A DNA stretch of 48,447 nt from a virus: IMG/VR virus record IMGVR_UViG_3300032323_003781, positions 1-48,447 of that record; one strand, written 5' to 3'. Below the pieces are notes generated by a model. That model was not told the DNA's origin, searched no databases, and was given only the letters and a program-made list of their open reading frames with translations. This document shows, one piece after another, positions 1-48,447 of this stretch (the stretch's first letter is position 1; each line of letters opens with the position of its first letter). The translations under genes were made by a program, and so were the position numbers.

Positions 1-16
1 GACGCTCTTCCGATCT
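1..16 (+). other. Illumina adapter remnant
   Basis: The first 16 bases, GACGCTCTTCCGATCT, equal the 3' end of the standard Illumina TruSeq read-1 adapter. This is library sequence, not phage DNA. The natural sequence begins at about position 17, so the contig end is an artefact boundary. Confidence 0.95.
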
Positions 17-358
17 ATCCAACTTGATGCTCCCGAAAATTATATGATTTCTGAAGTGTGTAGTGGTGTAAGATTGTTCAAAAGGGATTCAGATTTTTTT
101 CGATGTGTAGATCCGATAATTTGTGAAATGATGATTGATCCTGAATATATGTATCACCCGTATACTGATGTTTCTCAAATGGTTTTAAAACACGGATTAA
201 CCTCAATTAATATTTCTTGTGGATATTACAATTATCATACCGCAAATGAATATATCGTGTTGGATGACCTTTATAATTCAATCGAGGTTGTGAAACGAAT
301 GATTGAATCATTAGGTTATGAAACTCACCTAATGGAACCTAACAGAATCAGATGGTAA
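17..358 (+). CDS. C-terminal fragment, putative M20-type metallopeptidase
   Basis: The reading frame is open from the first base after the adapter, through an internal ATG at 44, to the stop at 358, so the gene is cut at its 5' end and ATG 44 is probably not the start. About 113 residues remain. The stretch HPYTDVSQM, then INISCGYYNYHT, then NEYIVLDDL resembles the end of M20/M42-type zinc aminopeptidases. In those, a late Gly-x-x-x-x-His-Thr-x-x-Glu motif supplies a metal ligand and is followed by a helix with a hydrophobic repeat. The catalytic N-terminal part is missing, so activity cannot be judged. It converges on the clp gene and shares its terminator. The family assignment is an inference from one motif region. 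Confidence 0.5.
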   Translation: MQLDAPENYMISEVCSGVRLFKRDSDFFRCVDPIICEMMIDPEYMYHPYTDVSQMVLKHGLTSINISCGYYNYHTANEYIVLDDLYNSIEVVKRMIESLGYETHLMEPNRIRW

Positions 359-388
359 AAAAAAAGGGACTTAAGTCCCTTTTTTTGT
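357..388. terminator. Bidirectional intrinsic terminator
   Basis: The palindrome GGGACTTAAGTCCC (366-379) is flanked by an A-run on the left and a T-run on the right, so it works as a hairpin plus U-tract on either strand. It separates two convergent genes. The stop codon of the clp gene (371-373) lies inside the stem. Confidence 0.9.
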
Positions 389-2380
389 TGATATTCTGAT
401 CTCTTCTTCTTTGAAGCTTAGATAATAATTTTTACCTTCTACAATATCTCCTGAGAGATATTTTTCGGAGATTAGGTCCTCGATTTTTTCTTGTATAGCC
501 CTTTTTATTGGTCGAGCACCATAGGTTTCATCAAAACCAACTTCGGCTATGTGATCAATAACTGAGTCCTGACAAATTACATTAATTTTCAAACTTTTCA
601 GACGGGTTGTAAGTTTAGTGACTTCGATTTTAACAATCTCTTTTACCTCTTCTTTTCCCAATGAATTGAAAACAATTACATCATCAATACGATTAAGAAA
701 TTCTGGTTGGAAATATTTTTTCATTTCAGATTTAAGGATCAATTTCTTTTTTTCCTCTTCAGCGTATCGATTTGTTGTAAATCCAATCCCCGTTCCGAAA
801 TCTTGAATTTTTTTGATCCCAATATTTGAGGTCATAATAATTAGACAATTTTTGAAACTAATTTTCCTACCTAAACCATCGGTGATGTGTCCTTCATCCA
901 ACATTTGGAGAAGTGTATGAAAAATATCTTTGTTAGCTTTCTCAATTTCATCAAATAAAACGAGTGAGTATGGTTTTGCTTTTACTTGTTCAGTAAGTTG
1001 ACCTCCTTGGTCGTAACCAACATAACCTGGGGGAGCCCCAATTAACCTAGATACAGTGTGTTTTTCTTGATATTCACTCATATCGACCCGAATTAATGCA
1101 TCAGAAGAACCGAAAACTTGTTCAGCAAGTTGTTTTGCTAGGTGGGTCTTTCCAACACCTGTCGCTCCTAAGAAAATGTAAGAACCAATCGGTTTGTTAG
1201 GATCTTTAAATTTAAGTCTATTCCTACGAATAGATTTTGAGATTTTTGTGACAGCCTCACTCTGACCTATTACTTTTTTAGATAACTCAGTTTCAAGATT
1301 CGATAAACTATTCTTATCGTCGAGAGTCAATCGATTCAAAGGTATTTTGGTCATATTGGAAACAACATCTAATACAACGTCAACATCTATCGGACGTTTG
1401 TTCATCAGTAATTCCTTTTCAAATTTGTTTTTTTCAATTTCTAACTTGTCCAATATCTTTTTCTCGGTATCTCTTAGATCTGCGGCTTTTTCATAGTCTT
1501 GTTTTTTAACTACGTCTAATTTTTGTTTTTTGATTTCTGCAGCCTTGTTCTTGAGATTTTCAATAATTGGTGGAGATTTGACATCAATTTGTGATTTTGA
1601 ACCTACTTCATCCAAGATATCAAAAGCTTTATCTGGGAATTCTCTGTCCGTAATATATCGATCTGCTAAATTTACACATAGTTCCAAAACCTCATCCGAG
1701 TATGTCACCTTATGAAAATCTTCATATCTTGTTTTGGACTGTTTAATGATTTGAAGAGTTTCTGATTTGGAAGGTGGATCAACAACAACCTTCTGAAATC
1801 GTCTTTCGAGAGCTCCATCTTTTTCAATATGTTGTCGGTATTCATCAAATGTCGTCGCTCCGATACAATGAATTTCCCCACGAGAAAGAGCGGGTTTAAA
1901 AATGTTCGAAGCGTCCATTGTCCCTGATGAATTTCCGGCGCCTACCATAGTGTGGATTTCATCTATGAAGATGATAACGTCTGGGTTTTCAGCAATTTCC
2001 TCGATGATAGCTTTCATTCGTTCTTCAAATTGACCACGATACTTGGTTCCAGCCACAATTGAAGTCAGATCCAAATTTACGATTCGTTTATCCCTTAAAT
2101 TTCTCGGACATTTACCTTCATGAATTTGAATTGCCAAACCTTCTACTATAGAGGTTTTACCAGCCCCTGGTTCACCAATGATTATAGCATTATTTTTTTT
2201 CCTACGAGAAAGAATTTGTGCAATTCGAGAAATCTCAACTTCTCTACCAATAACTGGGTCTAGTTTCCCTTCAGATGCGAGTTTATTCAAATCTCTACTG
2301 AAATTATCCAAGACTGGAGTTCCTCCACTTTTTTTACGAACTTCTTGTTCTTTTTCGTTGTCATCCATTGATTCGATCAT
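371..2380 (-). CDS. clpC: ClpC-like Hsp100 AAA+ unfoldase without N-domain
   Basis: A 669-residue double AAA+ ATPase that should unfold proteins using ATP. AAA1 has Walker A GEPGAGKT (69-76) and Walker B IIFIDE (136-141). A UVR-type motif around QDYEKAADLRD (294-304) sits between the modules, which is typical of ClpC. AAA2 has GATGVGKT (405-412) and LVLFDE (473-478). IGF at 532-534 sits where ClpA/ClpX/ClpC carry the loop that docks onto ClpP, and ClpB lacks that loop. The usual N-terminal adaptor-binding Clp repeat domain (about 150 residues) is absent; only about 25 charged residues precede AAA1. No ClpP is present, so the host ClpP is the likely partner. ATG 2380 gives a very short leader from the promoter at 2397-2428; the in-frame ATG at 2368 is an alternative. 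It is divergent from dnaK. Confidence 0.93.
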   Translation of the reverse strand: MIESMDDNEKEQEVRKKSGGTPVLDNFSRDLNKLASEGKLDPVIGREVEISRIAQILSRRKKNNAIIIGEPGAGKTSIVEGLAIQIHEGKCPRNLRDKRIVNLDLTSIVAGTKYRGQFEERMKAIIEEIAENPDVIIFIDEIHTMVGAGNSSGTMDASNIFKPALSRGEIHCIGATTFDEYRQHIEKDGALERRFQKVVVDPPSKSETLQIIKQSKTRYEDFHKVTYSDEVLELCVNLADRYITDREFPDKAFDILDEVGSKSQIDVKSPPIIENLKNKAAEIKKQKLDVVKKQDYEKAADLRDTEKKILDKLEIEKNKFEKELLMNKRPIDVDVVLDVVSNMTKIPLNRLTLDDKNSLSNLETELSKKVIGQSEAVTKISKSIRRNRLKFKDPNKPIGSYIFLGATGVGKTHLAKQLAEQVFGSSDALIRVDMSEYQEKHTVSRLIGAPPGYVGYDQGGQLTEQVKAKPYSLVLFDEIEKANKDIFHTLLQMLDEGHITDGLGRKISFKNCLIIMTSNIGIKKIQDFGTGIGFTTNRYAEEEKKKLILKSEMKKYFQPEFLNRIDDVIVFNSLGKEEVKEIVKIEVTKLTTRLKSLKINVICQDSVIDHIAEVGFDETYGARPIKRAIQEKIEDLISEKYLSGDIVEGKNYYLSFKEEEIRISTKKGT

Positions 2381-2396
2381 GATTGTAATTTTTTTA

Positions 2397-2428
2397 CAAA
2401 TATAGTGAACTATTGTCTAAAAAACAAT
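2397..2428 (-). promoter_or_regulatory. Bacteroidota-type promoter for clp
   Basis: Read on the minus strand, a -7 box TATATTTG (2404-2397) matches the Bacteroidota consensus TAnnTTTG exactly. Twenty bases upstream is ATTG (2428-2425), one mismatch from the -33 box TTTG. Transcription would start about 10 bases before the clp ATG. Confidence 0.65.
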
Positions 2429-2475
2429 GATTGTCAAATTGTCATATAAAATAAACTTTATATGTCATATTGACA
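2413..2475. promoter_or_regulatory. Candidate operator: repeated TGTCA boxes between clp and dnaK
   Basis: The divergent chaperone spacer holds TTGTC at 2413, TTGTCA at 2431 and 2439, and a perfect inverted repeat TGTCA-TAT-TGACA at 2463-2475. The boxes overlap the -33 region of the clp promoter. Four copies in about 65 bases suggest a binding site for a shared regulator, but no such regulator is visible in the window. Confidence 0.4.
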
Positions 2476-2541
2476 CGTTTTACTATTTGGTATGTTATTT
2501 GTTTTTGATTGTATCAAAATAAAAATATAAAAAATAAAGTT

Positions 2542-4410
2542 ATGAATAAAAATGTAATTATCGGTATTGATTTAGGTACCACAAACTCAGCAGTAGCAAT
2601 TATTGAAGGAGGTCAACCTTTGGTAATTGCCAATTCAGAAGGTAAAAGAACTACACCATCAATTGTGGCTTTTACTGATAAAGACAGAAAAGTTGGTGAC
2701 CCCGCAAAAAGACAAGCAGTTACCAATCCCGAAAAAACAATTTACTCAATTAAACGATTTGTTGGTAAAGATTTTGATAAATGTAAATCTGAAACTAAAA
2801 AAGTACCTTACAAAACAATAAAAACTTCGAATGGTTTGGTTGGTGTAAAAATTGATGATAGAACATACACACCACAGGAGATCTCTGCGGCTATTCTACA
2901 AAAAATGAAAAAAACTGCAGAAGATTATTTGGGATATGAAGTAACAAGAGCAGTAATTACGGTGCCCGCATATTTTGGTGATCAAGAAAGAAGTGCGACG
3001 ATCGAAGCTGGTGAAATTGCAGGGTTGAAGGTTGAAAGAATTATAAATGAACCAACGGCTGCAGCCTTAGCATATGGATTGGATAAAAAATCGAAAGATT
3101 CAAAAATTCTTGTGTTCGACTGTGGTGGTGGTACTCACGATGTTTCGGTATTAGAAATTGGTGATGGTATTTTCGAAGTTAAATCAACTGATGGTGATAC
3201 TCATTTGGGTGGGGACGATTTTGATAATGCTATTATCAATTGGATGGTATCTGAATTCAAAGCTGAATATAATATAGATCTTACCAAGGACCCTATGGCA
3301 TTGCAAAGAATCAGAGAAGCCGCGGAAAAAACAAAAATTGAACTTTCTTCCTCACCATCAAGTGAAATTAATTTACCATATATCTCTGTTAGTGATAATG
3401 TACCCATTCACTTTGTTAAATCTTTATCAAGAAGTAAATTTGAACAATTAACAAAAGATTTGGTAGATAGAACAATTGCTTGTGCAAAAAAAGCATTGAA
3501 AAATGCAAACCTAAAACCTTCAGACATCGATGAAGTGGTTTTGGTCGGTGGATCTACTCGTATTCCTGCAATTCAAGAAGCCGTTGAAAACTTTATTGGT
3601 AAAAAAGCAAACAAATCAGTAAATCCTGACGAGGTCGTGGCTTTAGGTGCTGCCATTCAAGGAGCTGTACTTACAGGAGAAGTTAATGATGTATTGTTGT
3701 TAGATGTAGTTCCACTTTCTTTCGGTATTGAAACTATGGGTGGTGTGATGACAAAAATTATCGAGGCAAATACGACAATACCAATCAAAAAACAACAAAC
3801 ATTCTCAACAGCTGCGGATAATCAACCAACAGTAGATATTCACGTGTTACAAGGTGAAAGGCCAATGGCGAATGACAATCGTTCACTAGGAAGATTTTTC
3901 TTAGAAGGTATTACACCAGCTCCTAGAGGAGTACCACAAATTGAAGTTACAATAGATATTGATGTTAACGGAATTTTACACGTAACCGCAAAAGATCAGG
4001 CATCAGGTAAAGAAAATAAAATAAGAATCGAAGGTGGATCCTCACTATCCACTGAAGAGATCGAAAGAATGAAACGAGAAGCTCAAGAAAACTTGGAAAA
4101 GGATAAACAAGCTCAACAGAGAGTGGAACTATTCAATCAATGTGATTCTCAAATATTCAATACAAAGAAAAACATGGAAGAATGGAAGGACAAATTCACT
4201 AAAGAACAATCTTCAAAGTTGAATGAAACACTCAGTCATTTAGAAAATGCATATTCAGAACGGAATGAAGAGAAGTGTAAAGAATATTCAGAAAAATTGA
4301 ATAAAGTTTTTACAGAGGTTTCAAATGAAATTTATTCCACGATGAAACCTGACGATGGTAATGAAACTTCAAACAACGAAGTTCAAGATATCGAATATAC
4401 TGAAGTGTAA
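2542..4410 (+). CDS. dnaK: DnaK (Hsp70) chaperone
   Basis: A 622-residue, full-length Hsp70 that should bind and release unfolded proteins in an ATP cycle. The ATPase domain begins with GIDLGTTNS (8-16). The second phosphate loop reads [10 protein letters not shown] from residue 193, with the catalytic Thr kept at 198; most DnaK proteins have DLGGGTFDVS, so Cys and His replace Leu and Phe. The [10 protein letters not shown] linker, the beta-sandwich substrate domain and an alpha lid follow, and the protein ends in DIEYTEV. ATG 2542 was chosen over the upstream TTG at 2509 because Hsp70 homology begins directly after it. No DnaJ or GrpE lies in the window, so host co-chaperones would be needed. 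It is divergent from the clp gene, which suggests co-regulation. Confidence 0.97.
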
Positions 4411-4425
4411 AAATTAATGTCAGTA

Positions 4426-4432
4426 TATTTAT
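4426..4432 (+). promoter_or_regulatory. Putative late-promoter box TATTTAT
   Basis: TATTTAT lies directly before the hairpin at 4433-4464 and upstream of the KTSC gene. It matches boxes found before several other virion genes. A start 6-7 bases downstream would fall within the 5' arm of that hairpin. Confidence 0.4.
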
Positions 4433-4464
4433 AAAAGACCGACCCCTTGAAAGGTCGGTCTTTT
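4433..4464 (+). terminator. Intrinsic terminator after dnaK
   Basis: A perfect 12-bp stem, AAAAGACCGACC (4433-4444) pairing with GGTCGGTCTTTT (4453-4464), has an 8-base loop and ends in a T-run. It is positioned to end the dnaK transcript. Confidence 0.9.
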
Positions 4465-4476
4465 AATTTTAGGAAT

Positions 4477-4722
4477 ATGGGAATTTTAAAACAAACAATC
4501 GAGGGTACCAAAATTATAAATGAAATTCAATCATCGAATTTAATTCGATCGGAATACGACACTAGTGATAGTACTTTGGTGGTTGAATTCAAAAATGGTA
4601 CGAGGTATTCATATGAAAATGTACCTCATAAAGTATACGCTCAATTTAGGTTAGCAGAATCTCAGGGTAATTTTTTTAATACAAAAATTGCCAAAGTATT
4701 CAAATACAAAAAACTGATTTGA
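4477..4722 (+). CDS. KTSC domain protein
   Basis: An 81-residue protein that matches the KTSC domain. It has a SEYDTSDSTLVVEFKNG strand pair, then RYSYENVPHKVY, a helix with the AESQG pattern, and the final lysine-rich segment KVFKYKKL. KTSC domains are small and widespread in phages and bacteria, often next to RNA- or nucleotide-related domains, and their function is unknown. The upstream TTG at 4447 lies inside the terminator, so ATG 4477 was chosen. It is followed after 17 bases by the nucleotidyltransferase-like gene. Confidence 0.85.
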   Translation: MGILKQTIEGTKIINEIQSSNLIRSEYDTSDSTLVVEFKNGTRYSYENVPHKVYAQFRLAESQGNFFNTKIAKVFKYKKLI

Positions 4723-4727
4723 GTGAA

Positions 4728-4734
4728 TATTTAT
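4728..4734 (+). promoter_or_regulatory. Putative late-promoter box TATTTAT
   Basis: TATTTAT ends five bases before the ATG at 4740 in the 17-base gap after the KTSC gene. If it is a promoter, the mRNA would be leaderless or nearly so. Confidence 0.4.
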
Positions 4735-4739
4735 AATGA

Positions 4740-5474
4740 ATGGAAGGTTATCAAGAAATACTTAAGTCATTTGAAACTAGAGATATTCTCAATGGTGAAA
4801 TATGGAATAATGTATTTACAGACAACCCAGTATTAAAACCTCAAATTAGAAAAGTTTTATTGAAAATAGCTTCTGAATTTCAGGGTTATTTAGGTGACGA
4901 TGTTTTCGTTTCAGATGTAAGATTCACAGGATCTTTAGCAAATTTTAACTGGTCCAAATTTTCAGATATAGATTTACATGTAATTTTGGATTATGATCAA
5001 TTCGAACCATCTGAAAGAGAATTGTATAAAGAACTTTTCAATTTAAAAAAAACACTTTTTAATGAAAACCACGACATAACCGTAAAAGGTTATGAAGTGG
5101 AATTATACGCTGAAGATATTTCAGAAAAACATGTGTCCTCGGGGGTATTTTCAGTCCTTTACAATGATTGGATTAATAAACCAGTTAAGAAAAAAGTATC
5201 GATTGATAAAAAGTTTTTCCTCAAAAAAGTGGACACAATGATGGATAGAATTGATAATTTAATGATTGATGTCAAAGATTTGGATATTGACACCGCACTT
5301 AAAAAGATAAAAAATTTCACAGATAAATTAAAAAAATATAGAAAGTCAGGTTTAGATAGTGGTGGTGAATTATCTTATGAAAATATGATTTTTAAATTTT
5401 TGAGAAGAAATGGATATTTGGACAAATTGAATACATTCAAAAATCAATTAATGGATAGGAAACTTTCATTGTAA
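4740..5474 (+). CDS. Nucleotidyltransferase-fold protein
   Basis: A 244-residue protein with the polymerase-beta-type nucleotidyltransferase signature: a Gly-Ser turn (FTGSLANFNW) followed by FSDIDLHVI, where the two Asp residues would bind metal. A third acidic residue may be in VELYAED. The C-terminal half is lysine-rich and helical, with VDTMMDRIDNLM and KKIKNFTDKLKKYRK. Proteins of this kind occur in many T4-like marine phages, and their substrate is not known. An overlapping ATG at 4736 is out of frame with the domain, so 4740 is the start. Confidence 0.75.
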   Translation: MEGYQEILKSFETRDILNGEIWNNVFTDNPVLKPQIRKVLLKIASEFQGYLGDDVFVSDVRFTGSLANFNWSKFSDIDLHVILDYDQFEPSERELYKELFNLKKTLFNENHDITVKGYEVELYAEDISEKHVSSGVFSVLYNDWINKPVKKKVSIDKKFFLKKVDTMMDRIDNLMIDVKDLDIDTALKKIKNFTDKLKKYRKSGLDSGGELSYENMIFKFLRRNGYLDKLNTFKNQLMDRKLSL

Positions 5475-5507
5475 TTTACAAAAAATGAATTATTTGTCAT
5501 TTTAGTA

Positions 5508-5514
5508 TATTTAT
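5508..5514 (+). promoter_or_regulatory. Putative late-promoter box TATTTAT
   Basis: TATTTAT within GTATATTTATC, ending 14 bases before the ATG of the small gene at 5529, in a 54-base intergenic gap. Confidence 0.5.
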
Positions 5515-5528
5515 CTATAAAAAAAATT

Positions 5529-5717
5529 ATGGTAGGAGCATTTAGCGCTGGAACAGAATATTTTGAATGTAAAACTTGTTTCAGTACAACAGGTTGTACT
5601 TGTACAAGTGTAACTCAATCAACTTTACCACACCCTATTTGGTCGACCAACCGAGAAGTTGCAATTATTCAATTGGGGATGGTTCAATTGGGTGGAATGC
5701 ACGGGTTAAATTCATAA
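5529..5717 (+). CDS. Small Cys-rich protein, unknown
   Basis: A 62-residue protein that I do not recognise. It has four cysteines close together (FECKTCFSTTGCTCTS), which could bind a metal, and a hydrophobic Gly/Met-rich tail (IIQLGMVQLGGMHG). It sits just after a TATTTAT box and 23 bases before the next gene in the same direction, so it is probably the first gene of a late transcript. No Shine-Dalgarno is present, as elsewhere in this genome. Short length makes the call less certain. Confidence 0.6.
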   Translation: MVGAFSAGTEYFECKTCFSTTGCTCTSVTQSTLPHPIWSTNREVAIIQLGMVQLGGMHGLNS

Positions 5718-5740
5718 TAAAATTAAAAAAAAATAATAAA

Positions 5741-7009
5741 ATGGCAGACTTAAAACCGATCGGAAGTGAAAAACTAACAGGTGAATCCAAAATAAAAAGG
5801 ATTTTAGAAATTTCACGATACAAAGAAAATATTCCGAGTAATATTAATGAAACTGATAGAACTGAATATAGTAAAGTTTTGTCAGATGGAAAAGAATATG
5901 AAATCGTTAAAGAAAAAATGGGATATGTCATCAAAAAAAGAGTTGATGAGTCATATGACTATATTGAACCGATGAAAAATAGAAAACATTATAGTTCATA
6001 TTCCGCAGCTCTTAAGCGTCTTAACTTAATTGCAAAAGAAGTCAACAGATTAACTGAGAATCAAGAGGAAACTCCACTTTTGAACATAGGTGAACAAAAA
6101 AAATTCACTCTTAAAACTCCAAAACCACCTGTAGCACCTGATCCTGTTACATCACAACCTGTTGCTCCACAAGAAATGCCTTCTGTTGATGTACAATCAT
6201 CTCAGACAGGTACAACACCACCAGATGATTTACCTCCTATGGATATGAGTCAAGACATGAGTGGTTCTGGTGAACAAATGGGTGATATGGGCGATATGGG
6301 TGATGAGATGCCTGATATGGGTGCAGAAATGCCTGATATGGGCAATGAGATGCCTAGTATGGGAGATAGAGAAGAGGTTACTTTTCGTACTGTCCAAAAA
6401 TTAACCGGAAAGTTGGGTCAAAAGTTAAGAATGTTGGATGATTCTGTGGGAATGACCTCCGAAGATATCAAATATGTTTTAAATTCAATATTATCGGCAG
6501 TTAATTTAGCTAAATTGGACGATGAGGATCGTGAAGATATTTTAACTAAATTCGAAGAAGATTATGACGAAGACATGATGGGATCGGATGAAATGAACAC
6601 CGACATGGAAATGGATATGGATATGGAGACAGGTGATGAAGGACAAGAAATGCCACCAATGAAAACTGAAATAGAAGATGAAACAGAGGAAGGTATGTAT
6701 AGAAAGAAAATAGGTTCAATTATGGACTCTGTATTTGCAGAATCTGAGGTCGAAAAACTATTATCTCAATATTATAGAATTAATGAAAGTGAACAATTAC
6801 AGAAGAAAAATAAAGACACTGATTACAAAAAAATTGCAATAAAACAAGTTAGACAATTAGCAGAGACCAAAGAACAAAGGGAAAGTGCTGAGTTTATTAT
6901 ACGTGAAACTAGTGGATTTAAGTTCAAAGGAAAAACAAATTTAAAAAATTTAGTTTTTGAACATGAAGACAATATTTTGAAAATTAGTTTAGATGGTGAA
7001 TTTCTATGA
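5741..7009 (+). CDS. Acidic Met/Asp-rich protein, probable head or assembly factor
   Basis: A 422-residue protein of unknown family. The N-terminal 120 residues are lysine-rich and mixed in sequence. A Pro/Gln-rich linker then leads into a low-complexity segment with repeats such as GDMGDMGDEMPDMG. A helical middle (TVQKLTGKLGQKLRMLDD) is followed by a second acidic run of Met-Asp-Met-Glu and a conserved-looking C-terminus (ETSGFKFKGKTNLKNLVF). The alternating Met/acid composition resembles the scaffold protein at 15655. ATG 5741 was chosen because the open frame upstream to 5576 overlaps the Cys-rich gene. The ATGA overlap with the next gene indicates translational coupling. Confidence 0.8.
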   Translation: MADLKPIGSEKLTGESKIKRILEISRYKENIPSNINETDRTEYSKVLSDGKEYEIVKEKMGYVIKKRVDESYDYIEPMKNRKHYSSYSAALKRLNLIAKEVNRLTENQEETPLLNIGEQKKFTLKTPKPPVAPDPVTSQPVAPQEMPSVDVQSSQTGTTPPDDLPPMDMSQDMSGSGEQMGDMGDMGDEMPDMGAEMPDMGNEMPSMGDREEVTFRTVQKLTGKLGQKLRMLDDSVGMTSEDIKYVLNSILSAVNLAKLDDEDREDILTKFEEDYDEDMMGSDEMNTDMEMDMDMETGDEGQEMPPMKTEIEDETEEGMYRKKIGSIMDSVFAESEVEKLLSQYYRINESEQLQKKNKDTDYKKIAIKQVRQLAETKEQRESAEFIIRETSGFKFKGKTNLKNLVFEHEDNILKISLDGEFL

Positions 7010-7401
7010 GTCATCTTATTTATATCAACGGACTAGGACCAAACTATAAAGGGGATAATATTTACGAATTTATCTTCAGTGATGTTTTTGATGTTTGGGG
7101 TGAGAATTGGGATTCTAAACCCGCTCATGGAACTCCAACTCCTCCTGATATAAAATACATTCAAAAAGTTGGTGTACTACGTAACACCGAAGTAGTGATG
7201 GAATTAGTACAGAACTCCGATTATATGGGAGTTATTGACGCTATGGAGGATATAATAGCATTGGGATGGGAAACTGATGAAAGTTGTGGTGAGAATAAAA
7301 GATTGGTATTTAAATTCGGAGAATCAGAAAAAAGTATCAACGATAAACTTTACGAAAGAGACATCGTATTAGAATTTGAAAAACAAGTATCATATGCTTA
7401 A
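7006..7401 (+). CDS. Conserved-type phage protein, unknown function
   Basis: A 131-residue acidic protein beginning MSHLIYINGLGPNYKGDNIY. It has Trp- and Tyr-rich N-terminal strands and a helix near VQNSDYMGVIDAMEDIIALG, and no catalytic motif that I can name. The ATGA overlap with the gene before and 8-base overlap with the gene after place it inside a tight operon that leads to the terminase, so a virion or assembly role is likely. Confidence 0.75.
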   Translation: MSHLIYINGLGPNYKGDNIYEFIFSDVFDVWGENWDSKPAHGTPTPPDIKYIQKVGVLRNTEVVMELVQNSDYMGVIDAMEDIIALGWETDESCGENKRLVFKFGESEKSINDKLYERDIVLEFEKQVSYA

Positions 7402-8215
7402 GAATAAAATTGAAAAACTAATCAGTGCTGGTTTGAGTCGTAAAATGGTTACTCAACTTTCAGAAAATTCTGTAAACTTATTATTTAATAAATTTTTTGT
7501 CAATGAACAAGTCACTATGGTTCCAGCTCGTGACCAAGCGACCATTAAAAAAATGAAAGACCAAAAGAAAATATTTCAGGTCTATGAAAAAGAAGTGACT
7601 GAGGATGAAGAAGATCCTATGGACTTCGAAAAAGGACAAAGAACGCAAGACCCTCATCAGGTTGGTCCATCTACAGATGATGGTTTTGGTAATTATGGTG
7701 ATGGTATGGATGAAGGTGAGATGACGGAAAAAAAACAAACAAAAAACCCATGGGCAATATGTACCGCAACCATGGGTAAAAAATTTGGTAGTACTGAACG
7801 AAGTGATTGGTCTAAAAACCAAATGAAACAATATGAGAAATGTGTTATGGATGTCAAAAAACAAATTAAGGAAAACAAGAACCCAATAATTCCAATTTTG
7901 GAGAACATAACAAGAAATCAGATAAAAACAAATTTATTACCACAAACAGACAAAGCAACACTTATTGAGATGATTGCGCAAAATCAATCTATTATCAAAA
8001 GACCCTTACACAACAACAAACAAATTGGAAAATTCAAAATGAATAAGAAATCACAAACTCCAGTGTTTTCAATTACAAAAGGAAAATTAGAAAGTGATCT
8101 TAAGGAGATAGAAACAACTGAAAACAAAATTCGTGATTTAGTACCAAATCCTGGTAAGGTTAAAATACCAGATTATTTAACATTTGATCAATTAAATATA
8201 AAATTTAAAAAATAA
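7394..8215 (+). CDS. Probable virion-associated protein with NPWAICTATMG motif
   Basis: A 273-residue protein. The N-terminal helix (KNKIEKLISAGLSRKMVTQL) is followed by an acidic linker. Next comes a compact motif, NPWAICTATMG with a later YEKCVMDVKKQ, in which two cysteines are about 35 residues apart; I have seen similar short modules in other phage proteins but cannot name the fold. The basic C-terminal part includes TPVFSITKGKLESDLKEIE. ATG 7394 is preferred to the upstream TTG at 7376, which would overlap the previous gene further. Its stop overlaps the next start (TAATG). Confidence 0.75.
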   Translation: MLKNKIEKLISAGLSRKMVTQLSENSVNLLFNKFFVNEQVTMVPARDQATIKKMKDQKKIFQVYEKEVTEDEEDPMDFEKGQRTQDPHQVGPSTDDGFGNYGDGMDEGEMTEKKQTKNPWAICTATMGKKFGSTERSDWSKNQMKQYEKCVMDVKKQIKENKNPIIPILENITRNQIKTNLLPQTDKATLIEMIAQNQSIIKRPLHNNKQIGKFKMNKKSQTPVFSITKGKLESDLKEIETTENKIRDLVPNPGKVKIPDYLTFDQLNIKFKK

Positions 8216-9459
8216 TGTCTTACAAAAAACATATAAAAGAAGCTCCCATCGATTATGGTGGAAGACCTGAAAGGATGGATCCTAGTATTCAAAGGAAAAT
8301 TGAAAGAGGAGAGACTCCCGTTTCAAAACAACCTTTTTTACCAAAAACCACAGGAACCCAAACTTTTGAGGAAATTATTGCATCCGATAGATTCAAACAA
8401 GTTGTCGATAATATTAGGAGATATGCTCAAATTCCAGGTCCTATCGATATAAGAAGTATTGGTAATTTACAAATGTTATTAATGGGAGCTTTGAGAGAAA
8501 TCGTAAACATTGAAAGACAACACAAAGAATATCTAGAAAATTTATCTATTGAATTAGTCCGACAGGAATTAGAAATAGCACCTACAGAAATTGAGTATGA
8601 AGCTTACTTAGTGAGTCAATCAGGAATTCCTGATGAAGGATTTCAGATGGAACCTGATGAAAAAACTGAAGAAGAAATACTTCAACTTTTCAAAGATCCT
8701 GAAAATGAAGAGGAAAACCCTGTTGATGCGTTAATAAAGGCCTTGGACGAATTTAATATCGAAAGAAGTAAAAGACGTTTGATTAATATGTTTATTCAGG
8801 GTGCTGGAGCTAAAGGTCAGTATATGTTTCATTTAGTTGAAGAAAAATTAAACGCTTTAGATCCTAGATTGTTGAATTTGTATGGTACGTTAATGTCTAT
8901 AAATGAAATACTTTATTGGATTTTGAATGAAAATATGTTGAATAATTTAATGGGTAGTAAGGCTGGTTCAGAAGAAATTGATACAACCTCAGACCCACCT
9001 AAAGTAGTTGCACGGGGTGTTATATTTCCTGTTTTATTACATGAATTAGTCAAAGGAACATACGATGTCATAGGAACCTTTGGTTTACCATCAAACCCCG
9101 ACCAACAAAAAGCGGTTACGGGGTATGAAGATACATTACCTGCAGAAGTTTGGGATTTAAGATTTGGTCCAATTTTTTGGGAAAAGTTAATTACCACTTA
9201 CCCGAACAAAATTTTCGAACCTGGTCAAAAATTCATTCAAAATTATCTTTTTCAAAAATTTGTGATGATAAGTGCTGAGGATTTCATTAATTTGACTAAA
9301 AAGGTTTTAAGTGGAGATCCTAAGGCCAACCAAATTATTGATAGAATGGTAAATGAAATTGTGAGTAAATTAAATGAACTTGAATATCAAAGAGGTCAAG
9401 AAGATAGTGACGATGATGATGGGTTGGGAGATATAAATATAGACGATCTTTTCAAATAA
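8215..9459 (+). CDS. Large protein preceding terminase, unknown
   Basis: A 414-residue protein of unknown family. It starts with a disordered Pro-rich N-terminus, followed by a predicted helical core (FKQVVDNIRRYAQI, MLLMGALREIVNIERQ). A region rich in hydrophobics (ILYWILNENMLNNLM, VIFPVLLHELVKGTYDVIG) comes next, and the protein ends with an Asp-rich tail (EDSDDDDGLGDINIDD). Its position directly before the large terminase would suit a neck, small-terminase or packaging accessory role, but the sequence does not prove any of these. It is much larger than a typical small terminase subunit (about 160 residues). Confidence 0.8.
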   Translation: MSYKKHIKEAPIDYGGRPERMDPSIQRKIERGETPVSKQPFLPKTTGTQTFEEIIASDRFKQVVDNIRRYAQIPGPIDIRSIGNLQMLLMGALREIVNIERQHKEYLENLSIELVRQELEIAPTEIEYEAYLVSQSGIPDEGFQMEPDEKTEEEILQLFKDPENEEENPVDALIKALDEFNIERSKRRLINMFIQGAGAKGQYMFHLVEEKLNALDPRLLNLYGTLMSINEILYWILNENMLNNLMGSKAGSEEIDTTSDPPKVVARGVIFPVLLHELVKGTYDVIGTFGLPSNPDQQKAVTGYEDTLPAEVWDLRFGPIFWEKLITTYPNKIFEPGQKFIQNYLFQKFVMISAEDFINLTKKVLSGDPKANQIIDRMVNEIVSKLNELEYQRGQEDSDDDDGLGDINIDDLFK

Positions 9460-9469
9460 AGTTGATGGA

Positions 9470-11239
9470 ATGGGGTTTTCAAAAGAACAATTATTACTTG
9501 AGTACACTAAATGTGTAAGGAATACTGAATATGCTTTAAGAACGTATTTACAAACTTACGACAATACTCAATCAAAATATGTTCCATTAGAGTTATTTCC
9601 TGATCAAGCAAACCTTATCAAAGATTACGAAGAGTACAACGAAAACATTGCCAAAAAGTATAGACAAGCAGGGGTATCAACGGTAACTGCTGCTTGGATA
9701 AGTAAGAAATTAGCTTTTGCTCTCAAGAACAAACCTGAAAAGGTTTTGTGTATTGCAAATAAGTTAGATACGGCTGTTGAATTTGCAAATAAAGTTAGAG
9801 GATTTATTGACCAATGGCCTAGTTGGGTTGGTATAACATACAGTTCCGAAAAAAACTCTCAAAGACACTTTAAAATATCGAATGGATGTGAAGTAAAAGC
9901 GGTTGCAACATCGAAGGATGCGTTACGTGGTTATACTCCTACAATTCTAATATTCGACGAGGCGGCGTATATCGAGGCCGATAGTGATTTTTGGGCGGCT
10001 TGTATGGCCTCATTATCCACAGGTGGTAAAGTTATTGTAATATCAACACCAAACGGGTATGATCCAATTTATTACGAAATTTACGATCAATCAATAAGAG
10101 GTATTAACGATTTCAAAATATCAGAAATGTTTTGGTGGAGAGATCCACGATACACAAAAGATTTACAATTTATCAAAGTAGATGATTTAATACATTTTTA
10201 TTTGAACAGAGATGAATATCCAAACCCTGAAATAGTTGATGTTTCAGAAAAATTACCTGCGGATAGAGATTATGACGAAATACAAAGACTTATAGATGAT
10301 GGATTCAAACCAACCTCGAATTGGTTTGAAAAGATGGTCAAGAAATTAAAATATGATAAAAGAAAAGTTGCTCAAGAATTAGAGTGTAATTTTTTGGGGT
10401 CAGGAGATAACGTATTTGATTCAAACTTGGTCCAAAAAATATTAGAAAACGATGTTAAAGACCCATTAAATAAAATGGTAAGTGGTGGATTATGGTTGTG
10501 GAAAGAACCTATCATAGGTCACAGATACATTATGGGTGTAGACGTTTCGAGAGGTGATAGTGAAGACTTTTCAACTTTCCAAATTTTTGATTTTGACGAT
10601 AAAGAACAAGTTGTTGAATATTTGGGAAAACTTCCACCAGATAATTTAGCTGACATAGTTTATAAATGGGCGACTATGTATAAAGCCTTTGTAGTTGTTG
10701 ATATCACAGGTGGAATGGGAGTTTCTACAGCAAGAAAACTCCAAGAACTTGGTTATAAAGAACTTTATGTGGATGGTATGGACATTGCAAATAAATGGAA
10801 ATTTGACCCAAAAATGCAAGACAAAATACCTGGTATTAATTTCAACAATAAACGAGTTCAAATTATTGCTGCGTTAGAAGAATATTTTCGACATGGTTTA
10901 AAAATACATTCTATTCGTTTAGTCAACGAAATGAACACTTTTGTTTATGTGAATGGTAGACCAGACCATATGAAAGGACAACATGATGACCTTATTATGT
11001 CTTTGGCTATGGCGGTCTATGTTGCGGATTATTCATTTGCTCAGTTACAAAAAGTTTCACAACAAGCAAAGGTTTTACTAGAATCATGGGAGGTTAAATC
11101 GTACGAACAACCAGCGACAACACATTTTAATCCCGCATTACCAAATACAAATTATAGAGAAAATCCTGCGTTTAGAAATCAACCTTCGTTAAACGATTAT
11201 AAAGAATATTCATGGTTGTTTGGAAGTGGTAAGCGTTGA
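9470..11239 (+). CDS. Terminase large subunit (gp17-like)
   Basis: A 589-residue DNA-packaging motor with ATPase and headful nuclease domains. The P-loop position reads RQAGVST (65-71), a deviant Walker A without the usual lysine; related terminases place an arginine there. Walker B is ILIFDEAA (159-166) and the coupling motif ISTPNG is at 191-196. The RNase H-like nuclease has its acidic residues at D358 (GVDVSRGD), D411 (VVDITGG) and D506/D507 (GQHDDLIMSL). The C-terminus is Pro/Asn-rich. Terminase then portal follows T4 order, but the tail sheath and tube genes that lie between them in T4 are missing here. Confidence 0.95.
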   Translation: MGFSKEQLLLEYTKCVRNTEYALRTYLQTYDNTQSKYVPLELFPDQANLIKDYEEYNENIAKKYRQAGVSTVTAAWISKKLAFALKNKPEKVLCIANKLDTAVEFANKVRGFIDQWPSWVGITYSSEKNSQRHFKISNGCEVKAVATSKDALRGYTPTILIFDEAAYIEADSDFWAACMASLSTGGKVIVISTPNGYDPIYYEIYDQSIRGINDFKISEMFWWRDPRYTKDLQFIKVDDLIHFYLNRDEYPNPEIVDVSEKLPADRDYDEIQRLIDDGFKPTSNWFEKMVKKLKYDKRKVAQELECNFLGSGDNVFDSNLVQKILENDVKDPLNKMVSGGLWLWKEPIIGHRYIMGVDVSRGDSEDFSTFQIFDFDDKEQVVEYLGKLPPDNLADIVYKWATMYKAFVVVDITGGMGVSTARKLQELGYKELYVDGMDIANKWKFDPKMQDKIPGINFNNKRVQIIAALEEYFRHGLKIHSIRLVNEMNTFVYVNGRPDHMKGQHDDLIMSLAMAVYVADYSFAQLQKVSQQAKVLLESWEVKSYEQPATTHFNPALPNTNYRENPAFRNQPSLNDYKEYSWLFGSGKR

Positions 11240-11253
11240 TTTAATTAGTCGAA

Positions 11254-11260
11254 TATTTAT
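11254..11260 (+). promoter_or_regulatory. Putative late-promoter box TATTTAT
   Basis: TATTTAT within GAATATTTATTG, ending 8 bases before the portal ATG at 11269, in the 29-base gap after terminase. Confidence 0.5.
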
Positions 11261-11268
11261 TGTTAATT

Positions 11269-13113
11269 ATGGAAAATAAAAATTTAACGATTTGGCAGAG
11301 ATTATCTCAAAGTTTAGGGCCAAATTCTTTATTGGGTCAAGATTTACCAACATATACTTTTGATAAAAAAGAATTACTCAAGACCCAAAATAAAGACGAA
11401 TATGAAAAACAAAAACTTCAAGCTCAACAAACATATTATCTTGTAAGTCAATGGGCTAAAGTTGAAAATAATCTATACAATCAAGCGGTATATTATGAAC
11501 CAACAAGATTGGCTTCATATTATGATTTTGAAAGTATGGAATACACACCTGAAATTGCCTCAGCATTAGACACATACGCTGAAGAATCAACTACGGTCGA
11601 TGAAAATGGATTTATGTTACAAATCTATTCGGACTCACCGAGGATTAAATCAATTTTAGCTGACTTGTTTAATAATGCTTTAGATATCAATACAAATTTA
11701 CCTATGTGGACGCGTAATACCGCTAAGTATGGTGATAATTTTGTGTTTTTGAAATTAGATCCTGAAAGAGGTGTTGTTGGGTGTCTACAGTTACCAAATA
11801 TAGAGATTGAAAGGATCGAGGTTGGTATGAAAGGTAGAGCAACCTCAGGTTTTGGGGCTGCACAATCATCAAGACCAGATGTGAAAAGTTTGACATTCAC
11901 TTGGAAAAACAAACAACTTGATTTTAATAGTTGGGAAATTGCACATTTTAGATTGTTAGGAGATGATCGTAAGTTACCATATGGTACATCGATGACTGAG
12001 AAGGCAAGAAGAATTTGGAAACAATTGGTGTTAGCTGAGGATGCGATGTTAGTTTATAGGACCTCACGAGCACCTGAGAGAAGAGTTTTCAAAGTTTATG
12101 TAGGAAATATGGATGATGCCGATGTATATCCATATGTACAAAGATTTGCACAACAATTCAAAAAGGACCAAATAGCTGACCCTAAAACGGGTAATGTCGA
12201 TATGAGATTCAATCAAATGGCGGTTGACCAAGATTTCTTTATCCCTGTTAGAGACCCCGCAGCACCAACACCTATCGATACCTTAGCAGGGGCTCAAAAT
12301 CTTTCTGAAATTGCTGATATCGAGTACATTCAGAAGAAACTTCTAACTGCTTTAAGAATTCCTAAAGCATTTTTAGGATTTGAAGAACCCGTCGGAGATG
12401 GGAAAAATTTATCACTTCAAGATATTCGTTTTGCTAGAACGATCAATCGTATTCAAAAATGTATGATTGCTGAACTAAATAAAATCGCAATAATTCATTT
12501 ATTTCTTTTAGGGTTTGAGGATGAGCTAGGTTCATTTCAATTGTCTTTGACCAATCCATCAAAACAAGCTGATTTACTTACTGTGGAAGTTTGGAAAGAA
12601 AAAATGTTATTGTATCGAGATGCTGTTACAAAAATTGAGGGAATTGCACCTGTGTCCACAGCTTGGGCTAAAAAACACATACTTGGTTTCTCTGACGATG
12701 AAATCAAATTGGATCTTAACCAACAAAGAATGGAGATTGCAGTTGCTGCTGAGTTAACAAATACTCCTAACGTTATTAATAGAACGGGTATCTTTGACAA
12801 TATTGATAAACTGTATAGTAAATCAATTTTAAGTGGTGAAACCGCCACGAGTGGATCTGTTCCACCTGGTGGTGCAGAACCTTTACCACCTATGGGGGGC
12901 GAATTAGGTGGTATGGCTCCTGGACCTGGTGGTGAAACACTTCCTCCTCCTGAAGAACCGACATTGGCTCCTGAAAATACAAAGAAGTCTACAAATATTA
13001 TTCTAGAAAGATTGGAAATCGAAGAAAAAAGTGAGATTGATTTTGATAAAGGAGAAAAAATATTACAATCAATAAGTCAAGTGTTGGATAAATTGTCGGA
13101 CGATAATATTTAA
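11269..13113 (+). CDS. Portal protein (gp20-like)
   Basis: A 614-residue portal that forms the dodecameric channel at the head vertex. It resembles T4-like portals: an early Tyr-rich segment (YYEPTRLASYYDFESMEYTP), then DTYAEESTTVDENG, a wing/clip region, and LTALRIPKAFLGFEEP with KNLSLQDIRFARTINRIQ in the stem/crown region. The C-terminal 90 residues are a Pro/Gly-rich tail. The open frame begins at a TTG at 11260, but ATG 11269 is a better start. It is preceded by a TATTTAT box. Confidence 0.9.
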   Translation: MENKNLTIWQRLSQSLGPNSLLGQDLPTYTFDKKELLKTQNKDEYEKQKLQAQQTYYLVSQWAKVENNLYNQAVYYEPTRLASYYDFESMEYTPEIASALDTYAEESTTVDENGFMLQIYSDSPRIKSILADLFNNALDINTNLPMWTRNTAKYGDNFVFLKLDPERGVVGCLQLPNIEIERIEVGMKGRATSGFGAAQSSRPDVKSLTFTWKNKQLDFNSWEIAHFRLLGDDRKLPYGTSMTEKARRIWKQLVLAEDAMLVYRTSRAPERRVFKVYVGNMDDADVYPYVQRFAQQFKKDQIADPKTGNVDMRFNQMAVDQDFFIPVRDPAAPTPIDTLAGAQNLSEIADIEYIQKKLLTALRIPKAFLGFEEPVGDGKNLSLQDIRFARTINRIQKCMIAELNKIAIIHLFLLGFEDELGSFQLSLTNPSKQADLLTVEVWKEKMLLYRDAVTKIEGIAPVSTAWAKKHILGFSDDEIKLDLNQQRMEIAVAAELTNTPNVINRTGIFDNIDKLYSKSILSGETATSGSVPPGGAEPLPPMGGELGGMAPGPGGETLPPPEEPTLAPENTKKSTNIILERLEIEEKSEIDFDKGEKILQSISQVLDKLSDDNI

Positions 13114-13125
13114 TAAATAAACATT

Positions 13126-13827
13126 ATGAAATTCGGAGAACTTTTTTCATCAATAGAAGATCATCTAATCTCGTCATACCAAAATGGTATTTTCGAACAG
13201 GAGATTAAAAAATTCAAGAAATTGGTTCTTGAAAATAAAGATTTAACTTCTGTATTTTATCACTATCAATCATTAAAAAACACAAGGTCTTTAGATAAGG
13301 ACACTGCTGAAATTTTTATTCAAGAATCTGTAAAACAGATTGAAGAAAATAAAAAATCGGTGAAGAAAAAATTGGCAGAATTTTGGGTTAAAGAAATCAA
13401 AACTGATAACATATACGAGGATATTGATAATTTAATTTACCCTGATTTCACAAATTTGGTGGAGTGTGCACACTCTAAAAAAAGGTTAATTAATCAACTT
13501 TCAGAAGATACAGAAAAGAAAGAAAATATCAATTTACCAATTAATTCTATTCTGAAGATAGCAAATAGTACCGCGTCTAATTATATTTCGAATTTAGATG
13601 AAAATACTCAAAAAGAGTTGATGAGTATTTTGACAGAGAGTGAAGAAACTCTTCAAAAAAAATATGACGAAGTCAAAACCAATACTATCAATAAATTACT
13701 AGACATCTCAAAAGAAAATACTGAAGACATTTCTTCAAAAATTCAAGAAACCATCAGTACCATTGAGAAAGAAACTTTTGATAGGATTAACTTTGTTAGG
13801 TTAAAAAACCTATACGAGAGCTTGTAA
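13126..13827 (+). CDS. Helical acidic protein, possible prohead core component
   Basis: A 233-residue, lysine/glutamate-rich protein that appears almost wholly helical, with coiled-coil-like stretches (LQKKYDEVKTNTINKLLDIS and SSKIQETISTIEKETFDRI). In T4 the genes between portal and protease encode small prohead core proteins (gp67, gp68), so position and composition fit a core or assembly role. I cannot show homology. It ends 2 bases before the convergent bS21 gene. Confidence 0.75.
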   Translation: MKFGELFSSIEDHLISSYQNGIFEQEIKKFKKLVLENKDLTSVFYHYQSLKNTRSLDKDTAEIFIQESVKQIEENKKSVKKKLAEFWVKEIKTDNIYEDIDNLIYPDFTNLVECAHSKKRLINQLSEDTEKKENINLPINSILKIANSTASNYISNLDENTQKELMSILTESEETLQKKYDEVKTNTINKLLDISKENTEDISSKIQETISTIEKETFDRINFVRLKNLYESL

Positions 13828-13829
13828 AT

Positions 13830-14021
13830 TTACCCCTCAGAACTACGTTTTTTTTGTATAAACTGAGCTTTTAGAATTTCTTTCCTTCTTTTTTGAGATT
13901 TACTTTCATGAGATAATCTTGACAAAAGAATTTCATTCTGTTTGGTTCTGATTATTTTTCCTTTCAATAATTTGAGACTTTTGTCGAGATTCGACGTACC
14001 ATTAATTTTTATTATTATCAT
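13830..14021 (-). CDS. rpsU: Ribosomal protein bS21, phage-encoded
   Basis: A 63-residue basic protein that fits bS21 of the small ribosomal subunit. It starts MIIIKINGTSNLDKSLKLLK, like the Bacteroidota form that begins with an Ile-rich strand and a helix carrying the D-x-(A/S)-L-(K/R) pattern. It ends in KRRKEILKAQFIQKKRS, matching the family's helix 2. In Flavobacterium, bS21 helps hide the anti-Shine-Dalgarno end of 16S rRNA, and an aromatic at about residue 54 is involved; here it is Phe54 instead of the usual Tyr. The gene is on the opposite strand within the head operon. No Shine-Dalgarno precedes it. Phage bS21 genes are known and may steer host ribosomes toward phage mRNA. Confidence 0.82.
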   Translation of the reverse strand: MIIIKINGTSNLDKSLKLLKGKIIRTKQNEILLSRLSHESKSQKRRKEILKAQFIQKKRSSEG

Positions 14022-14118
14022 ATCAACTAATTATATTAATTATGAAAAAAATTTGATTTATATCAATATTATAACTATTTTTTTGAAAAAAAATAAACCA
14101 TTGTTATTATGTTAATTA

Positions 14119-14568
14119 ATGAAAAAAGGCAAAACGTGTAAATTAAATGGATTTACAAGATTAAAAAGTACGTACGGTACAGTGGATTCAAGAACATTTA
14201 AATCATTGTATTTGAATATCCAAAGTTGGGTAACACCCAAAAAAAATGTTGAAAATTGGTCGAGAGTCATAAACATATTAAATAGAGAAATCAAAGAAAC
14301 CATAGGTGATTTTTTAGATCTTAATTTATTTCAATCTACATTCATTTGTGATTTAGATCTTAGAACTAGTGGTCTTGTTATGGGTAAAAAAAGTTTTATG
14401 AATTTAGAAATAACTTTTTTCGTAAATAAAAATGTTGAGTTTAAATCTCTGATCTTAAAAAAACATTTGCAAGATATAACTTCTTTTATAAATTCCCATA
14501 ATTTTTCTCAAAATATTTATTTCGATTTTGAAAAAACAAAAAAAACAAAAACAATCGAAACTACCTAA
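14119..14568 (+). CDS. Unknown protein in head gene cluster
   Basis: A 149-residue basic protein, not recognised. It begins MKKGKTCKLNGFTRLK and has a central WSRVINILNREIKETIG helix, then alternating strands (FICDLDLRTSGLVMG, LEITFFVNKNVEF) and an Asn/Lys-rich tail. It lies between the divergent bS21 gene and the prohead protease. A compact alpha-beta fold and role in head assembly are possible but unproven. Confidence 0.7.
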   Translation: MKKGKTCKLNGFTRLKSTYGTVDSRTFKSLYLNIQSWVTPKKNVENWSRVINILNREIKETIGDFLDLNLFQSTFICDLDLRTSGLVMGKKSFMNLEITFFVNKNVEFKSLILKKHLQDITSFINSHNFSQNIYFDFEKTKKTKTIETT

Positions 14569-14575
14569 TATTTAT
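14569..14575 (+). promoter_or_regulatory. Putative late-promoter box TATTTAT
   Basis: TATTTAT within CTAATATTTATTTATAA, ending 13 bases before the protease ATG. It overlaps an A/T-rich stretch immediately after the stop of the previous gene. Confidence 0.5.
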
Positions 14576-14588
14576 TTATAAATTTTTT

Positions 14589-15320
14589 ATGAAAATATTA
14601 GGACCAAACGAAGTGGGAAAAGGTATCTTGATTGAGATGGACGCAGGATTTGTGTCTGCCACAGATCACAGAAACATAAAAGTTTTGGAAGAACAAAAAA
14701 CTCAATTAGATTATTCGAAACCTTTTGAATTTTATGCTGTATTACAAAAATATAATACACCAAATAGAAATGGTAGAATTTATCCAGAACAAATTCTTAA
14801 AAGAGAAGCTGAGAACTACAAAAAATTAATTAAGAAAGGAGTTGCACTATCTGAATTAAACCATCCAGAGTCTTCATTGATTGATTTAGACCGAGTATCT
14901 CACATAATTAGTGACTTATGGTGGGAAGGTCAAATGTTACTTGGAAAACTAAAACTTTTAACGTCACCTGGATTTCATGAGAGGGGGATAGTATCAACCA
15001 AGGGAGATCAAGCAGCAAATTTACTAAGACAAGGAGTAACTTTAGGAATATCATCTAGGGGTGTTGGGTCTCTGAAAAAAGTTGGAGAACAAAACGAAGT
15101 TCAAAAGGATTTTGAATTAATATGTTTCGACTTAGTTTCTTCACCTTCCACACCAGGAGCTTATTTGTTCTCAAACATTGACGATCGACATTCATTCGAT
15201 GAAAATATCGAAGAAGAAAAAAAATTAAGACAGATATCGTCAGAATCCACTGAAAACACAAATCCTATGAATCGGTCTATTGACTTGATGAATAAATTGA
15301 ATAACTTTTTAAGAAAATAA
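14589..15320 (+). CDS. Prohead maturation protease (gp21-like)
   Basis: A 243-residue serine protease of the T4 gp21 type that should cleave scaffold and capsid proteins during head maturation. The core has NRNGRIYPEQIL (60-70), the catalytic His in ELNHPE (His92), the Ser in GISSRGVGS (Ser155/156) and a final acidic residue in FDLVSSPSTP (Asp181). Its own C-terminal tail is helical and charged and may be removed by self-cleavage. It is followed after 3 bases by a small DUF4494-like gene and then by its likely substrates, scaffold and capsid. Confidence 0.92.
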   Translation: MKILGPNEVGKGILIEMDAGFVSATDHRNIKVLEEQKTQLDYSKPFEFYAVLQKYNTPNRNGRIYPEQILKREAENYKKLIKKGVALSELNHPESSLIDLDRVSHIISDLWWEGQMLLGKLKLLTSPGFHERGIVSTKGDQAANLLRQGVTLGISSRGVGSLKKVGEQNEVQKDFELICFDLVSSPSTPGAYLFSNIDDRHSFDENIEEEKKLRQISSESTENTNPMNRSIDLMNKLNNFLRK

Positions 15321-15323
15321 TTT

Positions 15324-15536
15324 ATGGAAGATTCTAAATATTTTGTATGTAAAGTACAATACGATCTACCTGATGAAAATTCAGGTAAGATCAAAAAAAT
15401 CACTGAAATGAAATTGGTACGAGCAATTTCAGTTACTGATGTCGAGGCAAAAGTAACTGGAAAGTATCAAGGCTTTCAACATGATTGGCGAATAACGTCA
15501 GTGATTGAAAGTAAAATCGATGAAGTGATCGAGTAA
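15324..15536 (+). CDS. DUF4494-like small protein
   Basis: A 70-residue protein. The order of a first strand YFVCKVQYD, then KKITEMKLVRAISVTDVEAKV and a final WRITSVIESKIDEVIE resembles DUF4494, a family found mainly in Bacteroidota and their phages and of unknown function. It is coupled to the protease gene and ends just before a strong terminator. Confidence 0.65.
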   Translation: MEDSKYFVCKVQYDLPDENSGKIKKITEMKLVRAISVTDVEAKVTGKYQGFQHDWRITSVIESKIDEVIE

Positions 15537-15541
15537 AAATG

Positions 15542-15570
15542 AACCCCACCAAAGAGTGGGGTTTTTTTTT
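15542..15570 (+). terminator. Intrinsic terminator after the protease operon
   Basis: Stem AACCCCAC (15542-15549) pairs with GTGGGGTT (15556-15563) around a 6-base loop, followed by a T-run to 15570. It separates the protease operon from the scaffold-capsid operon. Confidence 0.92.
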
Positions 15571-15627
15571 GTTTAATTTTTTTTACAATAAAAATTGTAA
15601 AAATCAATATTTTTTGCGCTATGGATA

Positions 15628-15634
15628 TATTTAT
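15628..15634 (+). promoter_or_regulatory. Putative late-promoter box TATTTAT
   Basis: TATTTAT within GGATATATTTATATGG, ending 20 bases before the scaffold ATG and lying between a terminator and that gene. This is the position expected of a late promoter for scaffold and capsid. Confidence 0.55.
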
Positions 15635-15654
15635 ATGGAAAAATTTAATATTTT

Positions 15655-17223
15655 ATGGCAGACAAAAAGTCATTAGTAGAAGAAGCTCTTCTTCAGATGA
15701 AAAATCTAGAAGATGTTGTAACTGAAAACGCAAAAGGAATACTTGCTTCAACGATGAAGGAAGAAATCTCTGAGTTAGTAAAAGAGTCGTTAAAGACTAA
15801 AAATAAACTAAAAGAACAAGCTGAACCTGAAATAGATTCTGAAGAAGAAATGGATATGGACTCTGAAGATGAAATGGATATGGATTCTGAAGATGAAATG
15901 GATATGGACTCTGAAGATGAAATGGATATGGACTCTGAAGATGAAATGGACATGGATTCTGAAGATGAAATGGATATGGATTCTGACGAATTAGATATCG
16001 ACATTGAAGATGAAGATGTTGTAGAAATCCCTGATGATGCATCGATGGAAGACGTATTAAGTGTTTTCAAAAAAATGGGTCCATCTGATAGAATTATCGT
16101 GAAAAAAGAAGGTGATAAAATTCACCTTGATGACGAAGAAGAAGATGTAGAATATATCATCTCAACAAACGAATCTATTACCGAAAAAATGTCCGATTCC
16201 CAAATGGACCAAATCATGAATGATATTTTCTCAGAAGAAATGGATGAGGAAATGGATGAAGAAATGGATGAAGAAATGGATGAGGAAATGGATGAAGAAA
16301 TGGATGAGGTTGTGTATGAAATTTCTATGGATGAGGAAGACACAGATGACGAAATCGATGAAGAAGATATGGAGGAATCTATGCATGAATCAAAAAGTGG
16401 TATGAAACCAATAATGTTTTCAAATTGGAAAGCTGGTAAACCATTGGGGTCAAAAGCCGAAACCAAAGAATCTACAACTACAAAACCAAAAGAAAAAGAA
16501 AAAGTTGAAACTGGTAAAGATAAAAAACGCAGTCCTTTCCATAGACCAGGTGAAAAAACAGCCCCTAAAGCTAAAAAAACTGAAACAAAAGAGGGTATGG
16601 GAAAAATACAACCTACAGGAAAAGCTAAAGGTACTGGAATGAATCTTTCTCCCAAGAAATTTGAATATAAGGAAGGTAAGAAACATGACATTTCTGCTGT
16701 GGAAAAAAGAATCGCCGGAGCTTTCTCAAAAAGTGAAACTAAAGAAGCTGCTAGAACACTAAGTAACGGAACTAGAAATTACGGACTGAGAAAAGGTTTA
16801 CCAAAAGCTAAAGTAATCCCGAATTCGGCAGTGAGCGAAGAAGTCCAATCTCTAAGACAGAAGAATGTTGAGTATCAAAAAGCTTTAAATGTTTTCAGAG
16901 AAAAACTTAATGAAGTTGCTGTTTTCAATTCCAATTTGGCTTATGCAACTAGATTGTTCACAGAACATCCTACTTCAAAACAAGAAAAAATTAACATTCT
17001 TAGAAGGTTTGATGATGTTGAATCAATCAAAGAATCAAAAAATCTTTACAATTCAATTAAAAACGAATTAACAAATTCCTCGAAAAATGTTGTGACTGAA
17101 TCTATGGAAAAAATCGAAAAAACACACACCTCAGGTTCTTCACAAAATTTAATCGAATCAAAAACTTATGAAAATCCTCAGTTCTTGAGAATGAAGGATA
17201 TCATGCAAAAAATAAACAAATAA
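15655..17223 (+). CDS. Prohead scaffold/core protein, very acidic
   Basis: A 522-residue scaffold of the gp22 type that should fill the prohead and be degraded by the protease. The N-terminal 60 residues are helical. Two acidic repeat tracts follow: six 8-residue SEDEMDMD units and, after a short globular part (VLSVFKKMGPSDRIIVKKE), six EEMD units. A basic disordered stretch leads to a helical C-terminal domain (VEYQKALNVFREKLNEVAVF, LAYATRLFTEHPTSKQEKI) that is typical of phage scaffolds and probably contacts the capsid protein. It lies immediately before the capsid gene. Confidence 0.88.
   Translation: MADKKSLVEEALLQMKNLEDVVTENAKGILASTMKEEISELVKESLKTKNKLKEQAEPEIDSEEEMDMDSEDEMDMDSEDEMDMDSEDEMDMDSEDEMDMDSEDEMDMDSDELDIDIEDEDVVEIPDDASMEDVLSVFKKMGPSDRIIVKKEGDKIHLDDEEEDVEYIISTNESITEKMSDSQMDQIMNDIFSEEMDEEMDEEMDEEMDEEMDEEMDEVVYEISMDEEDTDDEIDEEDMEESMHESKSGMKPIMFSNWKAGKPLGSKAETKESTTTKPKEKEKVETGKDKKRSPFHRPGEKTAPKAKKTETKEGMGKIQPTGKAKGTGMNLSPKKFEYKEGKKHDISAVEKRIAGAFSKSETKEAARTLSNGTRNYGLRKGLPKAKVIPNSAVSEEVQSLRQKNVEYQKALNVFREKLNEVAVFNSNLAYATRLFTEHPTSKQEKINILRRFDDVESIKESKNLYNSIKNELTNSSKNVVTESMEKIEKTHTSGSSQNLIESKTYENPQFLRMKDIMQKINK
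15838..15981 (+). repeat. 24-bp coding tandem repeat, six copies
   Basis: Six units of 24 bases encode Ser-Glu-(Glu/Asp)-Glu-Met-Asp-Met-Asp. Copies 2-6 differ only in third-codon T/C changes, which points to recent slippage or recombination expansion. Confidence 0.95.
16234..16305 (+). repeat. 12-bp coding tandem repeat, six copies
   Basis: Six units of GARGAAATGGAT encode Glu-Glu-Met-Asp in the scaffold protein, with only A/G changes at one third position. Confidence 0.95.
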
Positions 17224-17243
17224 ACAAAACTAAATAAAAAAAA

Positions 17244-19106
17244 ATGGGTGCATTATTAGAAAGCGGTCTTGTTGGTAACATCGGGTTAAAACACCTTAAA
17301 GTTATCAAAGAAGATACAATCAACAAGTGGGACAAACTTGGGTTCTTAGAAGGACTAAAAGGTCATATGAAAGAAAACGTTGCTCAGTTATATGAGAACC
17401 AAGCGTCATTCTTGATAAACGAAGCGTCATCGACTTCTGACAGTGGCTCTTTTGAAACCGTTGTATTTCCTATCGTAAGAAGGGTTTTCTCAAAACTTTT
17501 AGCTAACGATATCGTATCGGTACAAGCAATGAACTTACCTATCGGTAAATTGTTCTACTTTGTTCCTAAAATTCAAGGTTATTCGGGTGGAACATCACCA
17601 AATGATTTGGGATGGTTAGGTCAAAGTGGTGACCACTATGCTCCAATTGGTTCACCTGGTAACTATCCAGGAAATCAAAATGCAGGTTATACTGCAGCGG
17701 ACAGCACAGGTACTTATAACCCTTATTACCAAAAAGATCTTTACGATTTATTTTATGAAGGTGATGAGGCAACATTAAACCCTCCAGGTCTTTTTGACTA
17801 CTCTAAAGGTAAATGGACCGCAACAACTGCTACAACAGCAACTGTTGCTTGGAATGCTGGTGGAAACCTAGTAGTTTCTGGTTACGGCTCAAGTGATTAC
17901 CGTAAAGTAATCTTAGCAATGAGTGGTTTCTCAAACGCTGGTGCTGGTCAATTAATCGGACCAAATGGTAATACTATGGATACCGAAGAATTCCTTTCAG
18001 GCTTGAACATTTTCGGAGCTTACGGTAACACAACAACGTCAAGTCAGGCCTCAGGTAATGGTAATCCTTTCCTTTTCAGAGTTGTAACTCAAAAGTATGG
18101 TAAAGGCATCGTTCAATACGGTTCACAAACCAATACTACATGGCCGATTGGTAACAATTCGGGCGGTGCTTACAACAATGTTTGTGATGCAAATGGTGTT
18201 ATTTATTTGGAAGTTGATTTACAACAACCTGTATGTGTTTCTTGTGGACAAACAACACCTGATGGTTATACAGGATCTACATTCTCATCATCAACCGCGA
18301 ATAACAACGCCTTTATCGCGATCTACAGAGTTTATAAAGAACTTGAATTCGAAGATCAAATCGGTGAGGTTTCTTTCGATTTAGAATCCGTTACAGTATC
18401 TGTAACAGAACGTAAATTGAGAGCACAATGGTCTCCTGAACTTGCTCAAGACGTTTCAGCGTTCCACAACATTGATGCTGAAGCTGAGCTTACAGCTCTT
18501 CTTTCTGAACAAGTTGCCGCTGAAATCGACAGAGAAATTTTGAGAGATTTGAGAAAAGGTGCCGCTTGGAACTTGAGATGGGATTACAACGGTTGGAAGA
18601 GATTGGCTTCTACAGGAACTACTCCTTATACTCAGAAAGATTGGAACCAAACACTTATTACCGCTATCAACCAATTGTCGGCACAAATCCATAAGTCGAC
18701 ATTGAGAGGTGGTGCTAACTGGATCGTTTGTTCTTCTGAGATTTCAGCGATCTTTGATGATTTGGAATATTTCCACGTATCAAACGCTGCTCCTGAGCAA
18801 GATCAATACAACATGGGTATTGAGAGAATTGGTACACTATCCGGTAGATATCAGGTTTACAGAGATCCATATTTCCCACCAAACCAACTTATCATCGGTC
18901 ACAAAGGTACTTCATTGTTAGACACAGGTTACATTTACGCTCCGTATGTACCTCTACAATTGACGCCTACTATGTACAATCCGTTCAACTTTACACCTAT
19001 CAAAGGTATAATGACAAGATACGCTAAGAAAATGGTTAACAACCGTTTCTATGGTCGTGTGACTTGTGACGGTATCCGTACTTTCGATTTGAGAGAATTA
19101 CGTTAA
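17244..19106 (+). CDS. Major capsid protein (gp23-like)
   Basis: A 620-residue capsid subunit, longer than T4 gp23 (about 520). The N-terminal 60 residues are a charged helical propeptide ending FLINE, followed by ASSTSDSG. This fits the T4 maturation cleavage rule (Leu/Ile-x-Glu then a small residue), which cuts T4 gp23 after Glu65. The HK97-type core includes VVFPIVRRVFSKLLANDIV, FEDQIGEVSFDLESVTVSV and ERKLRAQWSPELAQDVSAFH. A long Gly/Thr/Asn-rich insertion at about residues 130-360 (with CVSCGQTTPDGYTG) may form a surface domain. No TATTTAT box precedes it; transcription probably reads through from the scaffold. Confidence 0.95.
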   Translation: MGALLESGLVGNIGLKHLKVIKEDTINKWDKLGFLEGLKGHMKENVAQLYENQASFLINEASSTSDSGSFETVVFPIVRRVFSKLLANDIVSVQAMNLPIGKLFYFVPKIQGYSGGTSPNDLGWLGQSGDHYAPIGSPGNYPGNQNAGYTAADSTGTYNPYYQKDLYDLFYEGDEATLNPPGLFDYSKGKWTATTATTATVAWNAGGNLVVSGYGSSDYRKVILAMSGFSNAGAGQLIGPNGNTMDTEEFLSGLNIFGAYGNTTTSSQASGNGNPFLFRVVTQKYGKGIVQYGSQTNTTWPIGNNSGGAYNNVCDANGVIYLEVDLQQPVCVSCGQTTPDGYTGSTFSSSTANNNAFIAIYRVYKELEFEDQIGEVSFDLESVTVSVTERKLRAQWSPELAQDVSAFHNIDAEAELTALLSEQVAAEIDREILRDLRKGAAWNLRWDYNGWKRLASTGTTPYTQKDWNQTLITAINQLSAQIHKSTLRGGANWIVCSSEISAIFDDLEYFHVSNAAPEQDQYNMGIERIGTLSGRYQVYRDPYFPPNQLIIGHKGTSLLDTGYIYAPYVPLQLTPTMYNPFNFTPIKGIMTRYAKKMVNNRFYGRVTCDGIRTFDLRELR

Positions 19107-19124
19107 TCTTCTCAATGGTAATTG

Positions 19125-19158
19125 AAAAGGGGACAAGAAATTGTCCCCTTTTTTTTTA
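19125..19158 (+). terminator. Intrinsic terminator after capsid gene
   Basis: A 12-bp stem, AAAAGGGGACAA (19125-19136) pairing with TTGTCCCCTTTT (19141-19152), has a GAAA tetraloop and ends in a T-run. It sits 18 bases after the capsid stop and can also serve the convergent small gene. Confidence 0.93.
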
Positions 19159-19395
19159 GATTTCAGATTTCGGAGAGGAAAGAATTAGAATTCTTAAAGA
19201 TTTAGATATAACTTCACTTTCTTTTAACGAAAATACTCCATTTATGTGAGCATAATTCAGAGCTTGTTGAATACAATAAGCGGCTTGAGCAGAATTAATT
19301 TCATCAATAAATTTTGACAAATTTTCTTCCGAGTCATAATTTATAGAACCAAATAAAGTTCCTAAAATTTTTGAATTTTGTTGTTCATTTTCCAT
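19156..19395 (-). CDS. Small protein, unknown
   Basis: A 79-residue protein (MENEQQNSKILGTLFGSINY) that is not recognised. It has a helix with AQAAYCIQQALNYAHINGVF and an acidic/serine-rich end. ATG 19395 was preferred over the ATG at 19422 because the latter would overlap the promoter-like box of the divergent gene. It converges on the capsid gene. Confidence 0.65.
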   Translation of the reverse strand: MENEQQNSKILGTLFGSINYDSEENLSKFIDEINSAQAAYCIQQALNYAHINGVFSLKESEVISKSLRILILSSPKSEI

Positions 19396-19403
19396 ACGCA
19401 AGG

Positions 19404-19410
19404 TATTTAT
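19404..19410 (+). promoter_or_regulatory. Putative late-promoter box TATTTAT
   Basis: TATTTAT within AAGGTATTTATGG, ending 19 bases before the ATG at 19430, between divergent genes. Confidence 0.45.
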
Positions 19411-19429
19411 GGTAATATACATAAAAAAA

Positions 19430-20008
19430 ATGAATAATCAACTCAGGGAGGATTTAGCTGTTTGGTTCGGAACCAAAAAGAAAAAAAAGGGAACCAAACA
19501 ACCACAAGGACCTTGGGTTAATATTTGTAGAAAAAAAGAGGGTGGTGGACATCCACCATGTGGGAGAGGGGACACTGACAAAGGTGCGTATCCGAAATGT
19601 AGAGCTAAAGGAGTTGCATCAAGAATGACTGACGCTCAAAAGAAAGCCGCATGTCAACAAAAAAGAACTGCAGAAAAAAAAGACACACAATCAGGTAAAG
19701 GTCAAAAACCTGTATACACATCATATAAACCCAAAAAAACTAAAAAAAATGAGGCTATGAGAGCCATGATTAAAAATCTTCTGCAGGAAACAATAAATAG
19801 AAAACAAATGCTTGAATTAGGAACTTTAGTAGAACTAGAACATACTAAAAATCCTACCAAGGCAAAAAAAATAGCCAAAGATCACTTAGATCAAAATTCT
19901 AAATATTATTGTCTTATGTTTAGAATAGGATTAATAGATGAAAAAGATGCCAAAAAAATGGCCAAAGAAATATGTCCTACGATTCAAGAAAATGAAGAAT
20001 ACCTCTGA
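19430..20008 (+). CDS. Two-domain protein: DUF5872-like and DUF5661-like
   Basis: A 192-residue basic protein. The first half has a Gly/Cys-rich module (GPWVNICRKKEGGGHPPCGR, then YPKCRAKGVASRMT and AACQQKR) like DUF5872. The second half has LELGTLVELEHTKNPTKAKK followed by AKDHLDQNSKYYCLM, resembling DUF5661, where an E-H-T-x(2)-P helix is typical. Both families are unknown in function and recur in marine and large phages. ATG 19430 is preferred over the upstream ATG at 19409, which overlaps the TATTTAT box. It overlaps the convergent gene by 32 bases. Confidence 0.72.
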   Translation: MNNQLREDLAVWFGTKKKKKGTKQPQGPWVNICRKKEGGGHPPCGRGDTDKGAYPKCRAKGVASRMTDAQKKAACQQKRTAEKKDTQSGKGQKPVYTSYKPKKTKKNEAMRAMIKNLLQETINRKQMLELGTLVELEHTKNPTKAKKIAKDHLDQNSKYYCLMFRIGLIDEKDAKKMAKEICPTIQENEEYL

Positions 20009-20381
20009 GTGAGTATTTGATATTTTGGGTTATTTTTTTTTCCATCATAGATCTCTTCAATTCAATTTTTTCATTGAATCTGTCTACGAGTTTGCCGTGT
20101 AGAAATTCGTTCATAAATACTGTATAAGCACAATGGTCATTTACAATATTTACATTAACTGAATCAATAGTCACAAATAGATTTTTGGACTCGTTTTTAA
20201 TGTACCTTTTATTTGTGATTGGGGTCATTAAAAGTTCACTCGATTCATCGTCAATCAAATTCATACAAATTTTGAGAGCAATCATTTCGTAACGAGACTC
20301 CATTTTGGGTCTATAATACCTCAGACTTTGGATATAAATTTTTTTGAAGTACCTTTTGATTTTCAAGTAAAATTTTTTCAT
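19977..20381 (-). CDS. Unknown phage protein with host-type promoter
   Basis: A 134-residue protein that starts MKKFYLKIKRYFKKIYIQSL, a strongly basic, Tyr-rich N-terminus. RYYRPKMESRYEMIALKICM and LIDDESSELLMTPITNKRYI follow, then ATIDSVNV-like strands and a helical end. I do not recognise a function, though the segment looks conserved rather than random. The frame stays open upstream into the previous gene, but ATG 20381 is right because a perfect Bacteroidota promoter ends 17 bases before it. Its tail overlaps the convergent gene by 32 bases. Confidence 0.75.
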   Translation of the reverse strand: MKKFYLKIKRYFKKIYIQSLRYYRPKMESRYEMIALKICMNLIDDESSELLMTPITNKRYIKNESKNLFVTIDSVNVNIVNDHCAYTVFMNEFLHGKLVDRFNEKIELKRSMMEKKITQNIKYSLRGILHFLES

Positions 20382-20398
20382 GGTTTGGTTTAGTCCCA

Positions 20399-20430
20399 CA
20401 AATATAATAGACTTGATTGAATAATCCAAA
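20399..20430 (-). promoter_or_regulatory. Perfect Bacteroidota primary-sigma promoter
   Basis: On the minus strand, TTTG (20430-20427), a 20-base spacer and TATATTTG (20406-20399) match TTTG-N19-21-TAnnTTTG exactly. It lies in the 49-base gap upstream of the gene starting at 20381. This is one of the best pieces of host evidence in the window. Confidence 0.78.
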
Positions 20431-21063
20431 TCAACAATAGGGTGGTGAACATCTTTTTTTTCCATCCAAACCTTTAACTTTTCCTTTACATACTTGCACC
20501 GCATAGCCGTTAGCATAGGCACTTGGATATACATCAAATTTTGCTTTTGCTGCCGATTTACCTCTTGCACATAATTTTGTTCCTGTTTTTTTTCGACCTT
20601 CTTGAACCTGTAGTTGTTTACTATCTGATCTCTCCTCTAAATATTTTATGTACATTTCCAAATCATTCATACCAAAATAATCAATATTATTTTCATTGAA
20701 CCATTGTAATACTTCTTGCCAACTTATGTCTTTCTTGATACTTTTAAGACACTCTATTGAACTTTTCATATTGTTAGTCAACATTGGTTGTTCCTGTATC
20801 ATATTAGTTTCATTGTTGAAATTATTTTTCATAAAATCATACACTTGGTCAATCGATTCTGTTGATGACGCAACATGATCCTGAGCCCAGTCGTGACCAT
20901 CATCCAATAGTTGTTCTACCTTATTTCTATCATATTTTAACAATTCATTTGCTTGATCCCTAATTTGTTCTAAATTAGAAAAAAACATATATCTGTCTTC
21001 TTGTTCTGATACTAATTTTTCTAATAATTTATACTGACTTTGGTTTAAAATAATTTTTTTCAT
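20431..21063 (-). CDS. Protein with C-terminal DUF5872-like Cys module
   Basis: A 210-residue protein. It begins MKKIILNQSQYKLLEKLVSE, an N-terminal signature seen in many T4-like phage structural proteins. A helical, Asn-rich middle with WQEVLQWFNENNIDYFGM follows. The last 55 residues (KTGTKLCARGKSAAKAKFDV, then YPSAYANGYAVQVCKGK and KRCSPPYC) form a DUF5872-like module with four cysteines. ATGA overlap with the structural gene upstream suggests co-transcription from the promoter near 22556. Confidence 0.75.
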   Translation of the reverse strand: MKKIILNQSQYKLLEKLVSEQEDRYMFFSNLEQIRDQANELLKYDRNKVEQLLDDGHDWAQDHVASSTESIDQVYDFMKNNFNNETNMIQEQPMLTNNMKSSIECLKSIKKDISWQEVLQWFNENNIDYFGMNDLEMYIKYLEERSDSKQLQVQEGRKKTGTKLCARGKSAAKAKFDVYPSAYANGYAVQVCKGKVKGLDGKKRCSPPYC

Positions 21064-22541
21064 TTTTGGTTTACTATTTGAAAAGTTAATTGTCTTTTAT
21101 AAGTATCTTTTTGCCCAGAAGTATTCACTTTGATGTCAACGTAATATTCATTGGGTATTTTATCTCTTGTGTCGAAAATAAAATAATACTCGTTAGGTGT
21201 TCGGTTTATAGGTGTCCACCCTTGAACTTCTACTTCTGTTTGTCCTTCTCTTACATATACTCGGTACTGAGCTTCTATGTTTTGTAAAACATATGCACTT
21301 GAATATGCTTGTTTTATTACCACCATCACTTTTCGTATGTCGGTATTTACAATTTTTTCATTTTGTTTGATACCACTAAAATCAAACCCATACAATAGTG
21401 GGTCTTTAGATATACTACCAATCTGATAAAATGCCGAGGAGGATTGTAAAACGAATTGGTTTTCAACATCATCAAGATTATTACCTTGTGCGATAATATT
21501 TGTCCATTTATCTGTAAATTGACAAGGAGTATTGTAACCTGATAAAGGTGGAATTACAACCTCATAAACACCCTTGGTTACCAAACAAGTAGTCAAACCT
21601 GTATAACCTGCTATGGGTTCATCATCAGGATCCAAAATGTCTACAATTGGATTTTGATCTAAATTTAGATAATCACCATTAGCAAAAATATACAAGTACA
21701 ATTTGTTTGTTCTACCTTGTACAAAGGTGACTCGATTGTCTTCAATCAAATCATCAAATGTGGTTTGTAAGAATGGTTGATAGAATGTTTGTGTATGTCT
21801 TGTAAAAAATCCCACAGAATACGTTACAGTGAGTCCTGTGATGTTTTCTATTTGAGGGACGTATGCAATCCCCCAACCCGTAGAACCTGTCGTAGAACCC
21901 GTTATAATCGAATTTATTTCGTGGGTCATATCAAAATTGATATCTTCGTTTCCAAATTCAAAGTGTTGAGTATCAACAATAGTCAAAGCAGAATAATTTA
22001 ATCCTGTATTACCCGTACTAGTATTGTCGTTACTGTAAATGCCAGGCAAAGACCAATTTGTAATTGTAGTTGTTTGATACCAATTTGATGGTCTTGTAGA
22101 AAAATTCTTATTGTAACCCCAACTATCTAATGCGGGTGTATCCACATAATCGTATCCAACACCTTCATCCCAAGTTTGTGTGTTCCCTGTTGACCCAGAA
22201 GATTTTGGTATTCTAAAAAGAATTAAGTCAAATGAAGTTGCTCTTATCGATTGATCGGAAGCTTCTGTATTAAGAAGATCGATATCAAAACTTGAAGTGT
22301 TGGTCATCTTCAAGGTGTGGGTCATAGCGGATGTACAACCTGTGGATATAACACCTGAAGCTATGTTTTCCAATAATGGATCAAGATCTAAATCAAAGAT
22401 AAACCTTGTAAAACCATTTGGGGCTGTTGTTTGAAGACTCGTACCATAAAATAATTGCATTACGGGGTTTCTACCCGTATTTACAAAACTAGTCTTTTGT
22501 ATGGTATTATTTTTTGAAAAATAGGAACGGAAAATTGACAT
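21060..22541 (-). CDS. Probable tail/virion structural protein
   Basis: A 493-residue protein rich in Thr, Ser, Asn, Tyr and Gly and with few charged clusters, typical of beta-rich fibre or baseplate-associated proteins. The middle has repeated Gly-Ser-Thr patches (SGSTGNTQTWDEGVGYDYVD, ITGSTTGSTGWG), and the end is an Ig-like strand series (VRVYVREGQ-type segment, then YYFIFDTRDKIPNEYYVDIK). No enzymatic motif is visible. It is the first gene after a minus-strand TATTTAT box and lies just downstream of the baseplate OB-fold gene. Confidence 0.7.
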   Translation of the reverse strand: MSIFRSYFSKNNTIQKTSFVNTGRNPVMQLFYGTSLQTTAPNGFTRFIFDLDLDPLLENIASGVISTGCTSAMTHTLKMTNTSSFDIDLLNTEASDQSIRATSFDLILFRIPKSSGSTGNTQTWDEGVGYDYVDTPALDSWGYNKNFSTRPSNWYQTTTITNWSLPGIYSNDNTSTGNTGLNYSALTIVDTQHFEFGNEDINFDMTHEINSIITGSTTGSTGWGIAYVPQIENITGLTVTYSVGFFTRHTQTFYQPFLQTTFDDLIEDNRVTFVQGRTNKLYLYIFANGDYLNLDQNPIVDILDPDDEPIAGYTGLTTCLVTKGVYEVVIPPLSGYNTPCQFTDKWTNIIAQGNNLDDVENQFVLQSSSAFYQIGSISKDPLLYGFDFSGIKQNEKIVNTDIRKVMVVIKQAYSSAYVLQNIEAQYRVYVREGQTEVEVQGWTPINRTPNEYYFIFDTRDKIPNEYYVDIKVNTSGQKDTYKRQLTFQIVNQK

Positions 22542-22555
22542 TCATGTATTTTATT

Positions 22556-22562
22556 ATAAATA
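22556..22562 (-). promoter_or_regulatory. Putative late-promoter box TATTTAT
   Basis: ATAAATA on the plus strand reads TATTTAT on the minus strand and ends 14 bases before the ATG at 22541, in the gap between two co-oriented structural genes. Confidence 0.5.
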
Positions 22563-24053
22563 TCAATTTATTCGGATATTTTCATTGAGAGCTCTAAATC
22601 TCCATGGAAAAGAAAATAATTCTGATTTTTTGTCACCAGCCCAAGTAAGGGAATCTGGTGGTAAACTTGGGTGAGAATGAACATGATTTTGTAGAAAACG
22701 AGATATTTTTTCTAAATAGTCAAATAATATGTCACCTCTTACCATAGCATACGTGTTAGGTAAAACATTTTGTTGTAGTTGTTGTTGTGTAATTCCCATC
22801 ATAGTGTTTGGATTAGGGGATAATTTTGGATCAAAAACTATATTTCCTGTTCTGTGGGACATCATTATTAAAGTATCCGCGGCACTCATCATAAACGTTC
22901 CAAACTCACTTGTTATTTGTTTTGGGGTGATAGTTTCAATAGTTAATTCACTTGGTTTACCTATAGATCCTTTACTACTCACCAAAGCAAATGAAAAACC
23001 TTTGGGACCTTGTCCTGGATTTAAAGTTATTTTGGAAATAAAGGAAGATGCATTTGAAAAAATTATTGCGTTATTAACATCTGAACCAGGTTTAAGAATA
23101 TTTCTTATTTGTGTATTTGGTCTATATGCGAACGGGAATCTATCGTTACCCAAACTAGGTCCATTAGTCATAGAACCATTATTCACTTGATTTATAAATG
23201 AATTGATTGCTGAAACCGCATCATCTAAAGTAAGTCCCATAAATTGTTGTGAGAAGATAACATATGATAAATTAGTTAAGTCTGAATCATAATTGATATT
23301 ATCTGTTAATGTCTTTTCACCTGGTTTCAGTTTATACAAAGTAATATCGCCTGTAAAAGCATTTTGTTGATTGTCCAAATTATAGATATTCCATTCAATA
23401 AGTAATTGTGTTTGTTGGTTCAACTGATTAATTTTAATCAAATCTTGTGATTTTAGATCTACAGATTTGGTATCAAAACTAGAAACTTGAATATATGCTC
23501 TTTTTTCATTTGCTAACGGAAATTTATTAGTTTGCAAACTTAAAGTTTTACCTGCTCTTATAAGAACACTCTCTGGTTTTACTATTACGTCCGAAGTTCC
23601 ACGTCCAAGTATTGAGACATCATTTAATTCAGGGAATACACCGAAACTTTTAACGTTTTTGAATGACCCATTTTTATTTTTAAGTGCTAAATTTTGTTTT
23701 ATTCTATACCCCAATGAAGTATTTTTTCCAGCAGCTTGAGCATTTTCATACTTTATAGTCATAGGACTACTATACGCCCCTTGTACGTAATAAGCATCTT
23801 GGAATCTTCTTTCACTATTTTGTAAAATAACACTAATTCTTTCTCCAACTGCAGGTACTTGAGAGATGAACAAAGGAAGTAGAGGTAAAATTATAAAAGG
23901 ATCTTTTTCAGTCCAATCATCTACGTCTGGTACAAAATCATACCCCTTAAGTACAGATTCGATATTTTGGTCAAATGGATAAGCTCTGACCCTACCCAAC
24001 AACATTGGGTCTTGGTTGTTAACAACCGTTGCTGGATATAATATTTTACTCAT
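22563..24053 (-). CDS. Baseplate hub/spike protein with gp5-like OB-fold
   Basis: A 496-residue protein. The N-terminal 110 residues follow the phage baseplate OB-fold pattern (gp5/VgrG-like): DPMLLGRVRAYPFDQN, then PFIILPLLP, VPAVGERISVILQNS and FQDAYYVQGAYSSP. The centre is Asn/Ser-rich beta structure. The C-terminus has an Ile-rich stretch (IGKPSELTIETITPKQ) and VHSHPSLPPDSLTWAG. No lysozyme domain is seen, unlike T4 gp5. It overlaps the small coiled-coil gene upstream by 8 bases. Confidence 0.78.
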   Translation of the reverse strand: MSKILYPATVVNNQDPMLLGRVRAYPFDQNIESVLKGYDFVPDVDDWTEKDPFIILPLLPLFISQVPAVGERISVILQNSERRFQDAYYVQGAYSSPMTIKYENAQAAGKNTSLGYRIKQNLALKNKNGSFKNVKSFGVFPELNDVSILGRGTSDVIVKPESVLIRAGKTLSLQTNKFPLANEKRAYIQVSSFDTKSVDLKSQDLIKINQLNQQTQLLIEWNIYNLDNQQNAFTGDITLYKLKPGEKTLTDNINYDSDLTNLSYVIFSQQFMGLTLDDAVSAINSFINQVNNGSMTNGPSLGNDRFPFAYRPNTQIRNILKPGSDVNNAIIFSNASSFISKITLNPGQGPKGFSFALVSSKGSIGKPSELTIETITPKQITSEFGTFMMSAADTLIMMSHRTGNIVFDPKLSPNPNTMMGITQQQLQQNVLPNTYAMVRGDILFDYLEKISRFLQNHVHSHPSLPPDSLTWAGDKKSELFSFPWRFRALNENIRIN

Positions 24054-24267
24054 AGTTATTCCTCAAATTATATTCATGAAGAACTTTATTATAAAGATTT
24101 TCCACATTGTCTAAATGTGTGGATAGATTTATTATCATTTGTTTTGTTTCTTCAAAATCTTCAGATAAAAAATCCATAGCCTGAATTAATTCACTATTAC
24201 CACTAGATTTTATTTCTGTGATAATGGTATTCAATTTCTCAATATCAATTTTAGATGACTGTATCAT
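24046..24267 (-). CDS. Small coiled-coil protein
   Basis: A 73-residue, acidic, fully helical protein (IEKLNTIITEIKSSGNSELI, DEFLSEDFEETKQMI-type heptads). It is not recognised. It is sandwiched with overlap or 1-base spacing between two large baseplate-type genes, so it is probably a small tail assembly or linker protein. Confidence 0.7.
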   Translation of the reverse strand: MIQSSKIDIEKLNTIITEIKSSGNSELIQAMDFLSEDFEETKQMIINLSTHLDNVENLYNKVLHEYNLRNNYE

Positions 24268-24268
24268 A

Positions 24269-26344
24269 TCATATATTTAATCCCCAAGCTTCGACTGGTG
24301 GTTGTGGGGCCCCTAGACCAATTGCAGGCGGTAATGGTACTAAAACACTTGTTTTTGAATTCAAAGCCCTCTCTCTTTCTGACCCTTGTTGAGATCCAAA
24401 AAATGATTGTGTCATAAAATTCGGTGCCCCACTCGGCATAGCACCTGTTGGGATACCTACTTTTTGAAATTCTTTAACTATTTCCAAATTCGCACGTGCT
24501 TCTGAATATCCAGATCTGAATTTAGATAGTGGTAATAGTATTGCAGGAATTTCAATCTTAGTTCCTGTGAGTGCTACTTGAAATATTTGTTGTATTTCGT
24601 CAATAATACTTTGACATCGTCTGTAATCACCAAACAGTTTTACTAATAATCCACTCACAGTCAATAATTGAAGTATGATAGCTTCTTTTTTCGCACCATT
24701 TTTTTTGAGTTCTCTTATAATAATTCTCATCAATAAAACAATTTCCTTCTTAATTTCTTGGACTAATATTTTGATAAACTTAGCCATTACTTTAGATGAC
24801 AGATTAATAAATAATTTACTGAAAATTTCAGAAAATTGTACAATGTTTTGAACTTTTGCTAATAATTGTCTATAGGATGGTAAAATCGAGGCCAACATCA
24901 TATAAAACCCTAATATAATTTTGGGGGTCAAAATAGAAGAATACAAGGCTTGTGGTATTGCTTTTAATAATTCAGTATCTACAACTAATCTTAAATTCAA
25001 CCCAGGTATTGCTATATTATTTTGTAAATTATCAACAAATGTACTTTCTACTGATTCAAATGCTTGTAAAATCTCTCCAGAAGTATTTGCACTTAAGACA
25101 CTTAATATTTGATTGGTTATTTCTTCGTTATTGACAGGTAATTTTACATTATCACAATCTTGAAACTCTACAACTCCTTTTCTTAAATTTTCGATTGTGT
25201 AATCAATTTCTCTCAAATCTATTTCATTGAATTGAAAAAAAGATGCGTCAACGTCTTGAGTTGGTGAAACTTTTGCAATACCCGATACGTCAATCTCTTG
25301 TCTTTGGTCAAAACATAAACCCAACACTCTTTGTAACAAAAGTTGATATTTTCCTTTTACCTCTAGTTGTTGGGAGGACAAATTCATTTGTATACTTACG
25401 GCACCACAAATCGCGTCAAAAATTTGTCCAAATATATTTTGTAAATTGACAAGTTCTAATTTTCCATAATAATCTGTAAAAAATTGTGATACGATATTAC
25501 TTTGAGGTCTATTGATTAAATCTATTTTGAAAAAACCACCAGGATTTCCTAAATTATCAGTTGTTGTAAATTCTATATTAAACAAAGGTTGACCTGAAAC
25601 TCCATTATAAAAATCACCAGTTGCATCTAAATAGGTTTGTCCTGGTGTTTGAGTCAACTCATGTAAATCCTTATTAAATGGATATGTTCCGTTTGCTTGT
25701 ACATTGTATGTTGTTCCCGTTTCATAAAAAATTTTACCAACTTTAGAGTTTGGAGCTGTCTGTAAGATACCGAATAAATCAATTGATTGAATTGGTATGT
25801 ATAATGAATTGGTATTTGCCCCCGTTTGATTAGTTAGGTTAGAAACATCATTACCCAAGAAAGTTTGTTCTTGTGAACAACCTAATTGATTTATTACCTC
25901 AGCGATGAATAATTCAGGTAGTTCCGATCTAACTCTATTCAGAGTTTTTACGAAGATCTTTTTTACAGAATCTACTTTTGATTTTGCTTCATCTACTTTG
26001 TTCTTAGTTTTATCTAATGAACTTGAAATTGCACTACCCGAACTACTTACACTACCCTCAACACTAGCAATCGCTGAGGTTGTTTGTGTTAAAAATTGTT
26101 GAACGGGGATTGTATTTAGAACTTCAACAAGTTGGTCTAATTTGTTTTTAACTTGTCTCTGATATTCTTTTTTTTGATTTTGAATACTTTTTAATTGTTC
26201 TACAAGTTTCTTTGAACCAGTTTCTAGGTTTGATTCTCTTTTTTTTACAAGTTCTTGTTTTTGATTTTGAACTTCATTATAGGCAGCTACAGCTTCAATT
26301 TCATCCCTGATCCCTTGCCATTGCTCATCATATACACCACCCAT
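24269..26344 (-). CDS. Large baseplate-type structural protein
   Basis: A 691-residue protein. The N-terminal 90 residues are coiled-coil (LVEQLKSIQNQKKEYQRQVK). A Ser/Ala-rich turn and another helix follow, then a beta-rich middle with Gly-Asn loops (FEIYETGTTYNVQAN-type and GQTYLDATGDFYNGVSGQP). The C-terminal half is strongly helical and hydrophobic (LFINLSSKVMAKFIKILVQE, EIVLLMRIIIRELKK), and the tail is Pro-rich. Size and context fit a baseplate or tail component; a tape-measure role is less likely because the hydrophobic helices form only part of it. No named homolog is recognised. Confidence 0.72.
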   Translation of the reverse strand: MGGVYDEQWQGIRDEIEAVAAYNEVQNQKQELVKKRESNLETGSKKLVEQLKSIQNQKKEYQRQVKNKLDQLVEVLNTIPVQQFLTQTTSAIASVEGSVSSSGSAISSSLDKTKNKVDEAKSKVDSVKKIFVKTLNRVRSELPELFIAEVINQLGCSQEQTFLGNDVSNLTNQTGANTNSLYIPIQSIDLFGILQTAPNSKVGKIFYETGTTYNVQANGTYPFNKDLHELTQTPGQTYLDATGDFYNGVSGQPLFNIEFTTTDNLGNPGGFFKIDLINRPQSNIVSQFFTDYYGKLELVNLQNIFGQIFDAICGAVSIQMNLSSQQLEVKGKYQLLLQRVLGLCFDQRQEIDVSGIAKVSPTQDVDASFFQFNEIDLREIDYTIENLRKGVVEFQDCDNVKLPVNNEEITNQILSVLSANTSGEILQAFESVESTFVDNLQNNIAIPGLNLRLVVDTELLKAIPQALYSSILTPKIILGFYMMLASILPSYRQLLAKVQNIVQFSEIFSKLFINLSSKVMAKFIKILVQEIKKEIVLLMRIIIRELKKNGAKKEAIILQLLTVSGLLVKLFGDYRRCQSIIDEIQQIFQVALTGTKIEIPAILLPLSKFRSGYSEARANLEIVKEFQKVGIPTGAMPSGAPNFMTQSFFGSQQGSERERALNSKTSVLVPLPPAIGLGAPQPPVEAWGLNI

Positions 26345-26345
26345 T

Positions 26346-26717
26346 TCATTTGGTCATTTTATATTTGTCGTCCTCTAATGATTCAACATCTTTTAAAATA
26401 AGAGATTGTAACATTTCCTCGTCAATATCGGTTAATGACATATCGGACTGTTTATTCACTGATTTTTCCCAAATTGTTGATTGGAGTTTAGCTAAAGTAA
26501 GTTTTTTTTCAACAACATCATTTATGATTTTTTGTTGTTTTTCCAATACAGGTCCGATACTTTGCATATCCTCAGGGTCTTTCAAGAATGATAACATTTT
26601 ATTCTGAACTCTGATTGCTGTAGTTCTTTGTTCAACAAGTTCATTGTAAATTTCTTGAAGGAGAGCAAGAACTGAGTCCTTGGATAAATTAATTTCTTTT
26701 TTTCTAGGTGTTGCCAT
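26346..26717 (-). CDS. Small helical protein, probable tail component
   Basis: A 123-residue protein that starts MATPRKKEINLSKDSVLALL. It is mostly helical, with IYNELVEQRTTAIRVQNKML and LEKQQKIINDVVEKKLTLAK. No family is recognised. It is the first gene after a TATTTAT box and ends one base before the large baseplate-type protein, so it likely leads the tail operon. Confidence 0.72.
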   Translation of the reverse strand: MATPRKKEINLSKDSVLALLQEIYNELVEQRTTAIRVQNKMLSFLKDPEDMQSIGPVLEKQQKIINDVVEKKLTLAKLQSTIWEKSVNKQSDMSLTDIDEEMLQSLILKDVESLEDDKYKMTK

Positions 26718-26722
26718 AACAA

Positions 26723-26729
26723 ATAAATA
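26723..26729 (-). promoter_or_regulatory. Putative late-promoter box TATTTAT
   Basis: Minus-strand TATTTAT within ACTATTTATTTG, ending 5 bases before the ATG at 26717 and just after the sigma gene. It would let the tail operon be transcribed separately from the glycan block. Confidence 0.5.
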
Positions 26730-26744
26730 GTTTAAAAACGATTA

Positions 26745-27470
26745 TTAATCGATTAGTTTGTTTAATACACTTAAATACAACTTTTTAAACTTTTTCATTG
26801 ACGATCTTATTTCTTTCGTATTAAGATTTGTCATTTCTCTAATCGATAGGAGTATAATGTTTTTATTGTATTTGTTATTTTCTGTACCCTCAAAGTTTGT
26901 TTTATAGTTTTCGAATAGTTCTAAAAGTGATATCCCCAACTTTACTTCATTTTCTGATAAATTACCCGATTCCAAATATAATTTAAGATCTGTTATAAAT
27001 ACTTGTATGATGTCATCGGCTTCTGTTTTTTCATTTTCCAAATAATAAATCATATCTGGTCTATTCTCTAAAGTAGGTGAAATATCTTCATAAGACACAT
27101 TTCTATTGGTGTCTTTTTGGTCTTTTATGATTTGACCCATCAGATAATTTTTACATATTGTCCCAAAGTAAGAATATGCTTTTTTATTTTTAGCTGGTTT
27201 GAATTTCTCAACTTTAGTCATCAAAAAACCATGAGTATCATTATGGATTTCAATAAAATCCATATCTTTACGATACAATTTATACCTCCTAATAATGGAG
27301 GATATCATTTTGTCTAGGGGACCCTTTAAATAGGTATTATAGATGATATTTCTTTCTTCAGCCGAATCTGTCTGAAGAAATTTAAGGACAGCATCTTCCT
27401 CCCTCTGATCAAAATAATTTTCTTTCGAAACCTTTTTAAGTTTCTTATTTTCTATATTCTCGATGGACAT
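26745..27470 (-). CDS. Late transcription sigma factor (gp55-like)
   Basis: A 241-residue sigma factor that should direct host RNA polymerase to late promoters. The core segment IIRRYKLYRKDMDFIEIHND, then FLMTKVEKFKPAKNKKAYSY and FGTICKNYLMGQIIKDQK, matches the sigma region 2 seen in T4-like gp55 proteins (compare the KF-x-P-x-K-x(3)-F/Y-x-Y-F pattern). The N-terminus (YFDQREEDAVLKFLQTDSAE) and the C-terminal helical part (IREMTNLNTKEIRSSMKKFK) are family-like too. It is the last gene of the long glycan block, its start overlapping the preceding stop (TAATG). Its candidate target, TATTTAT, lies just downstream. Confidence 0.85.
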   Translation of the reverse strand: MSIENIENKKLKKVSKENYFDQREEDAVLKFLQTDSAEERNIIYNTYLKGPLDKMISSIIRRYKLYRKDMDFIEIHNDTHGFLMTKVEKFKPAKNKKAYSYFGTICKNYLMGQIIKDQKDTNRNVSYEDISPTLENRPDMIYYLENEKTEADDIIQVFITDLKLYLESGNLSENEVKLGISLLELFENYKTNFEGTENNKYNKNIILLSIREMTNLNTKEIRSSMKKFKKLYLSVLNKLID

Positions 27471-28273
27471 TAACCCATTTGTGTATCAAACTTTATGTTT
27501 CTGTCATCTTTGAAATAAAATTCTTTTTTAGCCGCGCCAATCCAAAATTTGACTTCATCTTCTGTCATCGTAGTAGTACCATTTTTGTAGTTCCAAAAAA
27601 TAGACCCTTCTCTCATAGTGGTGTGCTTGTATCCTATTCTTGGAATTGTCATAATTTTCGCGGAATTATATGTCATTCTTAAAAGAAATTCATACACGAA
27701 TGTCAATTTCATCGAGGGTTTAAATCCTCCAATTTCCAAATAATTAGATTTTTTAACTACACAACCCGATGTCTGAAAATTTTGATACTGTAGTAGTGTT
27801 TCGTTGGATAAATACCCAATTTCTTGAGAGAAATTAGCAGCAAAAGTGGCTTCGTTAGTAAACCCTAAAAACACTCCTTTATCATCGACATCCACAACTA
27901 TAGGTAGAAAAACATCCACCTCAGGATAGAATTTGATATACTTTTGGACATTTCTAAACCAAACATTAGAATACTCGTCATCAAATTCAAGAAAACTTAC
28001 ATATGTTGACTGAGCATTTTCAATACCATAATTAAGTTGTGATTGAAAATTTGGGGTTTCAGTGTAAGGTAATAATTTAACATTCAAATTATCAAAATTA
28101 TAATTTTTTAGTTTTTCTACTAAAGTTTCTTCTTCAGTATGAACAATTATTAACTCATTGAGTGAAACCTCTTGTATTTGTAGAGATTTAATCGCTTTGT
28201 CAAAGTATTCATCAAAATCTCTAACCAATCCTGATTTTATAGGTAAAATAACACTTATATCTAAACTTTCCAT
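27470..28273 (-). CDS. Glycosyltransferase, GT-A (family 2 type)
   Basis: A 267-residue GT2-type enzyme. It has the opening strand ISVILPIKSGLV, the nucleotide-sugar turn LIIVHTEEETL, and an acidic metal site FLEFDDEYSN (about residues 94-103), which takes the place of the DxD motif. SGCVVKKSNYLEIGGFKP is the usual acceptor-side loop. It would add one sugar to a glycan; donor and acceptor are unknown. It begins one base after the next gene upstream ends and overlaps the sigma gene. Confidence 0.83.
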   Translation of the reverse strand: MESLDISVILPIKSGLVRDFDEYFDKAIKSLQIQEVSLNELIIVHTEEETLVEKLKNYNFDNLNVKLLPYTETPNFQSQLNYGIENAQSTYVSFLEFDDEYSNVWFRNVQKYIKFYPEVDVFLPIVVDVDDKGVFLGFTNEATFAANFSQEIGYLSNETLLQYQNFQTSGCVVKKSNYLEIGGFKPSMKLTFVYEFLLRMTYNSAKIMTIPRIGYKHTTMREGSIFWNYKNGTTTMTEDEVKFWIGAAKKEFYFKDDRNIKFDTQMG

Positions 28274-28274
28274 T

Positions 28275-29330
28275 TTATTTTTGATTTAGTTGGTTTAATT
28301 GTTGAAAGAAAAATTCTTTTCTTTTCATTTGAAACTCGTTAAATATTCTGACAACCTCAGTGTCGAATTCTTCAGTCATTCTGTAACTATTTGCTGTAGT
28401 TTCACCTTCACTATACAATGTGGGTAAAACACTGTCCTCTAACCATGTTTGTGCAAAATCTGCAATAACATCGACAATTTGTAATGTATTTTCAACCCAT
28501 ACACCATTTTTTTCATTCATCCATTCAGGTTTCAAATTTGGAATTTTACCTATTACTGGAATTCCTGACGCCATACACTCTATAGGGAAGGTACCAAACG
28601 ATGATGTCGAATCTAACCACACTCCCAAAAAAGCATCATTCATAGCATTTGCAAACTCCTCCTCGCTTAAACCTCTAAGGTCTCTAAATGTGAAAAATCT
28701 AAATTGAGGATATTTGAGATAAAAACTTTTAATCAAATTAAGTCCTTCCCTCTGTTCTCTAGTATGAACCAAAATAATTGGTTTTGGTGGATGGGTCTGT
28801 TTAACAAAACAATCTGAAATTGTAGGTCTAATGATATCGAAAGAAACATTTCTCATTATTTTGGAGATTTCTTCTTTTTGAGTCTCCGAAGTAGCAATAC
28901 ATTTATAAAATCCGTATTGTTGCCATGTTGCCCCTGGACTCAAAGTTTCTAAAACGTGATCATACGCCTGACAAAGAACAATCTTACCACAAGGTAAATT
29001 TTTAACTTGTTCCATAACAAATCCGAAAATTTCAGGAATTACCAAAATATCTTCAGGAGCAATTTGTAAATTTGTACCTTCAATCACTTGAAACTCTAAT
29101 CCTTCGTACTTCCTAAAAGACCAACTATCTATTGGCATATAATCAGGTTTTTCATACAACATAACAATTTTATATCCATCCTTACTTAAGGAACTAGCAA
29201 TGTCATAAATGAATCTAATAGATGCTTTTGCATTTCCTTTAGTGTCTTGAACAAAGAAATATATTTTGTTCGATTTGGTATCTATGTTGTAAAGAGACCT
29301 CTGTAGATTTTGTTTTAAATCTTCACTCAT
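28275..29330 (-). CDS. Glycosyltransferase, GT-B (family 4 type)
   Basis: A 351-residue GT-B enzyme. The N-terminal domain starts IYFFVQDTKGNAKASIRF and continues DILVIPEIFGF. The C-terminal domain has ILVHTREQREGLNLIKSFYL, then LGVWLDSTSSFGTFPIECMA and SGIPVIGKIPNL. This E-x(7)-G-x-P-V pattern is the GT4 donor-phosphate site. A final helix spans the last 40 residues. Donor unknown. Confidence 0.85.
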   Translation of the reverse strand: MSEDLKQNLQRSLYNIDTKSNKIYFFVQDTKGNAKASIRFIYDIASSLSKDGYKIVMLYEKPDYMPIDSWSFRKYEGLEFQVIEGTNLQIAPEDILVIPEIFGFVMEQVKNLPCGKIVLCQAYDHVLETLSPGATWQQYGFYKCIATSETQKEEISKIMRNVSFDIIRPTISDCFVKQTHPPKPIILVHTREQREGLNLIKSFYLKYPQFRFFTFRDLRGLSEEEFANAMNDAFLGVWLDSTSSFGTFPIECMASGIPVIGKIPNLKPEWMNEKNGVWVENTLQIVDVIADFAQTWLEDSVLPTLYSEGETTANSYRMTEEFDTEVVRIFNEFQMKRKEFFFQQLNQLNQK

Positions 29331-29334
29331 TTTG

Positions 29335-29607
29335 TTATAATTTTTGAATAAATTTATTGAATAACATAGTGTTCCACGCTAATCTGAAAGAAACACTTAA
29401 ATCATTAGATTTTTTACTTGCGATCATTTTTTCATCAATTGGTTGCATTTCTGAAAAAATCACATCTGTTAAAGTTTTTACTATCTCAAACTTAATTACG
29501 GAAATATGTTGATTTTCACCTGTTCCCGAAAAGTCTGGCCTGTCTATAAAATTATCAATTGCGTTGATATTAAGATAGTATTGTTCTCCTAAAACGTCTA
29601 GCATCAT
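29335..29607 (-). CDS. Small protein between glycan genes, unknown
   Basis: A 90-residue protein (MMLDVLGEQYYLNINAIDNF) that is not recognised. It has alternating strand/helix segments and a basic end (AWNTMLFNKFIQKL). ATGA overlap with the HAD-like gene upstream suggests that the two are translated together and may act together. Confidence 0.65.
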   Translation of the reverse strand: MMLDVLGEQYYLNINAIDNFIDRPDFSGTGENQHISVIKFEIVKTLTDVIFSEMQPIDEKMIASKKSNDLSVSFRLAWNTMLFNKFIQKL

Positions 29608-30200
29608 ATTAAATTTTTTACAAGTTCTGAAAGTTCTGTGATCGAACTTATAGAATATTTTATTTTTATATCAGAATTATAAGGTTTTTCGAATTTAATT
29701 AAAGTTTTATTTTTGTTAATTTGTAATAATTCGGGGTCTGTTGTTAATAAAATATCAAATTCTTTCCATATTTTGTTTTTGGTTTTGTTATTATAAAAAA
29801 CAATTTTTTCAATTTCACATCCGAATTTGGATACGAAGAACAAGGTTGCTGGTTTACTTTTACCTACTTGTTTTGAAATTAACAAAAACTCTACTTTACC
29901 AAAATACTCTTTATAAATTTCATTTAAAATATGAAATGTACCCATCTCAGTTGATGGAGCATGTCCAAAAATTTGCATAGTAAATTCGTTGAACATAAAG
30001 TTATAATATTCGTCGTCATTTTTAAAATTGAAATGATTTCGGTAATCATTAGTGTTATAAGGTTTATAGATTTCAAATTTGAAATCATCATCGACCAACT
30101 CTAATTCATCAATAAAGAACTTTTGATAAATTTGTTCTATTTTTTCGAATGTATCCCTTAAAACACCTTCTATATCAATTGCTATTCGAACTTTTGCCAT
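29604..30200 (-). CDS. HAD-fold hydrolase-like protein, altered motif I
   Basis: A 198-residue protein. It starts with the HAD-type motif I as AIDIEGVLRDTF, in which the nucleophile Asp is kept but the second Asp (general acid) is Glu. A motif-III lysine candidate sits in KQVGKSKPATLFFVSKFG, and a motif-IV acidic pair in DILLTTDPELL. The altered acid could slow or redirect chemistry or mark a non-catalytic role. Overlap of 26 bases with the epimerase gene upstream ties it to sugar metabolism, for example sugar-phosphate hydrolysis. The activity is inferred. Confidence 0.65.
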   Translation of the reverse strand: MAKVRIAIDIEGVLRDTFEKIEQIYQKFFIDELELVDDDFKFEIYKPYNTNDYRNHFNFKNDDEYYNFMFNEFTMQIFGHAPSTEMGTFHILNEIYKEYFGKVEFLLISKQVGKSKPATLFFVSKFGCEIEKIVFYNNKTKNKIWKEFDILLTTDPELLQINKNKTLIKFEKPYNSDIKIKYSISSITELSELVKNLI

Positions 30201-31308
30201 ACTTTTTTTTGTTTACCATTTCTTGAATCCAAGTGTAAGTTTTTTTCATACCATCTCTTAAAGTCATAGAACTTTCCCATCCAACTTTTTCTTTATAAAG
30301 TTTATTGTCTGAATTTCTACCTCTCACACCAGTTGGACACTTGAATCCGTATTTGTTTACAAATTCATCACCATCAATGTTTGTGATTTTTATATCTTTA
30401 CCTGAAATATCTATAGCAATCTGAGCTAATTCGTTTATTGAGACCATTTCTTCCGATCCGATATTGACTGGACCTGTGAAATCACTTTCCATAAGTCGTA
30501 AAACGGCTTCTACACATTCTTCAACATACAAGAAGGAACGTGTTTGTTTTCCATCCCCCCACACTTCGATTTCGTATTCAGGTCTTGTTTGACCTATTAT
30601 TTTTGTAGCGTCATCTATTTCTGCAACTTTCCTACACATGGCCGCTGGTGATTTTTCTTTACCACCAACCCATGTCCCTTGAGGACCAAATATATTGTGA
30701 AATCTAGCAATTCTAACATTCAAACCATAATTTCGTGCAAATGCGAGAAATAATCTTTCAGAAAATAATTTTTCCCAACCATATTCTGAATCTGGATTTG
30801 CGGGATATGCGGATGATTCTTCACAATTTGGATTGTCAGGGTCAAGTTGGTTATGTTCAGGATACATACAAGCAGAGGATGAATAAAATAATTTACCAAC
30901 TTTTGTTTTTACACATTCATGAGCAACATTAAGATTTATCATTGCCGAATTATGCATTACATCCGCGTCATGTTCACCTGTAAAGATGTATCCCGCCCCA
31001 CCCATATCAGCGGCCAATTGATATACTTCATCAAACCCTATTTCTTTGGAAAAAGGTTGTTTAAGATACTTAAATGGTTGGGGATAGTTACCATTGTTAA
31101 CTTCTAATCTCATAACGGCTTTTACATTTTGAGGATCTCTTAAATCATAAGTAAGAAATTCGTCACAAATTTCATTTTCTTTGAAATACTCGTGTTTTTT
31201 CAAATCAACAACACGTACATAATGTCCTTCTGATTTCAGTCGTTTAGCTAAATGTCCCCCTATGAATCCACCCCCACCTAAAACTAATATATTTTTAAAT
31301 TGTCTCAT
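30175..31308 (-). CDS. GDP-mannose 3,5-epimerase-like NAD-dependent epimerase
   Basis: A 377-residue extended SDR enzyme. Its sequence follows the GDP-mannose 3,5-epimerase (GME) family closely. The NAD-binding GGGGFIGGH is at 11-19 and LAADMGGAGYIF at 98-109. SSSACMYPEHNQ contains Cys147, SEYGWEK has Tyr176/Lys180, and RFHNIFGPQGTWVGGKEKSP carries Lys217/219. QTRSFLYVEECVEAVLRL and GVRGRNSDN follow. In plant GME the equivalent Cys and Lys are the acid-base pair. The product from GDP-D-mannose would be GDP-L-galactose (and GDP-L-gulose). It sits beside two fucosyltransferase-type genes. A weak upstream promoter is possible. Confidence 0.85.
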   Translation of the reverse strand: MRQFKNILVLGGGGFIGGHLAKRLKSEGHYVRVVDLKKHEYFKENEICDEFLTYDLRDPQNVKAVMRLEVNNGNYPQPFKYLKQPFSKEIGFDEVYQLAADMGGAGYIFTGEHDADVMHNSAMINLNVAHECVKTKVGKLFYSSSACMYPEHNQLDPDNPNCEESSAYPANPDSEYGWEKLFSERLFLAFARNYGLNVRIARFHNIFGPQGTWVGGKEKSPAAMCRKVAEIDDATKIIGQTRPEYEIEVWGDGKQTRSFLYVEECVEAVLRLMESDFTGPVNIGSEEMVSINELAQIAIDISGKDIKITNIDGDEFVNKYGFKCPTGVRGRNSDNKLYKEKVGWESSMTLRDGMKKTYTWIQEMVNKKKYGKSSNSN

Positions 31309-31330
31309 ATTTTTTTTTGTTTTTTTTCGT

Positions 31331-31363
31331 AAATCATACCCAACTTATAGTTTATGTTACAAA
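31331..31363 (-). promoter_or_regulatory. Possible weak Bacteroidota-type promoter
   Basis: On the minus strand, TTTG (31363-31360) is followed after 21 bases by TATGATTT (31338-31331), six of eight positions of TAnnTTTG. It sits in the 87-base gap before the epimerase gene. Confidence 0.3.
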
Positions 31364-31395
31364 GTGAATAAAATTACTCTGTAGAAATCCTTTAG

Positions 31396-32334
31396 TTATT
31401 TTTCAAAATATTTACGATATGTTTCTAAATATTTATTGGTATTTTCAGGTAAATAATTATAATAACTTTGAATATTGTCTAATAGTTTTAATGTGTTCCT
31501 ATAACCAATAACTTCGTTTTCTAGATTACGAATTAGGTCTTGTGGGTTTCTCTCTTGATATACTGAGGCTCGTGTAAAAATAATAGATTCGGGATGATAA
31601 AATTGTTGGATATAAGCTCCCCATATATCATCCATTCTTCCAATAAAAGGTAAAACCGAATAATTTTTCAAGACACTTCTATGTAAAAAAGTATTTTGTG
31701 AATTGTAGGGTACCATCTGTTTGGTAGTAAATGTATCAAACTTTTCAAATTTTACAATTGGTTTTTTACTCAATCTACAAATTGCATCTATATCAGGATC
31801 TCCATCCCAAAATTCTGCCTGAACTAAAGGAACAATCTCAGTTTTTCCTTTGTATTCAATGTCATTTTTAACTTTCAAGTATTCTATTGGAAAACCTCTG
31901 TGCCACAATTCATTGTGAGTTGTAACAGAAATTGGATCGAAATATTTACAACTCGTATTTTCGTATAAATCAACAATTATTTTTTTACCAACAAAAATTT
32001 CGTCTCCCCAAAAATCATAAGGTATGTTATCATCGTCAACTGTTGCAACAATTTCCGCATTATTTTGATATGCATAAATAAATCCGAGGTTTCTTCTCTG
32101 TATCGTATTCCAACCAATCAGACTAGAAATTTCAGGATATAATTCATCTTGTTGACTAGGTGACAAATAAGTAACATTTTTATAATTTCGTTCTAATTTT
32201 CTATATTCATCTACAGGTGTTTTTAAATCACCAACTATAACGAATTGGAAATCTTTTTTTTCTGCAATTTCACAAAACTTTATCGTTGCCTTTGTTGGTG
32301 AATTAATTGTAGTCGTTATAATAAAATTTTTCAT
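31396..32334 (-). CDS. Glycosyltransferase, GT-A with DDD motif (STELLO/DUF288-like)
   Basis: A 312-residue protein. TTTINSPTKATIKFCEIA opens the fold, and EIVATVDDDNIPYDFW (about residues 90-104) carries a three-Asp metal site. The end is helical. The overall order resembles the DUF288/STELLO-type glycosyltransferases, but a different GT-A family is possible. The conserved HRGFPIEYLK segment suggests acceptor binding. It is the first gene downstream of the FkbM gene, 4 bases away. Confidence 0.7.
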   Translation of the reverse strand: MKNFIITTTINSPTKATIKFCEIAEKKDFQFVIVGDLKTPVDEYRKLERNYKNVTYLSPSQQDELYPEISSLIGWNTIQRRNLGFIYAYQNNAEIVATVDDDNIPYDFWGDEIFVGKKIIVDLYENTSCKYFDPISVTTHNELWHRGFPIEYLKVKNDIEYKGKTEIVPLVQAEFWDGDPDIDAICRLSKKPIVKFEKFDTFTTKQMVPYNSQNTFLHRSVLKNYSVLPFIGRMDDIWGAYIQQFYHPESIIFTRASVYQERNPQDLIRNLENEVIGYRNTLKLLDNIQSYYNYLPENTNKYLETYRKYFEK

Positions 32335-32338
32335 AATC

Positions 32339-32935
32339 CTAGTTTTTCAATATCAAAAAGGTATGTTGTTCGTACTGTTTATGTATTTCATACATTGGAA
32401 GATGTTTTTGTATAAAATCAATAACGTACTCCATAGTTTTATTATGCCACTCGACAAAAATATATTTCGATTTTTTTATTAAGTTAGAGTTTTCCAATAT
32501 ATTATATTCAGATGCTTCTACATCTAATTTGACTAAATCCGCAGGTCGATTTAAAAAGTATTCCAAAGTTTCAAGTTTAAAAATTTTACCAGGATATGTT
32601 TCTATTCTATCACCCCAAAACTCTTCTTTGAATTCACTTTGGATTTCGGAAACCATATATCCTCCATCGTTATTATCGCCGATTCCTTGAACCTTAGATT
32701 CCTTAACACCATAAAAAATCCCATAATTATAACCGTGAGTGAAGTCAAACTTAGATAGACGGTCAAAACATTTTGAATAATTTTCAAGATCTGGTTCGAA
32801 ATAATGTAATTCATTTATTTTTTTTTCACTTAATAGGTTTATAAAATCACCATAGTTACACCCAATGTCTAAGACAACATTTAATTCTAATGGTGTTTCT
32901 AATAACCATTCTTTATACATTTTTTCTCCGTACAT
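32339..32935 (-). CDS. FkbM-type SAM methyltransferase
   Basis: A 198-residue methyltransferase with motif I VVLDIGCNYGDFINLL (about 20-35), the acidic turn YFEPDLENY, and LVKLDVEASEYNILE (about 140-154), characteristic of the FkbM family, which methylates sugar or polyketide hydroxyls. It probably O-methylates a sugar in the glycan made by neighbouring enzymes. Twelve bases separate it from the GT gene upstream. Confidence 0.8.
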   Translation of the reverse strand: MYGEKMYKEWLLETPLELNVVLDIGCNYGDFINLLSEKKINELHYFEPDLENYSKCFDRLSKFDFTHGYNYGIFYGVKESKVQGIGDNNDGGYMVSEIQSEFKEEFWGDRIETYPGKIFKLETLEYFLNRPADLVKLDVEASEYNILENSNLIKKSKYIFVEWHNKTMEYVIDFIQKHLPMYEIHKQYEQHTFLILKN

Positions 32936-32947
32936 GTTAATTTAGTT

Positions 32948-33793
32948 TTATGTTTTTTTTAATTCGTAACTATTCCATCCCCAATTTTCACCATTTGAGG
33001 TTTCTGTAAAATTATTTACACATACAAATCTGTCGTTCATAGGAAGGATTTCACCTGGTAATGAGTTTTTGGTAGTCCCATGATTCAAATGAAAAACATG
33101 GGTATTTGATTTTTTTGTTTTATATTTCAAGGCTCCTTTTTTCATTAAATTTGAATCTGCAAAACATCTCCCCCCAAAAGATTCTTCGAAACCTTTTATT
33201 CCATACCATACATCTTTGTGTGCAAATTGAAAGTCACCACACCCAACAACCAAAGACCAAATATCCCCTGAATCCCAAACCGCTTTACCATCAATAACAG
33301 CATCTGGTTGTTGTTTGAAATTTGATGAATTGTTTCTTATTTCTTCAAATAATTTTTGACTGTCATTAAATTTAAGATGAAATTCTTCAGGAACGTCTAT
33401 TCTTGCCGAAGTATAAAGAGTATTTTTTTCAAAATCATTTAAATTTAATTTTCCAACTAAAACGTCAATATTTGTGACTAAAATCCAATCGTTAGTCGCT
33501 CTCCTAATACCAATATTTCTAGCAATAACCTCAACGATTGAGTAATTTTGATATTCAGGGTTATTTTTTAATATATCCTGTTTAGTAACAATATATGATA
33601 TAATTTTTTGTTTATTGTTTATACTATAGATGGTTTCTTCTATCAGTGATTTTCCATTAGAGTTCCAGTCAACATAGATAATCTCATCAAATGATTCACT
33701 TAGTATGTTTAACGAGTGTTTAAATCTATGTACAAGATTACCGCCGTAGTTATCGTTTTTGCCAATCAAAACAACTGAAATTTTATTCTCCAT
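32948..33793 (-). CDS. Glycosyltransferase, GT-A family
   Basis: A 281-residue GT2-like enzyme. ISVVLIGKNDNYGGN opens the Rossmann-like half, IIYVDWNSNGKS binds the nucleotide, and NDWILVTNIDVLVG (about 110-123) provides the DxD-like site. GIKGFEESFGGRCFADSNLM is the acceptor-side loop with a likely catalytic acid. The C-terminus ends in a conserved HLNHGTTKNS region. Donor unknown. It starts 96 bases after the DUF6165 gene. Confidence 0.8.
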   Translation of the reverse strand: MENKISVVLIGKNDNYGGNLVHRFKHSLNILSESFDEIIYVDWNSNGKSLIEETIYSINNKQKIISYIVTKQDILKNNPEYQNYSIVEVIARNIGIRRATNDWILVTNIDVLVGKLNLNDFEKNTLYTSARIDVPEEFHLKFNDSQKLFEEIRNNSSNFKQQPDAVIDGKAVWDSGDIWSLVVGCGDFQFAHKDVWYGIKGFEESFGGRCFADSNLMKKGALKYKTKKSNTHVFHLNHGTTKNSLPGEILPMNDRFVCVNNFTETSNGENWGWNSYELKKT

Positions 33794-33817
33794 TATCTTT
33801 CTATTTTTTTATAAAGT

Positions 33818-33862
33818 TTATCACAGAAATTTTTACTAGTTACAGAACTAGTATGGTGATAA
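33818..33862. other. Nested inverted repeat in the glycan block
   Basis: TTATCAC (33818-33824) pairs with GTGATAA (33856-33862), and inside that ACTAGT (33835-33840) pairs with ACTAGT (33847-33852). It lies in the only sizeable gap in this part of the gene block. No U-tract follows, so it does not look like an ordinary terminator. It may be an RNA structure or a scar of recombination. Confidence 0.35.
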
Positions 33863-33889
33863 GTTCCCAAAATGTTCCAAATAAACTCA

Positions 33890-34273
33890 TTAGTTATATT
33901 TTACATATTCTTTTACCTCTCTTATTTCAGAATTGGTAATAAGGTTTATTTCGTTCTTTAATATAAATCTTTGGTCGTTTGTGATGTACACTTTTCTCGA
34001 AAGATCTATAAAATCGTCTTCAAAACTTTTTTCATTTTCAAGCATCCTCAACTTGTCTTCGACATTCCAAAGTTTTTCATTTACATCGCATAATTGGTGA
34101 TACAAATCTTCTATTTTAGGTCTGTCCAAATAAATTGATGACAAATTATAAAGTAACTCGAATTCTTTATTAATCAAGATTAATTTTTTTTCGTTATCTA
34201 TTTTAATTTTTTTAACGTGTAGAATTGATAATTTATCAATTAATTCACCAACACTTATAGGCACGTAAATCAT
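33890..34273 (-). CDS. DUF6165 family protein
   Basis: A 127-residue protein. It begins MIYVPISVGELIDKLSILHV, then has a helix-rich stretch LYHQLCDVNEKLWNVEDKLR and the typical end FIDLSRKVYITNDQRFILKN. This matches DUF6165, a family of unknown function often encoded beside glycosyltransferases. It overlaps the GT gene upstream by 4 bases. It may be a partner or regulator of a neighbouring transferase (inference). Confidence 0.8.
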   Translation of the reverse strand: MIYVPISVGELIDKLSILHVKKIKIDNEKKLILINKEFELLYNLSSIYLDRPKIEDLYHQLCDVNEKLWNVEDKLRMLENEKSFEDDFIDLSRKVYITNDQRFILKNEINLITNSEIREVKEYVKYN

Positions 34274-34974
34274 TTAATATAAATTAAATCTTTATCAAAT
34301 ATATGTTCTACTTGATGAAAGCTAGGTGGATTATGTCTTGAATATACGGTAACATTTTTTAAACCTAACTTACTAATTATGTATAAAATTGAAGTTTCAA
34401 CAGTATAAATATGTTTGGCTTTGAGCAACAACCCAATCCAATCGAAAAGATTGTCCCACCCTAGGTATATCATTTCTATTGCGTTTTCATACTCGCCCAT
34501 ATGTGAACATGGTTGTGAATGTGGCGGAGAACCATACATTCTATTAACAAAAACAAATTCTCTATCATTAGCATCAAAATAATCAATTAATTTCTGTTCT
34601 CTTTCTAGATTTCTTTCGAAGGTAAAATGTTCAATCCAGTCACTAAAATCCATATCAAGTAATTTATATTTTGCATGCATTACAGAGCCATTATAATGTC
34701 TATCAAAATGTTGAATTGGTAGATATACGTCGTACCAATTAATCAACATAGGTTTTGAATGACCCTCGTTGTAGATGTTTTTATATGGAAAATCAATGTT
34801 TTCATTAACAAATATCAAACCGTTAATTTTAATATAATCTTTAATGAATTCAAATTGTGAGATAACTGGCCATATAACTGTATATCCTTTAATTAAATAA
34901 TCTTTTGCAATTTTTTGTGTGAAAAAAATATCACCAATTCCTGCGGGTTGTCGTATTAAACAAATTTTAGACAT
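34270..34974 (-). CDS. GT-B glycosyltransferase-like protein (family 9 type)
   Basis: A 234-residue protein. ICLIRQPAGIGDIFFTQKIA resembles the G-x-G-D turn at the start of GT9 heptosyltransferases. The late segment AKHIYTVETSILYIISKLGL, then VTVYSRHNPPSF, matches the nucleotide-binding half of that fold. It is shorter than usual GT9 enzymes (about 330 residues), so part of the acceptor domain may be missing. ATGA-type overlap links it to the DUF6165 gene, and an 8-base overlap links it to the GT10 gene. Confidence 0.65.
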   Translation of the reverse strand: MSKICLIRQPAGIGDIFFTQKIAKDYLIKGYTVIWPVISQFEFIKDYIKINGLIFVNENIDFPYKNIYNEGHSKPMLINWYDVYLPIQHFDRHYNGSVMHAKYKLLDMDFSDWIEHFTFERNLEREQKLIDYFDANDREFVFVNRMYGSPPHSQPCSHMGEYENAIEMIYLGWDNLFDWIGLLLKAKHIYTVETSILYIISKLGLKNVTVYSRHNPPSFHQVEHIFDKDLIYIK

Positions 34975-35785
34975 ATTCTTTTAAGTAGTTTTCAAAAATC
35001 CAATCTTCTAACACACTATACTTCAGAACTCTATTAAAGTTATCTTTGATAGCTTCTATTTTTGATTGATATAACTCTTCGGTTAGTTCAGACAGGTCAA
35101 ATGTACCATCAAAAAAAATTATCCCTTCGGAGTTGAAATATTTTACAACATTTTTTGTGCCCATGTAAATTGGTACAGTACCAGTTGCAAAACAATCTAA
35201 TATTTTTTCTGTAAAATAGGTATCATAGGTATCATTTTCAACTGCAAATGAAAAACGGTAATTTTTTAAACCAATTTCTTTATTTGGAATTTCTTTAATA
35301 CCTCGACCGAAAACATCAATTTTATCAATGTTATTCATTGCAAAATCATGTCTAATTTCATGTTGACGTGTCCATCTTTTGTTTGATGTAATCATCGAGA
35401 CCATCTTTGTCTTCGGGTGAATTCCAAATTCTTTAATATAACTACCATATGCTGGTGTCCATTTGAACTTTGGATTCAATGAAAGTAGTTCATCATTGTG
35501 GGTCCAAATCTGTTCGAACGTATTTAAAACATCATCTAAGTTCGATTTGATGTTATCAATGGCACCACCATCAAATTTTCTTGATTCAATTACCCAAAGG
35601 AATTTTTTTTTAACACCATTGTCAACCTTATGGTCCTCAATACCCTTGAACAAATCATTGTCTAAGTAAACTGAAATCGGGTTTTCGTAACTATTGAAAC
35701 ACCATTCGATAAATTTGGGGGGTTTATTTGCTGTAGAACCTTTGTCGTGAGCAAAGTTTCTTGATAACATATTTAATTTAACCAT
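34967..35785 (-). CDS. GT10 alpha-1,3/4-fucosyltransferase-like protein
   Basis: A 272-residue protein. The signature RFSFAVENDTYDTYFTEKIL, then DCFATGTVPIYMGTKNV, is the donor-binding motif of GT10 fucosyltransferases (F-x-x-x-x-E-N-x(4)-Y-x-T-E-K-x(6)-G-x-V-P). The N-terminal half provides the acceptor domain (LWVIESRKFDGGAIDNIKS). The donor would normally be GDP-L-fucose. It overlaps the GT11 gene by 13 bases. Confidence 0.88.
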   Translation of the reverse strand: MVKLNMLSRNFAHDKGSTANKPPKFIEWCFNSYENPISVYLDNDLFKGIEDHKVDNGVKKKFLWVIESRKFDGGAIDNIKSNLDDVLNTFEQIWTHNDELLSLNPKFKWTPAYGSYIKEFGIHPKTKMVSMITSNKRWTRQHEIRHDFAMNNIDKIDVFGRGIKEIPNKEIGLKNYRFSFAVENDTYDTYFTEKILDCFATGTVPIYMGTKNVVKYFNSEGIIFFDGTFDLSELTEELYQSKIEAIKDNFNRVLKYSVLEDWIFENYLKEYV

Positions 35786-36582
35786 CCGTCTTCATATTTA
35801 ACTTCGACAACAGTCCAATATGGTTCATAAATATCTTTATAATTTCTTGGTCCTCTCGGTCCAAACCAAATAGACGGCGCTACTATTTTTTTATTGGGGT
35901 TATTATTTAAAAAACTTCCCCACCATGAGAATGTAGAATTCACAATGATATTATTTTTACACAATGACATTAACCACAATTCTCTATAATCTTCATCGTC
36001 CACGTAATTTACATTATCAAACTTGAGATTTTCTTTTACCCATACTTTATCATCACTAAAAACAAATACGTGAGAATATTCACCGATCTCTTTAATGGCG
36101 TTTTCAATATATTTCTCAGTCGCAATTGGGTGGATATCAGGATTCATAAAACAATCACCCCTCCTAATGTGAATTGACAGTGTTTTTTCTTCATTCAGTT
36201 CAGGATGTTTCTCCAACATCTCATTAATAAATTCTTTGGTAGGTGAGAAGGTGTTTCTGATTTGGTTGTCTTGACCCAAAAAATTTTTTGAACTTTGAAA
36301 GTATCCATCAAATACTGTATTGTTTTCTTTGACATGTACCTCACTATACTCCCATGGACCCTCACTTACTTTTTCAAAACCATCAATATTATCTACAAAC
36401 TTTAATTTTCTGAAAATATTATTTAAGTAGTTTTCTGTTTGTCTACCTTGCATTGGAGTCCACGATTTAGGGATAAAAACCACTTCTCTGTTGTGTATCA
36501 TACCTTGTGCTATAGCATGAGCGGCTTGGAAAATTTGATTACCTAACCCCCCCATCAAATTACATGATATCAAATTATTCAT
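35773..36582 (-). CDS. GT11 alpha-1,2-fucosyltransferase-like protein
   Basis: A 269-residue protein. ISCNLMGGLGNQIFQAAHAI is the classic GT11 start, LSIHIRRGDCF is the H-x-R-R-x-D donor motif, and IIVNSTFSWWGSFLNNN with KIVAPSIWFGP forms motif III. The donor should be a GDP-6-deoxy-L-sugar or related GDP-L-hexose. It stands 13 bases after the UDP-glucose dehydrogenase gene. Length is close to the usual 280-300. Confidence 0.9.
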   Translation of the reverse strand: MNNLISCNLMGGLGNQIFQAAHAIAQGMIHNREVVFIPKSWTPMQGRQTENYLNNIFRKLKFVDNIDGFEKVSEGPWEYSEVHVKENNTVFDGYFQSSKNFLGQDNQIRNTFSPTKEFINEMLEKHPELNEEKTLSIHIRRGDCFMNPDIHPIATEKYIENAIKEIGEYSHVFVFSDDKVWVKENLKFDNVNYVDDEDYRELWLMSLCKNNIIVNSTFSWWGSFLNNNPNKKIVAPSIWFGPRGPRNYKDIYEPYWTVVEVKYEDGWLN

Positions 36583-36595
36583 ATTATTAATTTTT

Positions 36596-37756
36596 TCATT
36601 GTAAATTTATAACAAAACCATCAGGTTTTGTATTTTTTTTATAAAATTTTAATCTTCCATCATATTGTACGATTAGTTTTGAAAGTTGTTCGATAACCTC
36701 ATCAATTTCAATAACATTTAAATAATACCCCTCATCTAACAAATCTAAACAAAGTTTGAATTGTTGGGACTCCTCTATGATATCTGTTCCTTTTTTGTAT
36801 GTTATGTAATTCATAACAAATGGCACACTTTTATCGGGATTTTGTTTCATAAAAAAGTCTTTCAAAAACAATGCGTGTTCTTTGTTAGACTCATCAACAG
36901 TTAATGGTAAATTTAAATTCATCCCAAGTTTTTTAGCGTAATAACCTAAAGATCTATTGTCTCTTGGTAAACAGGGACCACCGAATCCAAATCCATATTT
37001 CATATATTTTTTTCCAACTCTACTATCTGAGCTAATAGCTTCTAAAACATTGGTAATTTCATTATCTAAATTAGATTTGGATAGAATATCACCCATCATA
37101 TTTGCATAACTAATTTTGGTTGTCAAAAAACAATTAATACCAATTTTTGTTATTTCAGCAGCTTTACATGACATTATGTGGGCATTTACTACTGTTGTTT
37201 GTATTTTAGTGTATATTTTAATTAAATCGTTGGATAATTCTTGGTGATCTGTACCAATCAAAACAATATCAGATTCTTTAAGACCTTTGACAATTTCTCC
37301 TTGAGCAATAAACTCAGGGTTATATGCAACCTGAACCTTGAGTTTAGATAGTTTTTTTTGAACCTGATCCACATCACCAGGGTTTGTGGTGCATCCAACA
37401 ATAAACTTCTTTCCATACAAAGGAATTTCTAATCTTGAGGCTTCATAAAAATCATTAACAACTTCAAAAACAGCGGTTGTATCATAATTACCTTCTGTTG
37501 TCGATGGAGTTGCTACAAACGTGAATATAATATCGCATTGTTCGATAATTTCTATATTGTTAGTTGTTGCGCTGAAATTACGTACTTCAAGTAACATTTT
37601 CTGAACTGAAGGTTCATTTGAATTGGAAAAACGTTGGTTTAAATTGTATACATATCCCTTTCTTATATCTGACACAAAAACTGAGTAACCAACTTTTTCA
37701 CACAATAGGGCAAAAGTTAGACCTAATCTTCCAGCACCAATTACACCTATTTTCAT
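36596..37756 (-). CDS. UDP-glucose 6-dehydrogenase family protein
   Basis: A 386-residue enzyme that would oxidise a UDP- or GDP-hexose to its uronate using two NAD+. The NAD-binding VIGAGRLGLTFAL is at 5-17. YNPEFIAQGEIVKG (145-158) aligns with the family NPEFLREG loop, and KIGINCFLTTKISYANMMGD (204-223) carries the Lys/Asn pair. GFGFGGPCLPRDNRSL holds the catalytic Cys262. Sequence outside the core is divergent, so substrate choice (UDP-glucose or GDP-mannose) is not settled. It overlaps the NAD synthetase gene by 4 bases. Confidence 0.87.
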   Translation of the reverse strand: MKIGVIGAGRLGLTFALLCEKVGYSVFVSDIRKGYVYNLNQRFSNSNEPSVQKMLLEVRNFSATTNNIEIIEQCDIIFTFVATPSTTEGNYDTTAVFEVVNDFYEASRLEIPLYGKKFIVGCTTNPGDVDQVQKKLSKLKVQVAYNPEFIAQGEIVKGLKESDIVLIGTDHQELSNDLIKIYTKIQTTVVNAHIMSCKAAEITKIGINCFLTTKISYANMMGDILSKSNLDNEITNVLEAISSDSRVGKKYMKYGFGFGGPCLPRDNRSLGYYAKKLGMNLNLPLTVDESNKEHALFLKDFFMKQNPDKSVPFVMNYITYKKGTDIIEESQQFKLCLDLLDEGYYLNVIEIDEVIEQLSKLIVQYDGRLKFYKKNTKPDGFVINLQ

Positions 37757-38547
37757 ATAATTTCTTTGTTTTTTAGAGAAAAAAATGGGATTGATACCAT
37801 TTTATGTTTATTTTTTTTATTGAGATTTGTAAAAATAGCAATAATTTTAGATTCTTTATCGCTATAACTAGATTTATTTATACCATACTCCATTACCCAT
37901 TCTAACTCTTCATATGTAGCACCAATTTGTTTTTCATCATTTCTGTTGTCGTCCCATAATCCATCGGTTGGTTCCGCATCAACGATCTCGTGACTGACAC
38001 CTAAATGGATACCTAAATTTTTAACTTCAGTTTTGTATAGGTCGGCAATTGGCGAAATGTCAACCCCACCATCACCATACTTTGTGTAAAAACCTACACC
38101 GAAATCTTCAACCTTATTACCAGTACCAACAACAATTCCATTAGTTGATGATGCAATTTGATATAAAGTCATCATCCTTAATCTCGATTTTGAATTAGCA
38201 AACCCTAACTCAGAGTTATAAACCTCTTGGAAAATAGGATGTGATTTAAATTCTTCGAATGTTTTGCTCAAATCAACATTTATACTAATCACATTTTTTT
38301 TAAATTTTGAACACAAATCTGTCATATGTTTCTCTGACAACTCGGTATTTTTGGGCGCGGAGTTCAATGGTATCCCAACAACAATTGTCGGTAACCCTGT
38401 TCTAGCACATAAGGTAGAAACTACGGCCGAATCAATCCCACCTGAAACCCCTACAACTAAAGTATCAATGTTGTTTGACTTTACATAATCTTTAATCCAT
38501 TCTTGGATCAGGATTGATAGGTTATAATAATCCATAATTCTATTCAT
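37753..38547 (-). CDS. nadE: NH3-dependent NAD synthetase
   Basis: A 264-residue enzyme that amidates nicotinic acid adenine dinucleotide to NAD+. The ATP-pyrophosphatase loop GVSGGIDS is at 33-40. VVGTGNKVEDFGVGFYTKYG, then GDGGVDISPIADLYKTEV, is the nicotinate/ATP-binding motif of NadE. No glutaminase domain is present, so ammonia is the nitrogen source. It is translationally coupled (ATGA overlaps) to a GT gene and to the NAD-dependent dehydrogenase. It may refill NAD+ used by those enzymes or lost to host NAD-depleting defences (inference). Confidence 0.93.
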   Translation of the reverse strand: MNRIMDYYNLSILIQEWIKDYVKSNNIDTLVVGVSGGIDSAVVSTLCARTGLPTIVVGIPLNSAPKNTELSEKHMTDLCSKFKKNVISINVDLSKTFEEFKSHPIFQEVYNSELGFANSKSRLRMMTLYQIASSTNGIVVGTGNKVEDFGVGFYTKYGDGGVDISPIADLYKTEVKNLGIHLGVSHEIVDAEPTDGLWDDNRNDEKQIGATYEELEWVMEYGINKSSYSDKESKIIAIFTNLNKKNKHKMVSIPFFSLKNKEII

Positions 38548-39269
38548 AATCTCAACAAATTCAGTTTGGATTTAATTCTTATTTCATTAGCACATTTTGA
38601 TTGTACATTGACTCCTCCTGCAGCACTTCGGGTTTTATGGTCGTTATAAGGTGATGTTTCATTATAAACATATAACACTTTATTTATAAATTTGTAGTGT
38701 TTCTCACCACAAAGTTCTAATAACGGAAAAGAATATGCCACATCAGCGCCTGACTTATAGTAATCACCATTGTTATCCAAAAAATTTTCTTTAGGTATGT
38801 TTTTCCATAAAAAAGATTTCCAGGTTCGTAAATGAGAAAATCTAAAATCATCGGTCCTTATTGTATCAGGGTTACATTTCTGTGAAAACCCTTGAATACC
38901 ATTACTGTACATAAAAGAACCATTAGTTAACCAAGTGTTACCATCTGAATAAATTTTATTTATCAAACTTAAAACATCATTACCTAACAAAAAATCGTCA
39001 CCGTCGACTTCTACTATGATATCTTCATCATCGAAATTAGAAATTAATTCATCTAAATTTCGTAACTTAAATTTTTTTTCGGTATTCTCTATTAATTTAA
39101 ATCGGTCGTCATTGTGGATCAATTCTTTTACTAGATCCGAACCATTGTCTGTTGACACATCATCGATCAGAAAAACTTCAAAATCTTTGAAGTTTTGAAT
39201 TTTTATACTGTCAATATAAGTTTTCAAATAATTTTTTGCATTCCAAAAACAAGAAACAATTTTGATCAT
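38544..39269 (-). CDS. Glycosyltransferase, GT2 type
   Basis: A 241-residue GT2 enzyme. IKIVSCFWNAKNYLKTYIDS opens the fold, EVFLIDDVSTDNGSDLV binds the nucleotide (DDxSTD), and IIVEVDGDDFLLGNDV (about 84-99) provides the DxD-type metal site. A short C-terminal tail follows. The donor and acceptor are unknown. It overlaps nadE by 4 bases and begins one base after the bifunctional GT gene ends. Confidence 0.87.
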   Translation of the reverse strand: MIKIVSCFWNAKNYLKTYIDSIKIQNFKDFEVFLIDDVSTDNGSDLVKELIHNDDRFKLIENTEKKFKLRNLDELISNFDDEDIIVEVDGDDFLLGNDVLSLINKIYSDGNTWLTNGSFMYSNGIQGFSQKCNPDTIRTDDFRFSHLRTWKSFLWKNIPKENFLDNNGDYYKSGADVAYSFPLLELCGEKHYKFINKVLYVYNETSPYNDHKTRSAAGGVNVQSKCANEIRIKSKLNLLRL

Positions 39270-39270
39270 A

Positions 39271-40914
39271 TCATGCCCCCTGATTAATCAATTTATAATA
39301 TTTATCCTCTATTAATTCAACAACAACATTACTGTCAAACTTATTTAATTCCTCATTCGATGGTGGAGTAATTAAATTTTTATCTAGAATATTACCTGAA
39401 GAATCTACTTTATAAATCCAAGCGGGTTTTCCACAAAACCAACTTTCAATGGTAGTACGACCTAATAAAATTCCCGCAGTCTCACTAACTCTTTTAATGA
39501 AGTCTTCAGTTTTCCATGTCGAGTTAAAATATTTAACATGTGTATTTTTCAATATATCCTGTAAATAGTTTGATTTATTATCACCAACTAACCATAATTC
39601 TTTACCATTTTCTTTGGAGTAGGAAATTAAATCTTTAATTGTATTTTCTCTTAAATAGTCAATACTACCGACAAACAAGACTGCGTTTTCAACGTTTGTG
39701 TTTTTATTTGAAAACCGATTCTTATCTACAGGATTATAAATAACCGAAGTTTTATCTTTAGGTATTTCGTAAACATCAATTATGTGTTGTTGAATTTCAG
39801 GTCGTATACAAATGTACTCTCTGATCGTATCATTGATAACTGGTTTTTCTAAACTTATTACTTCTGAATGTATTGTAGAAATTTTTGGTATATTGGGATA
39901 AAGTTGACAAATAAAATTTGTTGTAGGTTCATGTTGAACATGAATAATGTCGAAGTTTACTTCAGAAACTTTGTACATTGTATTTGGAGTCGAAACGACC
40001 ATACCTTGTGGAGTATTTAAACTCCATTTACCATCACCTAACTTGAATCCTGGAGGTTCTTGCAATGAATATGTTTTAATACCAAGTCTCTTGGCCATAT
40101 CCTCAAGAGGTTTTCCAACATCCGAAAGCACGGTAACATCATGACCTAACCCAACCAATGTTCGTGCTAACTCATAGACATAAACTTCAGATCCTGTAAA
40201 TGTTTTAAAAAAAAGACAAGAAAGGAGAATCTTAAGTTTTTCACTCTTTTTCTTGGGTACGATCTTGGGTAATTCACTAGAATATCTTTCACTAAATTGT
40301 ATTCTATTTCTTTCCCATTTTTCATTGGTCATACCAATCGATTTATGAGTTACTCTAATATCGAACATCACTCCAATTTGTACTCCTTCTAAAAAATTTT
40401 GGAATGAAAAATTTACATCATAAAAATGGAAACCTTCTACAGTTTCATCAAATCTTTTTTTAATCCTAGACTTACTCAAACAAATAAATAATCCATCGAC
40501 AATAACTACGTCCTTTAATTTATCGCCAAGGCTCGAACTGTACTTTGATTCCCACTTTTTACCTTCACTTTCATGGTTAACTATTCCATACATTTTACTC
40601 CTATCTTCCCACCACATTCCACTTTTTGGCATATGACTAGTACCAGCAAGACCTATAATACCATGTGGATTTTTTTCGAAATGTCTGACTAATTTTTTGA
40701 CCCAATTTTTAGTGTCGAAATAAATGTCATCGTGACACAATACTACAATATCATTTGTAGATTCTTCTAGTATTTCGTTATAGACTTCTGTTAATGAACG
40801 TCCATCGGGATTTACTTTTTCAATAATCTCGATTTTGGGGTGTCCACTTGATTTACGAAGTAATTCTTTGAATTCTTCGGAAGATTTTCTTGTACTATAT
40901 CCTACTGTTATCAT
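39271..40914 (-). CDS. Two-domain glycosyltransferase (GT2-like plus GT4)
   Basis: A 547-residue fusion. The N-terminal 215 residues resemble the GT2-like domain with ITVGYSTRKSSEEFKELLR and DIVVLCHDDIYFDTKNWVKK, where CHDD replaces the DxD; HRVTHKSIGM-type segments follow. The rest is a GT4 GT-B enzyme with LLSCLFFKTFTGSEVYVYEL, FDIIHVQHEPTTNFI, IYNPVDKNRFS and an end GRTTIESWFCGKPAWIYKVD carrying the E-x(7)-G donor site. Two successive sugar additions by one protein are possible. It ends close to the dUTPase gene. Confidence 0.85.
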   Translation of the reverse strand: MITVGYSTRKSSEEFKELLRKSSGHPKIEIIEKVNPDGRSLTEVYNEILEESTNDIVVLCHDDIYFDTKNWVKKLVRHFEKNPHGIIGLAGTSHMPKSGMWWEDRSKMYGIVNHESEGKKWESKYSSSLGDKLKDVVIVDGLFICLSKSRIKKRFDETVEGFHFYDVNFSFQNFLEGVQIGVMFDIRVTHKSIGMTNEKWERNRIQFSERYSSELPKIVPKKKSEKLKILLSCLFFKTFTGSEVYVYELARTLVGLGHDVTVLSDVGKPLEDMAKRLGIKTYSLQEPPGFKLGDGKWSLNTPQGMVVSTPNTMYKVSEVNFDIIHVQHEPTTNFICQLYPNIPKISTIHSEVISLEKPVINDTIREYICIRPEIQQHIIDVYEIPKDKTSVIYNPVDKNRFSNKNTNVENAVLFVGSIDYLRENTIKDLISYSKENGKELWLVGDNKSNYLQDILKNTHVKYFNSTWKTEDFIKRVSETAGILLGRTTIESWFCGKPAWIYKVDSSGNILDKNLITPPSNEELNKFDSNVVVELIEDKYYKLINQGA

Positions 40915-40916
40915 AA

Positions 40917-41585
40917 TTAAATTCCTGTTGAACCGAAACCATTTTCGCCTCTGTCTTTTTCTTGTATACTATCTAGTTGTTGTAAAATAACTACAGACCC
41001 AACATAAACAGGATATAGTCCACATTGAGCAATTTTTTGTTGTTTTTTTATAAAAATTGATTCAGACGTTGTATTATAAACTATTACTTTTATTTCACCA
41101 TTGTAACCTGAATCTATTGTTCCTGGACTATTTAATACTACCAACCCTTGGTTGATTGCTAGTCCACTTTTAGTTCGCACTTGAAGTTCATTATACGCTG
41201 GAATGTCAAACTTTAACCCAGTCGGTATCAAAGCTCTTTGAAATCCACCCAACTCATAATCTATAACTGAGTGTAAATCAAAACATGAATCAGTTCCATA
41301 ATTGTATTTTGGATCAACAGCATCTGGATGAATTTTAACATAATTCAATCTAATTCGACCATCAAAAACATTTTCACTAATTATGTTTGAATTTTCACTC
41401 GAAGAAAGAGTTTCTATTAGTTTTTCAAAATCTACACCAAGTTTTTCTGACAAATTAGATAATTCATTATCTCCATTTTCTTCGAGATTACGTGACAACT
41501 CTTTCAACTCCTCATGTAATTGATCAAGTGTTGAATCTAAATCAAAGTCCTCTTTATTTTCATTTAAATTTGAATCTTTCATCAT
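40917..41585 (-). CDS. dut: dUTPase with helical N-terminal extension
   Basis: A 222-residue trimeric-type dUTP diphosphatase. The last 140 residues hold the five motifs: GTDSCFDLHS (I), VRTKSGLA (II), GTIDSGYNGEIKV with the catalytic Asp (III), KIAQCGLYPV (IV) and the P-loop-like RGENGFGSTG (V). Motif I departs from GxAGYDL. The extra N-terminal 80 residues are acidic coiled-coil (DSTLDQLHEELKELSRNLEE) and unusual for the family, so they may mediate binding to a partner. It lies amid glycan genes with a 4-base overlap to the exonuclease. Confidence 0.93.
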   Translation of the reverse strand: MMKDSNLNENKEDFDLDSTLDQLHEELKELSRNLEENGDNELSNLSEKLGVDFEKLIETLSSSENSNIISENVFDGRIRLNYVKIHPDAVDPKYNYGTDSCFDLHSVIDYELGGFQRALIPTGLKFDIPAYNELQVRTKSGLAINQGLVVLNSPGTIDSGYNGEIKVIVYNTTSESIFIKKQQKIAQCGLYPVYVGSVVILQQLDSIQEKDRGENGFGSTGI

Positions 41586-42283
41586 TTCAACTCTTTAAGT
41601 TTTTTTATTAAATCCACTAAAACCAACACATCACGTTCACAATACTCAACAATCAAATTCAATTGATTGTATTCCCAATATGCTTCATGCACTCGATTTC
41701 CTGTAATCTCACCTTCCTTAGAGGAAGGTACCCCCATAGCAGCACACATCAATTCCAAAGAAGATAAACCAAAGGGATTACCAAATTTCCAAACATCCAT
41801 TGTGTCAATTGCTCTGATTTCCCAAGGTTTTGTTTCATAACTAGGTAAAAGTGTAGATGGTTTTATTCCGTTAATTACCATTCTTTTAAGAAGGTGTGGT
41901 ATATCAAAATTTTTTACATTATGTCCACACAACCAAAAATCAGATTTTTGAACTTTATTGAACAATTGATTTATTTCTAACAATACTTGTTTTTCATCGT
42001 CACCTGAAATGGTCTGTTTGTGAACTTTACCATCAGGTGTGACAAATGCAAAACTTGCACAAACTATTTTTGAAAATTCTGGTACAAGTGCCGCTCTGTT
42101 AATAAAAACTTGTTCTTTAGGTAATTCCTTATCTTCAGGAAATCTTTTCAAAAACCAGTCAAAATAGTTATGAAATTGTTTTAATAACATCTCATTATTC
42201 TTCTCTAGTTCTTCGTAGTTCCTGAATAAACCTACGGTTTCAATGTCAAAAAAAAGGATTTTATTTATTTGTTGTGTTATCAT
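41582..42283 (-). CDS. DnaQ-like 3'-5' exonuclease
   Basis: A 233-residue DEDD-type nuclease. Exo I is ILFFDIETVGL (Asp and Glu), Exo II is LCGHNVKNFDIPHLLKR, and Exo III is IVEYCERDVLVLVDLI. The order and WEIRAIDTMDVWKFG segment match the predicted PolB-like exonuclease family. It could proofread, trim or degrade DNA or RNA. Overlap with dUTPase by 4 bases suggests a shared nucleotide/DNA role within the glycan block. Confidence 0.88.
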   Translation of the reverse strand: MITQQINKILFFDIETVGLFRNYEELEKNNEMLLKQFHNYFDWFLKRFPEDKELPKEQVFINRAALVPEFSKIVCASFAFVTPDGKVHKQTISGDDEKQVLLEINQLFNKVQKSDFWLCGHNVKNFDIPHLLKRMVINGIKPSTLLPSYETKPWEIRAIDTMDVWKFGNPFGLSSLELMCAAMGVPSSKEGEITGNRVHEAYWEYNQLNLIVEYCERDVLVLVDLIKKLKELK

Positions 42284-43497
42284 AGTATGGATTTGTAAAA
42301 TTCTGCTCTATCTTTTGTAACTTTTTCTAAACTATATTTTTCATGTACTGTCTCATACAATCTTTCACCCAAGTCTTTTGCAAAATTTGGATTTTGGATA
42401 AGTTTTTTAGTAAATTTGAACCAATCACTATGATTTCTGTTTTCATCAACTAAAAGGGCGTTTCCGTTTGTAAATATACCATTGTCTAGGGCGTGAGTCA
42501 AATCTATAGTGTATGGCCCCAAATTTGATGCAATCAACGCTTTTTTATAAAAACCAGCCTCAATTACTTTTAATTGAGATTTCATCCTATTGAATATGTG
42601 ATTTTTAATTGGAGCTAATGATACATCAAACTTTGTATAATTTTTTGCATATTGTTGAATAGGTCTAGTCCAAATTCTTTTGTAAAATTCGTGAGAAAAT
42701 TGTCTATCATCTTCTTCTTTGAATCTCATAAGAAAATTATGATATTCGGGGGAAATTAGTTTGTAACTATCTGTAAAAACTTGCTCGTATTTGTACCACA
42801 CAGTTTCATGGGGTTTGATATCCCTTTTTTTCTGTTCACCTGTTTGTTGATTAATTTCGGTAACACTACCTCTAATATCAAAACCACAAAGATATACTTC
42901 AGTAGTGTCTTTGAATTCGTGCATACGAGAGAAAATTGATTCAAGTATAGTAATATCATGTAAGTGTGATGATCCACCCAACCATCCGAATCTTAATTTA
43001 TCTGACGGTTCTGTAACAGCATTAAACTGTGTTTCTGTTTTACTAATTGCATTTGGAAATACGACCACATTTTTGTTGTGTTTCGACATTTCTTGAGCAA
43101 AAAGACTCGTTGTTGTCGTAACATAATCACTAACTTTAAGATTTTCTATTATTTTTTCATGAATTTTATTTGATACAACTAAATCGTGAATGGGATGGTC
43201 TTTTGTTGGGAGCCAATAATCGTCCAAATCCATTATTGTTTTTATTCCCAATTGACCAACCATTTTAATAAGGTTGGCAGAAACATCATAGTTTTGACCA
43301 ATGGTTCGATGGAAATGTACTATTTGGTATTTTTTCCAAAAATTTATGTCATTGAGTTGAGGTTGATAATCAATGTCAATATGAAATTCATCACCGTACA
43401 TATTTTGTAACATTATGTGCGGATCTAATGACCTAAATTTACCAACTCCTGTAGTATCTGAAGGTAATACTAAAATATTAATCTTTGATTTTTGCAT
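42280..43497 (-). CDS. Glycosyltransferase, GT-B (family 4 type)
   Basis: A 405-residue GT4-like enzyme. INILVLPSDTTGVGKFRSLD opens the N-terminal half, TIMDLDDYWLPT and VVVFPNAISKTETQ follow, and RFGWLGGSSHLHDI starts the C-terminal half. A weaker E-x(7)-x donor site is at KSQLKVIEAGFYKKALIAS. It is the first gene of the 17-gene minus-strand block, so its upstream gap should carry the block's promoter. Confidence 0.83.
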   Translation of the reverse strand: MQKSKINILVLPSDTTGVGKFRSLDPHIMLQNMYGDEFHIDIDYQPQLNDINFWKKYQIVHFHRTIGQNYDVSANLIKMVGQLGIKTIMDLDDYWLPTKDHPIHDLVVSNKIHEKIIENLKVSDYVTTTTSLFAQEMSKHNKNVVVFPNAISKTETQFNAVTEPSDKLRFGWLGGSSHLHDITILESIFSRMHEFKDTTEVYLCGFDIRGSVTEINQQTGEQKKRDIKPHETVWYKYEQVFTDSYKLISPEYHNFLMRFKEEDDRQFSHEFYKRIWTRPIQQYAKNYTKFDVSLAPIKNHIFNRMKSQLKVIEAGFYKKALIASNLGPYTIDLTHALDNGIFTNGNALLVDENRNHSDWFKFTKKLIQNPNFAKDLGERLYETVHEKYSLEKVTKDRAEFYKSIL

Positions 43498-43503
43498 AGT
43501 TAT

Positions 43504-43526
43504 TTCTTAGATTAAAAATCTAAGAA
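43504..43526. other. Hairpin before the glycan block
   Basis: A perfect 10-bp inverted repeat, TTCTTAGATT and AATCTAAGAA, with a 3-base loop lies 6 bases before the ATG of the first glycan gene. It lacks a U-tract on the minus strand, so it may be a weak terminator or a translational control hairpin. Confidence 0.45.
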
Positions 43527-43548
43527 AAACGATGAATAAAAAAAGTGT

Positions 43549-44103
43549 TTACTTAACCTTTTTAATTTTTGTTACAACACCTTCGAAAACGTGACTCCCG
43601 ACTCTAAACGTTAACACCTGTTTGGTCGATGAACTTTCTTCGTATAAAAGTCCTTTTTCAGTGAGAACCTCTTCAATAGTTTCTTTCAACATAGATTTTA
43701 ATGTACTATAATCAAAATTAGATTGAATTTTTTTTGGTTCACCTTTTATGTTACCAGCGGCATCGGTTTTCATTAACCTAGCTGCAGCTTCCACTAGTTC
43801 ATTTGACAATACAGGTTGTGTTTGTGGTTGTTCGATTGGGTGTTCCAACATCAATCTTTTGATCTCATCTGGTAATTTAGAATTTTGAATTTTTTGTGAC
43901 ATTGGAACGTTCGAGTTTTGTTGTGGTACTTGTTTTTGTTCCTGTAAAAATTCTTGTGGGATGTTATAATTTGCGTTGATAGGTTCAAAACTTTGAACAC
44001 TAGGTGACGAAATACTCATAGGTGAATTACCTCGTGGCATTTCGTTTTGTTTATCCATAATTTTTTTAGCGACTGCTAACTTCTGAAATAGGTCTTGATT
44101 CAT
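43549..44103 (-). CDS. Probable virion or assembly protein, unknown
   Basis: A 184-residue protein that starts MNQDLFQKLAVAKKIMDKQN. A Pro/Gln/Asn-rich middle follows (QEQKQVPQQNSNVPM). The C-terminal 70 residues are folded, with STLKSMLKETIEEVLTEKGL and VLTFRVGSHVFEGVVTKIK. The frame is open upstream to 44133, but ATG 44103 follows the previous stop by one base and is preferred. No family is recognised; the helix-plus-strand end is seen in T4-like marine phage proteins. Confidence 0.75.
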   Translation of the reverse strand: MNQDLFQKLAVAKKIMDKQNEMPRGNSPMSISSPSVQSFEPINANYNIPQEFLQEQKQVPQQNSNVPMSQKIQNSKLPDEIKRLMLEHPIEQPQTQPVLSNELVEAAARLMKTDAAGNIKGEPKKIQSNFDYSTLKSMLKETIEEVLTEKGLLYEESSSTKQVLTFRVGSHVFEGVVTKIKKVK

Positions 44104-44104
44104 A

Positions 44105-44500
44105 TTATACTGTTTGTGCGTTAAACTTTGCATTAATAATAATCCTACTCATACTTTTGTCACCATTAAAATTGTAATTTGGTCTAGGTTGATTAAAATT
44201 TGTTCGCAAAGGTTTATACATTGTGATTTTATCGACTCTAAATAACCTCCATCCTGGTAAAGGTTGAGAACCTAAATATCCTGTGTGTGAAGCACCTGTT
44301 ATGTCCCACGCTCTTAAAACTAAATTGTTCGCCTTAGAATAACCCAAACATAGTGGCTCAATTTCTCTTAAACCTCTACCACCAGGTTCATCTCCTGTGT
44401 AATAGATTGTACACACTTGTTTTTTTTCTATAGACTGTCGAATATCATTAATAGACGCGGCCTCTAAAATTAGATGATATAGAGATTCAATAAGTTTCAT
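44105..44500 (-). CDS. Single WYL-like domain protein
   Basis: A 131-residue protein. The core GRGLREIEPLCLGYSKANNL, then VLRAWDITG and GWRLFRVDKITMYK, resembles the WYL domain, a small beta-barrel that binds nucleic acid or ligands in bacterial regulators. No helix-turn-helix DNA-binding part is present. It lies among virion-type genes and overlaps the next by one base, so it may be structural rather than regulatory. Confidence 0.72.
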   Translation of the reverse strand: MKLIESLYHLILEAASINDIRQSIEKKQVCTIYYTGDEPGGRGLREIEPLCLGYSKANNLVLRAWDITGASHTGYLGSQPLPGWRLFRVDKITMYKPLRTNFNQPRPNYNFNGDKSMSRIIINAKFNAQTV

Positions 44501-44790
44501 TACTGTTCAACTCTGTATGGTTTGTTTGGTTGATATAAATTGAATTTAATGTTTAGTTTACGTTCCAAAATGTCAACAGAGGTGCCTGCTTGTTCGTTGT
44601 ACACGTCTAAGTAAGATCCCGTACCTCTACCGATTTCATCACCATCTCCAACCGCGGCAGGGTTGGTTGATGAATATTCGTTTCCTTGTTGTTTAAAATC
44701 ATTTTTTACAATGTTTTTTTTTCTCTCAACATCGGCAATTGCTGTAAGTCTGTTTTCTGGTTGAGAAAAATCAAGTGGTTCTAGTGCCAT
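44500..44790 (-). CDS. Small probable virion protein, unknown
   Basis: A 96-residue acidic protein (MALEPLDFSQPENRLTAIAD). GDGDEIGRGTGSYLDVYNEQ forms a Gly-Asp-rich loop, followed by VDILERKLNIKFNLYQPNKP. No family is recognised. It sits in a tight gene set with overlaps of one base at its end. Confidence 0.72.
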   Translation of the reverse strand: MALEPLDFSQPENRLTAIADVERKKNIVKNDFKQQGNEYSSTNPAAVGDGDEIGRGTGSYLDVYNEQAGTSVDILERKLNIKFNLYQPNKPYRVEQ

Positions 44791-44795
44791 AGTTT

Positions 44796-45263
44796 TTAAA
44801 TTTTACTAAAAATTTCGTTTATTCTTTTAAGATTTTCTGTCACTTTCAAATCGTATTGTTGTATGTTTGTTTTTTTTGGTGTTGTTTTGGCTATGTTAAG
44901 ATTGATATCTGCAGTTGGTACTTGAATGAACTCGTTATCCATTCCTGTATCCCTTTTAATTTTTTCAGACCCCTGTATACTTTGTCTAGCATTTGATAAA
45001 CAAGTGTTAACAAAATCTTTCATTTTGTTTTCGCCATTCAAAATAAAAGGAGCATCTACATTACGACCTTGAAAGGTATCAAAAAAATTTTTAATTCTTT
45101 TTAACTCAGGATATGATACTTGTTGAGTGTTTTGTAATCGTAAGTTTCGATTATACCCTTCCGTATTTTGATCTGCGTTTTTCACTTTAGTAAAACAAAT
45201 TTTCATATGATTTCTCATATCTTCGGGAAAATTCCATTTTCTATCATACAATTGACTATTCAT
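44796..45263 (-). CDS. Probable virion protein, unknown
   Basis: A 155-residue basic/polar protein. NSQLYDRKWNFPEDMRNHMK opens it, SYPELKRIKNFFDTFQGRNV follows, and there is a conserved-looking NAPFILNGE-type stretch with VDAPFILNGENKMK. The C-terminal helix (ENLKRINEIFSKI) may support oligomerisation. No named family. It overlaps the next gene by 8 bases. Confidence 0.72.
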   Translation of the reverse strand: MNSQLYDRKWNFPEDMRNHMKICFTKVKNADQNTEGYNRNLRLQNTQQVSYPELKRIKNFFDTFQGRNVDAPFILNGENKMKDFVNTCLSNARQSIQGSEKIKRDTGMDNEFIQVPTADINLNIAKTTPKKTNIQQYDLKVTENLKRINEIFSKI

Positions 45264-46071
45264 TATCTGAATTTTTTACCATTTTTATAATGTCAGACAT
45301 TTCTAATCCTTCTTTTTTTGCCATACTAATTAATGATTTTAGGTTCTTTTTCAAGACTGCGGATACTTCAACTTCTTTATTTTTGATATCTCCACTAGAA
45401 TGTCTTTTAGCTAGAATGTCTTCTACAACATCTTTCATTTTATTTTTTCTTTCCTTAACAATCATACGAATATCAGAACCTGGTAACTTCTTATTTCTAT
45501 TTACTTTGATGACTTTACCAAACTCTTCAGCCCTTTCTTCAGGATTTTCAACTCCCATATCTTTTAAAGTAGCTATGGTTTTTTCGGGAGATAGGTCTTT
45601 TGTTTCTTCCCATCCAAATGCTTTGGACATATCTTCTTCTCTTTGAACACTTTCACCCCAATAAACTCGGTATCCTCTCATAACGGGATTTCCTGGTTGA
45701 GCCACTGCGTATACTGTTTGGTCCATAGTTTTCCTTGGAGACATTTTCGGATCATGTATTGGAATTTTCGAATTACTCAAACTACCATCAAAATCCACCA
45801 ATTCATCTATTTCACCATTTTTACTAGGTTTAATCTTTGATAAAATCTTTTGAATTTGTTTCTTAGAAAATCTTTTTTTGGATTTTTGAATTTTTTCAAA
45901 AATGAACTTTAAATTTTTTTCTGAAGTATGTGGGAAAGACATAATTTCCTCGTCACGTCTAGATTCGGATAAATTTTTCCCGTTCGAATAATAAACATCG
46001 ATAGTGTCGATGTTTTTCTTCATAAAGAAATACATATTGTTAAAAAAATATTCCTCTCCGTATTGAATCAT
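45256..46071 (-). CDS. Probable virion or assembly protein, unknown
   Basis: A 271-residue protein. The N-terminus (MIQYGEEYFFNNMYFFMKKN) is Phe/Tyr-rich. The middle has DFDGSLSNSKIPIHDPKMSP and PGNPVMRGYRVYWGES. A basic, helical C-terminal half (VVEDILAKRHSSGDIKNKEV) ends with SDNE. No catalytic motif is recognised. It is the first gene of a five-gene minus-strand set and has its own TATTTAT box. Confidence 0.75.
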   Translation of the reverse strand: MIQYGEEYFFNNMYFFMKKNIDTIDVYYSNGKNLSESRRDEEIMSFPHTSEKNLKFIFEKIQKSKKRFSKKQIQKILSKIKPSKNGEIDELVDFDGSLSNSKIPIHDPKMSPRKTMDQTVYAVAQPGNPVMRGYRVYWGESVQREEDMSKAFGWEETKDLSPEKTIATLKDMGVENPEERAEEFGKVIKVNRNKKLPGSDIRMIVKERKNKMKDVVEDILAKRHSSGDIKNKEVEVSAVLKKNLKSLISMAKKEGLEMSDIIKMVKNSDNE

Positions 46072-46084
46072 AATTTTTTTTAAT

Positions 46085-46091
46085 ATAAATA
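46085..46091 (-). promoter_or_regulatory. Putative late-promoter box TATTTAT
   Basis: Minus-strand TATTTAT within AAGTATTTATATT, ending 13 bases before the ATG at 46071. Its partner box for the divergent gene is 11 bases away on the other strand. Confidence 0.55.
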
Positions 46092-46102
46092 CTTTCTAAT
46101 TG

Positions 46103-46109
46103 TATTTAT
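46103..46109 (+). promoter_or_regulatory. Putative late-promoter box TATTTAT
   Basis: TATTTAT within TTGTATTTATTC, ending 4 bases before the ATG at 46114. With the minus-strand box at 46085 it makes a back-to-back pair serving two divergent virion-type genes. Confidence 0.5.
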
Positions 46110-46113
46110 TCAT

Positions 46114-48447
46114 ATGGCTTATCAAAACATTAACCAATATGTCAAATCAAAGTTGTATTTACAACCTGTATTACAAATTTCGGATATTTCTTTAGCCAAT
46201 GATGAACGACAATACAATGAGGAAGTTGTTTTTTCACCATTAATTATCGGAGCTAATGATGGTGATGTATTACCTGTAAAAATTGATTTAAATTTTTCAG
46301 GATCATCTCAGAAAATAGATTTACCATTTGGTGAGTATAAAAGGGAAAACGTAATAGTTTCTGAAAACTATTATAATCCTTATGATTATATTTTGGATTG
46401 TTTTTCAGGAAAAAGTATTTGTGATATAGGTTTGACAGGTACTGACAATGGATTAGTTACAGGAATGACAGGTCAAAGTATCTCATATACTGAAGGGTTA
46501 TTGGACGATAGTGAAAAGTTCGATCGATTAAAATTTGATAGAAGATTAAAATTATTTCAAGTAACCGGATATACGAACCATCCAAATCATAGATTTTCGG
46601 GAATTACCGCAGAAACTGCCTATGAAATGGTATCGTATACAGCTAATACAGTTGGAGTTTACAATGAACTTTACGGAGGATTTTATCAAGGTTTTTATGA
46701 ACTTTTCGGGTATAATTATAAAATACTACCTGAAAGATATACCAAAGGTTGGACAGTTGAAATGACACTGAAACCAAGGATATACAATCAGTATTCAACA
46801 CCATCAGGTAAAACAACTCTGAACCAATATTATCCAAACAATTCGGGTATTTTTTTCTACTTAGGTACTCGTGCCGAAAACAAATATTGGCATTTTGCAC
46901 AAGGAAAAAATCCCACAGATCCTGATTATGATCGGGTAACTAAAAGATTAAAAGATTTAACAACTTGTGATTGTACAACACTAAATCCAGGATACTCAAC
47001 TAACTCCACATCTCATTTTGACTTGAGTGTTTCAGGTGCGACAATTCAAGTTGGCCAGGATTTGTTATGGACTTCAGGGGATACTTGTGTTGTATATCAT
47101 AACGAACTTGCTTTTTTAACAGGTAATGTTATTGGGTATTCAGCTGAAACAAGTTCTTTGCAATTTGTTACAACCTATCGTGTTGGAAAAGGAGATTTTC
47201 AATATTGGATTGTTGATAAATTAAATTTTTTAGAATACAATAATTCCGATTGTTATTTTGTGTATCCACCTACTGGGGTTACAGATTATCACTACACGGA
47301 AAGTCCTTGTTGTCCTGATGAACCACAAGTCCCTGTAGCAGAACAAGATGCAGCCTATAACGGGATGTCCAACGCACTTGCCATAAGATTTAGCGGTGAT
47401 CCAACCAATCCAAAAATATGTATTAGAACCTTAACTATGACGGGTGATTGTATAACTAGTGGTAGTTGTGAAACCACAGGTTTCGAATCTCAAACAGGAT
47501 ACTCAATTAACAACTATTGTACTACAAAAAGAATATACGATGAATGTAGTGGAACCACTTATTCATTAGATGAACATTGGGTTTTAATTGATGTGGTTTT
47601 TGAAAGAAATACGGCATTGGATGAATGTGATTTAGTTTACCTTGGTGGTTTAGGAGTAATTTCTAATTTAGTATTCACAGCATCTACAGATAGTAATTCA
47701 GTTTCATTAATTTCGCCGCCAATAACACATTACCAATTAAATCCTGAAAAAGAAGAGTTGGTACAACTTAACAATGAGTGGTTATTGGAAAAAGGTTTCC
47801 GTAAAGGAAAATTCAAAATTTTTGTAAATGGTAAATTATTCGAAACTTTTGACAATGTCGAAGAAATTATTCCGAGAGGACTTTATGGCCATAAAGAAAC
47901 TCAAGTGGGGGTTCCATTTAATATTTCATGGGGTGGAGGTACACAAGGACTACACGAGAATTTAATTTTTAGTGCTATTCCTACCAATGATTTGAATTAT
48001 TATATTCAAGATCCTGAATTATTCCCACCAAACATCTTGAGTGGAACAAGTTTAAGTGCGTTAACTACTAATATTTTAATTGAACAGAATTTTGCAGGGT
48101 CATTTGATGGAGGAATTTCTTCATTTTCGATGTACGCTAAACCTTTGACTATACCTGAAATACAACATAATGCAAGAATATTAGAACCAAAATACGATTT
48201 CTTGAACGCTTATTGTTTTACGTGTCTTGATTCAACTCCGACGGCAACCCCAACTAATACTCCGACTCAAACACCAACCAATACACAAACACCGACAAAT
48301 AGTCAAACACCTACAAACACTCCATCTAACACAATAACACAAACACCGACAAATAGTCAAACACCTACAAACACTCCATCTAACACAATAACACAAACAC
48401 CGACAAATAGTCAAACACCTACAAACACTCCATCTAACACAATAACA
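46114..48447 (+). CDS. Large surface-type structural protein, 3' truncated
   Basis: An open frame of 778 codons from ATG 46114 runs off the window with no stop; it begins MAYQNINQYVKSKLYLQPVL. It is rich in Tyr, Thr, Asn and Gly. Beta-rich segments include GWTVEMTLKPRIYNQYS, SGIFFYLGTRAENKYW and YLGGLGVISNLVFTAS. A region near residue 590 (FIVNGKLFETFDNVEEI-like) and the following GGGTQGLHENLIFS and FAGSFDGGISSFSMYAK resemble a LamG/concanavalin-like lectin fold (inference). Paired cysteines occur at CDCTT, SPCCPD and CFTC. After CLDSTPTATP the protein becomes a Thr/Pro/Asn repeat. Likely a tail-fibre or surface protein. Confidence 0.8.
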   Translation, partial: MAYQNINQYVKSKLYLQPVLQISDISLANDERQYNEEVVFSPLIIGANDGDVLPVKIDLNFSGSSQKIDLPFGEYKRENVIVSENYYNPYDYILDCFSGKSICDIGLTGTDNGLVTGMTGQSISYTEGLLDDSEKFDRLKFDRRLKLFQVTGYTNHPNHRFSGITAETAYEMVSYTANTVGVYNELYGGFYQGFYELFGYNYKILPERYTKGWTVEMTLKPRIYNQYSTPSGKTTLNQYYPNNSGIFFYLGTRAENKYWHFAQGKNPTDPDYDRVTKRLKDLTTCDCTTLNPGYSTNSTSHFDLSVSGATIQVGQDLLWTSGDTCVVYHNELAFLTGNVIGYSAETSSLQFVTTYRVGKGDFQYWIVDKLNFLEYNNSDCYFVYPPTGVTDYHYTESPCCPDEPQVPVAEQDAAYNGMSNALAIRFSGDPTNPKICIRTLTMTGDCITSGSCETTGFESQTGYSINNYCTTKRIYDECSGTTYSLDEHWVLIDVVFERNTALDECDLVYLGGLGVISNLVFTASTDSNSVSLISPPITHYQLNPEKEELVQLNNEWLLEKGFRKGKFKIFVNGKLFETFDNVEEIIPRGLYGHKETQVGVPFNISWGGGTQGLHENLIFSAIPTNDLNYYIQDPELFPPNILSGTSLSALTTNILIEQNFAGSFDGGISSFSMYAKPLTIPEIQHNARILEPKYDFLNAYCFTCLDSTPTATPTNTPTQTPTNTQTPTNSQTPTNTPSNTITQTPTNSQTPTNTPSNTITQTPTNSQTPTNTPSNTIT
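48283..48447 (+). repeat. 54-bp coding tandem repeat, cut by contig end
   Basis: About three perfect copies of a 54-base unit encode TQTPTNSQTPTNTPSNTI. ACCGAC recurs at 48291, 48345 and 48399. A degenerate lead-in (TPTATPTNTPTQTPTNT) precedes it. The contig ends inside a copy, so the real copy number is unknown. Confidence 0.95.

Follow-up and report, generated by a model that had tools for sequence, protein, structure and literature searches.

A diverged phage bS21 with Phe54 and a leader without a Shine-Dalgarno sequence, encoded among T4-like head genes

Results

The bS21 gene and its surroundings

The window, that is, the whole stretch of DNA analyzed here, is a virus record of 48,447 bases and probably a genome fragment. 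A reverse-strand open reading frame (ATG to TAA) lies amid its terL-portal-protease-major capsid protein (MCP) block, between two hypothetical families, and encodes a ribosomal protein bS21 of 63 residues. The features of the locus are as follows.

11260-13113, + strand: T4-like portal protein gp20 (PF07230, E=3.5e-72)
13126-13827, + strand: conserved hypothetical gene following the portal gene; its 3' end faces that of bS21 across a 2-nt gap
13830-14021, - strand: bS21 (rpsU-like), by homology; same context in 44 distinct phage relatives
13860-13862, - strand: codon 54, TTT (Phe), opposite Tyr54 of F. johnsoniae in the ungapped 7jil_z alignment
13902-13904, - strand: codon 40, AGT (Ser), where nearly all other bS21 proteins have Lys
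14022-14046, - strand: bS21 leader without a Shine-Dalgarno (SD) sequence, A+T-rich, with 2 G and 1 C in 25 nt (dG -1.4 kcal/mol)
14045-14066, - strand: conserved 22-nt block TTGATAnAAATCAAATTTTTT with a 5-bp palindrome
14119-14568, + strand: divergent neighbor of 149 aa; nearly all phage loci have a homolog here
14589-15320, + strand: prohead protease (Peptidase_S77; PF03420, E=2.3e-23)
17244-19106, + strand: MCP gp23 (PF07068, E=4e-72)

The preliminary description, made from the sequence alone, had called this gene a phage bS21, and homology bears this out. Over residues 1-60 the protein can be aligned with F. johnsoniae bS21 (PDB 7jil chain z) without a gap, at a single-sequence E of 0.01, and a five-row profile of its clade (A3) matches 7jil_z at E=4.3e-12 and 9i5v_9 at E=4.7e-10 over residues 1-61. 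Its single-sequence PF01165 score of 18.8 bits lies under the curated cut-off of 27, which is the curators' threshold and not a biological definition; related phage bS21 proteins exceed the family cut-offs (L014, 30.6 bits for PF01165; L022, 35.5 against 28.95 for TIGR00030). No match was found in PHROGs or NCBIfam, and no record in the phages collection encoded a detectable relative. The AF2 model (pLDDT 82) has helices at residues 12-26, 30-36, and 41-62, and eight of its nine Foldseek matches came from ribosome or small-subunit entries, although every one had E>1. The bS21 core residues L16, K20, K22, R46, K51, and A52 are present. In IMG/VR, seven further contigs carry a 98-100% identical bS21 and eight more carry relatives of 81-87% identity, all with F54, so this residue is not a sequencing error. 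Within the clade of the window (seven distinct proteins), dN/dS was about 0-0.12 where estimable, which indicates strong purifying selection.

IMG/VR scans yielded 45 distinct bS21 proteins, of which 44 were kept as phage. The one dropped, from a 'viral' contig with His54 (L020), is probably bacterial: its protein and leader match those of bacterial loci L282 and L284, and no phage structural genes lie nearby. As far as their contigs reach, all 44 distinct phage loci show the same arrangement of genes around bS21 as the window. This system has already been described by Chen 2022 (PMC9723584), who reported 47 genomes of T4-like phages with bS21, mostly from freshwater and of about 293-331 kb. 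There, a reverse-strand bS21 gene sits within the terL, portal, protease, and MCP genes and is expressed with the late genes, and its product was proposed to enter host ribosomes. The window shares with those phages the T4-like head genes, the reverse-strand bS21 between portal and protease with two hypothetical flanks, and an aromatic residue 54; it differs in belonging to a diverged Phe54 sub-clade, which, together with the leader comparison, is what is new here.

The divergent neighbor at 14119-14568 probably sits where Chen et al. place 'bS21_CN'. Its AF2 model (pLDDT 90) predicts an alpha/beta fold without a clear known counterpart, and a search against PDB sequences gave no match. Foldseek returned weak matches to neck, tail-terminator/tail-completion, and unrelated proteins, the best being an uncharacterized myovirus protein. 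A bS6-like reading, suggested by the order of strands and helices, was set aside, as no bS6 occurs among the Foldseek matches listed. The protein starts with 'MKKGK' and has a D.D.R..G motif.

The TTGATAnAAATCAAATTTTTT block is near-invariant in eight clade members while the remaining intergenic region drifts, and we infer that it is probably the promoter or operator of bS21. TATTTAT-like elements occur in 37 of 43 phage bS21 leaders, against 15% in shuffles; unlike most of its phage relatives, the window has none in its bS21 leader and carries its own conserved block instead. Another sequence, TATTTATA, lies 12-27 nt before the starts at 4447, 4740, 14589 (the protease), and 15655 on the + strand and 21060 and 45256 on the - strand. 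It is about 14-fold enriched, and may be a promoter element of this phage.

Residue 54 and other substitutions of the clade

As the preliminary description had stated, residue 54 is Phe in place of Tyr; it lies opposite Tyr54 of F. johnsoniae. The placing of the aromatic residue 54 in the pocket that holds the anti-SD agrees with McNutt 2023 (PMC9976891). Among the 44 distinct phage proteins, residue 54 is Phe in all seven of the window clade and Tyr in all 37 others. In bacteria it is Tyr in 80 of 80 Flavobacterium-type host loci; the Bacteroidia-type loci of a phylum sample have 34 Tyr and 2 His, and a class-wide sample has 89 Tyr and 1 Phe. The 90 loci of the class sample were picked for scoring highest against the clade profile, not at random, and some of their genomes also occur in the phylum sample. 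The single bacterial Phe54 protein (L389) belongs to an rpsU with a weak SD (-5.3). Chen 2022 (PMC9723584) likewise found residue 54 aromatic throughout, mostly Tyr with a few His and one Phe.

The Phe54 clade also carries K40S, R18L, Y/F19L, and R33L. Lys40 is otherwise kept in 34/34 hosts of the Y54 type, 76/76 others, and 37/37 Tyr phages, and the class set has 89 Lys and 1 Arg out of 90. K40S, R18L, and R33L are more drastic departures than Phe54, which is a conservative change. Since Phe retains the ring that stacks on A1534, and since both an earlier phage case (that of Chen 2022) and bacterial L389 exist, Phe54 alone is no argument for an altered pocket. The substitution singled out in the preliminary description is real and fixed in its clade. 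A separate signature spans the phages as a whole: Q28 is found in all 44 phage proteins and in none of the 34 and 90 hosts, and I24 and K27 are almost fixed in phages. Chen 2022 (PMC9723584) saw phage bS21 divergence at positions 21, 23, 25, and 28.

Leaders of phage and host bS21 genes

SD energy was taken as the strongest pairing between the 16S tail UCACCUCCUUUCU and the 25 nt before the start. The tail was assumed from F. johnsoniae; as the leader holds only 2 G and 1 C, a variant anti-SD would barely alter the result. The absence of an SD noted earlier was confirmed: besides the -1.4 kcal/mol of the leader itself, the entire 97-nt intergenic region upstream of bS21 offers no pairing beyond -2.7 kcal/mol. 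This leader is thus not an extended SD in the sense of McNutt 2023 (PMC9976891), whose criterion for autoregulation is a value below -13 kcal/mol. Flavobacteriales rpsU, homologous to the phage gene and likewise encoding an aromatic residue 54, differs in having such an SD, and leaders in the 80 Flavobacterium-type loci range from -18.4 to -21.6 kcal/mol.

This copy shares its lack of an SD with phage bS21 genes in general. Leaders are weaker than -3 kcal/mol for 42 of the 44 distinct phage bS21 proteins, which share ancestry, so that 42/44 amounts to about one evolutionary event and significance values are not independent; 35 distinct phage leaders have a median of +0.6 kcal/mol, like shuffled leaders. 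Two lineages do have an SD: L157/L173 (aaaggagg, -12.2 kcal/mol; absent from its neighbor L189) and the huge phage LR756501 (-12.1 kcal/mol). The latter is one of four huge phages (LR745206, LR756501, LR756502, and LR756504; 634-735 kb) that resemble the window in carrying a Bacteroidota-type bS21 but have Tyr where the window has Phe54. Moreover, the 52 gene starts of the window average -2.5 kcal/mol, against -3.3 in mock windows, and show no SD use. Genes of this phage by default have no SD, so its bS21 leader stands out only against a Flavobacteriales-type host rpsU.

Such an rpsU is not general. Only 16 of 90 class-wide Bacteroidia leaders reach -12 kcal/mol, and in view of this sample we gave up the idea of a strong SD in every host rpsU. 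The count agrees with the order-by-order survey of McNutt 2023 (PMC9976891), which shows no strong rpsU SD in Bacteroidales. Most Bacteroidia outside the SD orders lack one.

Phylogeny of the phage bS21 proteins

In a weakly resolved bS21 tree built on 64 columns, one clade (98/95) unites the phage proteins with one huge-phage protein. It is nested in a host-containing group (97/94), and the rpsU genes of the main hosts there carry SDs of -17 to -19.6 kcal/mol. Three bacterial sequences with weaker SDs adjoin the phage clade, and two of them are second copies (L295 and L303). These two represent a second bS21 paralog of Bacteroidota (RKHRNVK type), and they lack the strong SD seen at the main copy. 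A long branch (1.11; support 100/100) leads to the Phe54 clade. The simplest reading of this topology is that bS21 was captured from a Flavobacteriales-type bacterium and lost its SD; under a single capture of this kind, the phage leaders represent few independent events. The nearest cultured phages include Flavobacterium phage immuto and also a Microcystis phage.

Discussion

A possible bS21 supply outside host feedback

In F. johnsoniae, rpsU autoregulates through its extended SD, as reported by McNutt 2023 (PMC9976891), so the earlier statement that host rpsU senses free anti-SD by means of its own SD stands for that species. The same study found poorer initiation on SD-less mRNA by ribosomes whose bS21 was truncated, and poor translation of the strong-SD rpsU by wild-type ribosomes. 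It speculates on the role of phage bS21, and in the sections consulted phage leaders are not examined.

The explanation that we prefer, and to which we give an even chance, is that the phage gene supplies bS21 late and independently of feedback, so that ribosomes stay suited to the SD-less mRNAs of the phage. The gene would be transcribed alone, from the reverse strand within the head-gene block, and its mRNA translated by the ordinary SD-less route, so that synthesis would not depend on ribosomes lacking bS21, unlike that of an SD-controlled host rpsU. The product, a presumably functional bS21, would occupy the bS21 site of the host 30S subunit late in infection, giving bS21-replete ribosomes with the anti-SD tucked away and the ring of Phe54 stacked on A1534. 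Such ribosomes would initiate best on SD-less mRNAs, that is, on those of nearly all phage genes. In a Flavobacteriales-type host, a side effect would be less translation of host rpsU through the host's own feedback.

Several observations are consistent with this explanation: bS21 homology, the purifying selection on the clade, and the same reverse-strand position in 44 loci; late expression in related phages (Chen 2022, PMC9723584); the contrast between 42/44 phage leaders and the Flavobacterium-type loci; the nesting of the phage clade among strong-SD hosts, with the SD most simply lost on capture; the lack of SD use in the window; and the behavior of truncated-bS21 and wild-type ribosomes in McNutt 2023. 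In addition, the bS21 of Pelagibacter phage HTVC008M, from another phage and host group, has been shown to become part of E. coli ribosomes (Mizuno 2019, cited by McNutt 2023, PMC9976891). Against it stand the two phage lineages with a strong SD, the shared ancestry of the other leaders, and the loss of K40, R18, and R33 in the clade, which could weaken rRNA binding. Moreover, with most Bacteroidia outside the SD orders lacking a strong rpsU SD, there may be no feedback to escape. The escape from feedback proposed in the preliminary description is thus retained in part: the leader has no SD, whereas rpsU feedback is not universal in Bacteroidia, and escape would require a Flavobacteriales-type host, a host type that the tree favors without proving it.

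A stronger form of the preferred explanation, which we consider unlikely, is a one-way override: the SD-less bS21 would be made at full rate by replete ribosomes, fill the site, and shut off host rpsU, until late ribosomes carried phage bS21 only and handled mRNA differently through its N-terminal half. The specialized ribosomes hypothesized by Chen 2022 and suggested in the preliminary description, in which the changed N-terminal half, near the mRNA path, favors phage over host mRNAs, seem doubtful but somewhat less so. The phage-wide signature that hosts lack (Q28, I24, and K27) and the divergence seen in that study speak for them, but phage and host mRNAs are both SD-less, and the basis of selection is not obvious. 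Plain capture has better prospects, and we regard it as possible: the gene would have no special tie to host feedback, and its leader would have no SD simply because the same is true of nearly all genes of this phage. SD energies of the window equal those of mock windows, phage leaders equal shuffled ones, and many Bacteroidia rpsU genes are SD-less too. The source lineage, however, had a very strong SD, and plain capture concerns cause more than consequence, since the feedback of an SD-type host would not reach the gene either way.

The two remaining alternatives carry little weight. Phe54 and the other clade changes might free the anti-SD on phage-modified ribosomes, as a milder Y54A, a mutation that raises strong-SD reporters 1.7- to 3-fold (McNutt 2023, PMC9976891). 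The clade-specific K40S, R18L, and R33L would fit, but Phe retains the ring, a bacterial Phe54 bS21 exists, and the phage's own genes have no SD with which to profit; loosening of the pocket through Phe54 is unlikely, and the proposal as a whole very improbable. We consider least probable of all a non-ribosomal role, for example as a virion component delivered with the DNA. The fixed position among head genes, the strong divergence (branch 1.11), and the mention of packaging as a possibility by Chen 2022 (PMC9723584) point in that direction, against which the bS21 core residues K20, K22, R46, and K51-A52 are kept.

The preferred explanation joins two published ideas, the swapping of phage bS21 into Bacteroidetes ribosomes and the self-sensing of host bS21 through an extended SD; our literature search found no paper that examines phage bS21 leaders or joins both ideas on sequence data. 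The leader comparison predicts that phage bS21 synthesis would be insensitive to bS21 depletion and that phage bS21 would repress host rpsU. The Phe54 sub-clade, with its K40S, R18L, and R33L, offers natural variants for asking which residues anti-SD sequestration requires.

Other genes of the window

No tRNA genes were found in the window. A phage DnaK (Hsp70) is encoded at 2509-4410 (+) and is 57-72% identical to the DnaK of the same four uncultured, bS21-carrying huge phages. Beside it, at 371-2380 (-), lies a Clp/ClpB-type AAA+ ATPase, the two forming a phage proteostasis set. The region 30175-40914 (-) holds sugar-nucleotide and glycosyltransferase genes (epimerase, UDP-glucose dehydrogenase, GT2/GT4), as in the phages of Chen et al.
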